From Polychytrium aggregatum (Eukaryota > Chytridiomycota > Chytridiomycetes > Polychytriales), in contig NW_026516352.1 of assembly GCF_025602895.1 (NCBI RefSeq), positions 32,582 through 96,581 on the forward strand: a stretch of DNA of 64,000 nt, read 5' to 3'. The notes under the pieces were generated by a model. That model made no database searches. It had not been told where the DNA came from and saw only the letters and a list, made by a program, of their open reading frames with translations. The position numbers and the translations under genes are program-made. Below, piece by piece: positions 1-64,000 of this stretch. How positions within the stretch are numbered: the first letter of the stretch is position 1; each line of letters begins with the position of its first letter.

Positions 1-1
1 C

Positions 2-2821
2 TCCAAGCCGGAGATGGACGCCCTCCACACCTACATCCAAGAGAACTTGTCCAAGGGTTTCATCCGCCGTTCCGAGTCCCCTGCCGGTGCCCCAGTCCTG
101 TTCGTCAAGAAGAAGGATGGCTCCCTCCGTCTCTGCGTCGACTACCGGGCCCTGAACAAGATCACCGTGCCGAACCGTTGTCCCTTGCCCCTGATTGCCG
201 AGACGTTCGACAACCTCGGCAAGGCCAAGATCTTCACCAAGCTCGACATGCGAGGCGCATACAACCTCTTGCGCATCGCTGAAGGTGAAGAGTGGAAGAC
301 GGCCTTCCGCTGTCGCTACGGCCACTTCGAGTACAACGTCATGCCGTTCGGCTTGACCAACGCTCCTGCCTCGTTCCAAGCCTTCGTCAACGATGTCCTC
401 CGAGAATACCTTGACCAGTTCGTGGTCGTCTACCTGGACGACATCCTCATCTACTCCTCCGATCCTGCCGAGCACGAGGCTCATGTCAAGAAAGTCCTGA
501 CCAAGCTCCAAGACGCCGGACTCTCACTCAAGCTTGAAAAGTGTGAGTTCGACCAGTCCTCCGTCGCCTTCCTCGGGTTCATCATCTCGCCCGATGGAAT
601 CTCCATGGATCCCGACAAGGTCAAGGCCATCCAGGAGTGGGAGATCCCCCGATCTGCCCACGACATCCAAGTCTTCCTCGGCCTGGCGAACTTCTACCGT
701 CGGTTCGTCAAGGATTATTCCAAGATCGCCACCCCGCTGACGGACCTCCTGAAGAAGGACATCAAGTTCTCCTGGTCTCCCTCGGCTCAAACGTCATTCC
801 TGAAGCTCAAGGAATGCCTGAGCACCGGTCCTGTCCTCCGCCACTTCGACCCCGAGCGTCAGTGCGTCATCGAAGCCGACGCATCTGACTATGCTCTTGG
901 CGCTGTTCTCAGTCAGCGCGACGACGAAGGCCTCCTCCACCCCGTGGCCTTCTACTCCCGGAAGCTGCTCGATGCAGAAATGAATTATCAAATCTATGAT
1001 AAGGAACTTCTCGCCATCGTCGCAGCCTTCAAGCAATGGAGACACTACCTCGAGTTCTCCTCCCAAGCCACCGAGGTCGTCACCGACCACAAGAACCTTG
1101 AATACTTCCAGACCTCCCGCAACCTCAGCCGTCGCCAAGTCCGTTGGTCCGAGATCCTTGGCGACTACAACTTCGTCATCAGGTATCGACCCGGAACCCT
1201 CAACAATGCCGCCGACGCCCTCTCCCGCAAGGACAAGTTCCCTAAGGAGGGGGGTGACTCCCGTAGCTCCCCGAACACCCAGACCCTGCTGCCACCAAAA
1301 CTCTTCGTTTCCGCCCTCCGAGCCGTTCCCGTTGCCCCCGAGTCTGAGGATATCGCCGTCCTCATCAAGTCAAGCCTCAAGAAGGACTCTACCTTTGGTC
1401 CGATCCTGTCCCAAGTCCTCAAGAACCCTGCCTCCTGTCCCGGCTACTCCGTCGACAACGACCTTCTGCTCTTTGAAGGTCTCGTCTGCGTCCCCGATGT
1501 CCCCGAGCTCAAGCGCAAGATCCTCGTCGAGTGCCACGACTCGCCGACCGCCGGCCACTTCGGCGTCGCCAAGACCTTCGAGCTCGTCTCCCGGACCTTC
1601 CACTGGCCGACCATGCGTCGTTACATCAAGGAGTATGTCTCCGGATGCGACACCTGCCAGCGGAACAAGCACTCCCGTCACAAGCCCTACGGACTCCTTG
1701 CCTCGCTCCCTGTTCCCGATCGCCCTTGGTCTTCTGTTTCGGTCGACTTCATCACCCAGCTTCCCGAGTCCTCTGGACACACAGCCATCTGTGTGTTTGT
1801 CGACCGCTTCACCAAGATGGCCCACTTCGTCCCGTCAAGCAACGAGGCCAACGCCGAAGACACTGCTCGGATGTTTGTCGAGCATGTCTTCACCAAGCAC
1901 GGTCTTCCAGACGATATCGTCTCAGACCGAGGATCTACCTTTGCCTCCAAGTTCTTCCAAGCCGTCCTGACCCGCCTCAAGATCAAGCACAAGATGTCGA
2001 CTGCCTTCCATCCGCAGACCGACGGCCAGACCGAGCGGGTCAACGCCATCCTCGAGCAGTACCTCCGCTGCTTCATCAACTTCCAGCAAGACGACTGGGC
2101 CCAGCTCCTCCCTCACGCCGAGTTCACCTACAACAACACCTCTCAAGCAACCCTCGGCTGCTCCCCCTTCTTCGCCTACACCGGCTACCACCCTCGTTTT
2201 TCCGTCGCCCTTCCCCGCACCACCAAGAATGCCTCCGTCGCCGACGATCAAGCCCGAGCCATTCACTCCCTCCACGATGAACTCAAGTTCAACATCGCCC
2301 TCGCCCAGGACTCCCAAGCCAAGTTCTACGACCCCGGCCACTCCCCTTCCCCTCCGTTCAAGGTTGGAGACCGAGTCTGGCTCTCCGCCAAGAACATCAA
2401 GACCCAGCGACCCACGGCCAAGCTCGACCACACCAAGCTTGGGCCGTTCAAGATCGTCGCTCAAGTCGGTTCCCGCGCTTTCAAGTTGGACTTGTCCTCG
2501 TCCATGCGCATTCATCCTGTCTTCCACGTCTCCCTGCTCGAGCCTGCCGCCGACGACAAGATCCCAGGTCGAACGATCCCGCCCCCTCCACCCATCCAAG
2601 TCGACGGCCACGACGAATGGGAAGTCGAACAGATCCTGGACTCCAGGCTGTTCCGAGGTAAGCTCCAGTATCTTGTGCACTGGCGTGGCTACACGGTGAT
2701 GGATTGCACCTGGGAGCCCGCCAGCAATCTTGCACATTGTCCGGAGCCTGTCGCTGCCTACCACTCCTCTCATCCCTCGAAGCCTGGCCCTCTCGGAGCT
2801 CGGGCCTTGAGAGGGGGGTAG
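2..2821 (+). CDS. pol: Ty3/gypsy pol polyprotein, partial (RT-RNase H-integrase-chromodomain)
   Basis: The frame is open from base 2, so the true start lies upstream. Order: reverse transcriptase with YLDDILIYS near 430-460; RNase H with the [15 protein letters not shown] motif near 870-915; integrase HHCC zinc finger (about 1540-1670); DDE core with D in [10 protein letters not shown] in [12 protein letters not shown], and E in [12 protein letters not shown]; then a C-terminal chromodomain ([10 protein letters not shown] near 2665). It copies element RNA to DNA and integrates it; the chromodomain probably guides insertion to modified chromatin. The frame is uninterrupted to TAG at 2819-2821, unlike copy B. 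Confidence 0.95.
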
Positions 2822-3402
2822 TGTCATGAACACCCTCTGCCTTTGCCCACTCCCTTCCTTTACCCTTGCCCTTTCCTTTCTGTTTGCCTGTCTTAGTGCT
2901 TTCCCTTCCTTCTGTTTGTTTGTTTCCCGCGCTGTGCTGCCTTGTTGTCTTACCGCAAGCACGCGCGCTGCCTGTGTTCCGTTCCCGCTCCCTTGCTGTT
3001 GGTCATGGGTTACGCCCACGACGCCGCCTCGACGCCGCCTGACGCCTTGGCGCCGCCAAGCCGCCGCCACTGACGCCCGCTGACTCACGGATCCCGAGTC
3101 ACGGCCGCCACCTGCTTCGCTCGCTGCTTCGCCCTCCCCGCCGCTGCTTCGCTCCTGCCCCCTCGCTCTGCAGCGTCGATCCTTGGCGCTCGCATAAATA
3201 GCCCTCCGACCAGCCTCTGTCTTTTGCCTTCGTCTTGCCACTTTGTATTTTTAGTATCCTAAGCCTTGGATCTAGAATAAAACTTTGGCTTCACACTTGA
3301 CACTCTGTGTCCCAGTCCAGTCCCCGCTCCTCTCCCTACGTTCGAGTCTTGCATTAGGACTCTTGCGCACTTCCCTGCTTGCCCCGTTGTCCAGTCTTGA
3401 CA
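2822..3402 (+). repeat. 3' LTR of copy A (581 bp)
   Basis: Starts TGTCATGAACACC directly after the pol stop codon and ends CAGTCTTGACA, with canonical TG...CA termini. It matches both copy B LTRs in inverted orientation with scattered differences. It holds a TATA-like element (CATAAATAG near 3193), a likely promoter. Confidence 0.95.
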
Positions 3403-4854
3403 GCTTGGTCTCTTCCTTGGATCAGAGTCGAGGCATTGAGCAATCAGCTTAGTGTACTCTGCAGGAATACCATCGACGGGCTGTGTCATCTTCTCGATAT
3501 GCTGCAACACTTCCGGCGGTCGACAGTAAATGAGATAGCACATAAGGATGCCAAAGGCATAAACGTCTGTGGCCATCGTGGGTTCGGCTGGGAACCTTCG
3601 ACGCAGCTCTGGGGCATACGACACTCCGTCTCGTTGTACAGGGCGACCTTGGATGTCTCGGTGGATACATGAGTTGACTGTGATTTGGACACAGTACCGG
3701 TCGTTGACGATGTTTTCAAGCCGGAGATCCCCATGAACGAGGCCATGCTTGTGGATATAGGCCATACCTGTTGCAACCTCATGAATCCAGCGCATTCGCA
3801 GAGGAAGACATCGATCCTGTCTTAAATTGGTCCGGTACTGCTTCAGTGTCCTTGCCAACGGCTGTCGATATAGACTCTTCACCAGAGCGACATTTGGACC
3901 ATCGTTGCAAACCCCAATAAGACTCTCGATCGCCGGATGACGAAGGTTGATCCACTTGGAAACGGAGACTCGAAACCGATTCAACTCGACGGGGCTGAGG
4001 TCATCCTTTTGGAGGAGGATCACTCCGGTCCCAAAATATCGTGCCTTCATAATAGTCCAAGTCTCATCACCAAGGACATGTTTGGCGACACCTCGCTTGC
4101 TGACGAGGTTTTCTTCTGGGATACTCCACGTCGATGGGGTGTGTGTTGGCTGGGTGTCGAGGCTTCGCTTGTAAAGGTCGATCAGGTACCGGGCGCCTTC
4201 GTGAATACATGACCCACTAGCTCCATTCGCGATTTCGAGTTCGAGGACCTGCTTGAGCTTCCTAATGATCTTCGGAATTTCTTCGTCCCTCGACGGCGGT
4301 CTGAAGATGCTATACAGTTGACCTTTGACCTCATAAATACTCCGATGGATGGAGCGTTCGTCATCCCCCAAACGGCTCCGAAGGGTGTTGTTGATCGCCA
4401 CGATGTGTCGATCATCTTCGATGGAGGCCTTGACCTTCAGATTCTGGAGGGCGGATGCGACGATGACCGAGAGCTTTGTGCGATACTCTCGGATCTTGTG
4501 GAGCCGCCATCTGCAGAGAAGATATTGGACGGCTTCGGGTTGTGCGATATAGCCGGTCTCGAACTCGTCCTTGAATTTCTCGATCATATAGCGAACCCGG
4601 TAGAGCTGCCGGGCACCTATTTCAGCGAAGTCATATCGCTCCTTCAAATATTCGCCATGATGGATGAGTCTTGATACATAGGTGTGCACAGTGTCGATGA
4701 ATGTAGCCCATGAGCCGAACCAAATTCCGTCATCGACAGAGTGGCATTGATCTTGAAGCCCGCAAAGACTCGCCTTCAAATCCAAGGCGGTGTTCGAGTA
4801 TATCTTGCTGACATGACTGAACAGCAAGATGGTATCGGTTTGGATGGTGCTCAT
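3403..4854 (-). pseudogene. Pseudokinase gene K1, 3' end cut off by Ty3 copy A
   Basis: Minus-strand gene; the best start is ATG 4854 (MSTIQTDTIL), about 484 residues retained. Roughly residues 1-240 are helical with no recognised family and resemble the N-terminus of K2. Roughly 245-484 are kinase-like: the catalytic loop reads HGDLRLENI (HRD to HGD, Asp kept), the DFG motif is not recognisable, SYAPELRRR corresponds to APE, and RKRPSCQDW is subdomain XI. Loss of DFG suggests a pseudokinase. The frame runs straight into the LTR at 3402, so the C-terminus, possibly Sel1 repeats by analogy with K2/K4, is separated or lost. Family membership is firm; function unknown. Confidence 0.75.
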
Positions 4855-5078
4855 GTGTGATGGATGACGGATATGCGAAGGATTCGCGGGTGGGCTGTGA
4901 GTGGGGTGACGATCGAACATGCATACGGGTTCACGGCGAGGACGGCTTGCCTGCGGTTGTGGTGGGGCACCAAGAGTCAGCTGGGTGTCATGTGACCCAC
5001 AATGGGACCACAGTCTCCAAGAACCCACTCTCCCCTCGCTGGTGATCGTCTGTTACAAAATAGGGCACTGTATTCAAT

Positions 5079-5854
5079 TCACTGCATGGTAACAAGAGTA
5101 CGAAGACGCTCTGCATTGATTTTGTTAAGGGGGTATCGCTTGGCATTGGCATTTTCGTACTGCTTAAGTGCCATTGTTGGATCTGCTTCAATTCCACGAC
5201 CGTGCTCGTAACATTGGCCAAGAAAATAGTTGGCCTTGGGGCTATAGCGCACTTTCCCCCCTGTACAATGCCGGCAGGAAGAAAGAAACGCCGAAAACGC
5301 CAGGTCATACCGCTCCTGCGAGTAGTAACACTCCCCCAACAAGCAATACCAGTGAGTCACATCCGGTTTAACCTTCGTGGCAACATTCCCGATGGTGACG
5401 ATGGCCAGAGCAGGGTCGGCAGCAGTCCCAATACCATGCAAATAACAAGTACTGAGTAAGAACCTACATAACTCACTCCGTTCGGCACCAAAGCGACACC
5501 ACATAAACAGAAGCGAATAGTCTTGCATATCGCTTCCAGAGGGTAGCTCCCCAAGTTTGTAGAGAACTTCGATCTCATGAGCCGCTGCCCAATTTTCAAC
5601 AAAGGTCACTCCAAGAGCAACAAACCAAAACTTCAAAAAGGCCGCTGACTTGCGGAGACCTTCGGATCGTGTACTTTCGCTAGTCTTGGACCGAGCTATG
5701 TGTGACCACTGCTTCAACGCATCCGGCAGAGAGATCGGCTGACCAAGTCCAAGGCAGTACATCCACGCGATGCTGAAGGTGAATCGATAGTCTCGGATTT
5801 TTTCGGCTTGGACTACACGCTCTTGATAGATTTGAAAAACCTGTTCCCATTTAT
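5079..5854 (-). pseudogene. K3 gene, last exon: Sel1-like repeat region
   Basis: C-terminal exon of the split gene K3. It starts after acceptor TTGCATAG at 5855; the 81-bp intron (5855-5935) has donor GTATGT. Joining to 5936 keeps the frame (codon split after 1 nt). It encodes about 258 residues with Sel1 features: FSIAWMYCLGLG, LLSTCYLHGIGTAADPALAI, ANYFLGQCYEHGRGIEADPT, and stops at 5079. It aligns in order with the C-terminal exon of intact gene K4 (36764-37626), which identifies it as a paralogue. Sel1 repeats are protein-protein scaffolds. Listed as pseudogene because an upstream exon is broken by copy C. Confidence 0.85.
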
Positions 5855-5935
5855 CTATGCAATATTAATTCATGTTAGAATGTAAGCCAGAGAAAGAAGA
5901 TCGAGATTCATCACACTCGTTTCATTGTCACATAC

Positions 5936-6725
5936 CTGGAGTCAATGCTTCGAGGAACTCCAATAGATCATCAGGCTCACCGTTGCGAGCGATCTGAATG
6001 ATATCTATGGTGGTGTTCGCCTGGAAGGGATATGAGAATATCCGTCGATACGGGATTAGTCGATTCTCAGATCCCCGCGTTGATTTCGTCCAATAAATCA
6101 GACGATGTGTTCATCCGAGCACAGGGCAAACTCGGAGGTGCCAGGCCACAGAGGCGGGTCTGCGTTTGCAAACCACACCCCAGATTCCTCAACAATCGAT
6201 TGATCATGAGGGTCAAGGTATAAGGCTGTGAGGCAACGAGTCCTTCACGAGGCATCAAGAGCGTGGTTTTTGCTCCATAAAGTGATGCCTACGCGGAGAC
6301 AACGGACAGGTCGAACCTCGGCTTATCCTTTTTGTTGGGTTGTCGAGCTCGGAAGCTCAACGGGTGTTGTCTACCCAGTACCAACATAAAAAACCAGACC
6401 AGAATGACGCATCCACTGTACAAAACATCCACACCCATCATGCAAAAACAAGGGAGACCCATCTGGCTCATACCTGTCTATTTGGAGGCTGATGTACGAG
6501 TACCTCCTCCACCGGTTGCTTGGGTAGTGCTGGGCTTGGTTCGACTGTGCTGGCTATATCCTGAGTGGTATCGTGGCTTGTGCTTGATAGGAGTGTCTGC
6601 TCTGCCGGCGGCTTGGGTAGTGTTGGGATTTGTTCGCCTGGGTTGTCCTGGTCTCCAAAAGATTCACCTTGCGATTCGCCTCGGAGGGCATTTGGTGGCA
6701 TACTTTCGCTGTCTGGCACCTCGGT
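5936..6725 (-). pseudogene. K3 gene, linker exons (5936-6020 and 6474-6725)
   Basis: Two minus-strand exon segments. 6474-6725 encodes a Pro/Ser/Glu-rich linker and ends ...NRQ at donor GTATGA (6473). 5936-6020 follows acceptor TTCCAG and encodes ANTTIDIIQIARNGEP, matching the start of the K4 Sel1 exon. The intervening 6021-6473 (453 bp) is long for this genome and may hide another exon; I could not prove one. 6721-6725 (TCGGT) is the target duplication of copy C. Frame phases agree on both sides (phase 0 at 6474/6020, phase 1 at 5936/5854). Confidence 0.7.
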
Positions 6726-7516
6726 TGTTAGAGTCCAAAGGGGACTCAACGGCAAAAGAAGAAGTGAGCTCGAAGTGAGCTCAGGGAAAGCAAGGGTAGA
6801 GTCCGAAGTGGACTCGGAGAGGGAGCGAGGGAAGCAAAGATCCGTTCAAGATAAGACTTGTCTCGAAATGAGACGTGAGGAACACTCAGAGAATAAAGTA
6901 GAAGGCACTTTATTTAGTCCTATTTTGAACGCTAAGGTTCGACTACACATCGCGGGGGTCAGGCTATTTATAGACAAGTCCGGACTTGGCAGCGAAGGGC
7001 GGCCAAGGGAGGGAAAAGTGGGCGATCGAGCAGGGCGAAGGGGGCGATGCACGAACGAGGGCCGAGAAGGACCACCGAGACAGGCAGAGAACCAAAGCGA
7101 GAGAGGCGCAAGCAAAAGCGAAGCACCTGGCAGGAGAAACGTGCAAAGGCGAAGCAATGTGACTCAACGTCCAAGAAGCGGATTGGTCAAGTATAAGGTT
7201 GGGGCAAATGCATGCGAGATGAACAAGAGATCGGGGCGGTCAGGCAGGTCATGAGTCACCGGTGGGGGGACACATGACCGGCAGCCGAATTGCAACCAAT
7301 CGCAGCAAGGCGCGTGCACAAACAAACCGGCGCGTGCGAAGAAGACAAAGGAAGCGGAGCAGCGCGGGAAAACGGAAGTGCGGAAGGAGCGGAAAAGACA
7401 GGCAAAAGGCGGAAAATCGGAGGGGAACTGCAAGGCTACACACAAACAAACAGAAAGGCAAAAGAATAGCCAAGTGTGCAGTCAAAGTGGAGAACAAGCA
7501 GGAGCTATCCCTAACA
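6726..7516 (-). repeat. 3' LTR of copy C (791 bp)
   Basis: TG...CA ends with 6-bp inverted repeat TGTTAG/CTAACA. Matches 12342-13132 and 61087-61876. A TATA-like CTATTTATAG lies near 6963-6972. Confidence 0.95.
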
Positions 7517-7528
7517 TCATCCCCTTCC

Positions 7529-10500
7529 TTAGCGACGAACTCCGGACGTCGCCTTCGGCTTTGAGGGATAGCGAAGGTGGAAGTCAGCAACAAGATCAGT
7601 GGCGTGGGAAACATTGGCAGCGGGCTCCCAAGACCGGTCAGTCTCGGAATAGCCCTTCCACTGAACCAAGTACTGTAAGCGACCACGGAAGAGCCGAGAA
7701 TCGAGAACAGTCTCGACCTCAAACTCTTCCTGGGAGTTAACAAGAATGGGAGGTGGTTCTGGTTGGGTGAACTCGGGAACAATGTCCTTCGTTCGGGGTT
7801 CAAGGAGGGATACATGGAAAACGGGGTGAACTTTAAGTGTGGAAGGGAGTTTAAGCTCAAAGGCAACGGGGTTGATGCGGCGAAGAACTTTAAAGGGGCC
7901 AAGCTTTTTCTGGTCAAGCTTGTTGGAGGGACGAAGGGTGCGAATGTGGCGACGATCCAGAAAAACGAGGTCGCCAACGGAGATGTCGGGAGTGGGGAGA
8001 CGGGATTTGTTGGCCTGCACAGTGTAGGACTCTTGGGCAACCCGGAGGTTGGCCTTGAGATCCTCGAGAACGGTCTGAAGTCGGTCGACACGTTCTTCGG
8101 CAGAGGGCACAACAGAGGGATCACGAATGATAGAGGGATCGAAAATGGGGTGATGGCCATGGACTGCAAAGAAGGGAGTCATGCCAGTGGAGGTGTTTTC
8201 CGAGTTGTTGTAAGTGAACTCGGCAAGGGGAAGGTGAAGGGTCCAGTCGTCTTGCAGGTAATTGCAATGGATACGCAAATACTGCTCGATGACCTGGTTG
8301 AGAACCTCGGTCGAACCGTCGGTCTCGGGGTGGAAGGCAGAAGAAAGGGAAATCTTCGTCTTCAGAAGCTCATTGAAGCGCCTCCAGAAGGCCGAAGTAA
8401 ACTGAGTTCCTCGGTCCGAAACAATAGACCGGGGACAACCATGCAAGCGGAAGATGTGGGAGAGGAAGAGTTCGGCGGTTTGCTCGCCTGTAACCGTCTT
8501 CGTGGTGGGCACAAAGTGTGCTTGTTTGGACAGGCGGTCCTTAACCACGAAGATCGAGTCAAAACCGTTCGAAGGTGGGAGATCCGTGATGAAGTCCATC
8601 GACAGGTCCCACCAACGTTCGGAAGGAACGGGGAGAGGATGAAGTAAACCATAAGGGGAGTGACGGGACGGCTTGGCTCGCTGGCACGCTTCACAATTAG
8701 CAATGAAGCGACGCACAGACTTACGAAGCCGGGGCCAGTGAAAGTCCCGGGAGACGAGCTCAACGGTCTTGGCAAGACCAAAGTGACCAGCGGCAGCGGA
8801 GCAGTGACGTTGCTCAAACACTTTGAGCTGGAGCTCGGGGGAAGGGACAACGATCAGGTCTTTAAAGTAAAGGAGACCGTCACGGAAGGAGTAATCGCCA
8901 TCAAGACGTTTGGCGTTAAAGTCAGAAAGGAGGGAACAAGAAAGGGTGGCAGCTCGAATCTCGGAAAGAAAGTCGGGATTCGAGCCGATAACAGTGATGC
9001 TGTCGAGAGAAATAGACTCGAACAGCTGAAGGAAGTTGGTGGAGTGGAGGGAGTCACCAGGCTTTATCTCAAAGTCAGAACGGCGACTGAGAGCATCGGC
9101 TTTGGTGTTGAGACGACCAGGGCGGTGGTAAATGCGAAAAGCAAAGTCAGAAAGGAATTGGGCCCACCGGAACTGGCGGCGAGAAAGTTGAGAAGCGGCA
9201 GTGAACCGGGTAAGGTTCTGATGATCAGAGAAAACAAGAGTGGGAATATCAGGGTCGGCAGCCATCAAGTAATGACGCCAGGCGGTAAAGGAATCGACAA
9301 TGGCGAGGAGCTCTTTGTCGTGAGTGTCATAATTCACCTCGGCGGGACGGAATTGCCGAGAGTGAAAAGCAACGGGGTGAAGAGCGCCGTCAGGGTCAAA
9401 CTGAGAAAGGACGGCACCCAAAGCAAAGTCAGAAGCATCGGGCTCGATGACAGCGGGTTTAGAGAAATCAAAGTATCGAAGAATAGGTGCGGAAGTGAAG
9501 GAAAGTTTAAGAGAATCAAAAGCCTCTTGGGCCTCGGGAGACCAAGAGAAGGTGGAGGATTTGGTAGTGAGGGAAGTCAAAGGACGAGCAAGTGCGGAAA
9601 AGTCCTTGACGAAGCGGCGGTAAAAGTTTGCGAAACCAATAAAGACTTGGATATCGCGAGCAGAAGAGGGAACAGGCCAAAGGGAAACGGCCTCGACCTT
9701 GGCAGGGTCCATTTTGATGCCATCGGCAGAAATGATCATGCCGAGAAAGTCAACTTCAGAAAGGTCAAAAGAACACTTGGCCGGATTGACCTTAAGGGAG
9801 TGTTCACGAAGGCGAGAGAGAACAAGCTTAACATGCTCCTCATGCTCCTGGGGATCTTTTGAGAAGATCAGGATGTCGTCAAGATAAATGACAACACAGA
9901 CACCAAGGAGGTCCGAGAAGATGTCGTTCATAAAAAACTGAAAAGCAGCGGGGGCATTCGAAAGACCAAAGGGGATAACATTGTACTCAAATGAGCCAGA
10001 TTTGCAAACAAAAGCAGTCTTCCACTCATCGCCCTTCTTGACACGAACCAAGTGGTAAGCATCAGGAAGGTCGAGGTGTGAGAAGACGCGGGCAGAAGAA
10101 AGTTTATCCAGAAGATCCTGGAAGAGGGGAAGTGGGTAACGGTTCTTCTTCGTGATGGCATTGAGGCCTCGGTAGTCGACGCAAAGGCGAAGACCACCAT
10201 TGGGCTTCTTCACGAAGAAGCAGGGAGCACCAACGGGAGAAGAGGATTTGGAGATCCAACCACGTGCGAGGGCGTTGGTCAGATACTCCGAAAGAGCAGA
10301 TTCCTCGGCCGGGGACAAAGGATAGACTTTCCCCGGCTTTGGCAAACGAGGTTCCTTTCCATCCTCGGTCCGTACAAACTCAATGGACAAGTCATACGGA
10401 CGATGAGGAGGCAAGGAAGAAGGAGGGTCAGACTTGAGGCTGAAAACGTCGCCAAACTCATTGTATTTGAGTGGGACGCCTCGAGAGTCAACAGGGGTGC

Positions 10501-11407
10501 CAGACTCGGCATACACCTTCGTCGTGAGCACGGACCTTATCGACACCGTAGGATACGTCTCCGGCGAAGGAGGACGGATATCCATTTGGGCAGCGAAAAT
10601 GTCGAGCTTGTCTTCCCGTGCAAGACGGAGAAGACTCGCCGCATTAACGAGCTCAATGTCGGGTGAAGATAAAGCCGTTGGCTCTTCAGAAAGCGAAGCA
10701 GAGTCAAGGCGGGAAGAAAGGGAAGGCGAAGTGCCAAAGGAGGGAACCGGTGTAAGGGAAGGACCGGAGGGAGGAGGAGTCAAAGGCGAAGTGCCCGAAG
10801 GGGGAGGCGAGGAGCCGGAAGCGGACGGAGTGTCCAAGGAAGAAGCAGAGACATCCGCGAGGATGTGTCCATCAGCAAGGCAAGAGGGATCGGAGAATGA
10901 AAGGGAGAGGGACTTCCAATTAACAACTGGATTATGCAAGCGCATCCAGGGAAGACCAAGAGTGATGGGAGTGGTGGAGAGTCGAGTCACAAGAAAAGAA
11001 ATCGACTCGGTGTGGGAACCAATGGTCAGAGTCAAAGGCGCGGTTTGGAAACGAATGAAACCGGCCGAAGAACCATCAGCAAGGGAAACGGAGTAAGGAG
11101 TAGAAAGAGGGATAAGAGAGAGTTTATGGAGATCGGCAAAGGCAGGATCAATGAGGGCAAGAGCGGAACATCCATCATCAATAAAAACAGAAAGGGAGAT
11201 GGAGACCGGGCCAGAAAGACTCATGACGATAAGAGTGGCCGGAAGAAGAAGCTTATCGTCCGATAGTGACGAGTCAGAGGGGGAAGATGTTCGTATCGCC
11301 GAACAGACCACCTCGCTTACTTGCGAGGTGCTGCTCGGCTGTGAGCATTTCCCGAGTTCCGTTTGACCAGAACCGGGCACTGCTGAACATCGCGACTGCC
11401 GGGACAA
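7529..11407 (-). CDS. pol: Family 2 Ty3/gypsy pol polyprotein (PR-RT-RH-INT-chromodomain)
   Basis: About 1290 codons, uninterrupted. The N-terminal retropepsin-like region reads VFIDDGCSALALID, so the usual D-S/T-G triad is D-D-G. Then RT (YLDDILIFS), RNase H ([15 protein letters not shown]), the integrase zinc finger (ANCEACQRAKPSRH), DDE motifs (SMDFITDLP, SDRGTQFTSAFW, HPETDGSTEVLN), and a chromodomain (LQYLVQWKGY). It overlaps gag by about 90 bp in the -1 frame, so expression probably uses -1 frameshifting; the exact slip site was not identified. The open frame and identical LTRs suggest a recently active copy. Confidence 0.93.
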   Translation of the reverse strand: MSRQSRCSAVPGSGQTELGKCSQPSSTSQVSEVVCSAIRTSSPSDSSLSDDKLLLPATLIVMSLSGPVSISLSVFIDDGCSALALIDPAFADLHKLSLIPLSTPYSVSLADGSSAGFIRFQTAPLTLTIGSHTESISFLVTRLSTTPITLGLPWMRLHNPVVNWKSLSLSFSDPSCLADGHILADVSASSLDTPSASGSSPPPSGTSPLTPPPSGPSLTPVPSFGTSPSLSSRLDSASLSEEPTALSSPDIELVNAASLLRLAREDKLDIFAAQMDIRPPSPETYPTVSIRSVLTTKVYAESGTPVDSRGVPLKYNEFGDVFSLKSDPPSSLPPHRPYDLSIEFVRTEDGKEPRLPKPGKVYPLSPAEESALSEYLTNALARGWISKSSSPVGAPCFFVKKPNGGLRLCVDYRGLNAITKKNRYPLPLFQDLLDKLSSARVFSHLDLPDAYHLVRVKKGDEWKTAFVCKSGSFEYNVIPFGLSNAPAAFQFFMNDIFSDLLGVCVVIYLDDILIFSKDPQEHEEHVKLVLSRLREHSLKVNPAKCSFDLSEVDFLGMIISADGIKMDPAKVEAVSLWPVPSSARDIQVFIGFANFYRRFVKDFSALARPLTSLTTKSSTFSWSPEAQEAFDSLKLSFTSAPILRYFDFSKPAVIEPDASDFALGAVLSQFDPDGALHPVAFHSRQFRPAEVNYDTHDKELLAIVDSFTAWRHYLMAADPDIPTLVFSDHQNLTRFTAASQLSRRQFRWAQFLSDFAFRIYHRPGRLNTKADALSRRSDFEIKPGDSLHSTNFLQLFESISLDSITVIGSNPDFLSEIRAATLSCSLLSDFNAKRLDGDYSFRDGLLYFKDLIVVPSPELQLKVFEQRHCSAAAGHFGLAKTVELVSRDFHWPRLRKSVRRFIANCEACQRAKPSRHSPYGLLHPLPVPSERWWDLSMDFITDLPPSNGFDSIFVVKDRLSKQAHFVPTTKTVTGEQTAELFLSHIFRLHGCPRSIVSDRGTQFTSAFWRRFNELLKTKISLSSAFHPETDGSTEVLNQVIEQYLRIHCNYLQDDWTLHLPLAEFTYNNSENTSTGMTPFFAVHGHHPIFDPSIIRDPSVVPSAEERVDRLQTVLEDLKANLRVAQESYTVQANKSRLPTPDISVGDLVFLDRRHIRTLRPSNKLDQKKLGPFKVLRRINPVAFELKLPSTLKVHPVFHVSLLEPRTKDIVPEFTQPEPPPILVNSQEEFEVETVLDSRLFRGRLQYLVQWKGYSETDRSWEPAANVSHATDLVADFHLRYPSKPKATSGVRR

Positions 11408-12270
11408 GACTTTTCCCCGCAGTACAAGCAGAGACCCTGCTCACGACGTCGCTTTTTCTCGACGTCGGAGAGCTTAGCAGGGCGGACCGAGACAGAGTCA
11501 AGGTCCATGGGAGTGGGTGCAGAAGAGGAGGAAGAAGAAACATGCGCGGGAGAATGGTGGTGATGGGGAGCAGAGCGAGAAGAAGGAGGAGGAGGTTGGG
11601 AACGGGAGGAGACCTTGAGACGATGGAGGGCATCGTCGTACTCGACCGCTGCCTTGATCAACTCGGGCAAGGAAGCGGGAGCGGGGCGGAGACCGATGAG
11701 GTGGAACTTGACCTCAGACTTCAAACCCTCCTTGAAGAAGTGCATCTTGGTGGGTTCGTCAGTCTGGACGCGGGCGGCGAGCTGGACGAAGCGGGTGGCG
11801 AAGGCTTGGCAGGACTTGAGCTGGACCAAGCGTTTGAGGTCGTTCAAGGCCTTATCTTGCGAGGAGGCCGTGTCCTCACCGAAGGTCGACTTGAGGGCAA
11901 CTTCAAAATCCGCGAAGGAAGCCGGGAAGCGGTTGGCCATATAAAAGGCGGCCTCGTACCATTTGAAAGCTTCGCCGCGGAGGAAGGAGGTGGCATAAAG
12001 GACCTTCTGGCGCTCGGGCGCAAAGAAGGCAGGATCGGCGAGGAAGACGAGGTGGCACTGGGCGAGGAAGGCCGTCGTCTCGTCGCGGGAACCTAGGAAC
12101 TCCTTGGGCTTGTTCACCTGGTAGACCTGGCGGGGAGCGGCGGCGGGAGCTTGCAGATCTTGGATCTGACGATGGAGAGCAGCGTTCTGGGTCATGAGGG
12201 CGTTCATACGCTCCTCCATGCGCGCCAGGTACGCATTGAGATCTGCCGGGGGTGCAGCAGGCTCAGCCAT
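11317..12270 (-). CDS. gag: Family 2 Ty3/gypsy Gag
   Basis: About 317 residues from ATG 12270 (MAEPAAPPADLNAYLARMEE). The frame extends upstream into the LTR, but this is the first Met inside the internal region. It has a retrotransposon gag core (YATSFLRGEAFKWYE, FATRFVQLAARVQ) and a Ser/Pro-rich tail. The C-terminal zinc-knuckle region reads CLYCGEKSCPGSRDVQQC, a variant without the usual histidine. Gag forms the particle and binds element RNA. Confidence 0.88.
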   Translation of the reverse strand: MAEPAAPPADLNAYLARMEERMNALMTQNAALHRQIQDLQAPAAAPRQVYQVNKPKEFLGSRDETTAFLAQCHLVFLADPAFFAPERQKVLYATSFLRGEAFKWYEAAFYMANRFPASFADFEVALKSTFGEDTASSQDKALNDLKRLVQLKSCQAFATRFVQLAARVQTDEPTKMHFFKEGLKSEVKFHLIGLRPAPASLPELIKAAVEYDDALHRLKVSSRSQPPPPSSRSAPHHHHSPAHVSSSSSSAPTPMDLDSVSVRPAKLSDVEKKRRREQGLCLYCGEKSCPGSRDVQQCPVLVKRNSGNAHSRAAPRK

Positions 12271-12341
12271 CGGATCGACGAGGGAAAGAGAGGCGAAAGA
12301 AGAAGAAAGGCCGGGAAGCCAAGAGGGAGCGTTCAAAATGA

Positions 12342-13132
12342 TGTTAGAGTCCAAAGGGGACTCAACGGCAAAAGAAGAAGTGAGCTCGAAGTGAGCTCAG
12401 GGAAAGCAAGGGTAGAGTCCGAAGTGGACTCGGAGAGGGAGCGAGGGAAGCAAAGATCCGTTCAAGATAAGACTTGTCTCGAAATGAGACGTGAGGAACA
12501 CTCAGAGAATAAAGTAGAAGGCACTTTATTTAGTCCTATTTTGAACGCTAAGGTTCGACTACACATCGCGGGGGTCAGGCTATTTATAGACAAGTCCGGA
12601 CTTGGCAGCGAAGGGCGGCCAAGGGAGGGAAAAGTGGGCGATCGAGCAGGGCGAAGGGGGCGATGCACGAACGAGGGCCGAGAAGGACCACCGAGACAGG
12701 CAGAGAACCAAAGCGAGAGAGGCGCAAGCAAAAGCGAAGCACCTGGCAGGAGAAACGTGCAAAGGCGAAGCAATGTGACTCAACGTCCAAGAAGCGGATT
12801 GGTCAAGTATAAGGTTGGGGCAAATGCATGCGAGATGAACAAGAGATCGGGGCGGTCAGGCAGGTCATGAGTCACCGGTGGGGGGACACATGACCGGCAG
12901 CCGAATTGCAACCAATCGCAGCAAGGCGCGTGCACAAACAAACCGGCGCGTGCGAAGAAGACAAAGGAAGCGGAGCAGCGCGGGAAAACGGAAGTGCGGA
13001 AGGAGCGGAAAAGACAGGCAAAAGGCGGAAAATCGGAGGGGAACTGCAAGGCTACACACAAACAAACAGAAAGGCAAAAGAATAGCCAAGTGTGCAGTCA
13101 AAGTGGAGAACAAGCAGGAGCTATCCCTAACA
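12342..13132 (-). repeat. 5' LTR of copy C (791 bp)
   Basis: Same sequence as 6726-7516 where compared. On the minus strand the element interior begins TCATTTTGAACGCTCC; no clear TGG-type tRNA primer site is visible, so the priming tRNA is unidentified. Confidence 0.95.
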
Positions 13133-13214
13133 TCGGTCGACTTCTCTAACCGTGCCCGCTTGGATGACGACTCTCCAGTGGATGCTGCGTCGTATTCATC
13201 GGGGTAACCGGCAT
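13133..13214 (-). pseudogene. K3 gene, small linker exon piece between copies C and B
   Basis: 82 bp of host exon between two retrotransposons. It starts after acceptor TTTCATTATAG at 13215 and encodes AGYPDEYDAASTGESSSK plus a short basic stretch, then continues at 6720 after copy C is removed. Including the codon carried over from the kinase exon (1 nt) and the next piece (247 nt), the combined exon is exactly 110 codons, ending at the phase-0 donor at 6473. 13133-13137 is the TCGGT target duplication. Confidence 0.78.
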
Positions 13215-13262
13215 CTATAATGAAAAGCAAGAAGCCTATTAGACTCGACAGACGTGTCTTTC

Positions 13263-13844
13263 TGTCAAGACTGGACAACGGGGCAAGCAGGGAAGTGCGC
13301 AAGAGTCCTAATGCAAGACTCGAACGTAGGGAGAGGAGCGGGGACTGGACTGGGACACAGAGTGTCAAGTGTGAAGCCAAAGTTTTATTCTAGATCCAAG
13401 GCTTAGGATACTAAAAATACAAAGTGGCAAGACGAAGGCAAAAGACAGAGGCTGGTCGGAGGGCTATTTATGCGAGCGCCAAGGATCGACGCTGCAGAGC
13501 GAGGGGGCAGGAGCGAAGCAGCGGCGGGGAGGGCGAAGCAGCGAGCGAAGCAGGTGGCGGCCGTGACTCGGGATCCGTGAGTCAGCGGGCGTCAGTGGCG
13601 GCGGCATGGCGGCGCCAAGGCGTCAGGCGGCGTCGAGGCGGCGTCGTGGGCGTAACCCATGACCAACAGCAAGGAAGCGGGAACGGAACACAGACAGCGC
13701 GCGTGCTGGCGGGAAGACAACAAGGCAGCACAGCGCGGGAAACAAACAAACAGAAGGAAGGGAAAGCGCTAAGGCAGGCAAACAGAAAGGAAAGGGCAAG
13801 GGTAAAGGAAGGTAAGAGGGCAAAGGCAGAGGGTGTTCATGACA
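13263..13844 (-). repeat. 3' LTR of copy B (582 bp)
   Basis: Begins TGTCAAGACTGG and ends GTTCATGACA; inverted relative to the copy A LTR. Immediately abuts the pol stop codon. Confidence 0.95.
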
Positions 13845-16800
13845 CTACCCCCCTCTCAAGGCCCGAGCTCCGAGAGGGCCAGGCTTCGAGGGATGAGAGG
13901 AGTGGTAGGCAGTGACAGGCTCCGGACAATGTGCAAGATTGCTGGCGGGCTCCCAGGTGCAATCCATCACCGTGTAGCCACGCCAGTGCACAAGATACTG
14001 GAGCTTACCTCGGAACAGCCTGGAGTCCAGGATCTGTTCGACTTCCCATTCGTCGTGGCCGTCGACTTGGATGGGTGGAGGGGGCGGGATGATTCGACCT
14101 GGGATCTTGTCATCGGCGGCGGGTTCGAGAAGGGAGACGTGGAACACCGGATGGATGCGCATGGACGAGGGCAAGTCCAACTTGAAGGCGCGGGAACCGA
14201 CTTGAGCGACGATCTTGAACGGCCCAAGCTTGGTGTGGTCGAGCTTGGCCGTGGGTCGCTGGGTCTTGATGTTCTTGGCGGAGAGCCAGACTCGGTCTCC
14301 AACCTTGAACGGAGGGGAAGGGGAGTGGCCGGGGTCGTAGAACTTGGCTTGGGAGTCCTGGGCAAGGGCGATGTTAAACTTGAGTTCATCATGGAGGGAA
14401 TGGATGATCCGGGCTTGATCGTCGGCGACGGAGGCATTCTTGGTGGTGCGGGGAAGGGCGACGGAAAAACGAGGGTGGTAGCCGGTGTAGGCGAAGAAGG
14501 GGGAGCAGCCGAGGGTTGCTTGAGAGGTGTTGTTGTAGGTGAACTCGGCGTGAGGGAGGAGCTGGGCCCAGTCGTCTTGCTGGAAGTTGATGAAGCAGCG
14601 GAGGTACTGCTCGAGGATGGCGTTGACCCGCTCGGTCTGGCCGTCGGTCTGCGGATGGAAGGCAGTCGACATCTTGTGCTTGATCTTGAGGCGGGTCAGG
14701 ACGGCTTGGAAGAACTTGGAGGCAAAGGTAGATCCTCGGTCTGAGACGATATCGTCTGGAAGACCGTGCTTGGTGAAGACATGCTCGACAAACATCCGAG
14801 CAGTGTCTTCGGCGTTGGCCTCGTTGCTTGACGGGACGAAGTGGGCCATCTTGGTGAAGCGGTCGACAAACACACAGATGGCTGTGTGTCCAGAGGACTC
14901 GGGAAGCTGGGTGATGAAGTCGACGGAGACAGAAGACCAAGGGCGATCGGGAACAGGGAGCGAGGCAAGGAGTCCGTAGGGCTTGTGACGGGAGTGCTTG
15001 TTCCGCTGGCAGGTGTCGCATCCGGAGACATACTCCTTGATGTAGCGACGCATGGTCGGCCAGTGGAAGGTCCGGGAGACGAGCTCGAAGGTCTTGGCGA
15101 CGCCGAAGTGGCCGGCGGTCGGCGAGTCGTGGCACTCGACGAGGATCTTGCGCTTGAGCTCGGGGACATCGGGGACGCAGACGAGACCTTCAAAGAGCAG
15201 AAGGTCGTTGTCGACGGAGTAGCCGGGACAGGAGGCAGGGTTCTTGAGGACTTGGGACAGGATCGGACCAAAGGTAGAGTCCTTCTTGAGGCTTGACTTG
15301 ATGAGGGCGGCGATATCCTCGGACTCGGGGGCAACGGGAACGGCTCGGAGGGCGGAAACGAAGAGTTTTGGTGGCAGCAGGGTCTGGGTGTTCGGGGAGC
15401 TACGGGAGTCACCCCCCTCCTTAGGGAACTTGTCCTTGCGGGAGAGGGCGTCGGCGGCATTGTTGAGGGTTCCGGGTCGATACCTGATGACGAAGTTGTA
15501 GTCGCCAAGGATCTCGGACCAACGGACTTGGCGACGGCTGAGGTTGCGGGAGGTCTGGAAGTATTCGAGGTTCTTGTGGTCGGTGACGACCTCGGTGGCT
15601 TGGGAGGAGAACTCGAGGTAGTGTCTCCATTGCTTGAAGGCTGCGACGATGGCGAGAAGTTCCTTATCATAGATTTGATAATTCATTTCCGCATCGAGCA
15701 GCTTCCGGGAGTAGAAAGGCCACGGGGTGCAGGAGGCCTTCGTCGTCGCGCTGACTGAGAACAGCGCCAAGAGCATAGTCAGATGCGTCGGCTTCGATGA
15801 CGCACTGACGCTCGGGGTCGAAGTGGCGGAGGACAGGACCGGTGCTCAGGCATTCCTTAAGCTTCAGGAATGACGTTTGAGCCGAGGGAGACCAGGAGAA
15901 CTTGATGTCCTTCTTCAGGAGGTCCGTCAGCGGGGTGGCGATCTTGGAGTAGTCCTTGACGAACCGACGGTAGAAGTTCGCCAGGCCGAGGAAGACTTGG
16001 ATGTCGTGGGCAGATCGGGGGATCTCCCACTCCTGGATGGCCTTGACCTTGTCGGGATCCATGGAGATTCCATCGGGCGAGATGATGAACCCGAGGAAGG
16101 CGACGGAGGACTGGTCGAACTCACACTTTTCAAGCTTGAGTGAGAGTCCGGCGTCTTGGAGCTTGGTCAGGACTTTCTTGACATGAGCGTCGTGCTCGGT
16201 AGGATCGGAGGAGTAGATGAGGATGTCGTCCAGGTAGACGACCACGAACTGGTCAAGGTATTCTCGGAGGACATCGTTGACGAAGGCTTGGAACGAGGCA
16301 GGAGCGTTGGTCAAGCCGAACGGCATGACGTTGTACTCGAAATGGCCGTAGCGGCAGCGGAAGGCCGTCTTCCACTCTTCACCTTCAGCGATGCGCAAGA
16401 GGTTGTATGCGCCTCGCATGTCGAGCTTGGTGAAGATCTTGGCCTTACCGAGGTTGTCGAACGTCTCGGCAATCAGGGGCAAGGGACAACGGTTCGGCAC
16501 GGTGATCTTGTTCAGGGCCCGGTAGTCGACGCAGAGACGGAGGGAGCCATCCTTCTTCTTGACGAACAGGACTGGGGCACCGGCAGGGGACTCGGAACGG
16601 CGGATGAAACCCTTGGACAAGTTCTCTTGGATGTAGGTGTGGAGGGCGTCCATCTCCGGCTTGGAGAGGTTGTAGACGGGCCCAAACGACGGAGACGCAC
16701 CTTCGACCAACGGGATCGTGTGGTCGTAAGGGCGGTGCTGGGGGAGCTTGTCGGCCTCGGACTTGGAAAACACCTTGGCAAAGGACGAGTACTTGGAGGG

Positions 16801-17755
16801 GACAGAGGGCTCGGCCTTGGGCTTGGCTCCAGCGTCGACGGAGCAGAGGGACAGGACTCGGGCAGCATCCAAGAGGAACACTTCCAGGCCTTCCTTCTGG
16901 ACGGCGTGCTGGAAGGGGATGCTGCCGATCAGGCTGACGCTGGGCAGGGACTGGGTCTTGGTCTTGGTCTTTGGGACGGCAGGAGGCAAGGCAGGACTGG
17001 GCTTGGGCACGGCAGGAGGCAAGGCAGGGAGGATCTCGGGCTCGGCTGGGGACTCGGCTGGGGACTTGGCAGGAACAATCTTGGACGCGGGCAGGGACAC
17101 GGCAGGCTCGGCGGGGACCTCAGCAGGAGACTCGGCAGGCGGCTCGGCAGGGCTGGACCTAGAGGACTGTGGCTCGGGAGAGAACGGGGAGGCCAAACTG
17201 TGGATAGAGGTGCAAGGCAAGAAAATAGAGTCATGGTGCCAGTCAAAGTAGGGTTTGTGTTTCTTGATCCAATCCATACCCAAGATGATCGGGTATGAAG
17301 CCAAGGGAATCAGCGCGAACGAGATTTGTTCATAGTGGCTGATGCCTGTGATCATAGAAACACAAACTCCAAGACTAGACTCCATCGAAGAACCATCGGC
17401 AAGAGTGATGACGAAAGAAGTTGCAAAGGTGGGGAGAGCGTGGGTTGCGGCGAATCCAGTGTCCATAAACGAAGTAACCGCGCCGGTATCGATCATGGCG
17501 GTTGCCCGTATGGACTCTGGACCGCACAGCAGAGTCACAGCGAGGGAGGGCTGACGTTGGATGTCAGGCTCGGGAGGCGAAGACGAAGAAGCAAGAGCGG
17601 TGGAAGCGGTGGCAATGGTGACGGGGGCAAGATGGCAAAAGGCAGAAGAGTGATTTACCGTGGAGACATTTACAGGAGGAAGATTTATGACATGATTGAC
17701 GCCTAGGAAAGCTCCTCCGACCTTTTCTAGGCAGAGAAGTTTTCCTGGTTGTCAA
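13845..17755 (-). pseudogene. pol: Family 1 pol, frameshifted near 15714
   Basis: The pol frame opens around 17755, overlapping the end of gag in the -1 frame. Order: a retropepsin motif (AMIDTGAVTSFMD), a linker of Pro/Ala/Glu repeats (about 16900-17170), RT (YLDDILIYS), RNase H, integrase and chromodomain as in copy A. At about 15711-15720 this copy has GTAGAAAGG where copy A (reverse complement) has GTAGAAGG. The extra A ends the upstream frame at 15667; the downstream frame is open from 15776 to 13845. The indel is in a homopolymer, so sequencing error is possible. Confidence 0.9.
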
Positions 17756-18965
17756 GTTTATTCACCTCAACAGCAGCCAAAGAAGCATCGATGACAGCCA
17801 AGGGGGAGGAGGTCTTATTGGGGCAGCGAAGGGCAATGTGCCCTTCCTGCTTGCAATAAAAGCAACGGTTGGCAGCACGGAGGGCGGCCTTGTCCTCGGC
17901 GGTCAGCCTGCGAGCGGAAGCCTGGCTGAGGTCCATGGGCTGCGGAACGTTGAAGGCTTGAGCGGGGCGAGGAGGAGGAGCAGGAGCGAAGGGACGAGGA
18001 GCCGGACGGAAAGGGAGAGGAGCCGGACGAGCAGGAGCAGGAGCAGGAGCGGAGCGGTGGTTGGGACGGCGGGAGCGTTGGTCCTCCTGGCGGTTGTCGA
18101 TGGCGATCGCCGCTTGCATGAGATCTTCGAGGTTGTCGAAGGAGCGGCGGGAGAGTTCGTCTTGAACCGAGGGCTTGAGTCCACTCTCGAAGTGGAACAT
18201 GAGAGGGTCTTGGGACCAAGTGAGGAGGTGGACGGCTTGGCGGCGGTACTCGGCGGCATAGGCGGCGGCGGAGGTGACTTGGTAAAGCCTGACCATCTCG
18301 CGAGCAGCGGCGATGGTGGGCTGGACCTGGCCAAAGGCAGCACGGAGCCACTCGGAAAAACCGGCAAAGTCACGGATGGCAGGGGGGGAGCACTCGGGGT
18401 CTCTCTCCAACTGATCGATGTACGGCTGCATGTAGTCTGCAGCAGTACCATCGAGATAGGATAAGGCGTAAAACACCTTATCCCTTTCAGTCTGGAAGAG
18501 GGGAGGGTTGGACACGAAGGCCAGTCTGCAATGCGAAAGGAAGGCATTGCAGCGGCTCGGGTCCTTACCAGAGAAGCGGTCGGGAGGACCTATCTGCCTG
18601 GTGGCAGAGTTGCGACCAGCAGAGTGATCCTCGGGGTCTTGGGCAGGATCATCAACGTCGTCAGGTACGCCGAAGTAGGGGCGACCTGCACGACGGATCG
18701 GGGCGGGAGCGGGAGCAGGAGGAGGTAGCTGGGCCTGGTAGCTGCGGAGGGCCTCCTGGACACTGGCGGCGACAACTTGGCGGACATCCTCTTCACGGCG
18801 AGCCAGGACCTGGTCCATACGATCGGTGATGCGGTTGAGCGCATCATCCTGATCGTGGAGGAACTTGGAAAAGTCCTGGAGAGAACGGGCGTTCTCGGCG
18901 GACTGGATAATGACCGCACGGATGGCCTGGAGCTCGGGCTCGGAAAGGCCCGAAGGGGAAGCCAT
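17727..18965 (-). CDS. gag: Family 1 Ty3/gypsy Gag
   Basis: About 412 residues from ATG 18965 (MASPSGLSEPELQAIRAV). An upstream in-frame ATG at 19049 lies in the LTR and is less likely. A helical N-terminus is followed by the gag core (YALSYLDGTAADYMQPYI, YAAEYRRQAVHLLTW), an Ala/Pro-rich stretch, and a CCHC zinc knuckle CFYCKQEGHIALRC. The stop TAG at 17727 lies in the region where pol is already open in the -1 frame. Confidence 0.9.
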   Translation of the reverse strand: MASPSGLSEPELQAIRAVIIQSAENARSLQDFSKFLHDQDDALNRITDRMDQVLARREEDVRQVVAASVQEALRSYQAQLPPPAPAPAPIRRAGRPYFGVPDDVDDPAQDPEDHSAGRNSATRQIGPPDRFSGKDPSRCNAFLSHCRLAFVSNPPLFQTERDKVFYALSYLDGTAADYMQPYIDQLERDPECSPPAIRDFAGFSEWLRAAFGQVQPTIAAAREMVRLYQVTSAAAYAAEYRRQAVHLLTWSQDPLMFHFESGLKPSVQDELSRRSFDNLEDLMQAAIAIDNRQEDQRSRRPNHRSAPAPAPARPAPLPFRPAPRPFAPAPPPRPAQAFNVPQPMDLSQASARRLTAEDKAALRAANRCFYCKQEGHIALRCPNKTSSPLAVIDASLAAVEVNKLDNQENFSA

Positions 18966-19025
18966 TGGTAAAAGATATAGCGAAGAGGACGGGGCAAGTG
19001 GGGGGTTGTTGAAGGTCTTGCCAAG

Positions 19026-19606
19026 TGTCAAGACTGGACAACGGGGCAAGCAGGGAAGTGCGCAAGAGTCCTAATGCAAGACTCGAACGTAGGGAGAGGA
19101 GCGGGGACTGGACTGGGACACAGAGTGTCAAGTGTGAAGCCAAAGTTTTATTCTAGATCCAAGGCTTAGGATACTAAAAATACAAAGTGGCAAGACGAAG
19201 GCAAAAGACAGAGGCTGGTCGGAGGGCTATTTATGCGAGCGCCAAGGATCGACGCTGCAGAGCGAGGGGGCAGGAGCGAAGCAGCGGCGGGGAGGGCGAA
19301 GCAGCGAGCGAAGCAGGTGGCGGCCGTGACTCGGGATCCGTGAGTCAGCGGGCGTCAGTGGCGGCGGCATGGCGGCGCCAAGGCGTCAGGCGGCGTCGAG
19401 GCGGCGTCGTGGGCGTAACCCATGACCAACAGCAAGGAAGCGGGAACGGAACACAGACAGCGCGCGTGCTGGCGGGAAGACAACAAGGCAGCACAGCGCG
19501 GGAAACAAACAAACAGAAGGAAGGGAAAGCGCTAAGGCAGGCAAACAGAAAGGAAAGGGCAAGGGTAAAGGAAGGTAGAGGGCAAAGGCAGAGGGTGTTC
19601 ATGACA
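19026..19606 (-). repeat. 5' LTR of copy B (581 bp)
   Basis: TG...CA ends. On the minus strand the interior begins CTTGGCAAGACC; TGGCAAGACC is a plausible tRNA primer-binding site with a small offset from the LTR end. Confidence 0.95.
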
Positions 19607-19661
19607 CTTTCATTCATCCACCCCACAGACACATCGTGGATTATACCTTGTCTTGCGATAC

Positions 19662-20634
19662 GATACTTATGATAATCACTCATTTTTTTGATGATTTCAG
19701 GGAGCTTCGGTCGATCCCTTGACTCGAAGCTAACGCATTTCGATAGTATATCATTCAAAACGGGTGGAATCATGTAAAGAGGGATATTCGGAACCTTCTT
19801 ATCGATGTAGACCTCCTTTTCCATGTCTTTTATGGTCTCGATTGGCCTGGACCAGACGTTCTGGCAATTGACCAATATTTCGAAACACGTCACTCCGAAG
19901 GAATAGACGTCGGTGAAAAAGTTGGGCTGGATATTGCGGAATCGTTCCGGTGCGAAATATTGAATCGTTCCGTAAAACCCTTCTCGTCCCTTATCCTTGT
20001 CCTTGGACGGTGGTTTCACGACCGTTCCACTCTCGCGTCCATCCAAGGCAATCGACACGCCGAAATCGCATAGCATGACCGATAAATCGTCTTTGAGGAT
20101 GGCGTTGCTCGGCTTCACGTCGACAAACACGCATTTCTTGGCATGCATGTACTGCATGCCTTCAGCGATTTCGAACATCCACTTTAGCTTCTGATTCAAG
20201 CTGACCGTTCGGCCCTCCATGTACGTTTGAATATCGCGATTTGGGAAATACGGCGATACCAAGGCGTAGCCGACATCGTGAATGGCCCAGCCGAGAAGCG
20301 GGAGGATTCGCTCGTGCTTGAGTCGAGTCCACACATCGAGCTCCCATCTAATCGATGCGAACCAATCTTCTCCGTTGGTTTTGGGCTCCAAGAAGAACTG
20401 CTTGAAGACCACGGGCCCTCTTCGGATACTAAGCGATCCGATAACGATGCGAAGGGAATTGTCCTCCTTGATCGTTGAAGTAGCAGCCTCCCGGATGGAG
20501 CAATAGCCCTTATTGAAAAGCGTCAGGTTGATCTTGGAATATCGTGCTTGTATCTGGCGGGCTTGCTCTCCCCCGGGTTCTCCGGCGAGCGGGGACAGAG
20601 TCTCAGTTTTTCTGGGGCGGCCGGGTCGACGCAT
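19662..20634 (-). pseudogene. K3 gene, first exon: protein kinase domain
   Basis: Kinase exon of split gene K3. A start at ATG 20634 is proposed; ATG 20790 in the same frame is possible. The N-terminus has an AT-hook-like RRPGRPRK. Kinase motifs: VVFKQFF (VAIK lysine), FVDVKPSNAIL (HRD to FVD, catalytic Asp kept), CDFG (DFG), YFAPERF (APE), ESRDRPKLPEI (subdomain XI). Catalysis is possible. The exon ends ...SDYHKY at donor GTATCG (19661, phase 1), and copy B lies in the following intron. With the pieces at 13133-13214, 6474-6720, 5936-6020 and 5079-5854 the spliced frame is 721 codons with no stop. Closest visible relative: K4. Confidence 0.82.
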
Positions 20635-20867
20635 ATTTCCGTTGGCTCGCATGACGACTGTAACGACGCTGAGGCCTGTTATGGGGGGTGCTGGCGGGCA
20701 TCGGACGAGGCGGGCGAGGCGGGCGGCTCTCGGCTTGGGTCCTGCGGATGCGCAGTTTTTTTGAGTGCGCAGCATGCTGACGTCACGCATCGCCCATGGC
20801 GAGCACCTCTGAGCCAGCGAAATAATAATATGAGTCCACTCTCAGCAACACCGAACCAACCAACCAT

Positions 20868-21386
20868 ATGGCCGATTCTGACTGGATTTACGCCGCCATT
20901 GGCTTTCTGATCGCCGTGGCCATCTATTATGTCTTCTTCAAGACTCCGGCCGTCATTGAGAACATTGTTGGCTTGTCGGGTAACGCCATCGTCTACCAGT
21001 ACTTCATTGTGGATTGCACTGGAATCAGCCTGAGCACATTCTCCATCGCAAAGAACCTCGTTGGACTCACCGCCGGTGCCAGAGGTATCGATCCGCCAAT
21101 AAAGTTTGCGATTGCCGACCTGGACCCATGGCGTAGACGCCATATCATCATGAGTCCCACGATTACGGGCGCACAGATCCCCAACTACAACTTTTACATC
21201 ACTACCGTCGGTGTCGATTGGCCCCAAAATGCCACCGTCGTCGTCTACTCCACGATTAATGGCGTCGCCCACACCGGTGTCGCAAACATCCGCCAACTCC
21301 CCGGAACCACCCGTAAGGTCACTCTCTCGCCTGATAACAACCCCAGCAAGACCACGTATACGTACACGTTTGGATGGTGGCCGTAG
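20868..21386 (+). CDS. Small membrane-anchored protein, unknown function
   Basis: 172 residues with one N-terminal hydrophobic segment (about 7-26, IYAAIGFLIAVAIYYVFF), probably a signal anchor, followed by a soluble domain rich in Thr/Asn/Val with beta-like character and ending TYTFGWWP. I do not recognise a family. It lies divergently from K3 (start 20634 or 20790) and convergently with K2 (stop 21409), only 22 bp from the latter. No introns are needed. Confidence 0.65.
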   Translation: MADSDWIYAAIGFLIAVAIYYVFFKTPAVIENIVGLSGNAIVYQYFIVDCTGISLSTFSIAKNLVGLTAGARGIDPPIKFAIADLDPWRRRHIIMSPTITGAQIPNYNFYITTVGVDWPQNATVVVYSTINGVAHTGVANIRQLPGTTRKVTLSPDNNPSKTTYTYTFGWWP

Positions 21387-21408
21387 AATATCAAGTGTAT
21401 TTTCAGGG

Positions 21409-24226
21409 TTAGAGACTTTCCTCGAGATCAGAACGCCATTTCTTGTGCATCAAGCGCGTTTTGGTGTTTCCACGACGCTTTTGCCTTTCAGGGTACATTT
21501 CCTTCGCCTGCGGGTGTCCCAAACGAGCCGCTTCCTTGTAGAGCATTGTGATGAGATCCGGACGACCCGTCCCAAGTTCTTGATAGCATTTTGCTGTCAT
21601 AAAAGCGCAGTTTGGGTTGGTGGGGTCGTCAAACATCTTGAAGTACGTCAGAGCAGCCTTCAAATTAGGTTTTCCAAAATGACCTTCATATTCAAGATTT
21701 CCCAGGCAGTAGCTCGACAGAGATCCGGCGGAAGTCAGGGTAGCTTGGAACAGCTCATGCGCCTTGGCAAGATTCCTTTCAACACCGATGCCTTCCAAGT
21801 AACATCGAGCAAGCATGTATGTACAGAGGGCTTCGTTCTGAGTACCAAGTGCACACCACTTGAGATGACGACTGTATGTCGGGTGTTCTTCTCCATTGAA
21901 GCCATGGAATTGGGACTCGATCTTGAAATACGTTGGCCAATCCACATCATGTGTCTTGCCTTTGGTCGAGAAATAGATCATTCTCAAATACGTAGCGACC
22001 TTGAATAAATCTGACAACTCGTCTCGACTGGGACCAGGACCGGGGCCTTTGGAGGGGTTGGTTCGATTCCATGCCTTTGCCCAGATGGCGAATGCAGCTT
22101 CTTGATCTTTGGGACGCCCGAGGCCGAGAAAGAGGATCCAGCCGTAATGGATCATGAGCTCAACGAGCTCGCGCGTTGTCTGCTTCTTTTGCCCGTTCGA
22201 GTGATGTTCGTAAATATCAGCAGACACCTTCCAGACCTCTTCATGAATTGAATATTCATGAAGTTTCAGGATATCCTGGGCAGCTTCCAAATACTGATCG
22301 ATGTCAGCACTCTCGAGCATCGTCATGAGACTGGGGTCGGGTGTTGGATATGCCGGTGTACTGGTGGGCCGCATGCGCTGTGTGGCCTGTGGCTGAGTCG
22401 ATGGTTGCCGTTCGCCAGTGATAATCCGAGGTGTTGGAGGTATGGGGAGCGCTGCAAGGACCGCATCTAAACGAGTAACGACTTCAGATGCGGTGATCCG
22501 CGACCTTGGTTCCATGCATTGGCATTTTCGAAAGATTTCGAATAAATCCGTTTTTTTGCCATCCTCCGATACGATGGTTGGACATTCGCCTTTCAAAATT
22601 CGGCTTTTGATTTCATCTTCATCCAATGGGACCTTTGGATCGGCTCCGAACCAAATCGGATTTCCCCCACCAAAGAAGATTTCGATGAGGATGACCGAAA
22701 GAGAAAAGATATTAGATGGCTTGGAAGTACCGACTTTTCCTCTGAGCCTCTCCGGTGCTTGGTACTGGTTGGCATTTTGAGTCGAGGGGTTGAAGGGGAT
22801 CAATGACACAAGAGGCTGATTATAGTCGTCCATTACGACTGTATCGATGTTGAGCGAGAGGTGGGAAACATCCAACTGATGCATAGCTTCAACTCCAGAA
22901 GCGATACCGATAGCAAGTAATAGCTTGGCATCAAGCGAAAGAGCAATTCCTTGATCGACGATGTACTGGCGAAGCGTTGTCTTGAACATTGGGACCATGA
23001 ACCAACACGGTTGTGTCGAGTCACAACCACCAAGGCATTGGAGGAGGTTTTTGTGAGTGAAGGTGGACATGCTTCTGACATTCAACTGGAATTTAGTGAC
23101 TTCAGATACCGATTTAGGAGACTTGATCTCGTAAAACTTGAGAATGGCTTTCACACCTTGATATCTGACGACGATCGACCCATCAACAGGAGATGGATGG
23201 TCTTGGCAAATACTGTCGAGTGCCCATCCGTCGAGCCTCCAAGGCTCCTCCGCTATTGCGATGCGATAGGCCCGATTTGATGCGTTGTGTTCAAGCCAGG
23301 CCAGGAGTTTCACGGCGATGCTGACGATGGGAGGCACATGGTGGCCTTGAGGCGGGACCTTGGAACATTGCTCCAAGACAGTGACCAAGCGGATGAGCCT
23401 GGTGACTTCGTTCATCACTCGTTCCGGAACTACTCCTTTGACGTTGTCAACTTCAAGTGCTTTACCGAGTCTTGCGAGTATTGCTTCATCAACTTTCTTC
23501 TCCACCTCAACGATCGGATTGAGCTCGGCTTCGTAATCTGGTACGACAGTGTTTTCAAGTTTCAATCTCCTCTCCACTCGTCGGAGGAGATTGCAAAACT
23601 CAGCGCAGAGTCCGCGATAAAAATCATGAACTCGGTTGTAGGAGAAGTATAACGGTAGCATATCTTCCTGGACGATAAGCAAGTTCCATATGATCTTGAC
23701 CTGATCCAAGTAGCGAGCCAGGTCGGCGAGATGCCGTCTGACTTCATCCGAAACGGCTCTTTTGTCCATCGAACGTGGTGTTGTGTTTGCGTACAAATGA
23801 ACCAGATACACAGTCAGCAAAAGTCCTGTCGTCGGCTTGATGCCGAGCACCTGGGTTCGACGAGGCAGCATGCTTACAGGTCCCTGAGCTGATTATTAGT
23901 GCGTGATGCACGATAACCTTCGAACAGATTCGCAATACTGGTCTTGACGACATTGAGGAATAATCTCCAGGAAATCGGATGGAAAATATCATTGTCTTTT
24001 CCTTCTTTTATAAGTTGGAACAAGCTTTGGAAAAGGGGTCTGAATCCCTGTTCGTTCGGGTTCTGCTCGAGAATATCTCGAACGTCTGCGAGGAGAGTGC
24101 GACGCAAGGCTGAAAAAGAGAGTGGTATGTTGAGCAATCACATACGAGGAAATGGATACGACCTGGAAACGCTCGACACGTATCATTGAACCACTCACGC
24201 GGTTCCATATTCGCCTTGGGATACAT
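21409..24226 (-). CDS. Pseudokinase-Sel1 repeat protein K2 (three exons)
   Basis: Model: exons 24226-24199, 24109-23878 and 23758-21409; introns of 89 and 119 bp with GTGAGT/TTTTTCAG and GTAAGC/AAAAG borders. Phases fit and the product is 869 residues. Roughly 1-300: a helical region resembling the K1 N-terminus. Roughly 300-560: kinase-like, with lysine in KAILKFYE but HLSLNIDTVVMDD instead of HRD, no DFG (VSLIPF), and APE kept (YQAPERLRG), hence probably catalytically dead. Then a Pro/Thr-rich linker and Sel1 repeats (MLARCYLEGIGVERNLAKAH, YCLGNLEYEGHFGKPNLKAA). Probably a signalling scaffold; the pathway is unknown. The first exon is only 28 bp. Confidence 0.8.
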
Positions 24227-24595
24227 GGCTCAAATCGACAAGTCGAACATAGGAGACACCAAGCAGACATGCGAGACAGACGCATTCGCATCGACCCTGG
24301 CCGGTCTGTAGGATGCGCAGCAGCTTGAAATATGGCCAATCAGCACGCACGGCGCATGGCCGCATGGTCACGGTATCGGGGAACAACCAATGGTGGACGC
24401 GCGCAGCAATGCGCAGTGCGGCGCGGTGTGGCGAATTTTGCGTTTTCACGGTTCCGACCCCGCCGGAACAAGAGGGAGGAGGGCATCCATCCGCCTCCCG
24501 CACCGCTTCGACAAGCGCCACCAACGTCGGGGCTTTGTTCAGGCCAGGCCTGTCCTACTCTGCCGTCGCCAGCGTCGCTATGCGGTGGGAGATTG
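24227..24595. other. Intergenic region upstream of K2
   Basis: No convincing gene. It contains two CCAAT-like motifs (near 24336 and 24388) that could belong to the K2 promoter. Its last 35 bp (24561-24595) match the 132-bp minisatellite that resumes at 30063, and 24591-24595 (GATTG) is the target duplication of copy D. Confidence 0.6.
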
Positions 24596-24904
24596 TGTAG
24601 GAGATGGTATCTCCGACGCTGTGCTGCGCGTACTGCGCGTACTGCGCGGCGCAGTGGGTCGTGACCTGTGCTGCGCTTTGCGTTTTCACGCACCGCAGGC
24701 AGGCCACCGCAGGGTATACCTGCGGGTTGCCCCCGTTCCCCCCGTTTGTCTGGAGTTCGGTTTTATCGTGAATAAACGTAAGTGCTCCCCGAGCTCACCC
24801 GTCCGCTAGAGTAGCCTAGCACCGCCCTGTTCTGCCCCGTCCTGTCTTGTCTTGTACCCCCTCCCTCCCCGTCTTGCCCCAACGTCCCAGTAGTGGACGT
24901 TACA
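24596..24904 (+). repeat. 5' LTR of copy D (309 bp)
   Basis: Starts TGTAGGAGATGG and ends GTGGACGTTACA. It is followed directly by TGGTAGCATCGG, a plausible tRNA primer-binding site. Confidence 0.95.
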
Positions 24905-25026
24905 TGGTAGCATCGGAAATCCTCGTCTTGTTTTCGTCCTGTTTGTCCTCTTTCTAGATCCTCAAGCTGGATCCCGCCTCTCTTGCCGACCGACTCTCCT
25001 CTCTGTCCCTGGAGCCTGCCCCTGCC

Positions 25027-25848
25027 ATGAGCAACCCCCGCCCACTTCCGGAAGCCTTCCTCAAGACCTTCCGTGCCCCAGTGTTTACTGGGAAGAGCCG
25101 CTCCTCCTCGGTGGAGGACTGGCTGCAGCAACTCGAGGACTACCTCGATGCTGCCCAAGTCGCCCCCACCCACCACATCGTCGCCGCCAAGCTCTGCTTA
25201 AAGGACCAGGCGTACCGTTGGTACCGCCGCCAAGGGTTCGACGAGCAGAGCGAAGGTGTGTTTGACGACTTCAAGGACCGCCTCCGTCGCCGCTTCGGCA
25301 GCCCCAATGCTGAACTCATTGCCCGTGACAAGCTATACTCTCTCGTGCAGCGTGGTTCTGTGACCCGCTACATCGAGGAGTTTGAAGACCTCTCCTCCCA
25401 GATTGAGGAGCTGGGCTCTGCTGATGCGATGTACCTCTTCCAGAAGGGCCTCAAGCCCAAGATCAGAGAGTACATCGCCAGCAACCCTGATGCCCGCAAG
25501 TCCCTGGACGTGATGATGGACGTTGCCGAGAACCTCGACAACGTCCAGTACCATGGCCGCCAGTTCTACCCGCAGCTGGCAGGCGGCCATCGGTCTCATC
25601 ACGTCCCAGCCCGTCCGCCTCGCCCGGCCCCGCCCGCAAGACCCATGCCTGAGCCCATGGACGTTGACGTCAACGCCATGGAGGCTCGTGGCCCTCCCCG
25701 CTCCCGGTTCCAGCAAGCTGCCACTGTCTCCCCCAAGGACAGACAGAAGCAGGAGGACCTCCGCCATGGTTCCTGCTTCTTCTGTCACCGACCGGGACAC
25801 CAGGCCAAGGAGTGCCCCATGAAGTCGGGAAACGGCCGACCCTACTAG
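25027..25848 (+). CDS. gag: Family 3 Ty3/gypsy Gag
   Basis: 273 residues starting [15 protein letters not shown]. Gag core: [46 protein letters not shown]. An Arg/Pro/His-rich linker precedes a canonical CCHC zinc knuckle [14 protein letters not shown]. It overlaps the pol frame by 37 bp, with pol in the -1 frame. Confidence 0.93.
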
Positions 25849-28800
25849 GTGGCTCTGGAGCCCTAGTAGGAGACCAACGCCGTGGATTGCTCAATGCAGT
25901 CCACGCGTCTCCAGAGGAAGTTCACCTCGCCCCCTCCCCCGAAGGAGAAACAAACCAAGTGTTGTGCGTCGTGCGAGAGGTGCATGGTGGCGCAAGCCGC
26001 CTGCCTCTCCACGAACGTGAAGAGAAAACCAAAATTGAAAACCAAAACAAAAAAGAAAATCAAGAACCCTTGAGGGACAGGACCGCCTGTGCCCTCACCC
26101 CTGTCAAGTCGTGTGTGTCGGATGCTTCCGACATGTGTCCGCAAGCCGTGGACGTCGTGTGCAATGGCGTGCTGACGCCGCAGGCCCCCGCAATGGCCGA
26201 ACCCTATCCAAAATGTCCGAGTGGCCGTGATGAAGCCAACCAAGACCAAGTGTCGCCCGTTCCCCCAAGTCAAGTCATGGTGCAGGAGGCTGTGCAGGAG
26301 GACCATGAAGAGTCCCTGCTGTACCTCCCTGCCACCGTCCAAGGTCACACCGTCCGAATGATGGTGGACTCTGGAGCAAGCTGCAACTTTGTCAGCAGAC
26401 GCTTGCTCCAGGAGCTCAACATACATGCAACCAAGAAGAAGTCGCCGATGAGTGTGGCGCTTGCAGACGATCGTGTGCAGCAGTGCACACACCAAGTGGT
26501 CCTGCGAGTGGCCCTCCATCCCAAGTACCATCCTGTCCTGTTGTTCCAAGTGATCGACACCAAGTTCGATGCCATCCTCGGCATGAGCTGGCTTGCTCGT
26601 GCCGAGCCGACTCCAGTCGTCGACTGGAAAGGCCGCACTGTCCGTGTTGGCCCTGACATTGTCCTGCAGGGCATGGCCTCACCCAACATGCCACCTCTCC
26701 TCTCAGCCATGCAATTCAAGAGGCTGATCAAGAAGGACACGTCGTTCCTCTGTGTCGTGCGTGAGGTCGACGACACCGACCAAGCCGGTCCCGGTCCCCC
26801 GCCTGTGGTGACCAAGCTGCTCGACGAGTACAAGGACGTATTCCCCGACCAGTTGCCACAATGCCTGCCACCCCAACGCACCGTCGATCATCGCATCGAC
26901 ATCGAACCAGGCTCGTCGCCTCCGTCAAGACCGACGTACCAACTGTCGCTGACGGAGATGGACGAACTCAAGCGCCAGTTGGATGACCTCCTCGCCCATG
27001 GGTTCATCCGCCCGAGCCAGTCACCGTATGGTGCACCAGTGCTCTTTGTCAAGAAGAAAGAAGGTGATCTCAGGATGTGCGTCGACTATCGCGCACTAAA
27101 CAAACAGACCATCAAGAACACCTACCCGTTGCCCAGGATCGACGAGTTGATGGATCGTCTGAGTGGAGCAAAGGTCTTTAGCAAGATAGACCTCCGCTCA
27201 GGCTACCATCAGATCCGCATCCACGAGGATGATGTCCACAAGACCGCCTTCAGGACTCGCTACGGACTGTACGAGTTCCTAGTGCTGCCGTTCGGATTGA
27301 CGAACGCACCTGCCACGTTCATGCAGCTGATGAACGATGTGTTCCGCCAAGAGCTCGACAACTCTGTCATCGTGTACCTGGATGATATCCTTGTGTACAG
27401 CAAGGATGAAGCGACCCATGAAGGTCATGTCGCCCGCGTGCTGGCCAAGCTACGCGAGCACAAGTTGTATGCCAAACTGTCCAAGTGTGAGTTCTTCAAG
27501 AATCAAGTCCCGTTCCTGGGACACGTTGTCTCAGGAAGAGGAATCGAAGTCGACCCCGCCAAGGTCAAGTCTGTGGTCGAGTGGCCGCCGCTCGCATGCG
27601 TCTCTGACGTGCAGTCGTTTCTCGGTCTCGTCAACTACTACCGCCGATTCATCCCCGATCTGGCGCGCACTGCCGGTCCACTCACAGACCTACTCCGCAA
27701 AGAGTGCCCCTTCGTGTGGGACCACCCACAACGCCAAGCGTTCGAGACCCTCAAGCACGCCTTGACGAACGCTCCTGTCCTCGCTGTGTTCGACCCGAAC
27801 ACGGATGTCTCCGTGCACACCGACGCCTCCGACTTTGCGGTGGGAGCTGTTTTGATGCAGGAGGGAAGGCCCGTTGCCTTCGAGTCGCGCAAACTGTCCC
27901 AACACGAGATCAACTATCCCGTGCACGAGAAGGAGCAGCTTGCGATCATCTACGCGCTGCAGAAGTTCCGAGTGTACCTCCACGGTACCGCCAAGCCCTT
28001 CAAGATTGTGACGGACCACCAGTCACTGCGTTACCTCGACACCAAGAAGAACCTGAGCCGACGCCAAGCGCGATGGATGGAGTTCCTCGCCGAGTACAAC
28101 TACGAGGTTGTATACCAGAAAGGCAAACTCAATGTGGTGCCTGACGCACTGTCCCGACGCCCCGACTACCAATTGGCGTCACTGTACGAGTCGACTGTCA
28201 GTGTCGACAACACGATGCTGGATGTTGTCCGAGACAACATCGCCAACGACAAACAGTTCGGAGAACTGTTCCGAAAGGTGTCTAAGCTCCCCAAGGACGA
28301 CGAATCATCCGAGTACACAGTGCGTGATGGCCTGCTCCTCCTGAAGAAGGACAGCCGTGTCTGTGTGCCGGACATTCCGTCGTTGAAGACCAAGTTGCTC
28401 CAAGAGGTCCACGACTCGCCCCTCGCTGGACACTTTGGAGTCGAGAAGACATACGACCGACTGGCCAAAGTCGCATACTGGCCTGGAATGAAGCGCACCG
28501 TCGAGAAGTACATCGAGTCCTGCCATACCTGCAAGATGGTCAAGTCACGCACGACCCGAGAGCAAGGATTGCTGCAACCCCTGCCTGTTCCCGACCGCCC
28601 CTGGACCAGCATGTCCATGGATCTCATCACGCATCTACCGACGACCAAGTTGGACCACGATGCAATCGCTGTCTTTGTCGACAGGTTCAGCAAGATGGCA
28701 CACTTTGTGCCGTGCCAGACGACATGCTCCGCGCCTGACCTTGCACTGCTGTTCTTCAAGCATGTGTTCAAGCACCACGGCCTCCCAAAGTCCATCGTCA

Positions 28801-29744
28801 GTGATCGAGACCCCCGATTCACCTCCTTGTTTTGGACAAGTCTGTTCGACCATCTCGGCACCAAGCTGAACATGTCAACCTCGCACCACCAACAAACGGA
28901 TGGACAGTCCGAGCGGACGATCCGCACCCTCGAGCAATACCTGAGGACATACGCCTCGACCAGCCAAGACGACTGGGACATACAGCTGAGTCATGCAGAG
29001 TTTGCATACAACACCGCCAAGTCGAGCACAACTGGCTTGAGCCCCTTTGAGGCGCTCTACGGATTCCAGCCTGATGTTCCCACCTCCTTGACACTGACCG
29101 AGTCCACGGCTGGATTGCCTCCCAAACCAAGTGCCTTTGTCAAAGATCATCAAGTCCGACACAAGATGATCGCCGACGCGCTCACGGATGCGCAACAAGT
29201 GATGGCGAAGTACTACGACCGCCGACACCAGGATGTCTCCTTTGAAGTTGGAGACCTTGTCTACCTGGACGCCGACAACATCAAGGTCCCCGAAGCCCAG
29301 TCAAAGAAGTTGTTGCCCAAGTACCGAGGACCGTTCAAGATAGCGGCCCGACCCAGTCCCCTCAACTACCTGTTGGACTTGCCACCTGGAAGCAAGCTCC
29401 ATCCTGTCTTCCATGTGTCCAAGCTGCGTCGCCACACGACCCGCAGTCCAGCACAGTTCCCCGACGCCGACGAAGGTGTCCCGGACGACGCACCACTGGA
29501 AGACGACCTCGGACAATACTATACTCAAGAATATGAAGTCGAAAGGATCGTGAGGCACAAGAAAGTGGCTGATGGGTCACTTCGGTTTTATGTCAAGTGG
29601 GTTGGTTACCCACACTCGGGCAACACATGGCAAACACTGGAGGACTTGTCCCATGCACCCGAGGAGCTGAGTAAATACGGTAAACACCTCGAGGAGCCCC
29701 AAATAAAGAGCACACGCAGGGCTCCTCGCAGGAAGCCTTCTTAA
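25812..29744 (+). CDS. pol: Family 3 Ty3/gypsy pol polyprotein
   Basis: About 1310 codons, open throughout. Retropepsin [13 protein letters not shown] near 26360; RT with YLDDILVYS near 27380; RNase H with [15 protein letters not shown] near 27820; integrase zinc finger ([10 protein letters not shown] ... SCHTCKMVK); DDE core ([31 protein letters not shown]); C-terminal chromodomain ([17 protein letters not shown]) near 29580. The frame extends back over the gag end, so a gag-pol fusion by -1 frameshifting is likely; the first ATG in frame (25812) need not be used. Confidence 0.95.
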
Positions 29745-29753
29745 GTGTGGGAG

Positions 29754-30062
29754 TGTAGGAGATGGTATCTCCGACGCTGTGCTGCGCGTACTGCGCGTAC
29801 TGCGCGGCGCAGTGGGTCGTGACCTGTGCTGCGCTTTGCGTTTTCACGCACCGCAGGCAGGCCACCGCAGGGTATACCTGCGGGTTGCCCCCGTTCCCCC
29901 CGTTTGTCTGGAGTTCGGTTTTATCGTGAATAAACGTAAGTGCTCCCCGAGCTCACCCGTCCGCTAGAGTAGCCTAGCACCGCCCTGTTCTGCCCCGTCC
30001 TGTCTTGTCTTGTACCCCCTCCCTCCCCGTCTTGCCCCAACGTCCCAGTAGTGGACGTTACA
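29754..30062 (+). repeat. 3' LTR of copy D (309 bp)
   Basis: Matches 24596-24904. A purine-rich AAGTGTGGGAG immediately precedes it, the probable polypurine tract. Confidence 0.95.
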
Positions 30063-31296
30063 GATTGCCTCGGGCACTCCTGCACCATACGGCCTCGGAC
30101 GAGCACCACAAGCCAACCAGTGATCAAGCACCATCGTTACTACATAGCGTTCAATTTGATATTATGCCGTCGCCAGCGCCGCTATGCGGTGGGAGGTTGC
30201 ATCAGGCACTCCTGCACCATACGGCCTCGGACGAGCACCACAAGCCAACCAGTGATCAAGCACCATCGTTACTACCCAGCGTTCAATTTGATATTATGCC
30301 GTCGCCAGCGCCTCTATGCGGCGGGAGGTTGCATCAGGCACTCCTGCACCATACGGCCTCGGACGAGCACCACAAGCCAACCAGTGATCAAGCACCATCG
30401 TTACTACCCAGCGTTCAATTTGATATTATGCCGTCGCCAGCGCCTCTATGCGGCGGGAGGTTGCATCAGGCACTCCTGCACCATACGGCCTCGGACGAGC
30501 ACCACAAGCCAACCAGTGATCAAGCACCATCGTTACTACCCAGCGTTCAATTTGATATTATGCCGTCACCAGCGCCTCTATGCGGTGGGAGGTTGCATCA
30601 GGCACTCCTGCACCATACGGCCTCGGACGAGCACCACAAGCCAACCAGTGATCAAGCACCATCGTTGCTACCCAGCGTTCAATTTGATATTATGCCGTCG
30701 CCAGCGCCTCTATGCGGTGGGAGGTTGCATCAGGCACTCCTGCACCATACGGCCTCGGACGAGCACCACAAGCCAACCAGTGATCAAGCACCATCGTTGC
30801 TACCCAGCGTTCAATTTGATATTATGCCGTCACCAGCGCCTCTATGCGGTGGGAGGTTGCATCAGGCACTCCTGCACCATACGGCCTCGGACGAGCACCA
30901 CAAGCCAACCAGTGATCAAGCACCATCGTTACTACATAGCGTTCAATTTGATATTATGCCGTCGCCAGCGCCGCTATGCGGTGGGAGATTGCATAAGGCA
31001 CTCCTGCACCATACGGCCTCGGACGAGCACCACAAGCCAACCAGTGATCAAGCACCATCGTTACTACCCAGCGTTCAATTTGATATTATGCCGTCACCAG
31101 CGCCTCTATGCGGTGGGAGATTGCCTCGGGCACTCCTGCACCATACGGCCTCGGACGAGCACCACAAGCCAACCAGTGATCAAGCACCATCGTTGCTACC
31201 CAGCGTTCAATTTGATATTATGCCGTCGCCAGCGCCGCTATGCGGTGGGAGATTGCATCAGGCACTCCTGCACCATATGGCCTCGGACGAGCACTA
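30063..31296. repeat. 132-bp minisatellite, nine full units plus a partial
   Basis: Units begin at 30063, 30195, 30327 and so on every 132 bp, each containing CACTCCTGCACCATACGG and GTTCAATTTGATATTATGCC. The ninth full unit ends at 31250 and a degenerate tenth runs to about 31296. Units differ by a few substitutions (CCTCGGGC/CATCAGGC, CGCCGCTATG/CGCCTCTATG). Because 132 is divisible by 3 and no stops occur, two plus-strand frames stay open for over 430 codons. I regard this as a property of the repeat, not proof of a gene. A 35-bp piece of the unit lies at 24561-24595, left of copy D. Confidence 0.93.
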
Positions 31297-31542
31297 CAAG
31301 GCACTCCATGAACCAAGTCCCTTCGTTGTCCGGCTTCGACACCTGATCGGGCTTTCTCTTTTTCTCTGTAGTGGTATATGACTCTTTGCTTCAGTCAAAC
31401 GTCCAGGTAAGTTCATCCTCTCTTTCCAATCCATTTTTCTCGAATACATAACCGTCCCACCGTCTATCGTTTCACCGAAGCGCGCCTTTGGTCCGGAGCG
31501 TGAGGTCGTTTTGGCCCTTTTTTTCTGCACCACCAGCAAATC

Positions 31543-32460
31543 ATGCCAGTTCAACCAGCCAGCGATATGGATATCGATCCTGAGCGAGCCAAAGAGATGG
31601 GGTACGAGGTGAATACGTCGAATGTCCTCGGAAAGGGTGGGTTTGGGAAAGTCTATCAAGCATCCGTCATCAAACGGCGAGAGTGTGACAGGACATGCGC
31701 TCTCAAGCTCAGTTGCTCGGGCATACCGAGCCAGAGTCTCATGAGGGAGTATGAGATTTACCGCGAGTTGGGCGAACGCTACAACGACCGATGGCCCTGG
31801 GTCGAGCCACCCTACTTCCAAGAGGGCGGTGAGCTGGTGCTGCCCATGGAGCTTCTCGGAGCGAACCTCGAGTCCCTTCGGAAGCAACCACTCCCTGATG
31901 CCACGCTGTTGTGTCGGCTCATCACAGAAACCCTGAACCGGCTTGATGAGCTTCACCAGCTCGGGTTTGTCCATAGGGACATCAAGCCAGCCAACTTTGC
32001 CTTCTGCGCCGATGCATCCGATCCATACCGCGTCTATCTCATTGATCTCGGGCTCACGCGAAACATGGACGAGTGCCAGGTCCAGTATCACCGCGAGCAG
32101 CCCTTCGGAGGGACCGTGAAATACACCTCCCTCGCCACACACTGGCATATCAACCCGACCTTCAAGGACGATCTCATTTCCCTCGGCTATATGTGGGTGT
32201 CGTTGTTGTCACCCACAGGTCTGCCGTGGGACCGAGTCAGCCACATGAAGAAACAAACCCATATGGAGGACACCATCCAGTTCAAGCAGAGAAAGCGCGA
32301 GATGATCGAGTCTATTAAATCACGGACGACCATCCGGGATTTGTGTCAGAGCATCCCATCTGCATTAAATGTGCCAATGTTCCAGTTTATTGCTTATTGC
32401 AGTGCCATTCCACACCACGTCATGCCAGACTATGACTTTCTAAAGTCACTTTTTACTTGA
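31543..32460 (+). CDS. Casein kinase 1-like protein kinase
   Basis: 305 residues, single exon. Glycine loop LGKGGFGKVY; VAIK lysine in CALKLSC; catalytic loop HRDIKPANFAFC; DLG in YLIDLGLTR in place of DFG; GTVKYTSLATH, close to the CK1-family signature GT-x-R-Y-x-S-x-x-x-H. It lacks a C-terminal tail beyond the kinase core (CK1 enzymes usually exceed 300 residues). Upstream, GTCCAGGTAAGTTC near 31399-31412 looks like a donor and CACCAGCAAATC before the ATG could be its acceptor, suggesting a 5'UTR intron. The stop overlaps the stop of the convergent minus-strand gene by 15 bp. Confidence 0.88.
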   Translation: MPVQPASDMDIDPERAKEMGYEVNTSNVLGKGGFGKVYQASVIKRRECDRTCALKLSCSGIPSQSLMREYEIYRELGERYNDRWPWVEPPYFQEGGELVLPMELLGANLESLRKQPLPDATLLCRLITETLNRLDELHQLGFVHRDIKPANFAFCADASDPYRVYLIDLGLTRNMDECQVQYHREQPFGGTVKYTSLATHWHINPTFKDDLISLGYMWVSLLSPTGLPWDRVSHMKKQTHMEDTIQFKQRKREMIESIKSRTTIRDLCQSIPSALNVPMFQFIAYCSAIPHHVMPDYDFLKSLFT

Positions 32461-32757
32461 GCTGTCCAAGTTGAGGGGTGCGCTGTACCAACCAAAGATC
32501 TCATGGCCAGCAATCTTGTCGCGCTGCTCTTGGTGCGGGTACTGTGTCGCCAGCCCTAGTATGAGCTTCAGCTTCTCGGAAAAGTCGGCCTCGGGATTCG
32601 TCGTCGCCATCGTATAGAGCGTGGGATACTTGGTCTTGAGCCACGATTGCTCCGGCTCGTCCGGGGGCAGTGATACACTACCCCCATTGTTCTGTCTGGA
32701 TAAGCGGATTGCTTCCTCGTAGATGCGAACTGCCTCGGCTCTGTCCATCTCTGTCAT
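32446..32757 (-). CDS. Small hypothetical protein, convergent with the CK1-like kinase
   Basis: Frame from ATG 32757 (MTEMDRAEAVRIYEEAIRLS), about 103 residues. It begins with an amphipathic helix reminiscent of MIT or TPR helices and ends LNLDSSSKK. No family recognised. The frame stays open upstream to 32868, overlapping the end of the Ser/Arg-rich frame (32789-33682), so it could be the last exon of that gene; I found no splice pair that joins them cleanly. Confidence 0.45.
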   Translation of the reverse strand: MTEMDRAEAVRIYEEAIRLSRQNNGGSVSLPPDEPEQSWLKTKYPTLYTMATTNPEADFSEKLKLILGLATQYPHQEQRDKIAGHEIFGWYSAPLNLDSSSKK

Positions 32758-32788
32758 CGAGCCCCACAAAAGAAATCCTTGGCTCAGT

Positions 32789-33682
32789 TCACATCTGACC
32801 CCTGTACGAAAGCGATGGTCGAGATCCGAGTCGGGCCGAACGCCTGGGGTCGGGCCTACCAGTCGCACTGCTCAGCGATCGTCTCGCGGAAAAGTCATTC
32901 GGACGGGGGGTCGACGGCATACTGGGGCGACGGTGCGCACCGCTCAGGGATCGTCTGGGTTGTGTGGTAGTCAGGACACTGGGGCGGCGGGAGCTGGTCG
33001 AGCGTCGCAGGGTATTGCCGGCATTCAACGAACGTCTTGAAGCACCGAAAGCGGAGGTCGAAGAACTCGGGCGACTGAGCGACGAAACACTACGTCCAAG
33101 CGACGGTCGTCGGTTCAGGGTTTGAGACGACCTTGGTTCATATGGAACCCGTCTGCGGCTATTGATCTCGGGAGTGTAATCGGTCTGGTCGTTGTTGGCG
33201 CTTTGCTGGAGTTGATCGATGGATGCCGCACGCGAGCGATGCCCCCATGCATCCGATTCGGCATTGGACGACTTGGACAACGAACTCCAGAGACCCCATC
33301 TGCTTCCAGTGTGCTTGGGCTCGGAAGACGAAGAAGAAGCAGCGGCGTTGCTGTACATACTCGATCCAGAGCTCCAGCGGCTCAGCGGAGTAGCTCGGTC
33401 TTCGTTTGCCTGGCCAGGGACAACGGTGTCGTCTTGTTCGGTGTTATCGCCATAGGTCGGGGGTCTGACGGGTGTGACATAGTTCGGGATGTTGCGATTG
33501 CTACCCTTGCGCTCGAGGAGATTGTACTTTGACGTGGGAGTCGACATTCGTCCGGGGGGCACTTGGGAACGCAAGCGCAATGAGCGCCGGTGGTTGTTGT
33601 GGTTGTTGGTCGTGGGTTGGTTCTGTTCGCGGGCGTATTCTTCACCCTGCTCTTGTGTCATAAGAAAGAGGTCGACACCCAT
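32789..33682 (-). CDS. Ser/Arg-rich low-complexity protein
   Basis: About 297 residues from ATG 33682 (MGVDLFLMTQEQGEEYA). The frame is open further upstream, but that part is hydrophobic and less protein-like. An Asn/His/Arg-rich stretch is followed by many basic-Ser motifs (RRSLRLRS, RRPSLGRSVSSLSRPSSS, RRSLSGAHRRPS), which look like phosphorylation sites for basophilic kinases. Probably intrinsically disordered. No catalytic domain seen. It may continue into the 32446-32757 frame. Confidence 0.55.
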   Translation of the reverse strand: MGVDLFLMTQEQGEEYAREQNQPTTNNHNNHRRSLRLRSQVPPGRMSTPTSKYNLLERKGSNRNIPNYVTPVRPPTYGDNTEQDDTVVPGQANEDRATPLSRWSSGSSMYSNAAASSSSSEPKHTGSRWGLWSSLSKSSNAESDAWGHRSRAASIDQLQQSANNDQTDYTPEINSRRRVPYEPRSSQTLNRRPSLGRSVSSLSRPSSSTSAFGASRRSLNAGNTLRRSTSSRRPSVLTTTQPRRSLSGAHRRPSMPSTPRPNDFSARRSLSSATGRPDPRRSARLGSRPSLSYRGQM

Positions 33683-33881
33683 GACTGGTTGTATGCAGTA
33701 TATGAAGTTGCTGCATAACACCAGAGAAAAAAAACGCACGATGGCATTTCTCACAGCACTGATGGCGAGGAAGGAAACAGGGTGCACATTGGAGTCAGAA
33801 ACACACGAAGCCGCGGTAGCAGATGGGCTTCGATGTACTTGTCCTGAAGCGTTGTGTGTGGCGGGGTCACATAGACCTGCC

Positions 33882-34311
33882 GAAAAATGCAAAAGTACCT
33901 TTGTACCACCCTGCGTGCATCGACCACCGCCGGGTTCACTGGTTGATTCGTGACGCTGGCTCATGGAGTGGTTGTTTTGTTACTGACTTGATGATCTCTG
34001 ATCGCATCATCGAGTCGTTCCCACACCATAACTACTCTATCACTCTTTCTACTCAGATACCATGGAGGGAGCTATCGACCTGTTGAACAGATCGGCGGTG
34101 CCTCTTGCAGGCCCAAGCCCGATTCTGAACTATATATTTTCAGAAAAAGAGATATATATATACCACAGATACAAAAACGGCTGTATTGACGTCCGCGGCA
34201 CCGCAGCACCGCCGATGATCCTCAATTGAACTCAATCAAGAGAGATATCATATATCACTACTCACTATCATTCAATTCAAGAGAGAGTATGGAGTACTTA
34301 CTCTCTCCATG
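33882..34311. repeat. 430-bp direct repeat, copy 1
   Basis: Nearly identical to 34409-34838 at an offset of about 527 bp; the only difference noticed is one extra A near 33891. Includes AT-rich stretches (GATATATATATACC) and ends with the inverted repeat GAGAGAGTA...TACTCTCTC, which could form a short hairpin. No gene seen. Confidence 0.9.
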
Positions 34312-34408
34312 TCTGATTTGAAGAGATGACTTGCTGTCCAGTCTTGGCTATGGAGTGTAGCATATGGGCCAGTTGACTTTGGCGGCGGTGGGTCCTGCAT
34401 CGACCCGC

Positions 34409-34838
34409 TGAAAAATGCAAAGTACCTTTGTACCACCCTGCGTGCATCGACCACCGCCGGGTTCACTGGTTGATTCGTGACGCTGGCTCATGGAGTGGTT
34501 GTTTTGTTACTGACTTGATGATCTCTGATCGCATCATCGAGTCGTTCCCACACCATAACTACTCTATCACTCTTTCTACTCAGATACCATGGAGGGAGCT
34601 ATCGACCTGTTGAACAGATCGGCGGTGCCTCTTGCAGGCCCAAGCCCGATTCTGAACTATATATTTTCAGAAAAAGAGATATATATATACCACAGATACA
34701 AAAACGGCTGTATTGACGTCCGCGGCACCGCAGCACCGCCGATGATCCTCAATTGAACTCAATCAAGAGAGATATCATATATCACTACTCACTATCATTC
34801 AATTCAAGAGAGAGTATGGAGTACTTACTCTCTCCATG
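34409..34838. repeat. 430-bp direct repeat, copy 2
   Basis: Second copy of 33882-34311, separated by about 97 bp of unrelated sequence. Near-identity implies a recent duplication. No transposon ends or ORF recognised. Confidence 0.9.
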
Positions 34839-35599
34839 GTCAATGTCCAGAAGGTGATCACTCCCGGTTTATACCAGAGTGAACGTGAAACCCAACGACC
34901 AGCCACCAGAAGCAGCAGGTCGTCGGGTTGCTCTCAAATCAACAGCATGAGGGCTCCCAATCCCGGGATGGTGTCGACATGGATATGGTGGCGTGTGCAT
35001 ACAGATGCCGACTTACCTGGGGCCACGGACTATCGGGATCAGTGGTTCGTCACAGCAACGACGTCTCGCATAAAAGGAAAACGAGCCATATGGTTAGAAT
35101 CGGCAGCGCTCTGGATGGTGGATACCAGATACCCAACCAAAATGCTCAAGAGACGCCTGCAACGTGACGGATACTTACGTGGGGGGAATGGTTGTCTCCC
35201 TTGTGTCTCTGGCCTAGCCAGTGCGATAGATATGCCGAAATCTGACTCCAATGAAAATGAAGACGCATGGAAACGTCTCGGTTTCGCCAGACAGCGACCG
35301 AGGTCACATCTGGGTCAACGTCGAAGATCCACGGAAAATCATCCCCATGAAAGCCAGGCCAGCATAAACGACCCCAGTAACGTCATCGTCAGGACCACAA
35401 GGGATGGAGAAGCCCGAGAGGCCGGGGGGCGGGCGGGGCTTTTGGCTTGCGGGCCGGCCGGTGACACGAAAGAAAAACCGTCCACGTGCGACACGTGGAT
35501 GGCCACATTCTGGCTGACCTTCGCGTATCTTCCAGGCGGACAGCCCCAACAAGCCAGCCACCACAGGGCCTTCATGCCACCACCCCTCCATCATCGAAC
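34839..35599 (+). other. Possible gene of short exons upstream of K4 (unresolved)
   Basis: No single ORF is convincing. Three protein-like stretches occur on the plus strand in different frames: around 34880-34945 (VNVKPNDQPPEAAG...), around 35108-35165 (ALDGGYQIPNQNAQETPA), and around 35228-35370 (MKTHGNVSVSPDSDRGHIW..., ending in TAA). Splice-like dinucleotides lie between them. Consensus-like donors also occur on the minus strand (ACTTAC at 34823, 35011 and 35173), so the direction is uncertain. I cannot give a model. Confidence 0.3.
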
Positions 35600-37626
35600 A
35601 TGTGGGAAGAAGACGAAGACATCGATATTTCCGGCCCCCTCTACCCTTGCCGTGTCTTGGAGAAGGGGAGCGTGCGAACATCCCGAAAGTCGGTCGATGT
35701 CTTGAAATCGAGTCCAACGACCAGGGTTGTCGTCGGGACATACCAGGGCCAAGCCGTCGCCATCAAGCGGTTTCAGAAGCCACCATATTCGAAGCATAAC
35801 CCTTTGGTCGCCTTCAACTGGGAAGTCAAGGTATGGGCCGAACTCAACCATCCCAGGATATCGAAGCTTATCGGCATCTACTTTTCCAGCGGTATAGCAA
35901 TGACGGTGTCCCAGCTCGAGGTGAACAGGGACCTTGTCACCTTCATGTTCACACACCCTCCGGTTGAGCTCCCTATCAAGGTCCGATGGATGGCGGATAT
36001 AGCAAGGGGTCTTGAGTACCTTCATGCAAATCGATTCGTCCATGGAGACATCAAGCCCACCCACGCCCTCCTGGACGACCAACTGCGTGTCAGCCTGATA
36101 GATTTTGTTTGCGCTTTCAAGATCCGCGAGGGTCTAGAAGGCAATTCCATGATCGAGAACAAGGAATTCGACCCCTTTGGAACCTACGAGTATATGGCCC
36201 CGGAGTTGGTCCGGAGCCATATTCCTTTGTGTCCAAACTTCAACTCTGATGTCTACGCTGTTGGTGTCTCTTGCTGCGAAATCCTGCTCGATGGCAGAGA
36301 CGCATGGGACGAACCAGTCGATGATATCGACACAATCCGTCGATTCCACCAGGCCTCCAAGCGACCGACCATATCCGGAGGAATCGACCGTCGGCTTCGA
36401 CGCATTATTGAAGACTGTCTCTCGGTCAAGGCAACAACTCGACCCAGTTCCGCTGACCTGCATTCTAGGTTCATGGAATTACTCGACACCCATGACGAAA
36501 CATCGTCAGCGCCACCCAGCGTTCCGCCTTCGGAAACGAGTGTTGAAACTCAAGCCCGACTCGACCCCGAAGATCAATTCTTTGATGCCGACGGCGAGTT
36601 CATCGACATGGAACCAGAGGGCCTTGAAGAAGGTGAAATCGTCGAGGAGTATATCCACACAGGCGAGGCCATGCATGTTGATTCAGGTACGTCACATAGC
36701 ATATTCGACCACTTTCGATATCCCAACTCACTCGACCAATTGATGATTGTGGTACTCACCTAGACCAAGATACCATTGTCGATGATCCGATGAAGAGACT
36801 GACCACTGCCCTGCAAAACGAGTCATTCTCCGATGCTATGGAAATCATCGAAGGACTCGACACATCGCAACCCGACACGTACACCAGCGATTCCTGGACA
36901 GATGTATTTTCCGCCTGCAAGGAGAAGGATGACGAGCAACAGAGATTCAAGAGGTGGGAACTTGGATACGCCTTCATCCTTGGATGGCTCTATCATCTTG
37001 GATTGGGAACCGAGCAGGACAACAAGCTTGCAACAAACTCCTGGTTTCGGGTCTCCAATTTCTCAAACCAAGACGACCTCCTTTCCAAAGCGCTCAAGTC
37101 AATGGCAGATCTGTTGAAGAATTGGTGTCAGTGTTTGGGCATCGGCATCCGGGAAAACTGGGGACATGTACATTCGTTTGAAGCTTCGATGGAGCAAAAC
37201 CGAGCGACCTGGGAATCGTATCCGGAAATCCGTTGGCTGTCGATCTGGTGTCGCTTCGCCTCGAGACGCTCTACCTTTGCCAGAATTATCCTCATTCAAT
37301 GTCACTCCCTGGGCTTTGGGACTGAACGCTCCAACGATACCGCCATCGGTATGGCGTGTGAACTCGTCGATAGAGAACCCACCAATGAAGCTGCCCGCGC
37401 GGTCCTCGGAGAGCTCTACTTCGCTCAATGCAACTACGAACGAGCAATCGCAAATTTGATACAGGCTACGAGCTTCCCCAAGGCCCGATATTTGCTCGGT
37501 CAATGCTTCGAACACGGATACGGAGTCACCGCCAACGCCAAAATGGCTCTCTTTCACTACAAAAGCAAGCCCGCTTCCAAATACCAACCCAGCCGTGAGC
37601 GAGTGGTTGGCCTCAGTGTCCAGTGA
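35600..37626 (+). CDS. Protein kinase-Sel1 repeat protein K4 (two exons, intact)
   Basis: Exons 35600-36686 and 36764-37626; the 77-bp intron has borders GTACGT...CACCTAG and splits a codon after 1 nt, giving 649 residues. Kinase motifs: AVAIKRF (Lys), HGDIKPTHALL (HRD to HGD, Asp kept), IDFVCAF (DFG to DFV), YMAPELV (APE). The altered DFG makes activity uncertain. An acidic linker (about 310-370) precedes Sel1-like repeats (FILGWLYHLGLGTEQD, IQCHSLGFGTERS, YLLGQCFEHGYGVTANA). Architecture matches split gene K3 exon for exon, so K4 is the undamaged reference for that gene. ATG 35600 (MWEEDEDIDIS) is preferred over upstream in-frame codons. Confidence 0.88.
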
Positions 37627-37676
37627 GTCTTTCAATATATTTTTTTGTACCCAAAACGTTCAGCAACACCATCCTT

Positions 37677-38180
37677 TCACTCTGTGAACCCAAACCCACA
37701 CAGTCGCAGGTGGTCCTTCAGGGAGCCGACATACTCGGCAGTTAACGTCCGAGCAGCAGTGCGCCCCCCCGCCCGGATATGTCGTCTTATGACGGCGAAC
37801 GCTGGATTCTCTTGCTTCTTCCAGTTTATGGCATGATCGGCATCCCGGGTGTGGTCTCCTGGATCCGACGCACTCTCGCGTGTGCGCGGGCCTTCATCGT
37901 CATCGACGGACATGTCGTTGCTGGTGTCGACCACATCGCCCGTGACATTGTCAATTTCCATTGAGTCTGTGGTATTGCCATCAGACGCAATGTAGGCGGC
38001 GATGCGCTGGAGGACTTCGGCTGGGACGGCGGATAGGTTGAGGATCACACCGTTGTCGTTGAACGACAGCGGGACATTGGCCTCTTTGAGGATGCCAAAG
38101 ACGTAATACTGCTGCTCGATACTGGCATTCTCCACGAGCGACTTGAGCGACGACGGGTTCATGGTGGGGTACTGGCTCAT
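37677..38180 (-). CDS. Small protein with a helical N-terminal domain, possibly NET-like
   Basis: About 167 residues from ATG 38180 (MSQYPTMNPSSLKSLVE); ATG 38162 is an alternative. The segment YYVFGILKEANVPLSFNDNG followed by VILNLSAVPAEVLQRIAAYI resembles the second half of a NET domain (short helix, acidic turn, then a hydrophobic-x-L pattern and a helix), as in BET proteins. This is similarity by eye only. An acidic, disordered middle and a basic C-terminus follow. It is convergent with K4 (stops 50 bp apart). Confidence 0.55.
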   Translation of the reverse strand: MSQYPTMNPSSLKSLVENASIEQQYYVFGILKEANVPLSFNDNGVILNLSAVPAEVLQRIAAYIASDGNTTDSMEIDNVTGDVVDTSNDMSVDDDEGPRTRESASDPGDHTRDADHAINWKKQENPAFAVIRRHIRAGGRTAARTLTAEYVGSLKDHLRLCGFGFTE

Positions 38181-38970
38181 ACAAACACACTGGAACGATA
38201 TGCTTACTGCAAACGCACGAAAGAATGTGGATTCCACCTGGTTTCACCCATCCCAACACAGCACCCCCATCACACAAGTCTGGTTTATTGTGGCGCAGCG
38301 CATATACAGTCAAGCAGTCATGCAGGCTTTTGATGCGATCTGTTCAGTTCAAAGGGAATTTTTGGTCATCGTGGTGCACCATTCTGAGTTCCAAAAGACG
38401 CTGCAAATCAATACATACCTCGACAGAGCACGTTCAGGACCAGGGTCATCCATGAAGGCTGCACCCTTTGCGTCCAAAGAGGACTTGCTACCACGTACAC
38501 CCCATCAAATACATGATGGGGTGCGCCCCCAGCGTCCGAAGCCGTTCGGGGCATTTGGTGACTTGGATTGAGTCATGCATGTTGGGGACTTGGAGTGGGT
38601 GATCGCTTGCGACTTGCGAAAGGACCTCCTGACCATGATGGATTTGGCCCGGACCGGTCTGTTGTCAGTGCAACCATAAACACATCCACGAAGGCTGTGT
38701 GTTGTCGTCTGATCCAGTGTCCGTGGCCACTGGTATACAGACTTGTCACCGTGCGCCTATGACGCACGCAGTCTCAAACGTCAAAGAGCCGTTTGAGCGC
38801 ACATCTTGTCGTCGATGCCATGATCGGTCGTGCGATCGCTGATGGCGGTTGGTTTGCTGTGGCTTGAATCTTGCGACATGACTACCTGGTGTCATGGATT
38901 CACATTCCGTAACTTCACTTGAGTGGCTTCACGAACAACGACTTCACTAACAACGGCTTCATTAACGATG
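38181..38970. other. Region without a recognised gene; diverged repeat unit
   Basis: No supported ORF. 38575-38770 contains a diverged copy of the unit tandemly repeated at 38971-39669 (shared features: ACCATAAACACA, GGCTGTGT-TTGTCGTC, CCACTGGTATACAGAC). Near 38920-38970 is a short run of 15-bp imperfect repeats (ACTTCACTAACAACGGCTTC). Confidence 0.6.
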
Positions 38971-39669
38971 ACTTCAACTTATCAGGTTCCTTGCGGCTTG
39001 TGACTCGACCACCCGGCCGCTACGAATAGGGCCCGGAACCATAAACATCATGCAACCATGAACACACCCACAAGGGCTGTGTTTTGTCGTCAGATCCCAA
39101 TGTCCGTAGCCATTGGAATGCAGACTAGCCACCATGCGTCTGTCTTGGTACGCATGTAGCCCCGAGCGTCTGGGTAGCCGATCGGGAACAACACTCCTAG
39201 GAATTTGATGACATGGCTTCACTATGAAGACTTCAACTTATCAAGTTCCTTGCTGCTTGTGACTCGACCACCCGGCCGCTACGAATAGGGCCCGGAACCA
39301 TAAACATCATGCAACCATGAACACACCCACAAGGGCTGTGTTTTGTCGTCAGATCCCAATGTCCGTAGCCATTGGAATGCAGACTAGCCACCATGCGTCT
39401 GTCTTGGTACGCATGTAGCCCCGAGCGTCTGGGTAGCCGATCGGGAACAACACTCCTAGGAATTTTGATGACATAGCTTCACGAACAACGGCTTCACTAT
39501 GAAGACTTCAACTTATCAAGTTCCTTGCTGCTTGTGACTCGACCACCCGGCCGCTACGAATAGGGCCCGGAACCATAAACATCATGCAACCATGAACACA
39601 CCCACAAGGGCTGTGTTTTGTCGTCAGATCCCAATGTCCGTAGCCATTGGAATGCAGACTAGCCACCAT
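38971..39669. repeat. Tandem repeat, unit about 260-275 bp, 2.6 copies
   Basis: Units start at about 38971, 39230 and 39505 with CTTCAACTTATCA(A/G)GTTCC; each contains CCGCTACGAATAGGGCCCGG and ATGCAGACTAGCCACCATGC. Copies are nearly identical except for small indels (the third unit starts after a 15-bp insertion). Short ORFs within are repeated artefacts. Confidence 0.9.
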
Positions 39670-40092
39670 GCACCGTGAGGCGCTCCCAGTCACGAACGTC
39701 AAAGAGCCGATCGCTTTGGGGTTGACTGGGAAACCCGCAAACCCAGCGATCGCGAAGGAGGTGTCCGTCATATAGCCCCACAGATCCTACGTCGTCCGGC
39801 GGACACGGCCGGCGGCGACTGGCGGAGTCTGCTATCTCCACACCCTGCCGCAGCCGGACATCTGCCAGGACCATCAGCTGACCCATGTCCACCATACTCA
39901 CCCAATGAGCGCCGATCGGAACTTGGTATCTCCGCCGGTGGAGGTGGCTCTGAATAGACCCCTCCTCCAGGAATGAACCACACAATTGATACCTCGTGAC
40001 GCGTGCTGTGCTGACAGGTCAGCCGCGGTCGGCGGCACAGGGACGACAACAGCAACCCGCCGGAGCAACGGGGGTAGAGAAGGAGCAAATGG
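39670..40092. other. Intergenic region, nothing recognised
   Basis: Between the tandem array and the 3' end of X1. No coding signal or RNA gene I can support; GC-rich with scattered short ORFs in all frames. Confidence 0.5.
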
Positions 40093-41113
40093 TCACATGA
40101 TGGTGTATTGGTCGAACACTCCGGGGAAGCGCTTGACGAAGTCATCCCAGCGGGTAATGGAGTTGTTGATAGAGAAGCGCTGGATGAGGATGACCGTGAT
40201 ATAGGGCAAGAGCGCTTCGGCATAATCCATTCTGGTGATGGGGTAGCGATAGGGTGGGGGTTGATCGCGCATCTGGCTGAAGACCAGTTGATCAACGGCA
40301 ATCTGGCGTTGGCGTCGAAGCGTGGGGATAAGTGAATACTCCCCGATTCTGCCACGGTGCTTCTTGATGAGCTTCCAGTTTTTGAACCAGTCGTCGATCA
40401 AGACAGCACACTGCTTGAAGAGCTTCTTCTCCATGCTCTGAATGTCAAAGTCTCGCATCCCACATCGGATGTGTCTGACTTGCATCGATGCGGTGAGTGC
40501 GGGAGTGCGCTGAACAATGTCACGCAAGCCAATATATCGCAGAGATACATTTGGGCGGTGTTTGCAGCTCTGATCGACGTCGACGTGCGGAAAGAGCGTG
40601 TCCGGGTTGATGTTCTTGAAGCCGTGATCGATCGTCAGCTGAGAATAGTGTCGAATGAACACTGGTCTGGGTGGACGCACCAAGACACCAGGCGGGGGCG
40701 AATCAACCACCGTAGCACTCTGCCTGGTGGGCGAATTCATGGGGGATGGGGACGGGAGAGTGATCGGAGAAACCGAAGGAGTGGACGGGCTCATGCCAAA
40801 GGTGGGAGTGAGAGGAGATGATCCGCCGATCATATTACCACGGCGCTCGACCGTTGCGGCAGTCGATGGACCGGGGCGGCATGGAGAGGAGCTACTACTG
40901 AGACGATCGCCCCCCTGGTCAAGGACTGAGAACGATATCATAAGTTAGGATACACATAGCGTTCCAACGAGCTGGCGAGCGATTAGATCAACGCATACCG
41001 TCCATCCAATCGCTGGAGAGTCTTCTCTTCTTGGGCGGCATTCTCATGGGCTCTTGATCGAGGCGATCGCTCGCAGCACCGGACAAGAGACGCTGTCTTC
41101 TGGTCATCATCAT
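40093..41113 (-). CDS. Unknown protein X1 (two exons), paralogue of X2
   Basis: Exons 41113-40999 and 40925-40093; the 73-bp intron (GTATGC...CTAAC...CTCAG) preserves frame for a 315-residue product. The N-terminus has a nuclear-localisation-like PPKKRRL, then a Ser/Pro-rich region (SPLTPTFGMSPSTPSVSP), then a C-terminal domain of about 180 residues shared with X2: HGFKNINPDTLFPHVD, LRDIVQRTPALTA, and MDYAEALLPYITVILIQRF. I do not recognise the domain. The neighbour X2 has the same order (low-complexity region then this domain), so these look like a tandem family. Confidence 0.75.
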
Positions 41114-41527
41114 TGGAGGATGGCTGGATGGGTCGACAAAGGGCGAAGGGTGAAGGGTGAAGGGTGAGGGTGAAGGCTGGATGGGAAGGCGGCTGGGGAG
41201 CGGACTTGATTTATATCCCCGCAGGCCGCTCGACGCTCACATGATACACCCACCCCACCACTCGGACACTCACATCCTCACGATCCCCCCCACACAGAGC
41301 GGACATGTTGTTGCTCCCGCGCATGGCAGTTCACACGGATACTGATTGTGTATTTTTTTGGATTTTTCTACTGATTTTTCTACTGAATAAGAGCGCTGAA
41401 AGGGGCGCTGGATTGGAGTACTGAATGGGGGTACTGAATGGGGGTACTGAACAAGAGCGCTGAATTGTGGTACTGAATTGGGGTACTGAATGTTATGAAG
41501 AAATAAAGGCTACGAATAGAAGGCTGA
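41114..41527. other. Intergenic region with short GGGTACTGAAT-type repeats
   Basis: Separates X2 (3' end) from X1 (5' end). 41386-41496 is a run of imperfect 18-20 bp repeats built on GGGGTACTGAATGG and AAGAGCGCTGAA. 41140-41175 carries a purine-rich GGGTGAAGGGTGAAGG repeat that may be part of the X1 promoter region. Confidence 0.7.
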
Positions 41528-42794
41528 TCAATCCAGGCGAATGGCGTTTGCATACTTGGACGAGAAACTCCTCCAGCCACTCCTGTAGCCGTCGTTCTTG
41601 ATCATACGATCGTAGTTGAGCATGCGGAAGAGGATGACAGCAATGTACGGGGCGAGGACGGGATGGTACTTCGAGAAACCATTTCTAGTTTCGAAGAACG
41701 GAGTGGGAATAAACACTGTCGAATGATCACGATATAAGTCAAATTTGTGGGTTTGGACAAATTCGAAGACGATTCTGTCACAATAACCATAGATACCACC
41801 ACTCCAATGAGAAGTGGATTTGAAATCGACATAGAGTGCGAGCAACTCTGGATTCTGAAGAACAATGTCCTTGACGGTCAACATCGGTTCAGTGTTGCGG
41901 CGTCTCTGTTCATTCGACTCGGTGATGGCTTGACGAAGGAAGGTCGTGTCGATATCTGAAAACACAGTGTCAACATTGACATCCTTGAAGTGACACACTA
42001 TCTTACAACGGGCTGGATTTTGATACAAATATGTTAGGATATCGTGAGGCGTTACTCACGGACAACATGTAGGTGCGCCGTGCACGGAGCAATCTCGACT
42101 TACATCGTGTGTACTTGTCATTGTCGCCTTCGTGGCGCTTCTTGGAAGCGGACACATCGTTCATATCGCGAACATGCTTTCGAGGCTGGTCACGACCATC
42201 TTCATCGGCTTCAACTGGGGCCGGGCGCTTGGGCGCAGGACGAGCGGACATGTCGCGACGGTCATCTTCAGTGGGCGTGGGGGAAGCATAGCCACTTGCA
42301 GCAGCGTTGGCTGCTGGGGCCCGAACGCCTTGGGCCGATGGAGGGGCGGCGGGTTCGGCAACGACAGAAGGTACTGGAGCCGCACCACTGTCGGTGAAGT
42401 CGGGATCGCGAGCTCCAGCAGCCCCGAAGGTAGGAGCGGTGGGTTGATCGGGCTGAACCGTCGTAGCGGGTTCGGCAACGGTAGGGAACGCGGCTAAGAT
42501 ATCGTCCAAGTGGAGGGAGTCGACGGAGATTGGGTCACTGGAATCGGTAGCTCCAAAGTCAGGAGCATGAGGGGCGGCATGCGCGAAGGCATGAGCCGAG
42601 GGAGCAGGCGGATTCCTGGGAGCAGGATCGGGGCCAGGGGGAGGACAACCGGGGGCGACCGAAGAAGCCGTCTTCTCATCGGCGATTGGAACGCATGGCC
42701 AGCTTGCGGATACAGGTGCTGGTCTCGATGATCTCGTGGTTAATAACCTGAATGAACTCCGGGCTCGCGAAGGAGGGATTGGCGATGGTATCAT
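41528..42794 (-). CDS. Unknown protein X2, paralogue of X1; 5' end uncertain
   Basis: Exons 42794-42056 and 42012-41528 with a 43-bp intron (GTAACG...CCTAAC...CCAG); the frame is kept, 407 residues if ATG 42794 is the start. A Pro/Ala-rich disordered region (residues 1-180) with acidic/basic patches (PRKHVRDMNDVSASKKRHEG) precedes the X1-like domain: HFKDVNVDTVFSDID, VKDIVLQNPELLALYV, HPVLAPYIAVILFRML. The proposed start is only 13 bp from the transposon at 42810, and gene Y, interrupted by that transposon, runs into this region in another frame. X2 may really be the 3' part of Y joined by an intron I could not define. Confidence 0.65.
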
Positions 42795-42807
42795 TCCTGA
42801 CTTGCGA
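42676..42807 (-). pseudogene. Gene Y, 3' fragment left of the transposon
   Basis: Joined across a single TA to 46607-47191, this continues the Y frame for 43 codons (SQVRNDTIANPSFASPEFIQ, then an amphipathic helical stretch) to TGA at 42676. It overlaps the start of X2 in a different frame; either Y ends here or an intron leads into the X2 frame. Confidence 0.6.
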
Positions 42808-42809
42808 TA

Positions 42810-42836
42810 CAGTCAAACCAGAAAGAAACGGGACAG
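42810..42836. repeat. Terminal inverted repeat, left (Fanzor side)
   Basis: 27 bp beginning CAGTCAAACCAG, preceded by TA. Identical over 26 of 27 positions to the repeat at 60176-60202. Confidence 0.92.
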
Positions 42837-42849
42837 TCACTTCCTGGCA

Positions 42850-45545
42850 TCAGCGACACAGGTCTGCTGATCCGTAGACCCCAGTGGGCAGGTCGTGCGA
42901 TTGTTTCCCGTCCTGGTTGGCAATCTCTTTGTTTTGGGTGGGTCCGGAAGCACAGTCTTGAATACACTCGGTCCGATCTCCTGTGGCGATGATCGACTGG
43001 CATACCGAGATCATGTTCCTGGCTGCATTGATGTCTCGATCCCACAGCGTATGGCAGCTTGCTACAGCTCCGGACAAAGTGTGGTTTCTCGATATCAAGA
43101 TGCTCGACCTTCTCGAGTCGCTTGGCTTCCCGACAATGTGAGCACACCTGGGATGTGTTGAACTCATTCACCGAGCACACATGGATCTTGGAGACGGCTC
43201 GGTCTGGTGGGCGTCTCTGGTGATGGTGGAATTGCTCAAAGTACTTGGCAAACCTGAGTCTCCTGGGACTGGATGCGTATCCCCTCCCTTGCTTCCACGA
43301 AGCATTCCCAAAGGCAATCACCACGTCGGTCTCCCTTGGTGCCTGGTCGATGACTTGCTTGCACATCTCGTGGACAGTGCGCTGTCGCTTGCTGTGGAGA
43401 TCGAGTCGCTTGAATCGCCGTCGCCGGGTCAGGCTGAAGTACAGCTGCTTTGTCCAGCATGTCTCCATCGAACACATGGCGAATGTATCGCAGGAAGGAA
43501 GCCAACCCAGGGATCTTGGGACTTGGTGTGGTGCTCATCCATTCCTGCAGATCAAGGGCCTTGTGGGTGCTCTGGATCCACTTGGTCGCCTGACTGGTGC
43601 CAGTTCGATGCTGGTACTCCTTGTTGGAGAACGAGACGATCTTCTCGTTGGCACGTTGTGTCTTGGTCACCTTGACACCGTCTTGCTCCTGGATGGATGG
43701 TTGACCGGGTGCTCGATTGACAGCGGTGAAGATCGATCCCACTCCAGGGTCGATCCCGATCCATGTGGTCCGAGAGTCGTCAATGGGACCGACCCCTGGT
43801 ACTGGATCTTCTGCTCGGGAGTGAGTGTGTTCACCTTGGTCTTGGGTACCGGCTTGGTATCAGGGTCATTCTTCCTCAGAATCTTGTACCTGAGTGTGGT
43901 GATCGAGCACCCGACCCCATCGGTGGTGATCTCACAGCCAAAGAGCTGCTTCCCCTCTTTCCTGACACCAAAGAGTCTCGATTCCAGCTTGAAGTTGTTT
44001 CGCCAGAAGATCTCTTGTTTTGTGGTGCCATTGACCTTGGTCTTCAGGTCGTCCCACTTGAGCCCAGTGCCAGTCTGAGATCCAAGAATTTGATACATAG
44101 CTTTGGTATCGAGCTTGACATACTTTGCTCTGGCATCGCAGAGCGGGACCAAGGTGCACTGTGCTCGAGGGATGTTGAGGCGCTTCTTGGTCTGGGCAAG
44201 CCGGTCGGTGAGGCGCTTGATCCGCTTCATGTTCACAGCGATCTTCTTGTCCACCTCCTCGTGCTGGGTATGGAGTGCGTTGTATTGATCCGACTGCCTA
44301 CGTTCGATAGCGCGACACATCTCCTCATTCAGTCGTCCACGATCTTCTTTCAGATCATTCGGTATCCCCTCACGAGCCTGGGGATGATTCTGTTTCGAAT
44401 GGTCGCCACGAACAGTGTCTCCTTTCGGTGGGTCAGGCGAGAGACTTCACTGGCCAATACTGGTACGACTTTGTACAGGCTCTGGTGGCTTGTGTAGCGA
44501 AAGCTGTAGAGCTGCTCGGCATGGTGTGTGAAGGATTTCCTCAGATCAACGAGGAGTGTATCGGAGAGGGGATTCTCCATCAGCTTCATGCACTCGTCAA
44601 CGTGTGTATGTCGCTTTGCACATCCCTTGGGAGCAATCCAGTACCAGATTGCAGAATCGACGGAGGAGAGACCAATACCGATCGAGAATGTGGGTCTCGC
44701 AGTTGACTGCATAGGTTTTGATGGCCAGATCTATGACTTGGGACCCAGTACCCTTTGGAAGGGATACTGGAGGTAGGACACACGAATCGCTCCATGTACT
44801 TCGATACAGTTCATATGTGTCGAGGAGATGCCTGTCATCTTCTGGGGTGTTCGTCCTGGCACCCACTGTTCCTCTCTGCACCATGTTGAAGCACTTTCGA
44901 ACGAACGAAGGATCGCTCGACGACACAGTGGGGATGGTGATGCCCTCGTCCAAGCATCGCCTGAGATGCAGCTCCAGGAGCCGAGATGCTTCGTACTGCA
45001 CGTGTGTCATGGCCCTGGACAGTCTCCTCGATCTTGTCGTGTAAGGCGCCGTTCTTGATGATGGCGCCAAGAGTGCACTTGATGATCGAGTACTCTGCCT
45101 TGGCATACTCGTTTGGTTCACAGGCAGGCTCAGTAGAGCTCCAGAGAGGTTTGTTCGCTGAACATTTGGAGCTGTTGCTTCTCCCATGACCCTCCTGTTT
45201 GCAGGTCGGGCAGATCAGGACCTTGGGTGCAGGCATCTCGACCACGAGGGCCGGAACAGCGATGTCTTCACTGGACTCGTCTGGAGGGGGTGCTTGGCAA
45301 ACGGCCCCAAAGACAGACGCTGAGTCAGAAGGGGGGGCCAACTCGGTTCGGGCCTTGCACTTCTTGGTGAAGGGCTTGACATGGTTGGTCAGACCACAGG
45401 CACGACACGATTTGATGACTAGTTTCTTGGCAGCATGTTTGTCGCGGGGCTGCCCAGGATCTGGATTTGGGTCGGGAGGAGATTTTTTCTTGCGGGGAGG
45501 CATCTGTCGCGATTTCGACACCCCGCTGGTTCTACCCATAGGCAA
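42850..45545 (-). pseudogene. Fanzor (eukaryotic TnpB-like RNA-guided nuclease), frameshifted
   Basis: Minus-strand coding sequence of about 900 codons spread over seven overlapping frames (45545-44835, 45187-44597, 44712-44350, 44320-43667, 43742-43236, 43477-42791, 43167-42850). Order: basic N-terminus (PPRKKKSPP); two Cys-rich motifs (CRACGLTNHVKPFTKKC, CPTCKQEGHGRSNSSKC); helical N-domain (HVQYEASRLLELHLRRC); RuvC-I GIDPGVGS near 43750; RuvC-II region VVIAFGNASWKQG near 43300; candidate alternative Glu and zinc ribbon VNEFNTSQVCSHC near 43160; RuvC-III WDRDINAARNM at 43044-43012. Known family members use a transposon-end-derived RNA to cut DNA. Six single-step frame changes make this copy non-coding as written, by decay or by assembly indels. 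Confidence 0.88.
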
Positions 45546-45590
45546 GAAAAAACCAAGGGTGATTTTGACGCACTTTTTCGATGGTATGAT

Positions 45591-46523
45591 TCACGCCCAG
45601 AAACGCATCGCGCGCTCAATCAGCCGTGGGAAGACATCTGGAAGCACCCTCCGCACGGCGGACTCGAACAGGGTCACCATCCCGATCCTGAACCCCTCGG
45701 AGGCATTCAGCGTTGCTGCCTTCCTGTACTGATGCTTCACAATCCCAAAGAAGTTCTCGATGGGATTGAAGTCGGGCGAGGCAGGTGGGGTGAAGATCAC
45801 TGACCATCCTCGGCGATCGATGCAGTCCAGGACAGCCATTGTCTTGTGCATGCTGACATTGTCCATCACAATCACAGAGTCGTCTGGGAAGGTCGCTCGC
45901 TCAAAGAACTCGACCATCGAGTGTGTCTTGAATGATGTGGGGATGTACATGCGATGCAGCACACCAGAGTGGTTGATGGCAAATGCAGCCGAGACAGACT
46001 TGTGCTTCATGTGATTGCGCTGGCGAAGCGGAGCACCCTTCGGTGAGTATCCGTAGAGAGGGAAAATGGATCTCCTGATCCCTGTCTCGTCGACAAAAAC
46101 CAATCGTCGTGGGTCGATGGAGCGGACCTGGTCCCTGAACTGTGCCACTCGCTCATCCAGTCGCTTGGACTTGTAGAGGTGTGTTGCCCTCTTGTGTGAG
46201 AGACCTGCTCGCTGGATGGCAGTGTGGCAGAGTGAGAGTGATACTTTCCTCTGGAGGATGGACTCGAGCTTGCATCGCAGCACAGGACCAGTCTGGAACG
46301 GGTCCTGTTCAATCAGGGTGCGAATGACTGGACATGCCTGCTCGAAGAACGTGGATCTGCGAGCTGGGACCCGGGATGGGTCATCCAGCTTGCATCCTCG
46401 GTGCCATCGATGGATGGTGCTCTTGGATACACTGAATATGGAGGCGACCTTACGCAGGCTATGGATGAGGGCGTAGCATCGCAATGCGGCGGTGCGAAAG
46501 TCGGATGTGTGGCGAATGGTCAT
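45591..46523 (-). CDS. DD34E transposase, IS630-Tc1-mariner superfamily
   Basis: 310 residues from ATG 46523 (MTIRHTSDFRTAALRC). N-terminal helix-turn-helix (LRKVASIFSVSKSTIHRW), a second HTH-like region (VSLSLCHTAIQRAGLSHKRA), then the catalytic core: first Asp in VFVDETGIRR, second in VIVMDNVSMHK, Glu in PDFNPIENFFG with 34 residues between the last two (DD34E). All catalytic residues are present and the frame is intact, so this copy may still move itself and, in trans, the other copies. It is about 97% identical by eye to the truncated copy at 60259-61086. It binds the TIRs and inserts at TA. Confidence 0.95.
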   Translation of the reverse strand: MTIRHTSDFRTAALRCYALIHSLRKVASIFSVSKSTIHRWHRGCKLDDPSRVPARRSTFFEQACPVIRTLIEQDPFQTGPVLRCKLESILQRKVSLSLCHTAIQRAGLSHKRATHLYKSKRLDERVAQFRDQVRSIDPRRLVFVDETGIRRSIFPLYGYSPKGAPLRQRNHMKHKSVSAAFAINHSGVLHRMYIPTSFKTHSMVEFFERATFPDDSVIVMDNVSMHKTMAVLDCIDRRGWSVIFTPPASPDFNPIENFFGIVKHQYRKAATLNASEGFRIGMVTLFESAVRRVLPDVFPRLIERAMRFWA

Positions 46524-46579
46524 GGCCAGCGCGCGATGGTTTTGGGTAACAAAATATTCGATCAATGGTCAAAACCCGG

Positions 46580-46606
46580 GTGTCCCGTTTTTTATTGGAT
46601 TGGCTG
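46580..46606. repeat. Terminal inverted repeat, right (transposase side)
   Basis: Reverse complement begins CAGCCAATCCAA and ends AACGGGACAC; followed by TA. It diverges from the left TIR at internal positions but keeps both ends. Confidence 0.9.
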
Positions 46607-47191
46607 TAGTTGGCTGAAATGTCCTTGGAGGACCACCATGCCATTTTCATCACTGGGCTTCTTGGGGATACACTCGAGGCCGAATCCATCGGGCACGAAG
46701 CGAGCCATCTTCGTATATACGCCGTCTTTACCGAGATTGTAGAATCCCAGCTTCTGATGACTAGGTGCGGGAACGGGCTTATCTTTGTGCTTGTAGAAGA
46801 CCCGCTGGAAGAGTGCGATGTCGGGCGACGGGACGTAGCGGAAACTGCCGTAGGGTGGTATTTCCCTGCGTTGGTGGGTCTCGAGGTCGAATTTGGAGAG
46901 AAGTTTGATGGCGTCAGCACGGTAGCTGCAGTCTGCATTCAGGGTTGCAGCTTTGAGTTCGAACAGGAACTCGTCGATTTTGTCAGCAGCCCGACAGTAG
47001 ACGCTGACATCTTTCGGGTTTCTCAATCCATATTCTTGGAAAGACTCGCCGAAAAGATCGCGGCATTTGTAACGACCTCCGCGAATGAGTTCGAGCTCGA
47101 GGAACCAAAGATCGGTAGTATTGTTGGGCGCCTTGATGTTGGTGCGAATGTAGCACCCCTTGGGCTTGGCGGGATCGGCAGAAGGCGGCAT
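46607..47191 (-). pseudogene. Gene Y, 5' part, interrupted by the Fanzor transposon
   Basis: ATG 47191 (MPPSADPAKPKGCYIRTN) opens a 195-codon frame up to the TA at 46607. Without the transposon the frame continues at 42807 and ends at 42676, 238 residues in total. Soluble, mixed alpha/beta character (LWFLELELIRGGRYKCRDLF, PPYGSFRYVPSPDIALF); no family recognised. The insertion truncates it after ...GHFSQL with a few transposon-derived residues. Whether Y is a separate gene or the 5' part of X2 is open. Confidence 0.7.
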
Positions 47192-47671
47192 GGTAGAGCA
47201 GCTGTGGGAACGACTATGCGTTACAACGAATCCGAGTGGCCGCCTGTTGCTTGCTGCTGCTGGGCACTACTGGGGACTGGACTTACCTGGAGGCGAATGA
47301 ATGCGCTGGGACGAGTAGGCGGGCGATGCTGCTGTCCTCGGGAAGCCAGCGGCGGCTTTTATGGGGGTGCGAGGGCGTGGGATGGGAGACATGACAGATC
47401 GGATTGCAGCGGCAATCCGGGCGGCGTTTCGCTGGCGACAGCGGTTTGGCATCCAGCCTGGCCAGCTGACCACGCATCGAAGGGTTCAGCGCGATTGTGG
47501 CGCAGGGAGTCCAGCCCAGCGATCGCACCACGGTCGCCGGCGGGCGGAGGAAACACCATGTCCGGCCGGACCCCTCGGTCAGGTGATCGCGTCGACCTCC
47601 CAGCCCAATGCACCAAGTCCTCATTTCGCTACTTGGACTTGATCAAGTCGAGGCAAACGCAAATGTATTTT
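47192..47671. other. Intergenic region upstream of gene Y
   Basis: 480 bp between the Y start and the Sel1 gene stop. No supported gene; likely holds the Y promoter and the Sel1 gene's 3' end. Confidence 0.5.
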
Positions 47672-48805
47672 TCAGTTGGAGCGAGTGAGCGAGTTGATCA
47701 GTGCTTGGGAGCGTTGGTAGTCCACTGGCACACCAAAACCATGGAAATAGCATTGAGCTAGTCGCTCGGTTGCTTTGCGGCAGCCCTGCATCGACGACCG
47801 TTGGAACCAAGTGACTGCCTGCACCGGATCGGCAGACACACCATGTCCGTGAGCCAAGAAATCTCCGATGATGAGCTGCGAGCCTGCATGACCGAGCTTT
47901 GCGGCCGACATGAACACCTCTGCTGCTTTCACCAAGTCCTTTTCAACGCCAACTCCATCGATATAGCATCCTCCCAAGTTATAGAGTGCATCGAGATTCC
48001 AGCAGTGGGATGCCAGATTGAACCATTCAAAGGCCTTGGGGAGATCTTGCAACACAATCTCGCCTTCCAAAAACACATTGCCCAGGCAGCACATTGCCGG
48101 GGCATACCCGCGATCTGCGGCGGATTTTATCCAGAAGAAGCACTCGCCGTTCGACTGGGGAGTACCTCTGCCCTCGCGAGTCAGGATGGCGAGGCCGAGT
48201 TGTGCCTCGGCGTTGTCGTTGAGGGCGATGATTCGGACCATGTCAGCACCTTGCTTTGCTTGCACAGGGCAACCCAGTCCCTCCAGGTAGCAGCGAGCCA
48301 GGAGGAGCTGACCCGGCCAATGGCGGCGAGCAGCGATCTTGGCCCACTGGAAGAGGAGCTTGAAGATGGGCTCGGTTTGGCTGCCTGGTGCCGGGGGATT
48401 GCAGATGAACGGCGTTGCCTTGAAGGAGATGCTGCCGTATCCGGAAACGTCGCAGAGATCGACTAACACCTGGCTCGCATATCGAAGGTTGTGGTATACG
48501 TATGGTGCCCTGCTGACCGACATCCAGAGATTGAAGGCCCGGGTGTAGTCGATAGCCGTGCCGATACCCAGCCAATTCATCCAGGCCAGATGGAAGCGGG
48601 CATTTGGATCCAGATCGCTCTTGGAACACATGAATGCAAAGGCATCGATCCAGGCCTGGTGGTTGCTGGGAACAATGTCGATCAACACATCGGTGGCACC
48701 GACGACTTGATTATAATTGGGGCTGATCAGCATCTCGAAGAGCTCGTCGAGCGATTCGACGTCAGGCTCGGAATCGGTCTTCACGGCGGGTTTCTCTACG
48801 AGCAT
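47672..48805 (-). CDS. Sel1-repeat protein
   Basis: 377 residues from ATG 48805 (MLVEKPAVKTDSEPDVES). After an acidic N-terminus it carries successive Sel1 repeats: RFHLAWMNWLGIGTAID, LLLARCYLEGLGCPVQAKQG, AQLGLAILTREGRGTPQ, AMCCLGNVFLEGEIVLQDLP, LYNLGGCYIDGVGVEKDLVK, LIIGDFLAHGHGVSADPVQA, LAQCYFHGFGVPVDYQRSQ. No kinase domain is attached, unlike K2-K4. Sel1 proteins are usually adaptors; partner unknown. The frame opens upstream of the chosen start with a hydrophobic stretch, so a longer N-terminus is possible. Confidence 0.9.
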   Translation of the reverse strand: MLVEKPAVKTDSEPDVESLDELFEMLISPNYNQVVGATDVLIDIVPSNHQAWIDAFAFMCSKSDLDPNARFHLAWMNWLGIGTAIDYTRAFNLWMSVSRAPYVYHNLRYASQVLVDLCDVSGYGSISFKATPFICNPPAPGSQTEPIFKLLFQWAKIAARRHWPGQLLLARCYLEGLGCPVQAKQGADMVRIIALNDNAEAQLGLAILTREGRGTPQSNGECFFWIKSAADRGYAPAMCCLGNVFLEGEIVLQDLPKAFEWFNLASHCWNLDALYNLGGCYIDGVGVEKDLVKAAEVFMSAAKLGHAGSQLIIGDFLAHGHGVSADPVQAVTWFQRSSMQGCRKATERLAQCYFHGFGVPVDYQRSQALINSLTRSN

Positions 48806-48908
48806 GGCGATGGATGGAGAACGATGAAGGAGAAAGATCACAACGCCCCACTCACGGACATGAAGAGCCCACAAATATGTCCGAGGGATGAAATCACATG
48901 TTCATTCT

Positions 48909-50144
48909 TTATTGGATGCACTGCATGTAACGCTGGTACACAGGCCAAATGATGCGGCCATTCCCATGAGCTTCTATAGACGTCCTGAGCAGCCCTGTCA
49001 AAGCGTCCCGCACCTGGGGGTCATTCCCAGCTGCGACAATCGCATCCAGCGGGATATCGGCACCCCAGCTTTGAGCACGATCCCAGGCATGGAATGAGAA
49101 CTGGCGTCTCGAGAGAATGAACACGCGCGCCATATGGCTGCCCTGGAGGTACGCTTTGATGACAGCCAGGTGGTAGATGGAGGTGATTGTGGAATTGCGA
49201 GGAACACCAAGTGCGAGCTTCTTGCAGTTGGCCAACAAAAATTCCCTGTCTGCCTCGGGTTCTATCGTTAGCACCCAATTCACAACAGAGACAGCACCTG
49301 GGACATTTTCAATCGATCCAGAGTTCAAGATGTCAAAGAGTCTTCCAATGCTGAGGGTGTGGCGTTGCATTGCGCATTCTGCGAGCAGATTCAGCGCTCT
49401 GGTTATATCGACCCCAGTGCCATAGCCATAGCGGTAGCATTCGTAGAGCTTGTACCGGGCATCTACATGAGTAGACTCCATGGTCTTGAGCCACTCACAG
49501 AACTGGACGCGGACTTTGGGATATCTGGACTGCATCAGTCTCGTCCCATTGTCGATGATGAACTTTATGAGCGACTCGGAGTCGGTTCGCTTGCATTCGT
49601 CGAGCAGGATGGTGAGACTTTGGGACTGCAGCGACACGTTCAGCCGGCGGTGGATCAATATCCACATGGCCGTTGGGACGTGCTTGGCTTCAACGCAAGT
49701 TTGGCATTTCGAAACCCATTGGTCATCGTGCATTCCCCTGCAGCTGACGAGTCGGACAAACTCTGCCGAAACCACAGCGTTCGGGATCGACTTGATCCAT
49801 TTGAGGGTGTAGGGACGCCATTCAGTGGGGAAGTACTGGGTCAGCGCAGCGCAATCGTTCGGGAGGAGCTCGGTGTCGTACTTGGCGTTGAACCATGCGG
49901 CCCAGATGCGGATGCCGACCGACTTTGTCGAGAGGACGGATCGCATGTCACTGGAGGTGGCTCGGAGCTTCACGAGGCTTGAAGGAGGGAGCTTGTCGAG
50001 CAGCTCTGGGATCTGGAAGATGGTTTGGACGGCAAAAGGTGTGGCCTCGACCCCGGCATTGGCGAGCTCTTCGTGGATGCATCTGCGCTTGGCAGCGCGG
50101 GTGCTCATCGAGCGGGTGATGCGCTTGGTACTGGAGGAGGACAT
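48909..50144 (-). CDS. F-box-like protein with Sel1-type repeats
   Basis: 411 residues from ATG 50144 (MSSSSTKRITRSMSTRAA); ATG 50198 upstream is in frame. IPELLDKLPPSSLVKLRATS at about 45-65 resembles the F-box core that binds Skp1 in SCF ubiquitin ligases. The rest is helical with one clear Sel1 motif (YECYRYGYGTGVDITRALNL). If the F-box assignment is right, the Sel1-like helices would be the substrate-binding part. It lies 104 bp upstream of the Sel1 gene on the same strand. Confidence 0.65.
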   Translation of the reverse strand: MSSSSTKRITRSMSTRAAKRRCIHEELANAGVEATPFAVQTIFQIPELLDKLPPSSLVKLRATSSDMRSVLSTKSVGIRIWAAWFNAKYDTELLPNDCAALTQYFPTEWRPYTLKWIKSIPNAVVSAEFVRLVSCRGMHDDQWVSKCQTCVEAKHVPTAMWILIHRRLNVSLQSQSLTILLDECKRTDSESLIKFIIDNGTRLMQSRYPKVRVQFCEWLKTMESTHVDARYKLYECYRYGYGTGVDITRALNLLAECAMQRHTLSIGRLFDILNSGSIENVPGAVSVVNWVLTIEPEADREFLLANCKKLALGVPRNSTITSIYHLAVIKAYLQGSHMARVFILSRRQFSFHAWDRAQSWGADIPLDAIVAAGNDPQVRDALTGLLRTSIEAHGNGRIIWPVYQRYMQCIQ

Positions 50145-50276
50145 GATGCAGGTAGCCTCGAACACACCCACCTCACAACGGCGTCTCTTATACCCCATGC
50201 TCTATGCGAAACGTGTGAGGAGATGGACAGTGTGTGCTTTATTGGCTCGGACAGGATCCTTTGCATGACACAGGGT

Positions 50277-50573
50277 TCAGTTGTCGACTCCGTCCGACTC
50301 GGGCTTGCTGGTCCCGCGGGCGCGACGGCGTGAACGTCCCCAGTGCTTGACCAGGTTCCTGGTCGGATATTTGACACCGACCTTGGCGGCTCGATCGTAG
50401 GAGGGGCGTTGACGGACGGGGGGCTGCTTGCAGGGGCGACCTGGCTTGCGCTTGGCCAACGGGGATGGCTTCATGATGGCAGCAGGAGGCTCTGGACGAT
50501 CGCTCTCTCCAGAGTCCGAGAAGATCTCGCTGAAACTGATGGATCTGAGGACGTCGGCGGTGCTTGGCTCCAT
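50277..50573 (-). CDS. Small basic protein with an AT-hook-like motif
   Basis: 98 residues (MEPSTADVLRSISFSEIFSD...). The motif KRKPGRPCKQ fits the AT-hook core (P-G-R-P), which binds the minor groove of AT-rich DNA; the C-terminal half is strongly basic (HWGRSRRRARG). Suggests a small nuclear protein. Another frame upstream (to 50683) could supply a 5' exon. Divergent from the coiled-coil gene at 50799. Confidence 0.5.
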   Translation of the reverse strand: MEPSTADVLRSISFSEIFSDSGESDRPEPPAAIMKPSPLAKRKPGRPCKQPPVRQRPSYDRAAKVGVKYPTRNLVKHWGRSRRRARGTSKPESDGVDN

Positions 50574-50798
50574 GGCGGCGGTGGTAGAGATGGCGACAAA
50601 CGGATTTCACCCAGTCCTTCTTGTATGGCGCTGCCATCATCGGAGTCGGAACTTTGCAAGGCGAAAGACGGGGGCATTCCCATGACAGGATCCTCCTCGG
50701 GATGGAGGGCGGGGGGGAGGCATCAGCTGCGTGGATGTCGCTCATGGCCACTCTATCTCCGCCAGACTCCGATGTTCAAAAGGCGAGCGAAGTCGTCG

Positions 50799-51482
50799 AT
50801 GGCGATCGGTCCGCATCTCGCCTCTCGAACGATGACCCACGACGCTCCCCCCAGCACGATTGTCGACGCCGATGACACACTCCTCGTGAACTTCACCCAC
50901 CTGGTCGATCGCCCTCACCTTGGGTTGACGATGCTTCAAGGCCGCAAGCACCGCTCCGTGTCAGCCCTCGTCCCTGGTGAAGACACCCGACGCAAGATCA
51001 ACTCGATGATACGAGTGTGCGTTCGCAAGGCCCGAGAAGAAGCCCTCGCCCCGGCGGTCAAGCGACTCCTCGAAAGCGGTGGCGACATCTGGCTGCGCCG
51101 AGCCATGGTGCGGCCGCCGCGCGTCCAAGTCGGTGACCTCTTTGTCTCGCTGGAGGAAGCTCGGACGCTCTTTGCCATTCACATCGTCGTGTTTGGTGCC
51201 ACCGTCCCGGCCCTCGAGCAAAGCGTCGTCCGATTCTTGAGCAGCCTCCCACATGACATGAGCCATGGCAACGAAGAAAAGGTTTTGTCCGGACGTAGAC
51301 CAGGACAGCGGCCCAGACACCAAATGGCGACCCCCAGCACACGCCTCGCCGGACCAGCCAAGCGCACGCGCACAGCCCTCGCCCACCTTCGCCAGCAGGT
51401 CCAGTGCATCGACGGGCAGCTGGAATCGCTTCATGCCCAGCGCTCCGACCTCTGTGCTCAGATCGAGCAGTTCTGCGAGTAG
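50799..51482 (+). CDS. Hypothetical protein with C-terminal coiled coil
   Basis: 227 residues from ATG 50799 (MAIGPHLASRTMTHDAPP); ATG 50832 is an alternative. Middle part helical (INSMIRVCVRKAREEALAPA). The C-terminus has a heptad-like helix (LAHLRQQVQCIDGQLESLHA, then QIEQFCE), probably a short coiled coil. No family recognised. It ends 45 bp before the lectin gene on the same strand. Confidence 0.55.
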   Translation: MAIGPHLASRTMTHDAPPSTIVDADDTLLVNFTHLVDRPHLGLTMLQGRKHRSVSALVPGEDTRRKINSMIRVCVRKAREEALAPAVKRLLESGGDIWLRRAMVRPPRVQVGDLFVSLEEARTLFAIHIVVFGATVPALEQSVVRFLSSLPHDMSHGNEEKVLSGRRPGQRPRHQMATPSTRLAGPAKRTRTALAHLRQQVQCIDGQLESLHAQRSDLCAQIEQFCE

Positions 51483-51526
51483 GAACAGATCAATACATCG
51501 TTTTTTTCTGCCGTATCCACAAAGCC

Positions 51527-53095
51527 ATGTCCACCACGATTGTCTTGATTGTGATCATTGTTTCGATGCTGTCTCTCTCTGTGGGTACAGGTGTGGGTCT
51601 GTATTTGTACATGAAGCAGACGTCAACCACACCAACAGCAGCGGCATCGAGCGCCAGTCCAGCGTCGTTGTCGCCAGCGAGCGCAACGAGCAGCCCGTCA
51701 ACGCCAAGTCCAGCAACGACCAGCCCGCCAGCACAAAGTCCGCCAACAACGACGGCAACGACGGCAGCGACGACCGGCTCGCCAACGCAGAGTCCAGCAG
51801 TGACGACATCTCTCACAGCACCACCGCCTCTGTCGCTGACCTCTGTATCGACTCCAGCACCAGCACCAGCACCAGCACCAGCACCAGCACCAGCACCAGC
51901 ACCAGCACCAGCACCAGCACCATCACCAGCTCCAGCACCAACACCTACTCCTGCACCCGCTCCAGCTCCTGCTCCGGCTCCTGTTCCGGCTCCGGCTCCT
52001 GTAGTGGTCGTCCAGCCTGTTGTCCAGCCCGTGTTTGGAGCAAATGCATACACCATAATGCGAACGAGTGACAATACATCGAGAGGATTAGCCGTTGTCG
52101 GTGGTAGTGCCGCTGCAGGAACACCTGTCGTGTATTGGGACTTCAATTCACAGGCAGGCGCTCTGATGGGCTACGATGCCATGAACAAGCGTATCATCGA
52201 CCAGAACAGCATGATGTGCCTTGGACCAAAGAGTGGAGCCAGCGCTGCCAACGGCGACCCAATCGTCATAAAGCCATGCGATATCACAGACCAGTCGCAG
52301 ACATGGGTCGCTGGCGCAAACGGACAAGGCAACTATACCTGGGGCGTGAACCAGAACAAGTGTCTCGATCTGGCGGGGAACTCCAGAAACAACGGTACGC
52401 AGGTGGACTTGTCAGACTGCGTTTCGGGTCTCTCTGGTCAGAGCTTCCAGTTTGGCACTGCCGCGGCGACACCCCCGGCTCCAGTAAGCGCATTCGCACA
52501 GGTTGCCCAGGCACTTTCCATTTCGCCCCCAGCATCGACACCTGCTCCAGCACCTACCTCTGTGCCGGCTGCCACCCAGGTAACATCCTGGTGTGCATTG
52601 ATGAAGAGCAACAACACCGTGGTCGCTGCGTTGGTCCAGAAAGATCCGTCGACGTGGTCATCCGCGGACCGACTCACAGCACTCCCACTCATCGTCAAAT
52701 ACAGCGGCTTGAGCAATTCCGATGTGCAGTCCTTCAGCAACTCACTCCTCTGGGCCATACTCTCCATGGCGTGTGGTGTTGTTGGTACGCCTGGGGCAAC
52801 ACCGAGCGACGTTAGTACATGGAGCGACGGAAACCGCAACGCCGTCATTTCGGCGATCTATGCTGCTTTGGGCAGCAAAGATTCGATTGCGAGTGTGGGA
52901 TGGCTCCAGAGCCTGAACAACTCACAGCTCGGGCATCTCTGGTACGGCCCTCAGATCGCCCCAAGTGCGGCATTGGCTCAGTGCACTTCGGCCAACGTAC
53001 CTATGATCCGAGCGTATGGAAATGCCGATGGCTCGGCGCTGAAGCCATGGCACGATCTTACCCCAGTGCACGGCAATGCTGTCTCCAACCGGTAG
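51527..53095 (+). CDS. Membrane-anchored ricin-B-type lectin protein
   Basis: 522 residues from ATG 51527. An N-terminal signal anchor (about 2-27, TTIVLIVIIVSMLSLSVGTG) is followed by a Ser/Thr/Pro stalk with a (Pro-Ala)n run (about 110-170) encoded by a CCAGCA microsatellite at 51855-51930, typical of O-glycosylated cell-wall proteins. Then a ricin-B-like beta-trefoil (QSQTWVAGANGQ, NKCLDLAGNSRNNGTQVDLS) and a second extracellular region with paired Cys. The frame stops at 53095 inside what looks like the start of a bulb-type lectin domain, which continues in another frame (53076-53378). Probably surface-exposed, binding carbohydrate. Confidence 0.78.
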   Translation: MSTTIVLIVIIVSMLSLSVGTGVGLYLYMKQTSTTPTAAASSASPASLSPASATSSPSTPSPATTSPPAQSPPTTTATTAATTGSPTQSPAVTTSLTAPPPLSLTSVSTPAPAPAPAPAPAPAPAPAPAPAPSPAPAPTPTPAPAPAPAPAPVPAPAPVVVVQPVVQPVFGANAYTIMRTSDNTSRGLAVVGGSAAAGTPVVYWDFNSQAGALMGYDAMNKRIIDQNSMMCLGPKSGASAANGDPIVIKPCDITDQSQTWVAGANGQGNYTWGVNQNKCLDLAGNSRNNGTQVDLSDCVSGLSGQSFQFGTAAATPPAPVSAFAQVAQALSISPPASTPAPAPTSVPAATQVTSWCALMKSNNTVVAALVQKDPSTWSSADRLTALPLIVKYSGLSNSDVQSFSNSLLWAILSMACGVVGTPGATPSDVSTWSDGNRNAVISAIYAALGSKDSIASVGWLQSLNNSQLGHLWYGPQIAPSAALAQCTSANVPMIRAYGNADGSALKPWHDLTPVHGNAVSNR

Positions 53096-53378
53096 TCACT
53101 CGTTGGTTATGCAGGCCGACGGAAACCTGGTTTTATACAACAACATATCCGGGCAAGCGATCTGGGCATCCGGAACGAACGGAAAGGGAAGTCCACCTTT
53201 CTTTGCCAACTACCAGCCAGATTACAACTTTGTGTTATACGATGGAACTGGAAAGCCACTCTGGGCCTCTGGCACGAACGGTCAGCCCTCTGATCGGCTA
53301 GTGATGCAGGACGACGGGAATCTCGTCACCTACCTGGGTACTACACCAATCTGGTCGACGGGGACCTATGGCAAGTGA
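53076..53378 (+). pseudogene. Bulb-type (GNA-like) lectin domain, out of frame with the preceding gene
   Basis: About 100 codons with the repeated B-lectin signature Q-x-D-G-N-x-V-x-Y: MQADGNLVLYNN, NFVLYDGTGKPLWASGT, MQDDGNLVTYLG. The domain start (GTILPQCTAMLSPTG) is in this frame while the preceding text (ALKPWHDLTP) is in the frame of 51527-53095, so a single-base shift near 53060 separates the two halves of one protein. It could be an inactivating mutation or an assembly indel. Confidence 0.7.
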
Positions 53379-53575
53379 GCCAAGGTCTTTCGCCAGCGCG
53401 CTGGACTTTGCACCTCCCAGCACACCGGGGGGAAGGGCTGTTGGCTAGAGCTCCAGGGAGTGAAAAGCCCAATGAAAAGGGAAAAGGCGCCTTTCGCTGG
53501 TTCAGCCCAAGGCGCGTCTCTCGTTGCCGCTGTCCAAGGACAGTGCACCAATCAAACACTGGACCATGGCGCGCG

Positions 53576-53965
53576 TCACCGTGAGTCATTATAAATTGGT
53601 GCTTGCCAAAGCCACACCAGCGATCCAACCAACAACAGCATAACTAGAATAGCAATTTTTCCGGCAGTTACTTGTTGATTGCTGGCCTGGCCAGTGACCA
53701 TTGATCTGTAGCGCTTTATGACGTCTGCAAGTGTTGCTACATTCACTAGTGTTTGCAGCGACAAGGAGTGTAAGATAATGCAGTCCTTCTTTGTACTCGT
53801 GTAGCGGTGGTTGCGACTGAGCAGGCGTCGTGGGAATGGCGGGTGTGTCGGGCACGACGGAGTACTCGGAATAACTACCGTCAATTGATCTGTACTGTCC
53901 CCCACCGGCGCACTATCGCTTGATTCTCTGCTACCATAGCTCGTCAACACCCACGCCCATCTCAT
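53576..53965 (-). CDS. Small protein with a C-terminal membrane segment
   Basis: 129 residues from ATG 53965. The N-terminal half is low-complexity; the C-terminal half has a helical stretch (LQTLVNVATLADVIKRYRSM) and one transmembrane segment (AGKIAILVMLLLVGSLVWLW) followed by a short tail, consistent with a tail-anchored protein. No family recognised. Upstream minus-strand frames (to 54210) may include a 5' exon, so the start is uncertain. Confidence 0.45.
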   Translation of the reverse strand: MRWAWVLTSYGSRESSDSAPVGDSTDQLTVVIPSTPSCPTHPPFPRRLLSRNHRYTSTKKDCIILHSLSLQTLVNVATLADVIKRYRSMVTGQASNQQVTAGKIAILVMLLLVGSLVWLWQAPIYNDSR

Positions 53966-54813
53966 CGCTCATCACACACCCATCGCCACAAAAATCTTCA
54001 TCGCTCCACATCACTGTCGCCGCTCTCGGGCCCTCGCTGATCCCCACTCTCGATATCCGACTCAAGCGGGCTGTCTGAATTGGGGCAATAGCCGGGTAAT
54101 ACTGTGAAGAGGCGGTGCCGAGGCGGGATGAAGCGCAAAGGCGCCTGTCGATATGGCGCAACCGGGCCATCTGTGTTTGCACTCTCTCCCTGGGCTCGGT
54201 TGAGCAGCAATGGCGCAGGGTTGCTCTAACAAAGTCGATCTTGCAGCAAGATCTCTCTTTTCTATTCCACCCTGCTGAGGATGTTATACCTGAGGTGCCG
54301 ATTGTGTACGTGCATCATCGGTCGCTGGCGAAGCTGTGGAGTATGTGCCTTTCGCTTGTCTGAGTCGAGGGGGGTTGTGAACACCGGTCCGCAATCTAAT
54401 CATTCGGCGACGGGGCAAATCCAACGAACCACTCGACCGCCTGTGTTGTCCGCCTCTCATCGACCGCTGCTTCTTTCGGTGCTGTTTTCTTTCTTCTAAG
54501 TAATGTGGCCTGGAGCGGCGGCGGAGGAGGAGCAGGGGGTATTTTGGGCGTTGGGCATTAACGGACGGGACGGGGTTGCTGCTGCCTGAGGCCGCGAGAC
54601 TAAATTGCCCTGCCGCCGCCCCCTCTCCAGCTCTCTCACCCATCGTTCGCTCCGTCTCCGCCCTCACTCTGAGCCAACGATACCTCTATTTTTCGCTTCC
54701 ACCAGACCGGAACCCGCCTCTCGCACATCTTTTCTTCGCCCAAGGTCCTCCTTGTCACGCAGGCCAGACCCCCGTAAAAACCTGTAACCAGGTCGCTTCC
54801 GCTACCGTGCCGA
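53966..54813. other. Intergenic region, no supported gene
   Basis: Several short ORFs but no family or splice pattern I can defend. The right part (54600-54810) is C-rich with pyrimidine tracts, compatible with a promoter/5'UTR of the plus-strand gene starting at 54814. Confidence 0.45.
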
Positions 54814-57478
54814 ATGGCCCCTTCCACCACCCGCTCCGGTCATGGCAGCGGAAATACCACCGCAGATTATCCAAATGTTCCCTCCTCGGTGCACCCCAGT
54901 CCCCAAGCAGCTCGAGAGGTAAGTGTTGTCACCCGCTCTTGTTCACCCGTTTGAGCAGCTCCTGGCAGCGCCTGCTTGCGAGTGACGGTCTAGCGTTCTA
55001 ACGACATCCTCCGATGGTCACAGGGAGCTACACCCCCCAAGCGACAGTTGTCTCTAACAGCTACCAATTCCGCCAATAAGCGCCCAAAGGTAAGTCAGCG
55101 TCACCCCCTTTCGCCGATCTCGCTGCTGTCCCGAGGGGTTGTTCGGCAGTGTATTAGACGCCACCGATACATAGACCACGGACGCCTCCTTCTGACACTC
55201 TGTTCCATGCCTATCCTCCGCCGTTTATCACTACCTCGGTGCCGACACTGAACAGAACGACAAGCCGACCGCAGCCCCTGCTTCCGAGCCTCCTCAGGTA
55301 AGCTTTCGCCGTTTGCTCCGTGTCTGTGACACACTCCCAGCGCTACCCCGAGCCCTGACCGTTCTTCCGTCGTTAACACTCGCGACGCTGCCTCCCAAAC
55401 CATTCCCGAACAGGCCACCACCCCTCCTGCCAAGGTAAGCCTCCAACACACCACACACACACACACACATGTTCCATCATGGCAGGAGTTGTTGTCACTC
55501 GGCATGGTGTTTGATGTTCATTGCTAGTGGGTGGTGACAACTCCTGATCCACTGTCGAGAACACTGTATCGTTATCAGTGTTCTTGATGGATCTGATGTT
55601 CCAAGGAATCGTTACGATTCAGTGTCTTTGTCGCCCGGGTCCTGGGGTCAAATCTGTTTTCGGAGCGGTGCCGGACCCTTTGATACCGATATCGCCGCCA
55701 CAGTCCACCATCGGCCGCTGTGGTCGTGTGGATGGGCACGCGGTTGCTGACTTATCCGCTGCCACCAGCCCCCGCCACCACCCGCCTGTCCGCCGGGATG
55801 AGATAGCCGGTCACATCCTAACCCGTGCCGGCCGTTTCCTGCGCCGCTCTCATTCCGCCTTTTTTTCGCCGTTTGTGAGATTCAGGATGCTGGTAGAGAA
55901 GGTGGAGACAAGGGTACTTCCAGCAAAGCTGCCTCGGACCAGGTGAGAAGGAAGTGGGTGGTGCTCCGTTGCAAGTACTTGAGCCTCCAGCCGCTTGGAT
56001 CGTGGGGTGGATGCTAATCTGGCTTCTATTGGACTCCTGGACGTGGACAGGGAGAGACCAACCTTCCGACTCCCTCACCAGAGCCCCATGAGGTATGTGC
56101 TCGTTAGGACGGTACTATGTACTCTCGCGTATGCTGTCGATGTACCCCACCCACCCCGCTTGGCGTTTAGCTTTGGCTCTAACAGCGCCTTTGGTTTGTC
56201 GGTAGGGTCGGAAGGACGGCGGTGGTCAAGGCGGTACCGCCGCCACCATAGCGAGCCTAGATGTAAGCTGTTCGATGAGGAGCTGGTGGTTGTTGGTCGT
56301 GTCGCTCGATCATCGCTCTGTCGGTGCTCACTCCCGCTATAATATCGTCCATCGCTGACGCCCTCTTGGTTATCCATCTCTATAGGACCAGCCTCTCAGC
56401 GGCGAAACCAACGCCCAAGCGGTAAGCAGATCTCTCGCTTGTAGCCATCTTATATGCTGTCGGGTACCACGTCCCGTATAAACCCGTTTTACTGGGGCTT
56501 TCTCGTTTCCCCCCCCACAGCCGGTCGCTTCGGCGTCCGGTAGCTGCTTTGCGGGATGCGGCTGGGTGGGCAACGAGATTCCGTTTGCTTGTGTTAGCCA
56601 AACCGTGGCCATATTGTGGCCGGCACTGGTATCCGTGCGCAGCAGACACATGATCCGCCGCTTTGTGCGACACCCGTGACTAACAACGTGCTCACTGTGG
56701 CTATAGGACTCCGGTGCCAGCAACGACAGTAACTGTTCTGACGATGGTGAAGTTAGCCACTCTGAATCCGGTTCAGAGGTATGTGGTTGGTCGAGAATGA
56801 TGGCAGACTCGGCTGGCGTTACACCGTGTGGATGTGGTAGTTGCTAACGCTGCTGCTTCCGTCAGTTGCAACAGGAACGTGTTGTGAATGGGAATAATTT
56901 AATTGCCCAGGTAATTAGCACACAGAAAGAATATTTCGGTGTAAACTCACTTACGGCCTTGGTGAGCTATCGAGACGGGGCTTCGGTTGCACTGTCAGCA
57001 CACCACATACCAGCGCTGATGTTGTTTTATCCATGTGTGGATTGTAGGATCGTGATCCGGCTGATCCTTCTATTCCGCCGGGAATGCCATTAATGCGACC
57101 GACCCTTCAGCTACGACCGCTTCTGCCAATCAACTCCTTGGTTCAAGCACGACCGAATATATAAATCTTGACGAGGTTCGCTGCCTTTGACATTACTGTA
57201 CATGTCGTACCTGAAATCCGTGTTGACAATTGTGTGATATTTCTTTTTAACATACATCCATGTAAAATTCAACGGTATCCTGTATTAGAATCCTTCTACG
57301 GGAGAGCTCCATCAAGATCGGGACAATGCCAACACAGGTGTACAAAGTCCTCCATGGATCAGTAAATTCGGATATGTTCGTCCTATAAATCCAACAGGCC
57401 GCACTGCGACCATCATCCTCCAACCCCAAGCAAACACCCAGTCTGCCGCGGCTGAACGTAGAGAACCAGACCATTCGA
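54814..57478 (+). CDS. 5' part of a gene made of many tiny phase-0 exons
   Basis: Proposed exons: 54814-54918, 55024-55089, 55256-55297, 55414-55434, 55886-55942, 56051-56092, 56206-56262, 56386-56421, 56707-56778, 56866-56910; lengths 105, 66, 42, 21, 57, 42, 57, 36, 72, 45 bp. All are multiples of 3, all phase 0, with AG acceptors and GTAAG/GTATG/GTGAG/GTAAT donors. The joined product is stop-free, hydrophilic, Ser/Pro/Gly/Asp-rich (GATPPKRQLSL, GETNLPTPSPEPHE, CSDDGEVSHSESGSE) and probably disordered. Exon 57048-57175 shifts frame within itself (128 bp); 57289-57478 is coding-like again and ends at GTGAGT in phase 1. No signal peptide or family recognised. The 3' end continues at 57547. 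Confidence 0.6.
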
Positions 57479-57546
57479 GTGAGTATAGGTTTTGTATTAC
57501 ATTCTCGATTTGCTGATTACTAATATTCTTACAATCCAATTTTTAG

Positions 57547-58897
57547 TAACCAAACTGTTCAAAGATGCTGCACCGTGTGTTCTCGAGGGTTATTCAGTTC
57601 CGAGGTTACTCTTCCCTTCGAGCGATTATCTTTCCAAGGTTTCGGCAGAAATTCATTTCGAACAAAAAGACCAACGTACGATCAATGATTTATAGAATCA
57701 TTGATTACCATCCCCAATCAAGGCAATACCGGAATCACAGCTGCAGCCGTACTTCAGAAATCCAACGCCTCCAAGCGTCGAGTTTGAAGTTATATGTGCA
57801 AAAACCCAGTCAGATTATGTGCGACTTCACCAGTATTGGACTCGAGAATCCACACACTTTGTATCAAGATATGAAGAACCACTTGATTAACCCTGAGACC
57901 TACCAGGTCTCAGTTGCTCAAATTCTTATTTACGAGGGGGTTATTGCACCTTCCATGTGTGTTGCAAAGGAAACTACTATCCCATGCGTGTCACTCGCGA
58001 CTGCCGGGTATTGTTCCAATACCCCAACACTTCAAGAGGCTGAATGCCGGCTCAAACAATTCATCAGCACAATCGCCTCTGTTGCCGAAGTCGACTCGAT
58101 GAAGAAATCTCAAAGGACCGAGCTCCGGCGATTGGTTTGGTTTCTTCGATTCAAATTGTTCATGATCCAATACCGAAACGAAGCATTCCGTCCAGACTCT
58201 GAAGCTGCCACTCGATCATTTGAGAATACATATGAACTCATCAAATGCGATGCACCGGCATTGAAAGATAGTATCAGTAAGTTAATGTTTGTGTCTTCAT
58301 ATTCTGGCAGGTGATGGATGGCACAAAATTAATTGTTTTATGAATTGTTATTGGAATGTAGTCCCCAAAGAATGTATTCAGTCGGCCAAATTGATCATCC
58401 AGTTGATGCAATGTGAAAAATCCGCAATGTGGTTCGACACAACGTCATATTCGCCCCTTAGCGACAAATCCAAGTATCGCAAGTACATCGATCATACCGT
58501 TGGTAAAATTATCCAACTACATAAGGCATCCAAATTTCCACTCGCTACGTTTTTGGATATGGCCAGTCCTTTCGGATGGAATTGTCCAGAGGCACAGTAC
58601 GTCTTTGGACTATGGATGGAATCTATTTTTCATTTCCGAGCCGCTGGATACTTCTTCAGCCATGGATATGCCGCCGATGGGGAACGTGGCGTTTATGGGA
58701 TCAGGGACGTTGGTTGGATTTGTCATTTGATTCAACGAAGGAAGGCCCTTGCCCGCACCTACGGATTCAAGATGTCCGTAGAATCTAGCAAAGCCCGATT
58801 CAACGAAACACATCAGTTTGTTTCCGAGGAAACTCGACAAAATCAAATGCCTCCGAGCTGCTCAAGCCGTCGGAAATTCTTTGACAATTCTGAGTGA
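57547..58897 (+). CDS. 3' exons of the microexon gene; helical, Sel1-like fragment
   Basis: Acceptor TTTTTAG at 57546 joins 57478 in frame and continues ITKLFKDAAPCVLEGYSVPR. Frame changes between 57676 and 57900 are not fully resolved (a 47-bp intron at 57676-57722 is possible). From about 57890 the frame is clear: NPETYQVSVAQILIYEGVIA ... LKDSI, ending at donor GTAAGT 58277. After an 85-bp intron it resumes at 58362 and continues to about 58897 with PKECIQSAKLIIQLMQ and a weak Sel1-like stretch (AQYVFGLWMESIFHF, YFFSHGYAADGERGV). Composition is visibly more AT-rich than the rest of the window. Function unknown. Confidence 0.5.
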
Positions 58898-59363
58898 AGC
58901 CAGGGAAACTCAGCTTAAAGAGATAGAAGTCGAAAAGCGCCCACCACGTGAGATACACGACTCTAGCTACGACATGTACGACATCGCTAATCAAAACGCA
59001 TTTAGTGAAGTGTCTGTCGCCTATAATTCATGATAACACATTCTGGTTTCCGATAGAATCTATGCATCACTCGACCCCTCAGTATTGGAGAGCTTGATCA
59101 AGTGTACGGAATTTATTCCCAAGATTATCGTCAAAGAGCGCCTTGCAAAAATCGAAAAAATGAAAGTCAGGCTTCAGATGGAAATTGAAAATTTTATTGA
59201 AAATTTTGAAGGACTTGCCAATGCCCGGCGCTTAGGTTTCAAAATTGCAGCGAAATGCAAGCTCTTTTCTCGCATTCAAACTTTGCAGGGGAAGATAAAC
59301 AGACGAGCCCGAAAGGAGCGCAGAAGTGGATCGAAAGACATTGACATTGAAAAGGGTGCTTGA
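58898..59363 (+). CDS. Possible last exons, basic coiled-coil tail
   Basis: 58818-59033 and 59085-59363 are coding-like. The second encodes KIIVKERLAKIEKMKVRLQM and a Lys/Arg-rich end (INRRARKERRSGSKDIDIEK). An acceptor-like TTCCGATAG precedes 59058. I could not fix the intron borders; these may belong to the preceding gene. Low confidence. Confidence 0.3.
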
Positions 59364-59387
59364 TGATCAACGTAACCGAATTGAAAG

Positions 59388-59810
59388 TGAAACCAATAAA
59401 TAAGGGCATACCCTTGAATTTTGACCATTGAACAGTTATTTTGTTACCAAATATCATTGTGCGTTGGACATAACCATTCACCACACGCAACCAACTTTTG
59501 CATTGTTGCCTTGCGATGCTACACCCTCATCCAGAGTCCGCGCAAGATAATCTCGACCAACGAGTAACAATTTCAACCACACGGAAGTTTGCTTCAAGAG
59601 TGTGGAGCCAGTTCGGTTGGAAGGACTCGATGCGCCCAGTGCTGCGAATTCCCACTTTGTCAGGAGCTGCAAGAATCCCAGCTGCCGGACAGTGTGGAAT
59701 CGCGACGTCAATGCGGCGCGCAACATGAATACCAAGAGCTCTTGTCTCAGGCGAGAGAGTTGATAGTGCCAAGTAACCACAAAACTCGAGACTGATCCCG
59801 GTTAGACGAG
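59388..59810 (+). mobile_element. Internally deleted relic of a transposase-Fanzor element
   Basis: Left end: GAAACCAATAAATAAGGGC resembles the element TIR. From about 59410 to 59545 the sequence matches, with many substitutions, the transposase 5' region of 60176-60340, including TTTTGACCATTGA and the mutated start (ATG to ATA at about 59471). It then jumps to a Fanzor C-terminus (59580-59763). A degenerate right TIR (GATCCCGGTTAGACGAGTTTGG) is visible near 59788-59810. The order transposase-5' then Fanzor-3' on one strand matches the full element at 42810-46606 with the middle deleted. Confidence 0.7.
59580..59763 (+). pseudogene. Fanzor C-terminal fragment (zinc ribbon and RuvC-III)
   Basis: One frame reads HFVRSCKNPSCRTV, the second half of the Fanzor/TnpB zinc ribbon, directly followed by WNRDVNAARNM (59695-59727), the RuvC-III motif with its catalytic Asp, then a short tail and TGA at 59761. 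The WNRD-x-NAARNM motif is diagnostic for this superfamily. Only about 60 residues remain. The ribbon and motif are better preserved than in the frameshifted copy at 42850-45545, so it derives from a different, older element. Confidence 0.85.
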
Positions 59811-60175
59811 TTTGGTATCGCCTGGAAGGTGGTCGGTGGGTCAGGTCACGTGATAAGGAGGGGTCATCATCGAAAGACCGCCCTTTTCTTCTTCGTTCAA
59901 AAAATGTCCGGATGGTTAAGGCGCTCACGGTTCGCTCCTCTGCTCTCACACAGCGGGGGTTCGATTCCCGAAAGCCCCCGCCATCCAATATGAGATGATT
60001 CCGAGAGGCTGTCCGCTTACAGGACACGTCTTCAGAGCTCGCTCCTGCGTCCCGAAAGGACCGGTATAGCGATCTAGGGACCCATGCGTGCATGGCTTCT
60101 CCGAATCACCAGGCGTTGGGGAGATCTCGACATTTTTTTTTCAATTGTGCATGTGAATATATTACAGCCAATCTA

Positions 60176-61086
60176 CAGTCAAACCAGAAAGAAACGGGAC
60201 ACCCAGGTTTTGACCATTGATCGAATATTTTGTTACCCAAAACCATCGCGCGCTGACCATGACCATTCGCCACACATCCGACTTTCGCACCGCCGCATTG
60301 CGATGCTACGCCCTCATCCATAGCCTGCGTAAGGTCGCCTCCATATTCAGTGTATCCAAGAGCACCATCCATCGATGGCACCGAGGATGCAAGCTGGATG
60401 ACCCATCCCGGGTCCCAGCTCGCAGATCCACTTTCTTCGAGCAGGCATGTCCAGTCATTCGCACCCTGATTGAACAGGACCCGTTCCAGACTGGTCCTGT
60501 GTTGCGATGCAAGCTCGAGTCCATCCTCCAGAGGAAAGTATCACTCTCACTCTGCCACACTGCCATCCACCGAGCAGGTCTGTCTCACAAGAGGGCAACA
60601 CACCTCTACAAGTCCAAGCGACTGGATGAGCGAGTGGCACAGTTCAGGGACCAGGTCCGCTCCATCGACCCACGACGATTCGTTTTTGTCGATGAGACAG
60701 GGATCAGGAGATCCATTTTCCCTCTTTACGGGTACTCATCGAAGGGTGCTCCGCTTCGCCAGCGCAATCACATGAAACACAAGTCTGTCTCGGCTGCATT
60801 TGCCATCAACCACTCTGGTGTGCTGCATCGCATGTACATCCCCACATCATTCAAGACACACTCGATGGTCGAGTTCTTTGAGCGAGCGGCCTTCCCAGAT
60901 GGCTCTGTGATTGTGATGGACAATGTCAGCATGCACAAGACAATGGCTGTCCTGGACTGCATCGATCGCCGAGGATGGTCAGTGATCTTCACCCCACCTG
61001 CCTCGCCCGACTTCAATCCCATCGAGAACTTCTTTGGGATTGTGAAGCATCAGTACAGGAAGGCAGCAGCGCTGAATGCGTCTGAG
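60176..61086 (+). mobile_element. Second copy of the Tc1/mariner-type element, truncated by Ty3 copy E
   Basis: Starts with a 27-bp TIR (60176-60202, CAGTCAAACCAG...GGGACAC) preceded by TA (60174-60175), then transposase. At 61087 it is broken by a family-2 LTR. Any Fanzor gene and the other TIR would lie beyond copy E, outside the window. The 13 bp before the TIR (TACAGCCAATCTA, from 60163) resemble the outer end of the other TIR type, suggesting insertion into or next to an older copy. Confidence 0.9.
60259..61086 (+). pseudogene. DD34E transposase, 3' end removed by an LTR insertion
   Basis: 276 codons from ATG 60259, about 97% identical by eye to 45591-46523 (differences include LVFVDE/FVFVDE and SPKG/SSKG). 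The catalytic D, D and E are all retained (VFVDETG, VIVMDN, NPIENFFG). The last about 33 residues are replaced by two LTR-encoded residues and a stop. The missing C-terminal helices probably abolish function, though the catalytic core is whole. Confidence 0.92.
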
Positions 61087-61876
61087 TGTTAGAGTCCAAA
61101 GGGGACTCAACGGCAAAAGAAGAAGTGAGCTCGAAGTGAGCTCAGGGAAAGCAAGGGTAGAGTCCGAAGTGGACTCGGAGAGGGAGCGAGGGAAGCAAAG
61201 ATCCGTTCAAGATAAGACTTGTCTCGAAATGAGACGTGAGGAACACTCAGAGAATAAAGTAGAAGGCACTTTATTTAGTCCTATTTTGAACGCTAAGGTT
61301 CGACTACACATCGCGGGGGTCAGGCTATTTATAGACAAGTCCGGACTTGGCAGCGAAGGGCGGCCAAGGGAGGGAAAAGTGGGCGATCGAGCAGGGCGAA
61401 GGGGGCGATGCACGAACGAGGGCCGAGAAGGACCACCGAGACAGGCAGAGAACCAAAGCGAGAGAGGCGCAAGCAAAAGCGAAGCACCTGGCAGGAGAAA
61501 CGTGCAAAGGCGAAGCAATGTGACTCAACGTCCAAGAAGCGGATTGGTCAAGTATAAGGTTGGGGCAAATGCATGCGAGATGAACAAGAGATCGGGGCGG
61601 TCAGGCAGGTCATGAGTCACCGGTGGGGGGACACATGACCGGCAGCCGAATTGCAACCAATCGCAGCAAGGCGCGTGCACAAACAAACCGGCGCGTGCGA
61701 AGAAGACAAAGGAAGCGGAGCAGCGCGGGAAAACGGAAGTGCGGAAGGAGCGGAAAAACAGGCAAAAGGCGGAAAATCGGAGGGGAACTGCAAGGCTACA
61801 CACAAACAAACAGAAAGGCAAAAGAATAGCCAAGTGTGCAGTCAAAGTGGAGAACAAGCAGGAGCTATCCCTAACA
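61087..61876 (-). repeat. 3' LTR of copy E (790 bp)
   Basis: TGTTAG...CTAACA ends; one base shorter than the copy C LTRs (GGAAAAACAGG at about 61752 versus GGAAAAGACAGG). Confidence 0.95.
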
Positions 61877-61888
61877 TCATCCCCTTCC

Positions 61889-64000
61889 TTAGCGACGAAC
61901 TCCGGACGTCGCCTTCGGCTTTGAGGGATAGCGAAGGTGGAAGTCAGCAACAAGATCAGTGGCGTGGGAAACATTGGCAGCGGGCTCCCAAGACCGGTCA
62001 GTCTCGGAATAGCCCTTCCACTGAACCAAGTACTGTAAGCGACCACGGAAGAGCCGAGAATCGAGAACAGTCTCGACCTCAAACTCTTCCTGGGAGTTAA
62101 CAAGAATGGGAGGTGGTTCTGGTTGGGTGAACTCGGGAACAATGTCCTTCGTTCGGGGTTCAAGGAGGGATACATGGAAAACGGGGTGAACTTTAAGTGT
62201 GGAAGGGAGTTTAAGCTCAAAGGCAACGGGGTTGATGCGGCGAAGAACTTTAAAGGGGCCAAGCTTTTCTGGTCAAGCTTGTTGGAGGGACGAAGGGTGC
62301 GAATGTGGCGACGATCCAGGAAAACGAGGTCGCCAACGGAGATGTCGGGAGTGGGGAGACGGGATTTGTTGGCCTGCACAGTGTAGGACTCTTGGGCAAC
62401 CCGGAGGTTGGCCTTGAGATCCTCGAGAACGGTCTGAAGTCGGTCGACACGTTCTTCGGCAGAGGGCACAACAGAGGGATCACGAATGATAGAGGGATCG
62501 AAAATGGGGTGATGGCCATGGACTGCAAAGAAGGGAGTCATGCCAGTGGAGGTGTTTTCCGAGTTGTTGTAAGTGAACTCGGCAAGGGGAAGGTGAAGGG
62601 TCCAGTCGTCTTGCAGGTAATTGCAATGGATACGCAAATACTGCTCGATGACCTGGTTGAGAACCTCGGTCGAACCGTCGGTCTCGGGGTGGAAGGCAGA
62701 AGAAAGGGAAATCTTCGTCTTCAGAAGCTCATTGAAGCGCCTCCAGAAGGCCGAAGTAAACTGAGTTCCTCGGTCCGAAACAATAGACCGGGGACAACCA
62801 TGCAAGCGGAAGATGTGGGAGAGGAAGAGTTCGGCGGTTTGCTCGCCTGTAACCGTCTTCGTGGTGGGCACAAAGTGTGCTTGTTTGGACAGGCGGTCCT
62901 TAACCACGAAGATCGAGTCAAAACCGTTCGAAGGTGGGAGATCCGTGATGAAGTCCATCGACAGGTCCCACCAACGTTCGGAAGGAACGGGGAGAGGATG
63001 AAGTAAACCATAAGGGGAGTGACGGGACGGCTTGGCTCGCTGGCACGCTTCACAATTAGCAATGAAGCGACGCACAGACTTACGAAGCCGGGGCCAGTGA
63101 AAGTCCCGGGAGACGAGCTCAACGGTCTTGGCAAGACCAAAGTGACCAGCGGCAGCGGAGCAGTGACGTTGCTCAAACACTTTGAGCTGGAGCTCGGGGG
63201 AAGGGACAAACGATCAGGTCTTTAAAGTAAAGGAGACCGTCACGGAAGGAGTAATCGCCATCAAGACGTTTGGCGTTAAAGTCAGAAAGGAGGGAACAAG
63301 AAAGGGTGGCAGCTCGAATCTCGGAAAGAAAGTCGGGATTCGAGCCGATAACAGTGATGCTGTCGAGAGAAATAGACTCGAACAGCTGAAGGAAGTTGGT
63401 GGAGTGGAGGGAGTCACCAGGCTTTATCTCAAAGTCAGAACGGCGACTGAGAGCATCGGCTTTGGTGTTGAGACGACCAGGGCGGTGGTAAATGCGAAAA
63501 GCAAAGTCAGAAAGGAATTGGGCCCACCGGAACTGGCGGCGAGAAAGTTGAGAAGCGGCAGTGAACCGGGTAAGTTCTGATGATCAGAGAAAACAAGAGT
63601 GGGAATATCAGGGTCGGCAGCCATCAAGTAATGACGCCAGGCGGTAAAGGAATCGACAATGGCGAGGAGCTCTTTGTCGTGAGTGTCATAATTCACCTCG
63701 GCGGGACGGAAATTGCCGAGAGTGAAAAGCAACGGGGTGAAGAGCGCCGTCAGGGTCAAACTGAGAAAGGACGGCACCCAAAGCAAAGTCAGAAGCATCG
63801 GGCTCGATGACAGCGGTTTAGAGAAATCAAAAGTATCGAAGAATAGGTGCGGAAGTGAAGGGAAAGTTAAGAGAATCAAAAGCCTCTTGGGCCTCGGGAG
63901 GACCAAGAGAAGGTGGAGGGATTTGGTAGTGAGGGAAGTCAAAGGAACGAGCAAGTGCGGAAAAGTCCTTGACGAAGCGGCGGTAAAAGTTTTGCGAAAC
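61889..64000 (-). pseudogene. pol: Family 2 pol, partial, multiple frameshifts
   Basis: Corresponds to copy C pol from integrase/chromodomain (left) back to RT/RNase H (right). The integrase motifs (SMDFITDLP, SDRGTQFTSAFW, HPETDGSTEVLN) are readable in the frame from 63180 down to about 62265, where a missing T shifts the frame ahead of the chromodomain. Further indels relative to copy C lie near 63210, 63572, 63711, 63817, 63831, 63862, 63900, 63919, 63945 and 63991. Since nearly all are homopolymer length changes, poor consensus near a contig end is as likely as true decay. Confidence 0.88.

Follow-up and report, generated by a model that had tools for sequence, protein, structure and literature searches.

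What does a transposon gain from carrying a Fanzor? The question is raised by an element in the window, i.e., the whole stretch of 64,000 nucleotides from Polychytrium aggregatum that was analysed. The unit holds both a transposase and a Fanzor gene, and its relatives in the genome comprise open copies, Fanzor-less copies and two different Fanzors. Fanzor-bearing mariners are already known; Fanzor1 was described together with a transposase in the Mariner elements PUl-1 and PGv-1 in 2013 (PMC3627910, in its accessible parts). The window unit is a new one among them, with an unusually informative population. The first-pass annotation could match it to no named element; it is indeed new, yet its kind has been published. 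Two Fanzors on one transposase module, the one-sided insertion flank and the CACTA-like group described below go beyond that annotation. Because of homology, selection and insertion flanks we lean towards the view that in this Tc1/mariner transposon the Fanzor, a predicted RNA-guided nuclease, favours retention of the element at sites that carry a motif.

Anatomy of the element

A Tc1/mariner-type element occupies positions 42808-46608 of the window, the TA duplication included. The inverted ends are imperfect: the two arms, each 28 nt with the TA, are 82% complementary. Both genes are located on the same (minus) strand, Fanzor downstream of the transposase. In the following, family W is the family of the window element and family A a sister family which comprises most of the copies fetched outside W. 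Group B denotes Fanzor copies in a CACTA-like repeat, and L numbers denote fetched places. The features are:

42808..42835, plus strand: Fanzor-side inverted end, TA included (arm alignment; the end recurs genome-wide)
42808..42957, minus strand: 3' end of the Fanzor half, conserved and presumed to encode an omega-RNA (conservation in W pairs)
42837..45545, minus strand: broken Fanzor gene, limits approximate (comparison with the open frame of copy L002)
45591..46523, minus strand: DD34E transposase, open, 310 aa from ATG (DDE_3 at 3.1e-23; triad spacing)
46581..46608, plus strand: transposase-side inverted end, TA included (arm alignment; the end recurs genome-wide)
42003..42807, minus strand: interrupted host open frame, downstream part, approximate (492-codon frame across the site in the empty allele)
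46609..47191, minus strand: interrupted host open frame, upstream part (ORF list and empty-allele frame)
42788..42807, minus strand: host flank, would-be guide (position by analogy with SpuFz1 as given in the accessible parts of PMC10432273)
46609..46612, plus strand: transposase-side host flank, putative place of the target-adjacent motif (GTTG here, unlike the TAA type of family A)

An exact empty site exists on another contig (C5:123531-123657). There, the joined flanks match at 100% over 127 bp and contain a single TA. A stop-to-stop frame of 492 codons spans this site; thus the insertion breaks an open frame, and a second copy of the locus exists without the insertion. The first-pass annotation had placed the element at 42810-46606, with an empty site in a host gene. 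The limits are right to within the TA, and the empty site holds.

The transposase ORF (45591-46565, minus strand) matches PF13358 (DDE_3) at 3.1e-23. The catalytic triad consists of D145, D221 and E256, and 34 residues separate D221 from E256. Protein homologues number 336 at E <= 0.001, the best with 35% identity and some named IS630 family. A candidate N-terminal helix-turn-helix for end binding (HTH_23) scores 0.0019 and 0.0016 on the transposases, below the curated cut-off.

The situation of the Fanzor is different in that the window holds a broken copy. This follows from the comparison with the open 896-aa frame of L002, which reveals 45 mismatches and ten insertions of 1-2 nt. The C-terminal piece in the window matches PF07282 (Cas12f1-like_TNB) at 0.0012, below the curated cut-off; in the open copies L030 and L032 the same profile scores above it, at 1.7e-9 and 2.9e-10. 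The motif D-X(125,275)-[TS][TS]-X-X-C4 finger-X(5,50)-RD defines Fanzor/TnpB (PMC3627910, accessible parts). L030 and L032 fit this motif, with D-to-TS spacings of 178 and 197, TS..C..C and RD; it is absent as a single frame in the window copy. Open W Fanzor frames of 850-896 aa are present at seven other fetched places (L002, L004, L005, L006, L008, L009, L010), and the frame is not open in L001, L003, L007 and L012. L004 and L010 probably represent a single insertion that is present on two contigs. Thus, a Fanzor sequence is present on the strand initially claimed, as a broken gene with open copies elsewhere. A protein search with an open Fanzor yielded no relative at E <= 0.001 among 8000 candidates scored. 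In viral contigs the search pattern matched 53 stretches, none of them a relative, and a PDB search returned weak matches only. The structure model is poor, with a mean pLDDT of 49.3.

The dN/dS values are 0.26-0.47 for Fanzor (pairs within W, A and B) and 0.17-0.20 for the transposase. This shows, as judged from substitution patterns, that both genes, which are open in many copies, are under purifying selection. Ends, TA duplication, DDE_3, Fanzor pieces and empty site jointly confirm the initial description of a Tc1/mariner-type transposon with a DD34E transposase and a Fanzor, and it is close to certain that the window element is one transposon unit.

Pairing of transposase and Fanzor in the genome

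A query with the whole element matches end to end in at least eight places, the window included, and partially in others; with 40 of 1693 candidates scored this count is a lower bound. The ends are far more numerous. The transposase-side end is found at 288 places with at most one mismatch, the Fanzor-side end of family A at 337 places with at most one mismatch, and the W-like Fanzor-side end at 25 places exactly and at 352 with at most three mismatches, group B included. The reversed-pattern control gave 0 in each case.

A Fanzor sequence adjoins the transposase in all 34 fetched places that hold most of the transposase gene. Fourteen of these (L015-L028) were chosen solely by their match on the transposase side, and all 14 carry the start of another Fanzor. 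The 34 places are L001-L028, L031, L082-L085 and L087; L029, L030 and L086 were left out as repeats of L015, L016 and L022. The set contains haplotig pairs or places with common flanks (L004/L010, L005/L007, L013/L014, L022/L084, L023/L024). For L015-L028, L082-L085 and L087 the stretch covers the first part of the Fanzor only, and the Fanzors of L013 and L014 are truncated. Outside the set are deletion derivatives with short transposase remnants, i.e., L058, L059 and a second copy in L008; L058 retains 41 transposase residues and has no Fanzor match at threshold. Family A ends were paired from the first 100 of 294 transposase-side and the first 100 of 337 Fanzor-side matches. Among the matches listed this gave 40 pairs: 31 span 3.2-3.8 kb, two 1.1 kb and seven 283-385 bp.

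It was claimed at the outset that the two genes form one unit; chance nesting would have shown itself in that most transposases with these ends lack Fanzor and most Fanzors have other ends. The census did not refute the unit and supports it. That a Fanzor was nested by chance in a single mariner copy is hardly credible: nesting of such elements in other repeats does occur, as group B illustrates, but the end-to-end matches, the complete pairing in 34 places and the predominance of full-length end pairs led us to reject it. Fanzor copies with other ends do exist, in group B, and the pairing in the mariners is non-chance all the same. Elements consisting of a transposase only, suggested by many matches of 1 kb, were also rejected; longer stretches show a second, diverged Fanzor alongside.

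Group B deserves a separate description. CACTA (EnSpm) transposons are characterized by ends starting with CACTA and by a target duplication of 3 bp. Group B copies combine the mariner Fanzor-side end and a Fanzor of about 88% DNA identity to W (three copies examined at length; rows at 85-89% identity to W were taken for the group) with a repeat of 3.4-3.8 kb that has CACTAT at both ends in three of three copies. The 3-bp flanks, read by eye, match in two of the three. L032 and L034 have an open Fanzor frame, and in L032-L034 the transposase is reduced to a remnant of about 50 bp. In L011 the flanking context is that of group B and a mariner transposase is kept beside a broken Fanzor, from which it is likely that a whole mariner was nested there and that the transposase was lost later. 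Group B thus likely originated from a mariner nested in a CACTA-like repeat, and this suggests that a Fanzor may have passed between transposon superfamilies within one genome. The recurrent Fanzor-side flank of the TACAGTC[TA]ATCC group had been considered as a sign of site-specific insertion. This was rejected: three extended copies are located at the same place in the 3.4-3.8 kb repeat, so hitch-hiking explains the flank. Transposase_21 has 29 matches in the genome. In the literature searched, in its accessible parts, no paper pairs Fanzor with CACTA; one that contains Fanzor and EnSpm treats them separately.

One transposase, two Fanzors

When families W and A are compared, the two halves of the element behave differently. 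The transposases share 97% DNA identity (dS 0.089), and the Fanzors are far diverged (dS about 1.5). Three family A copies are available in full (L029-L031, two of them among the 14 places above), 3.74 kb each; L030 has open frames for a Fanzor of 779 aa and a transposase of 310 aa. Aligned with L030 in steps of 100 bp, the window element is 32-71% identical in the Fanzor half and 94-100% in the transposase half, and the step in identity sits at the transposase stop. At the protein level, transposase identity amounts to 97.88% inside W and 97.87% inside A, and to 96.85% when members of the two families are compared, with one fixed difference, the last residue (five W and 14 A sequences with open frames of >280 aa; L015, L016 and L022 were taken out as repeats of other loci). 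As far as these sequences go, two families with nearly one transposase and different Fanzors are thereby shown. A sister family with almost the same transposase and a very different Fanzor amounts to a natural test of the role of Fanzor.

How the halves came to differ can be read in two ways. Ongoing gene conversion between two old families would keep the transposase halves near-identical, and the W copies are in fact mosaics of 150-bp blocks with 0 to 21% divergence; the sharp step at the transposase stop rather argues for a single exchange of halves. We consider conversion a strong contender, if somewhat short of even chances. The main reading stands either way.

A comparable pattern has been described. 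Among related mariners the transposase half is retained, and it is the other half that varies (PMC3627910, accessible parts). Elements of the PUl-1/PGv-1 type resemble the window element in that a Mariner transposase and Fanzor1/Fanzor reside between TIRs with TA duplications; according to what is accessible of that paper, the named set is single-copy and viral, and the other half is replaced by a methyltransferase and other nucleases; the comparison follows the published description. By contrast, we find hundreds of end sequences in one genome, two diverged Fanzors on one transposase half and a one-sided flank. The literature searched, largely without subscription papers, contains in its accessible parts no genome with one transposase, two Fanzors and different insertion flanks.

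Insertion flanks and the predicted motif

Among the matches listed, family A has 63 unique sites, and in all of them (63 of 63) an A directly follows the TA on the transposase side. As background, A follows TA at 557 of 3204 TA sites in the window (17%). The base after TAA is biased as well (T31 A21 C9 G2, p 1.5e-9). The neighbour on the Fanzor side is unbiased (A20 C21 G30 T16, n=87 among the matches listed). Read on the Fanzor strand, (A/T)TTA precedes the insertion point of family A, on the side away from the would-be guide. W sites have A in 7 of 14, which is above background (p 0.005) but below family A (63 to 5 vs 7 to 7, p 0.0005). A third end variant (GGATTGACTGTA) has A in six of eight sites among the matches listed, L006 included. 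These flanks were taken from the first 100 of 294, 273 and 337 matches, of which the transposase-side list (294) begins with flanks that have a base other than T at the 12th position, and were made unique: 78 to 63 for the transposase side and 100 to 87 for the Fanzor side of family A, and 13 to 10 for W (G variant). From the list of 273, 16 unique W-type flanks were used. The 14 W sites consist of these 10 unique W sites (G variant) together with L001, L005, L006 and L012; L003, a nested copy, and the remaining seven third-variant sites were not counted.

Is the A part of the element? The uniformity of the 63 sites would be expected if it were. A genome-wide search for the family A end followed by C, G or T retrieved six rows, five of them unique, with exact ends. 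Further, a diverged empty site of family A (C408, 83% identity) aligns ungapped, and in 35 unique end pairs only the TA repeat stands out (2-base repeats after TA in six vs 2.2 expected, 3-base repeats in none). The exceptions and C408 argue that the A is host DNA rather than a fixed part of the element, and a contribution of the element itself is very improbable.

We consider it rather probable that the one-sided flank of family A is the trace expected of a Fanzor target-adjacent motif, by analogy predicted to be TTA. The flanks would then predict a nuclease motif ahead of experiment, and this renders the retention hypothesis directly testable. The main rival holds that TAA is preferred by the transposase or the ends, with Fanzor as a conserved cargo whose role is unrelated to insertion sites. 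W and the third end variant are also above background for A, hence part of the preference may be the transposase's. The short Fanzor-less derivatives with listed flanks have TAA in six of six unique sites, so that Fanzor would need to act in trans. Against this, the transposases of W and A are almost the same and their transposase-side ends differ by one fixed base, yet the flanks differ as given above; and the bias is one-sided. A transposase dimer is expected to yield a symmetric preference. We regard a transposase preference as a possibility to be taken seriously, albeit not as the probable one.

On the preferred reading, retention through Fanzor, events may proceed as follows. Cut-and-paste movement of the unit at TA would be the work of the transposase. 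An omega-RNA would be transcribed from the 3' end of the Fanzor half, with the host sequence beyond the Fanzor-side end as a guide. Fanzor would then cut the site wherever it is empty, be it on the sister chromosome, on the homologous one or following excision, and the element would be copied back into the cut site by repair. Family A insertions with the motif (TTA with A or T before it) in their transposase-side flank would be favoured, and one-sided TAA would result. Only tentatively do we go on to propose that retention is due to homing, i.e., that the family A nuclease selects insertions that show TTA on the Fanzor strand, and that it does so in trans for derivatives lacking Fanzor as well. 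The excess of A over background in W makes this proposal somewhat less probable. IS200/IS605 elements use another transposase chemistry. In the plasmid gene drive by their TnpB the guide likewise keeps a record of where the element inserted, and the nuclease acts on that site when it is empty; this drive is bacterial and experimentally shown, whereas here we infer its logic (PMC11870625, accessible parts).

At 24 family A sites no exact empty allele was present among the matches scored (40 of 83 and 40 of 295 candidates), and eight of the 24 are filled on a second contig; of four W sites tested, one has an exact empty allele, the site on C5. In this small sample, without a control transposon, the difference is in line with homing.

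The putative guide RNA was approached through the terminal 150 nt of the Fanzor half. They diverge by 0-0.7% in six W pairs which reach up to 21% elsewhere. Such a conserved 3' end fits an RNA scaffold, presumably an omega-RNA. In some W pairs blocks elsewhere likewise come close to 0%, thus homogenisation is possible for the conserved 3' end. Predicted folds of the presumed omega-RNA are no better than those of shuffled sequences (z -1.08, -1.07 and -1.45), and W and B show little covariation, one of 26 pairs being compensated. In the six deletion derivatives of family A that were fetched, 169 nt or more remain of the Fanzor-side end and 99 nt or more of the opposite one; in L030 the Fanzor stop is 134 nt from the end.

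Another close parallel is Spu-1/SpuFz1 of Spizellomyces punctatus, in what is accessible of PMC10432273. Saito et al. report that no transposase was found within the Spu-1 repeats, and the TAM of SpuFz1 is CATA; our unit includes its transposase, and the motif predicted here is TTA. In both systems a Fanzor lies between inverted repeats and Fanzor-less ghosts keep the 3' end. Fanzor loci and ghosts of Spu-1 alike share a conserved CA upstream of the 5' repeat (PMC10432273); there, as here, the conserved flank is solely on the side of that repeat.

A mariner-derived Fanzor in a CACTA-like repeat

A repeat of 3.4-3.8 kb bounded by CACTAT ends is found in L032, L033 and L034, the copies in which a mariner Fanzor-side end and a Fanzor lie inside a CACTA-like repeat, and in the extended stretches L037-L039 (contigs C79, C24 and C1). 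The Fanzor of this repeat is mariner-derived; the mariner transposase is absent from it. Apparently, the repeat is present in many copies in the genome. L011 looks like an intermediate which still possesses the mariner transposase.

Deletion derivatives, nesting and second-contig sites

The short deletion derivatives of family A, the sister family with a far diverged Fanzor, retain 169 or 217 nt of the Fanzor-side end (L054-L059; 450 nt in L059), i.e., a stretch longer than the inverted repeat. In keeping this end they resemble the ghost loci, copies without Fanzor, that PMC10432273 reports for Spizellomyces.

Family W, that of the window's element, nests in itself: in L003 (897-1500) and L013 (3804-4407) one copy sits within another, at about position 604 of the latter and in opposite orientation.

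Of 24 tested family A sites 8 were filled on a second contig, and among the scored matches none of the 24 had an exact empty allele. For some of the genome, the assembly seems to contain the two haplotypes side by side as separate contigs.

Other features of the window

14-2821, 7529-11407 and 13845-17538: frames similar to the retrotransposon polyprotein at 25812-29744
21409-23871: protein kinase with Sel1 repeat
25812-29744: open retrotransposon polyprotein of 1310 aa (reverse transcriptase, RNase H, integrase, chromodomain)
30065-31300: tandem array, 132-bp unit, 9.4 copies, 97% matches
47672-48874: Sel1-repeat protein

Long open frames run in the tandem array.
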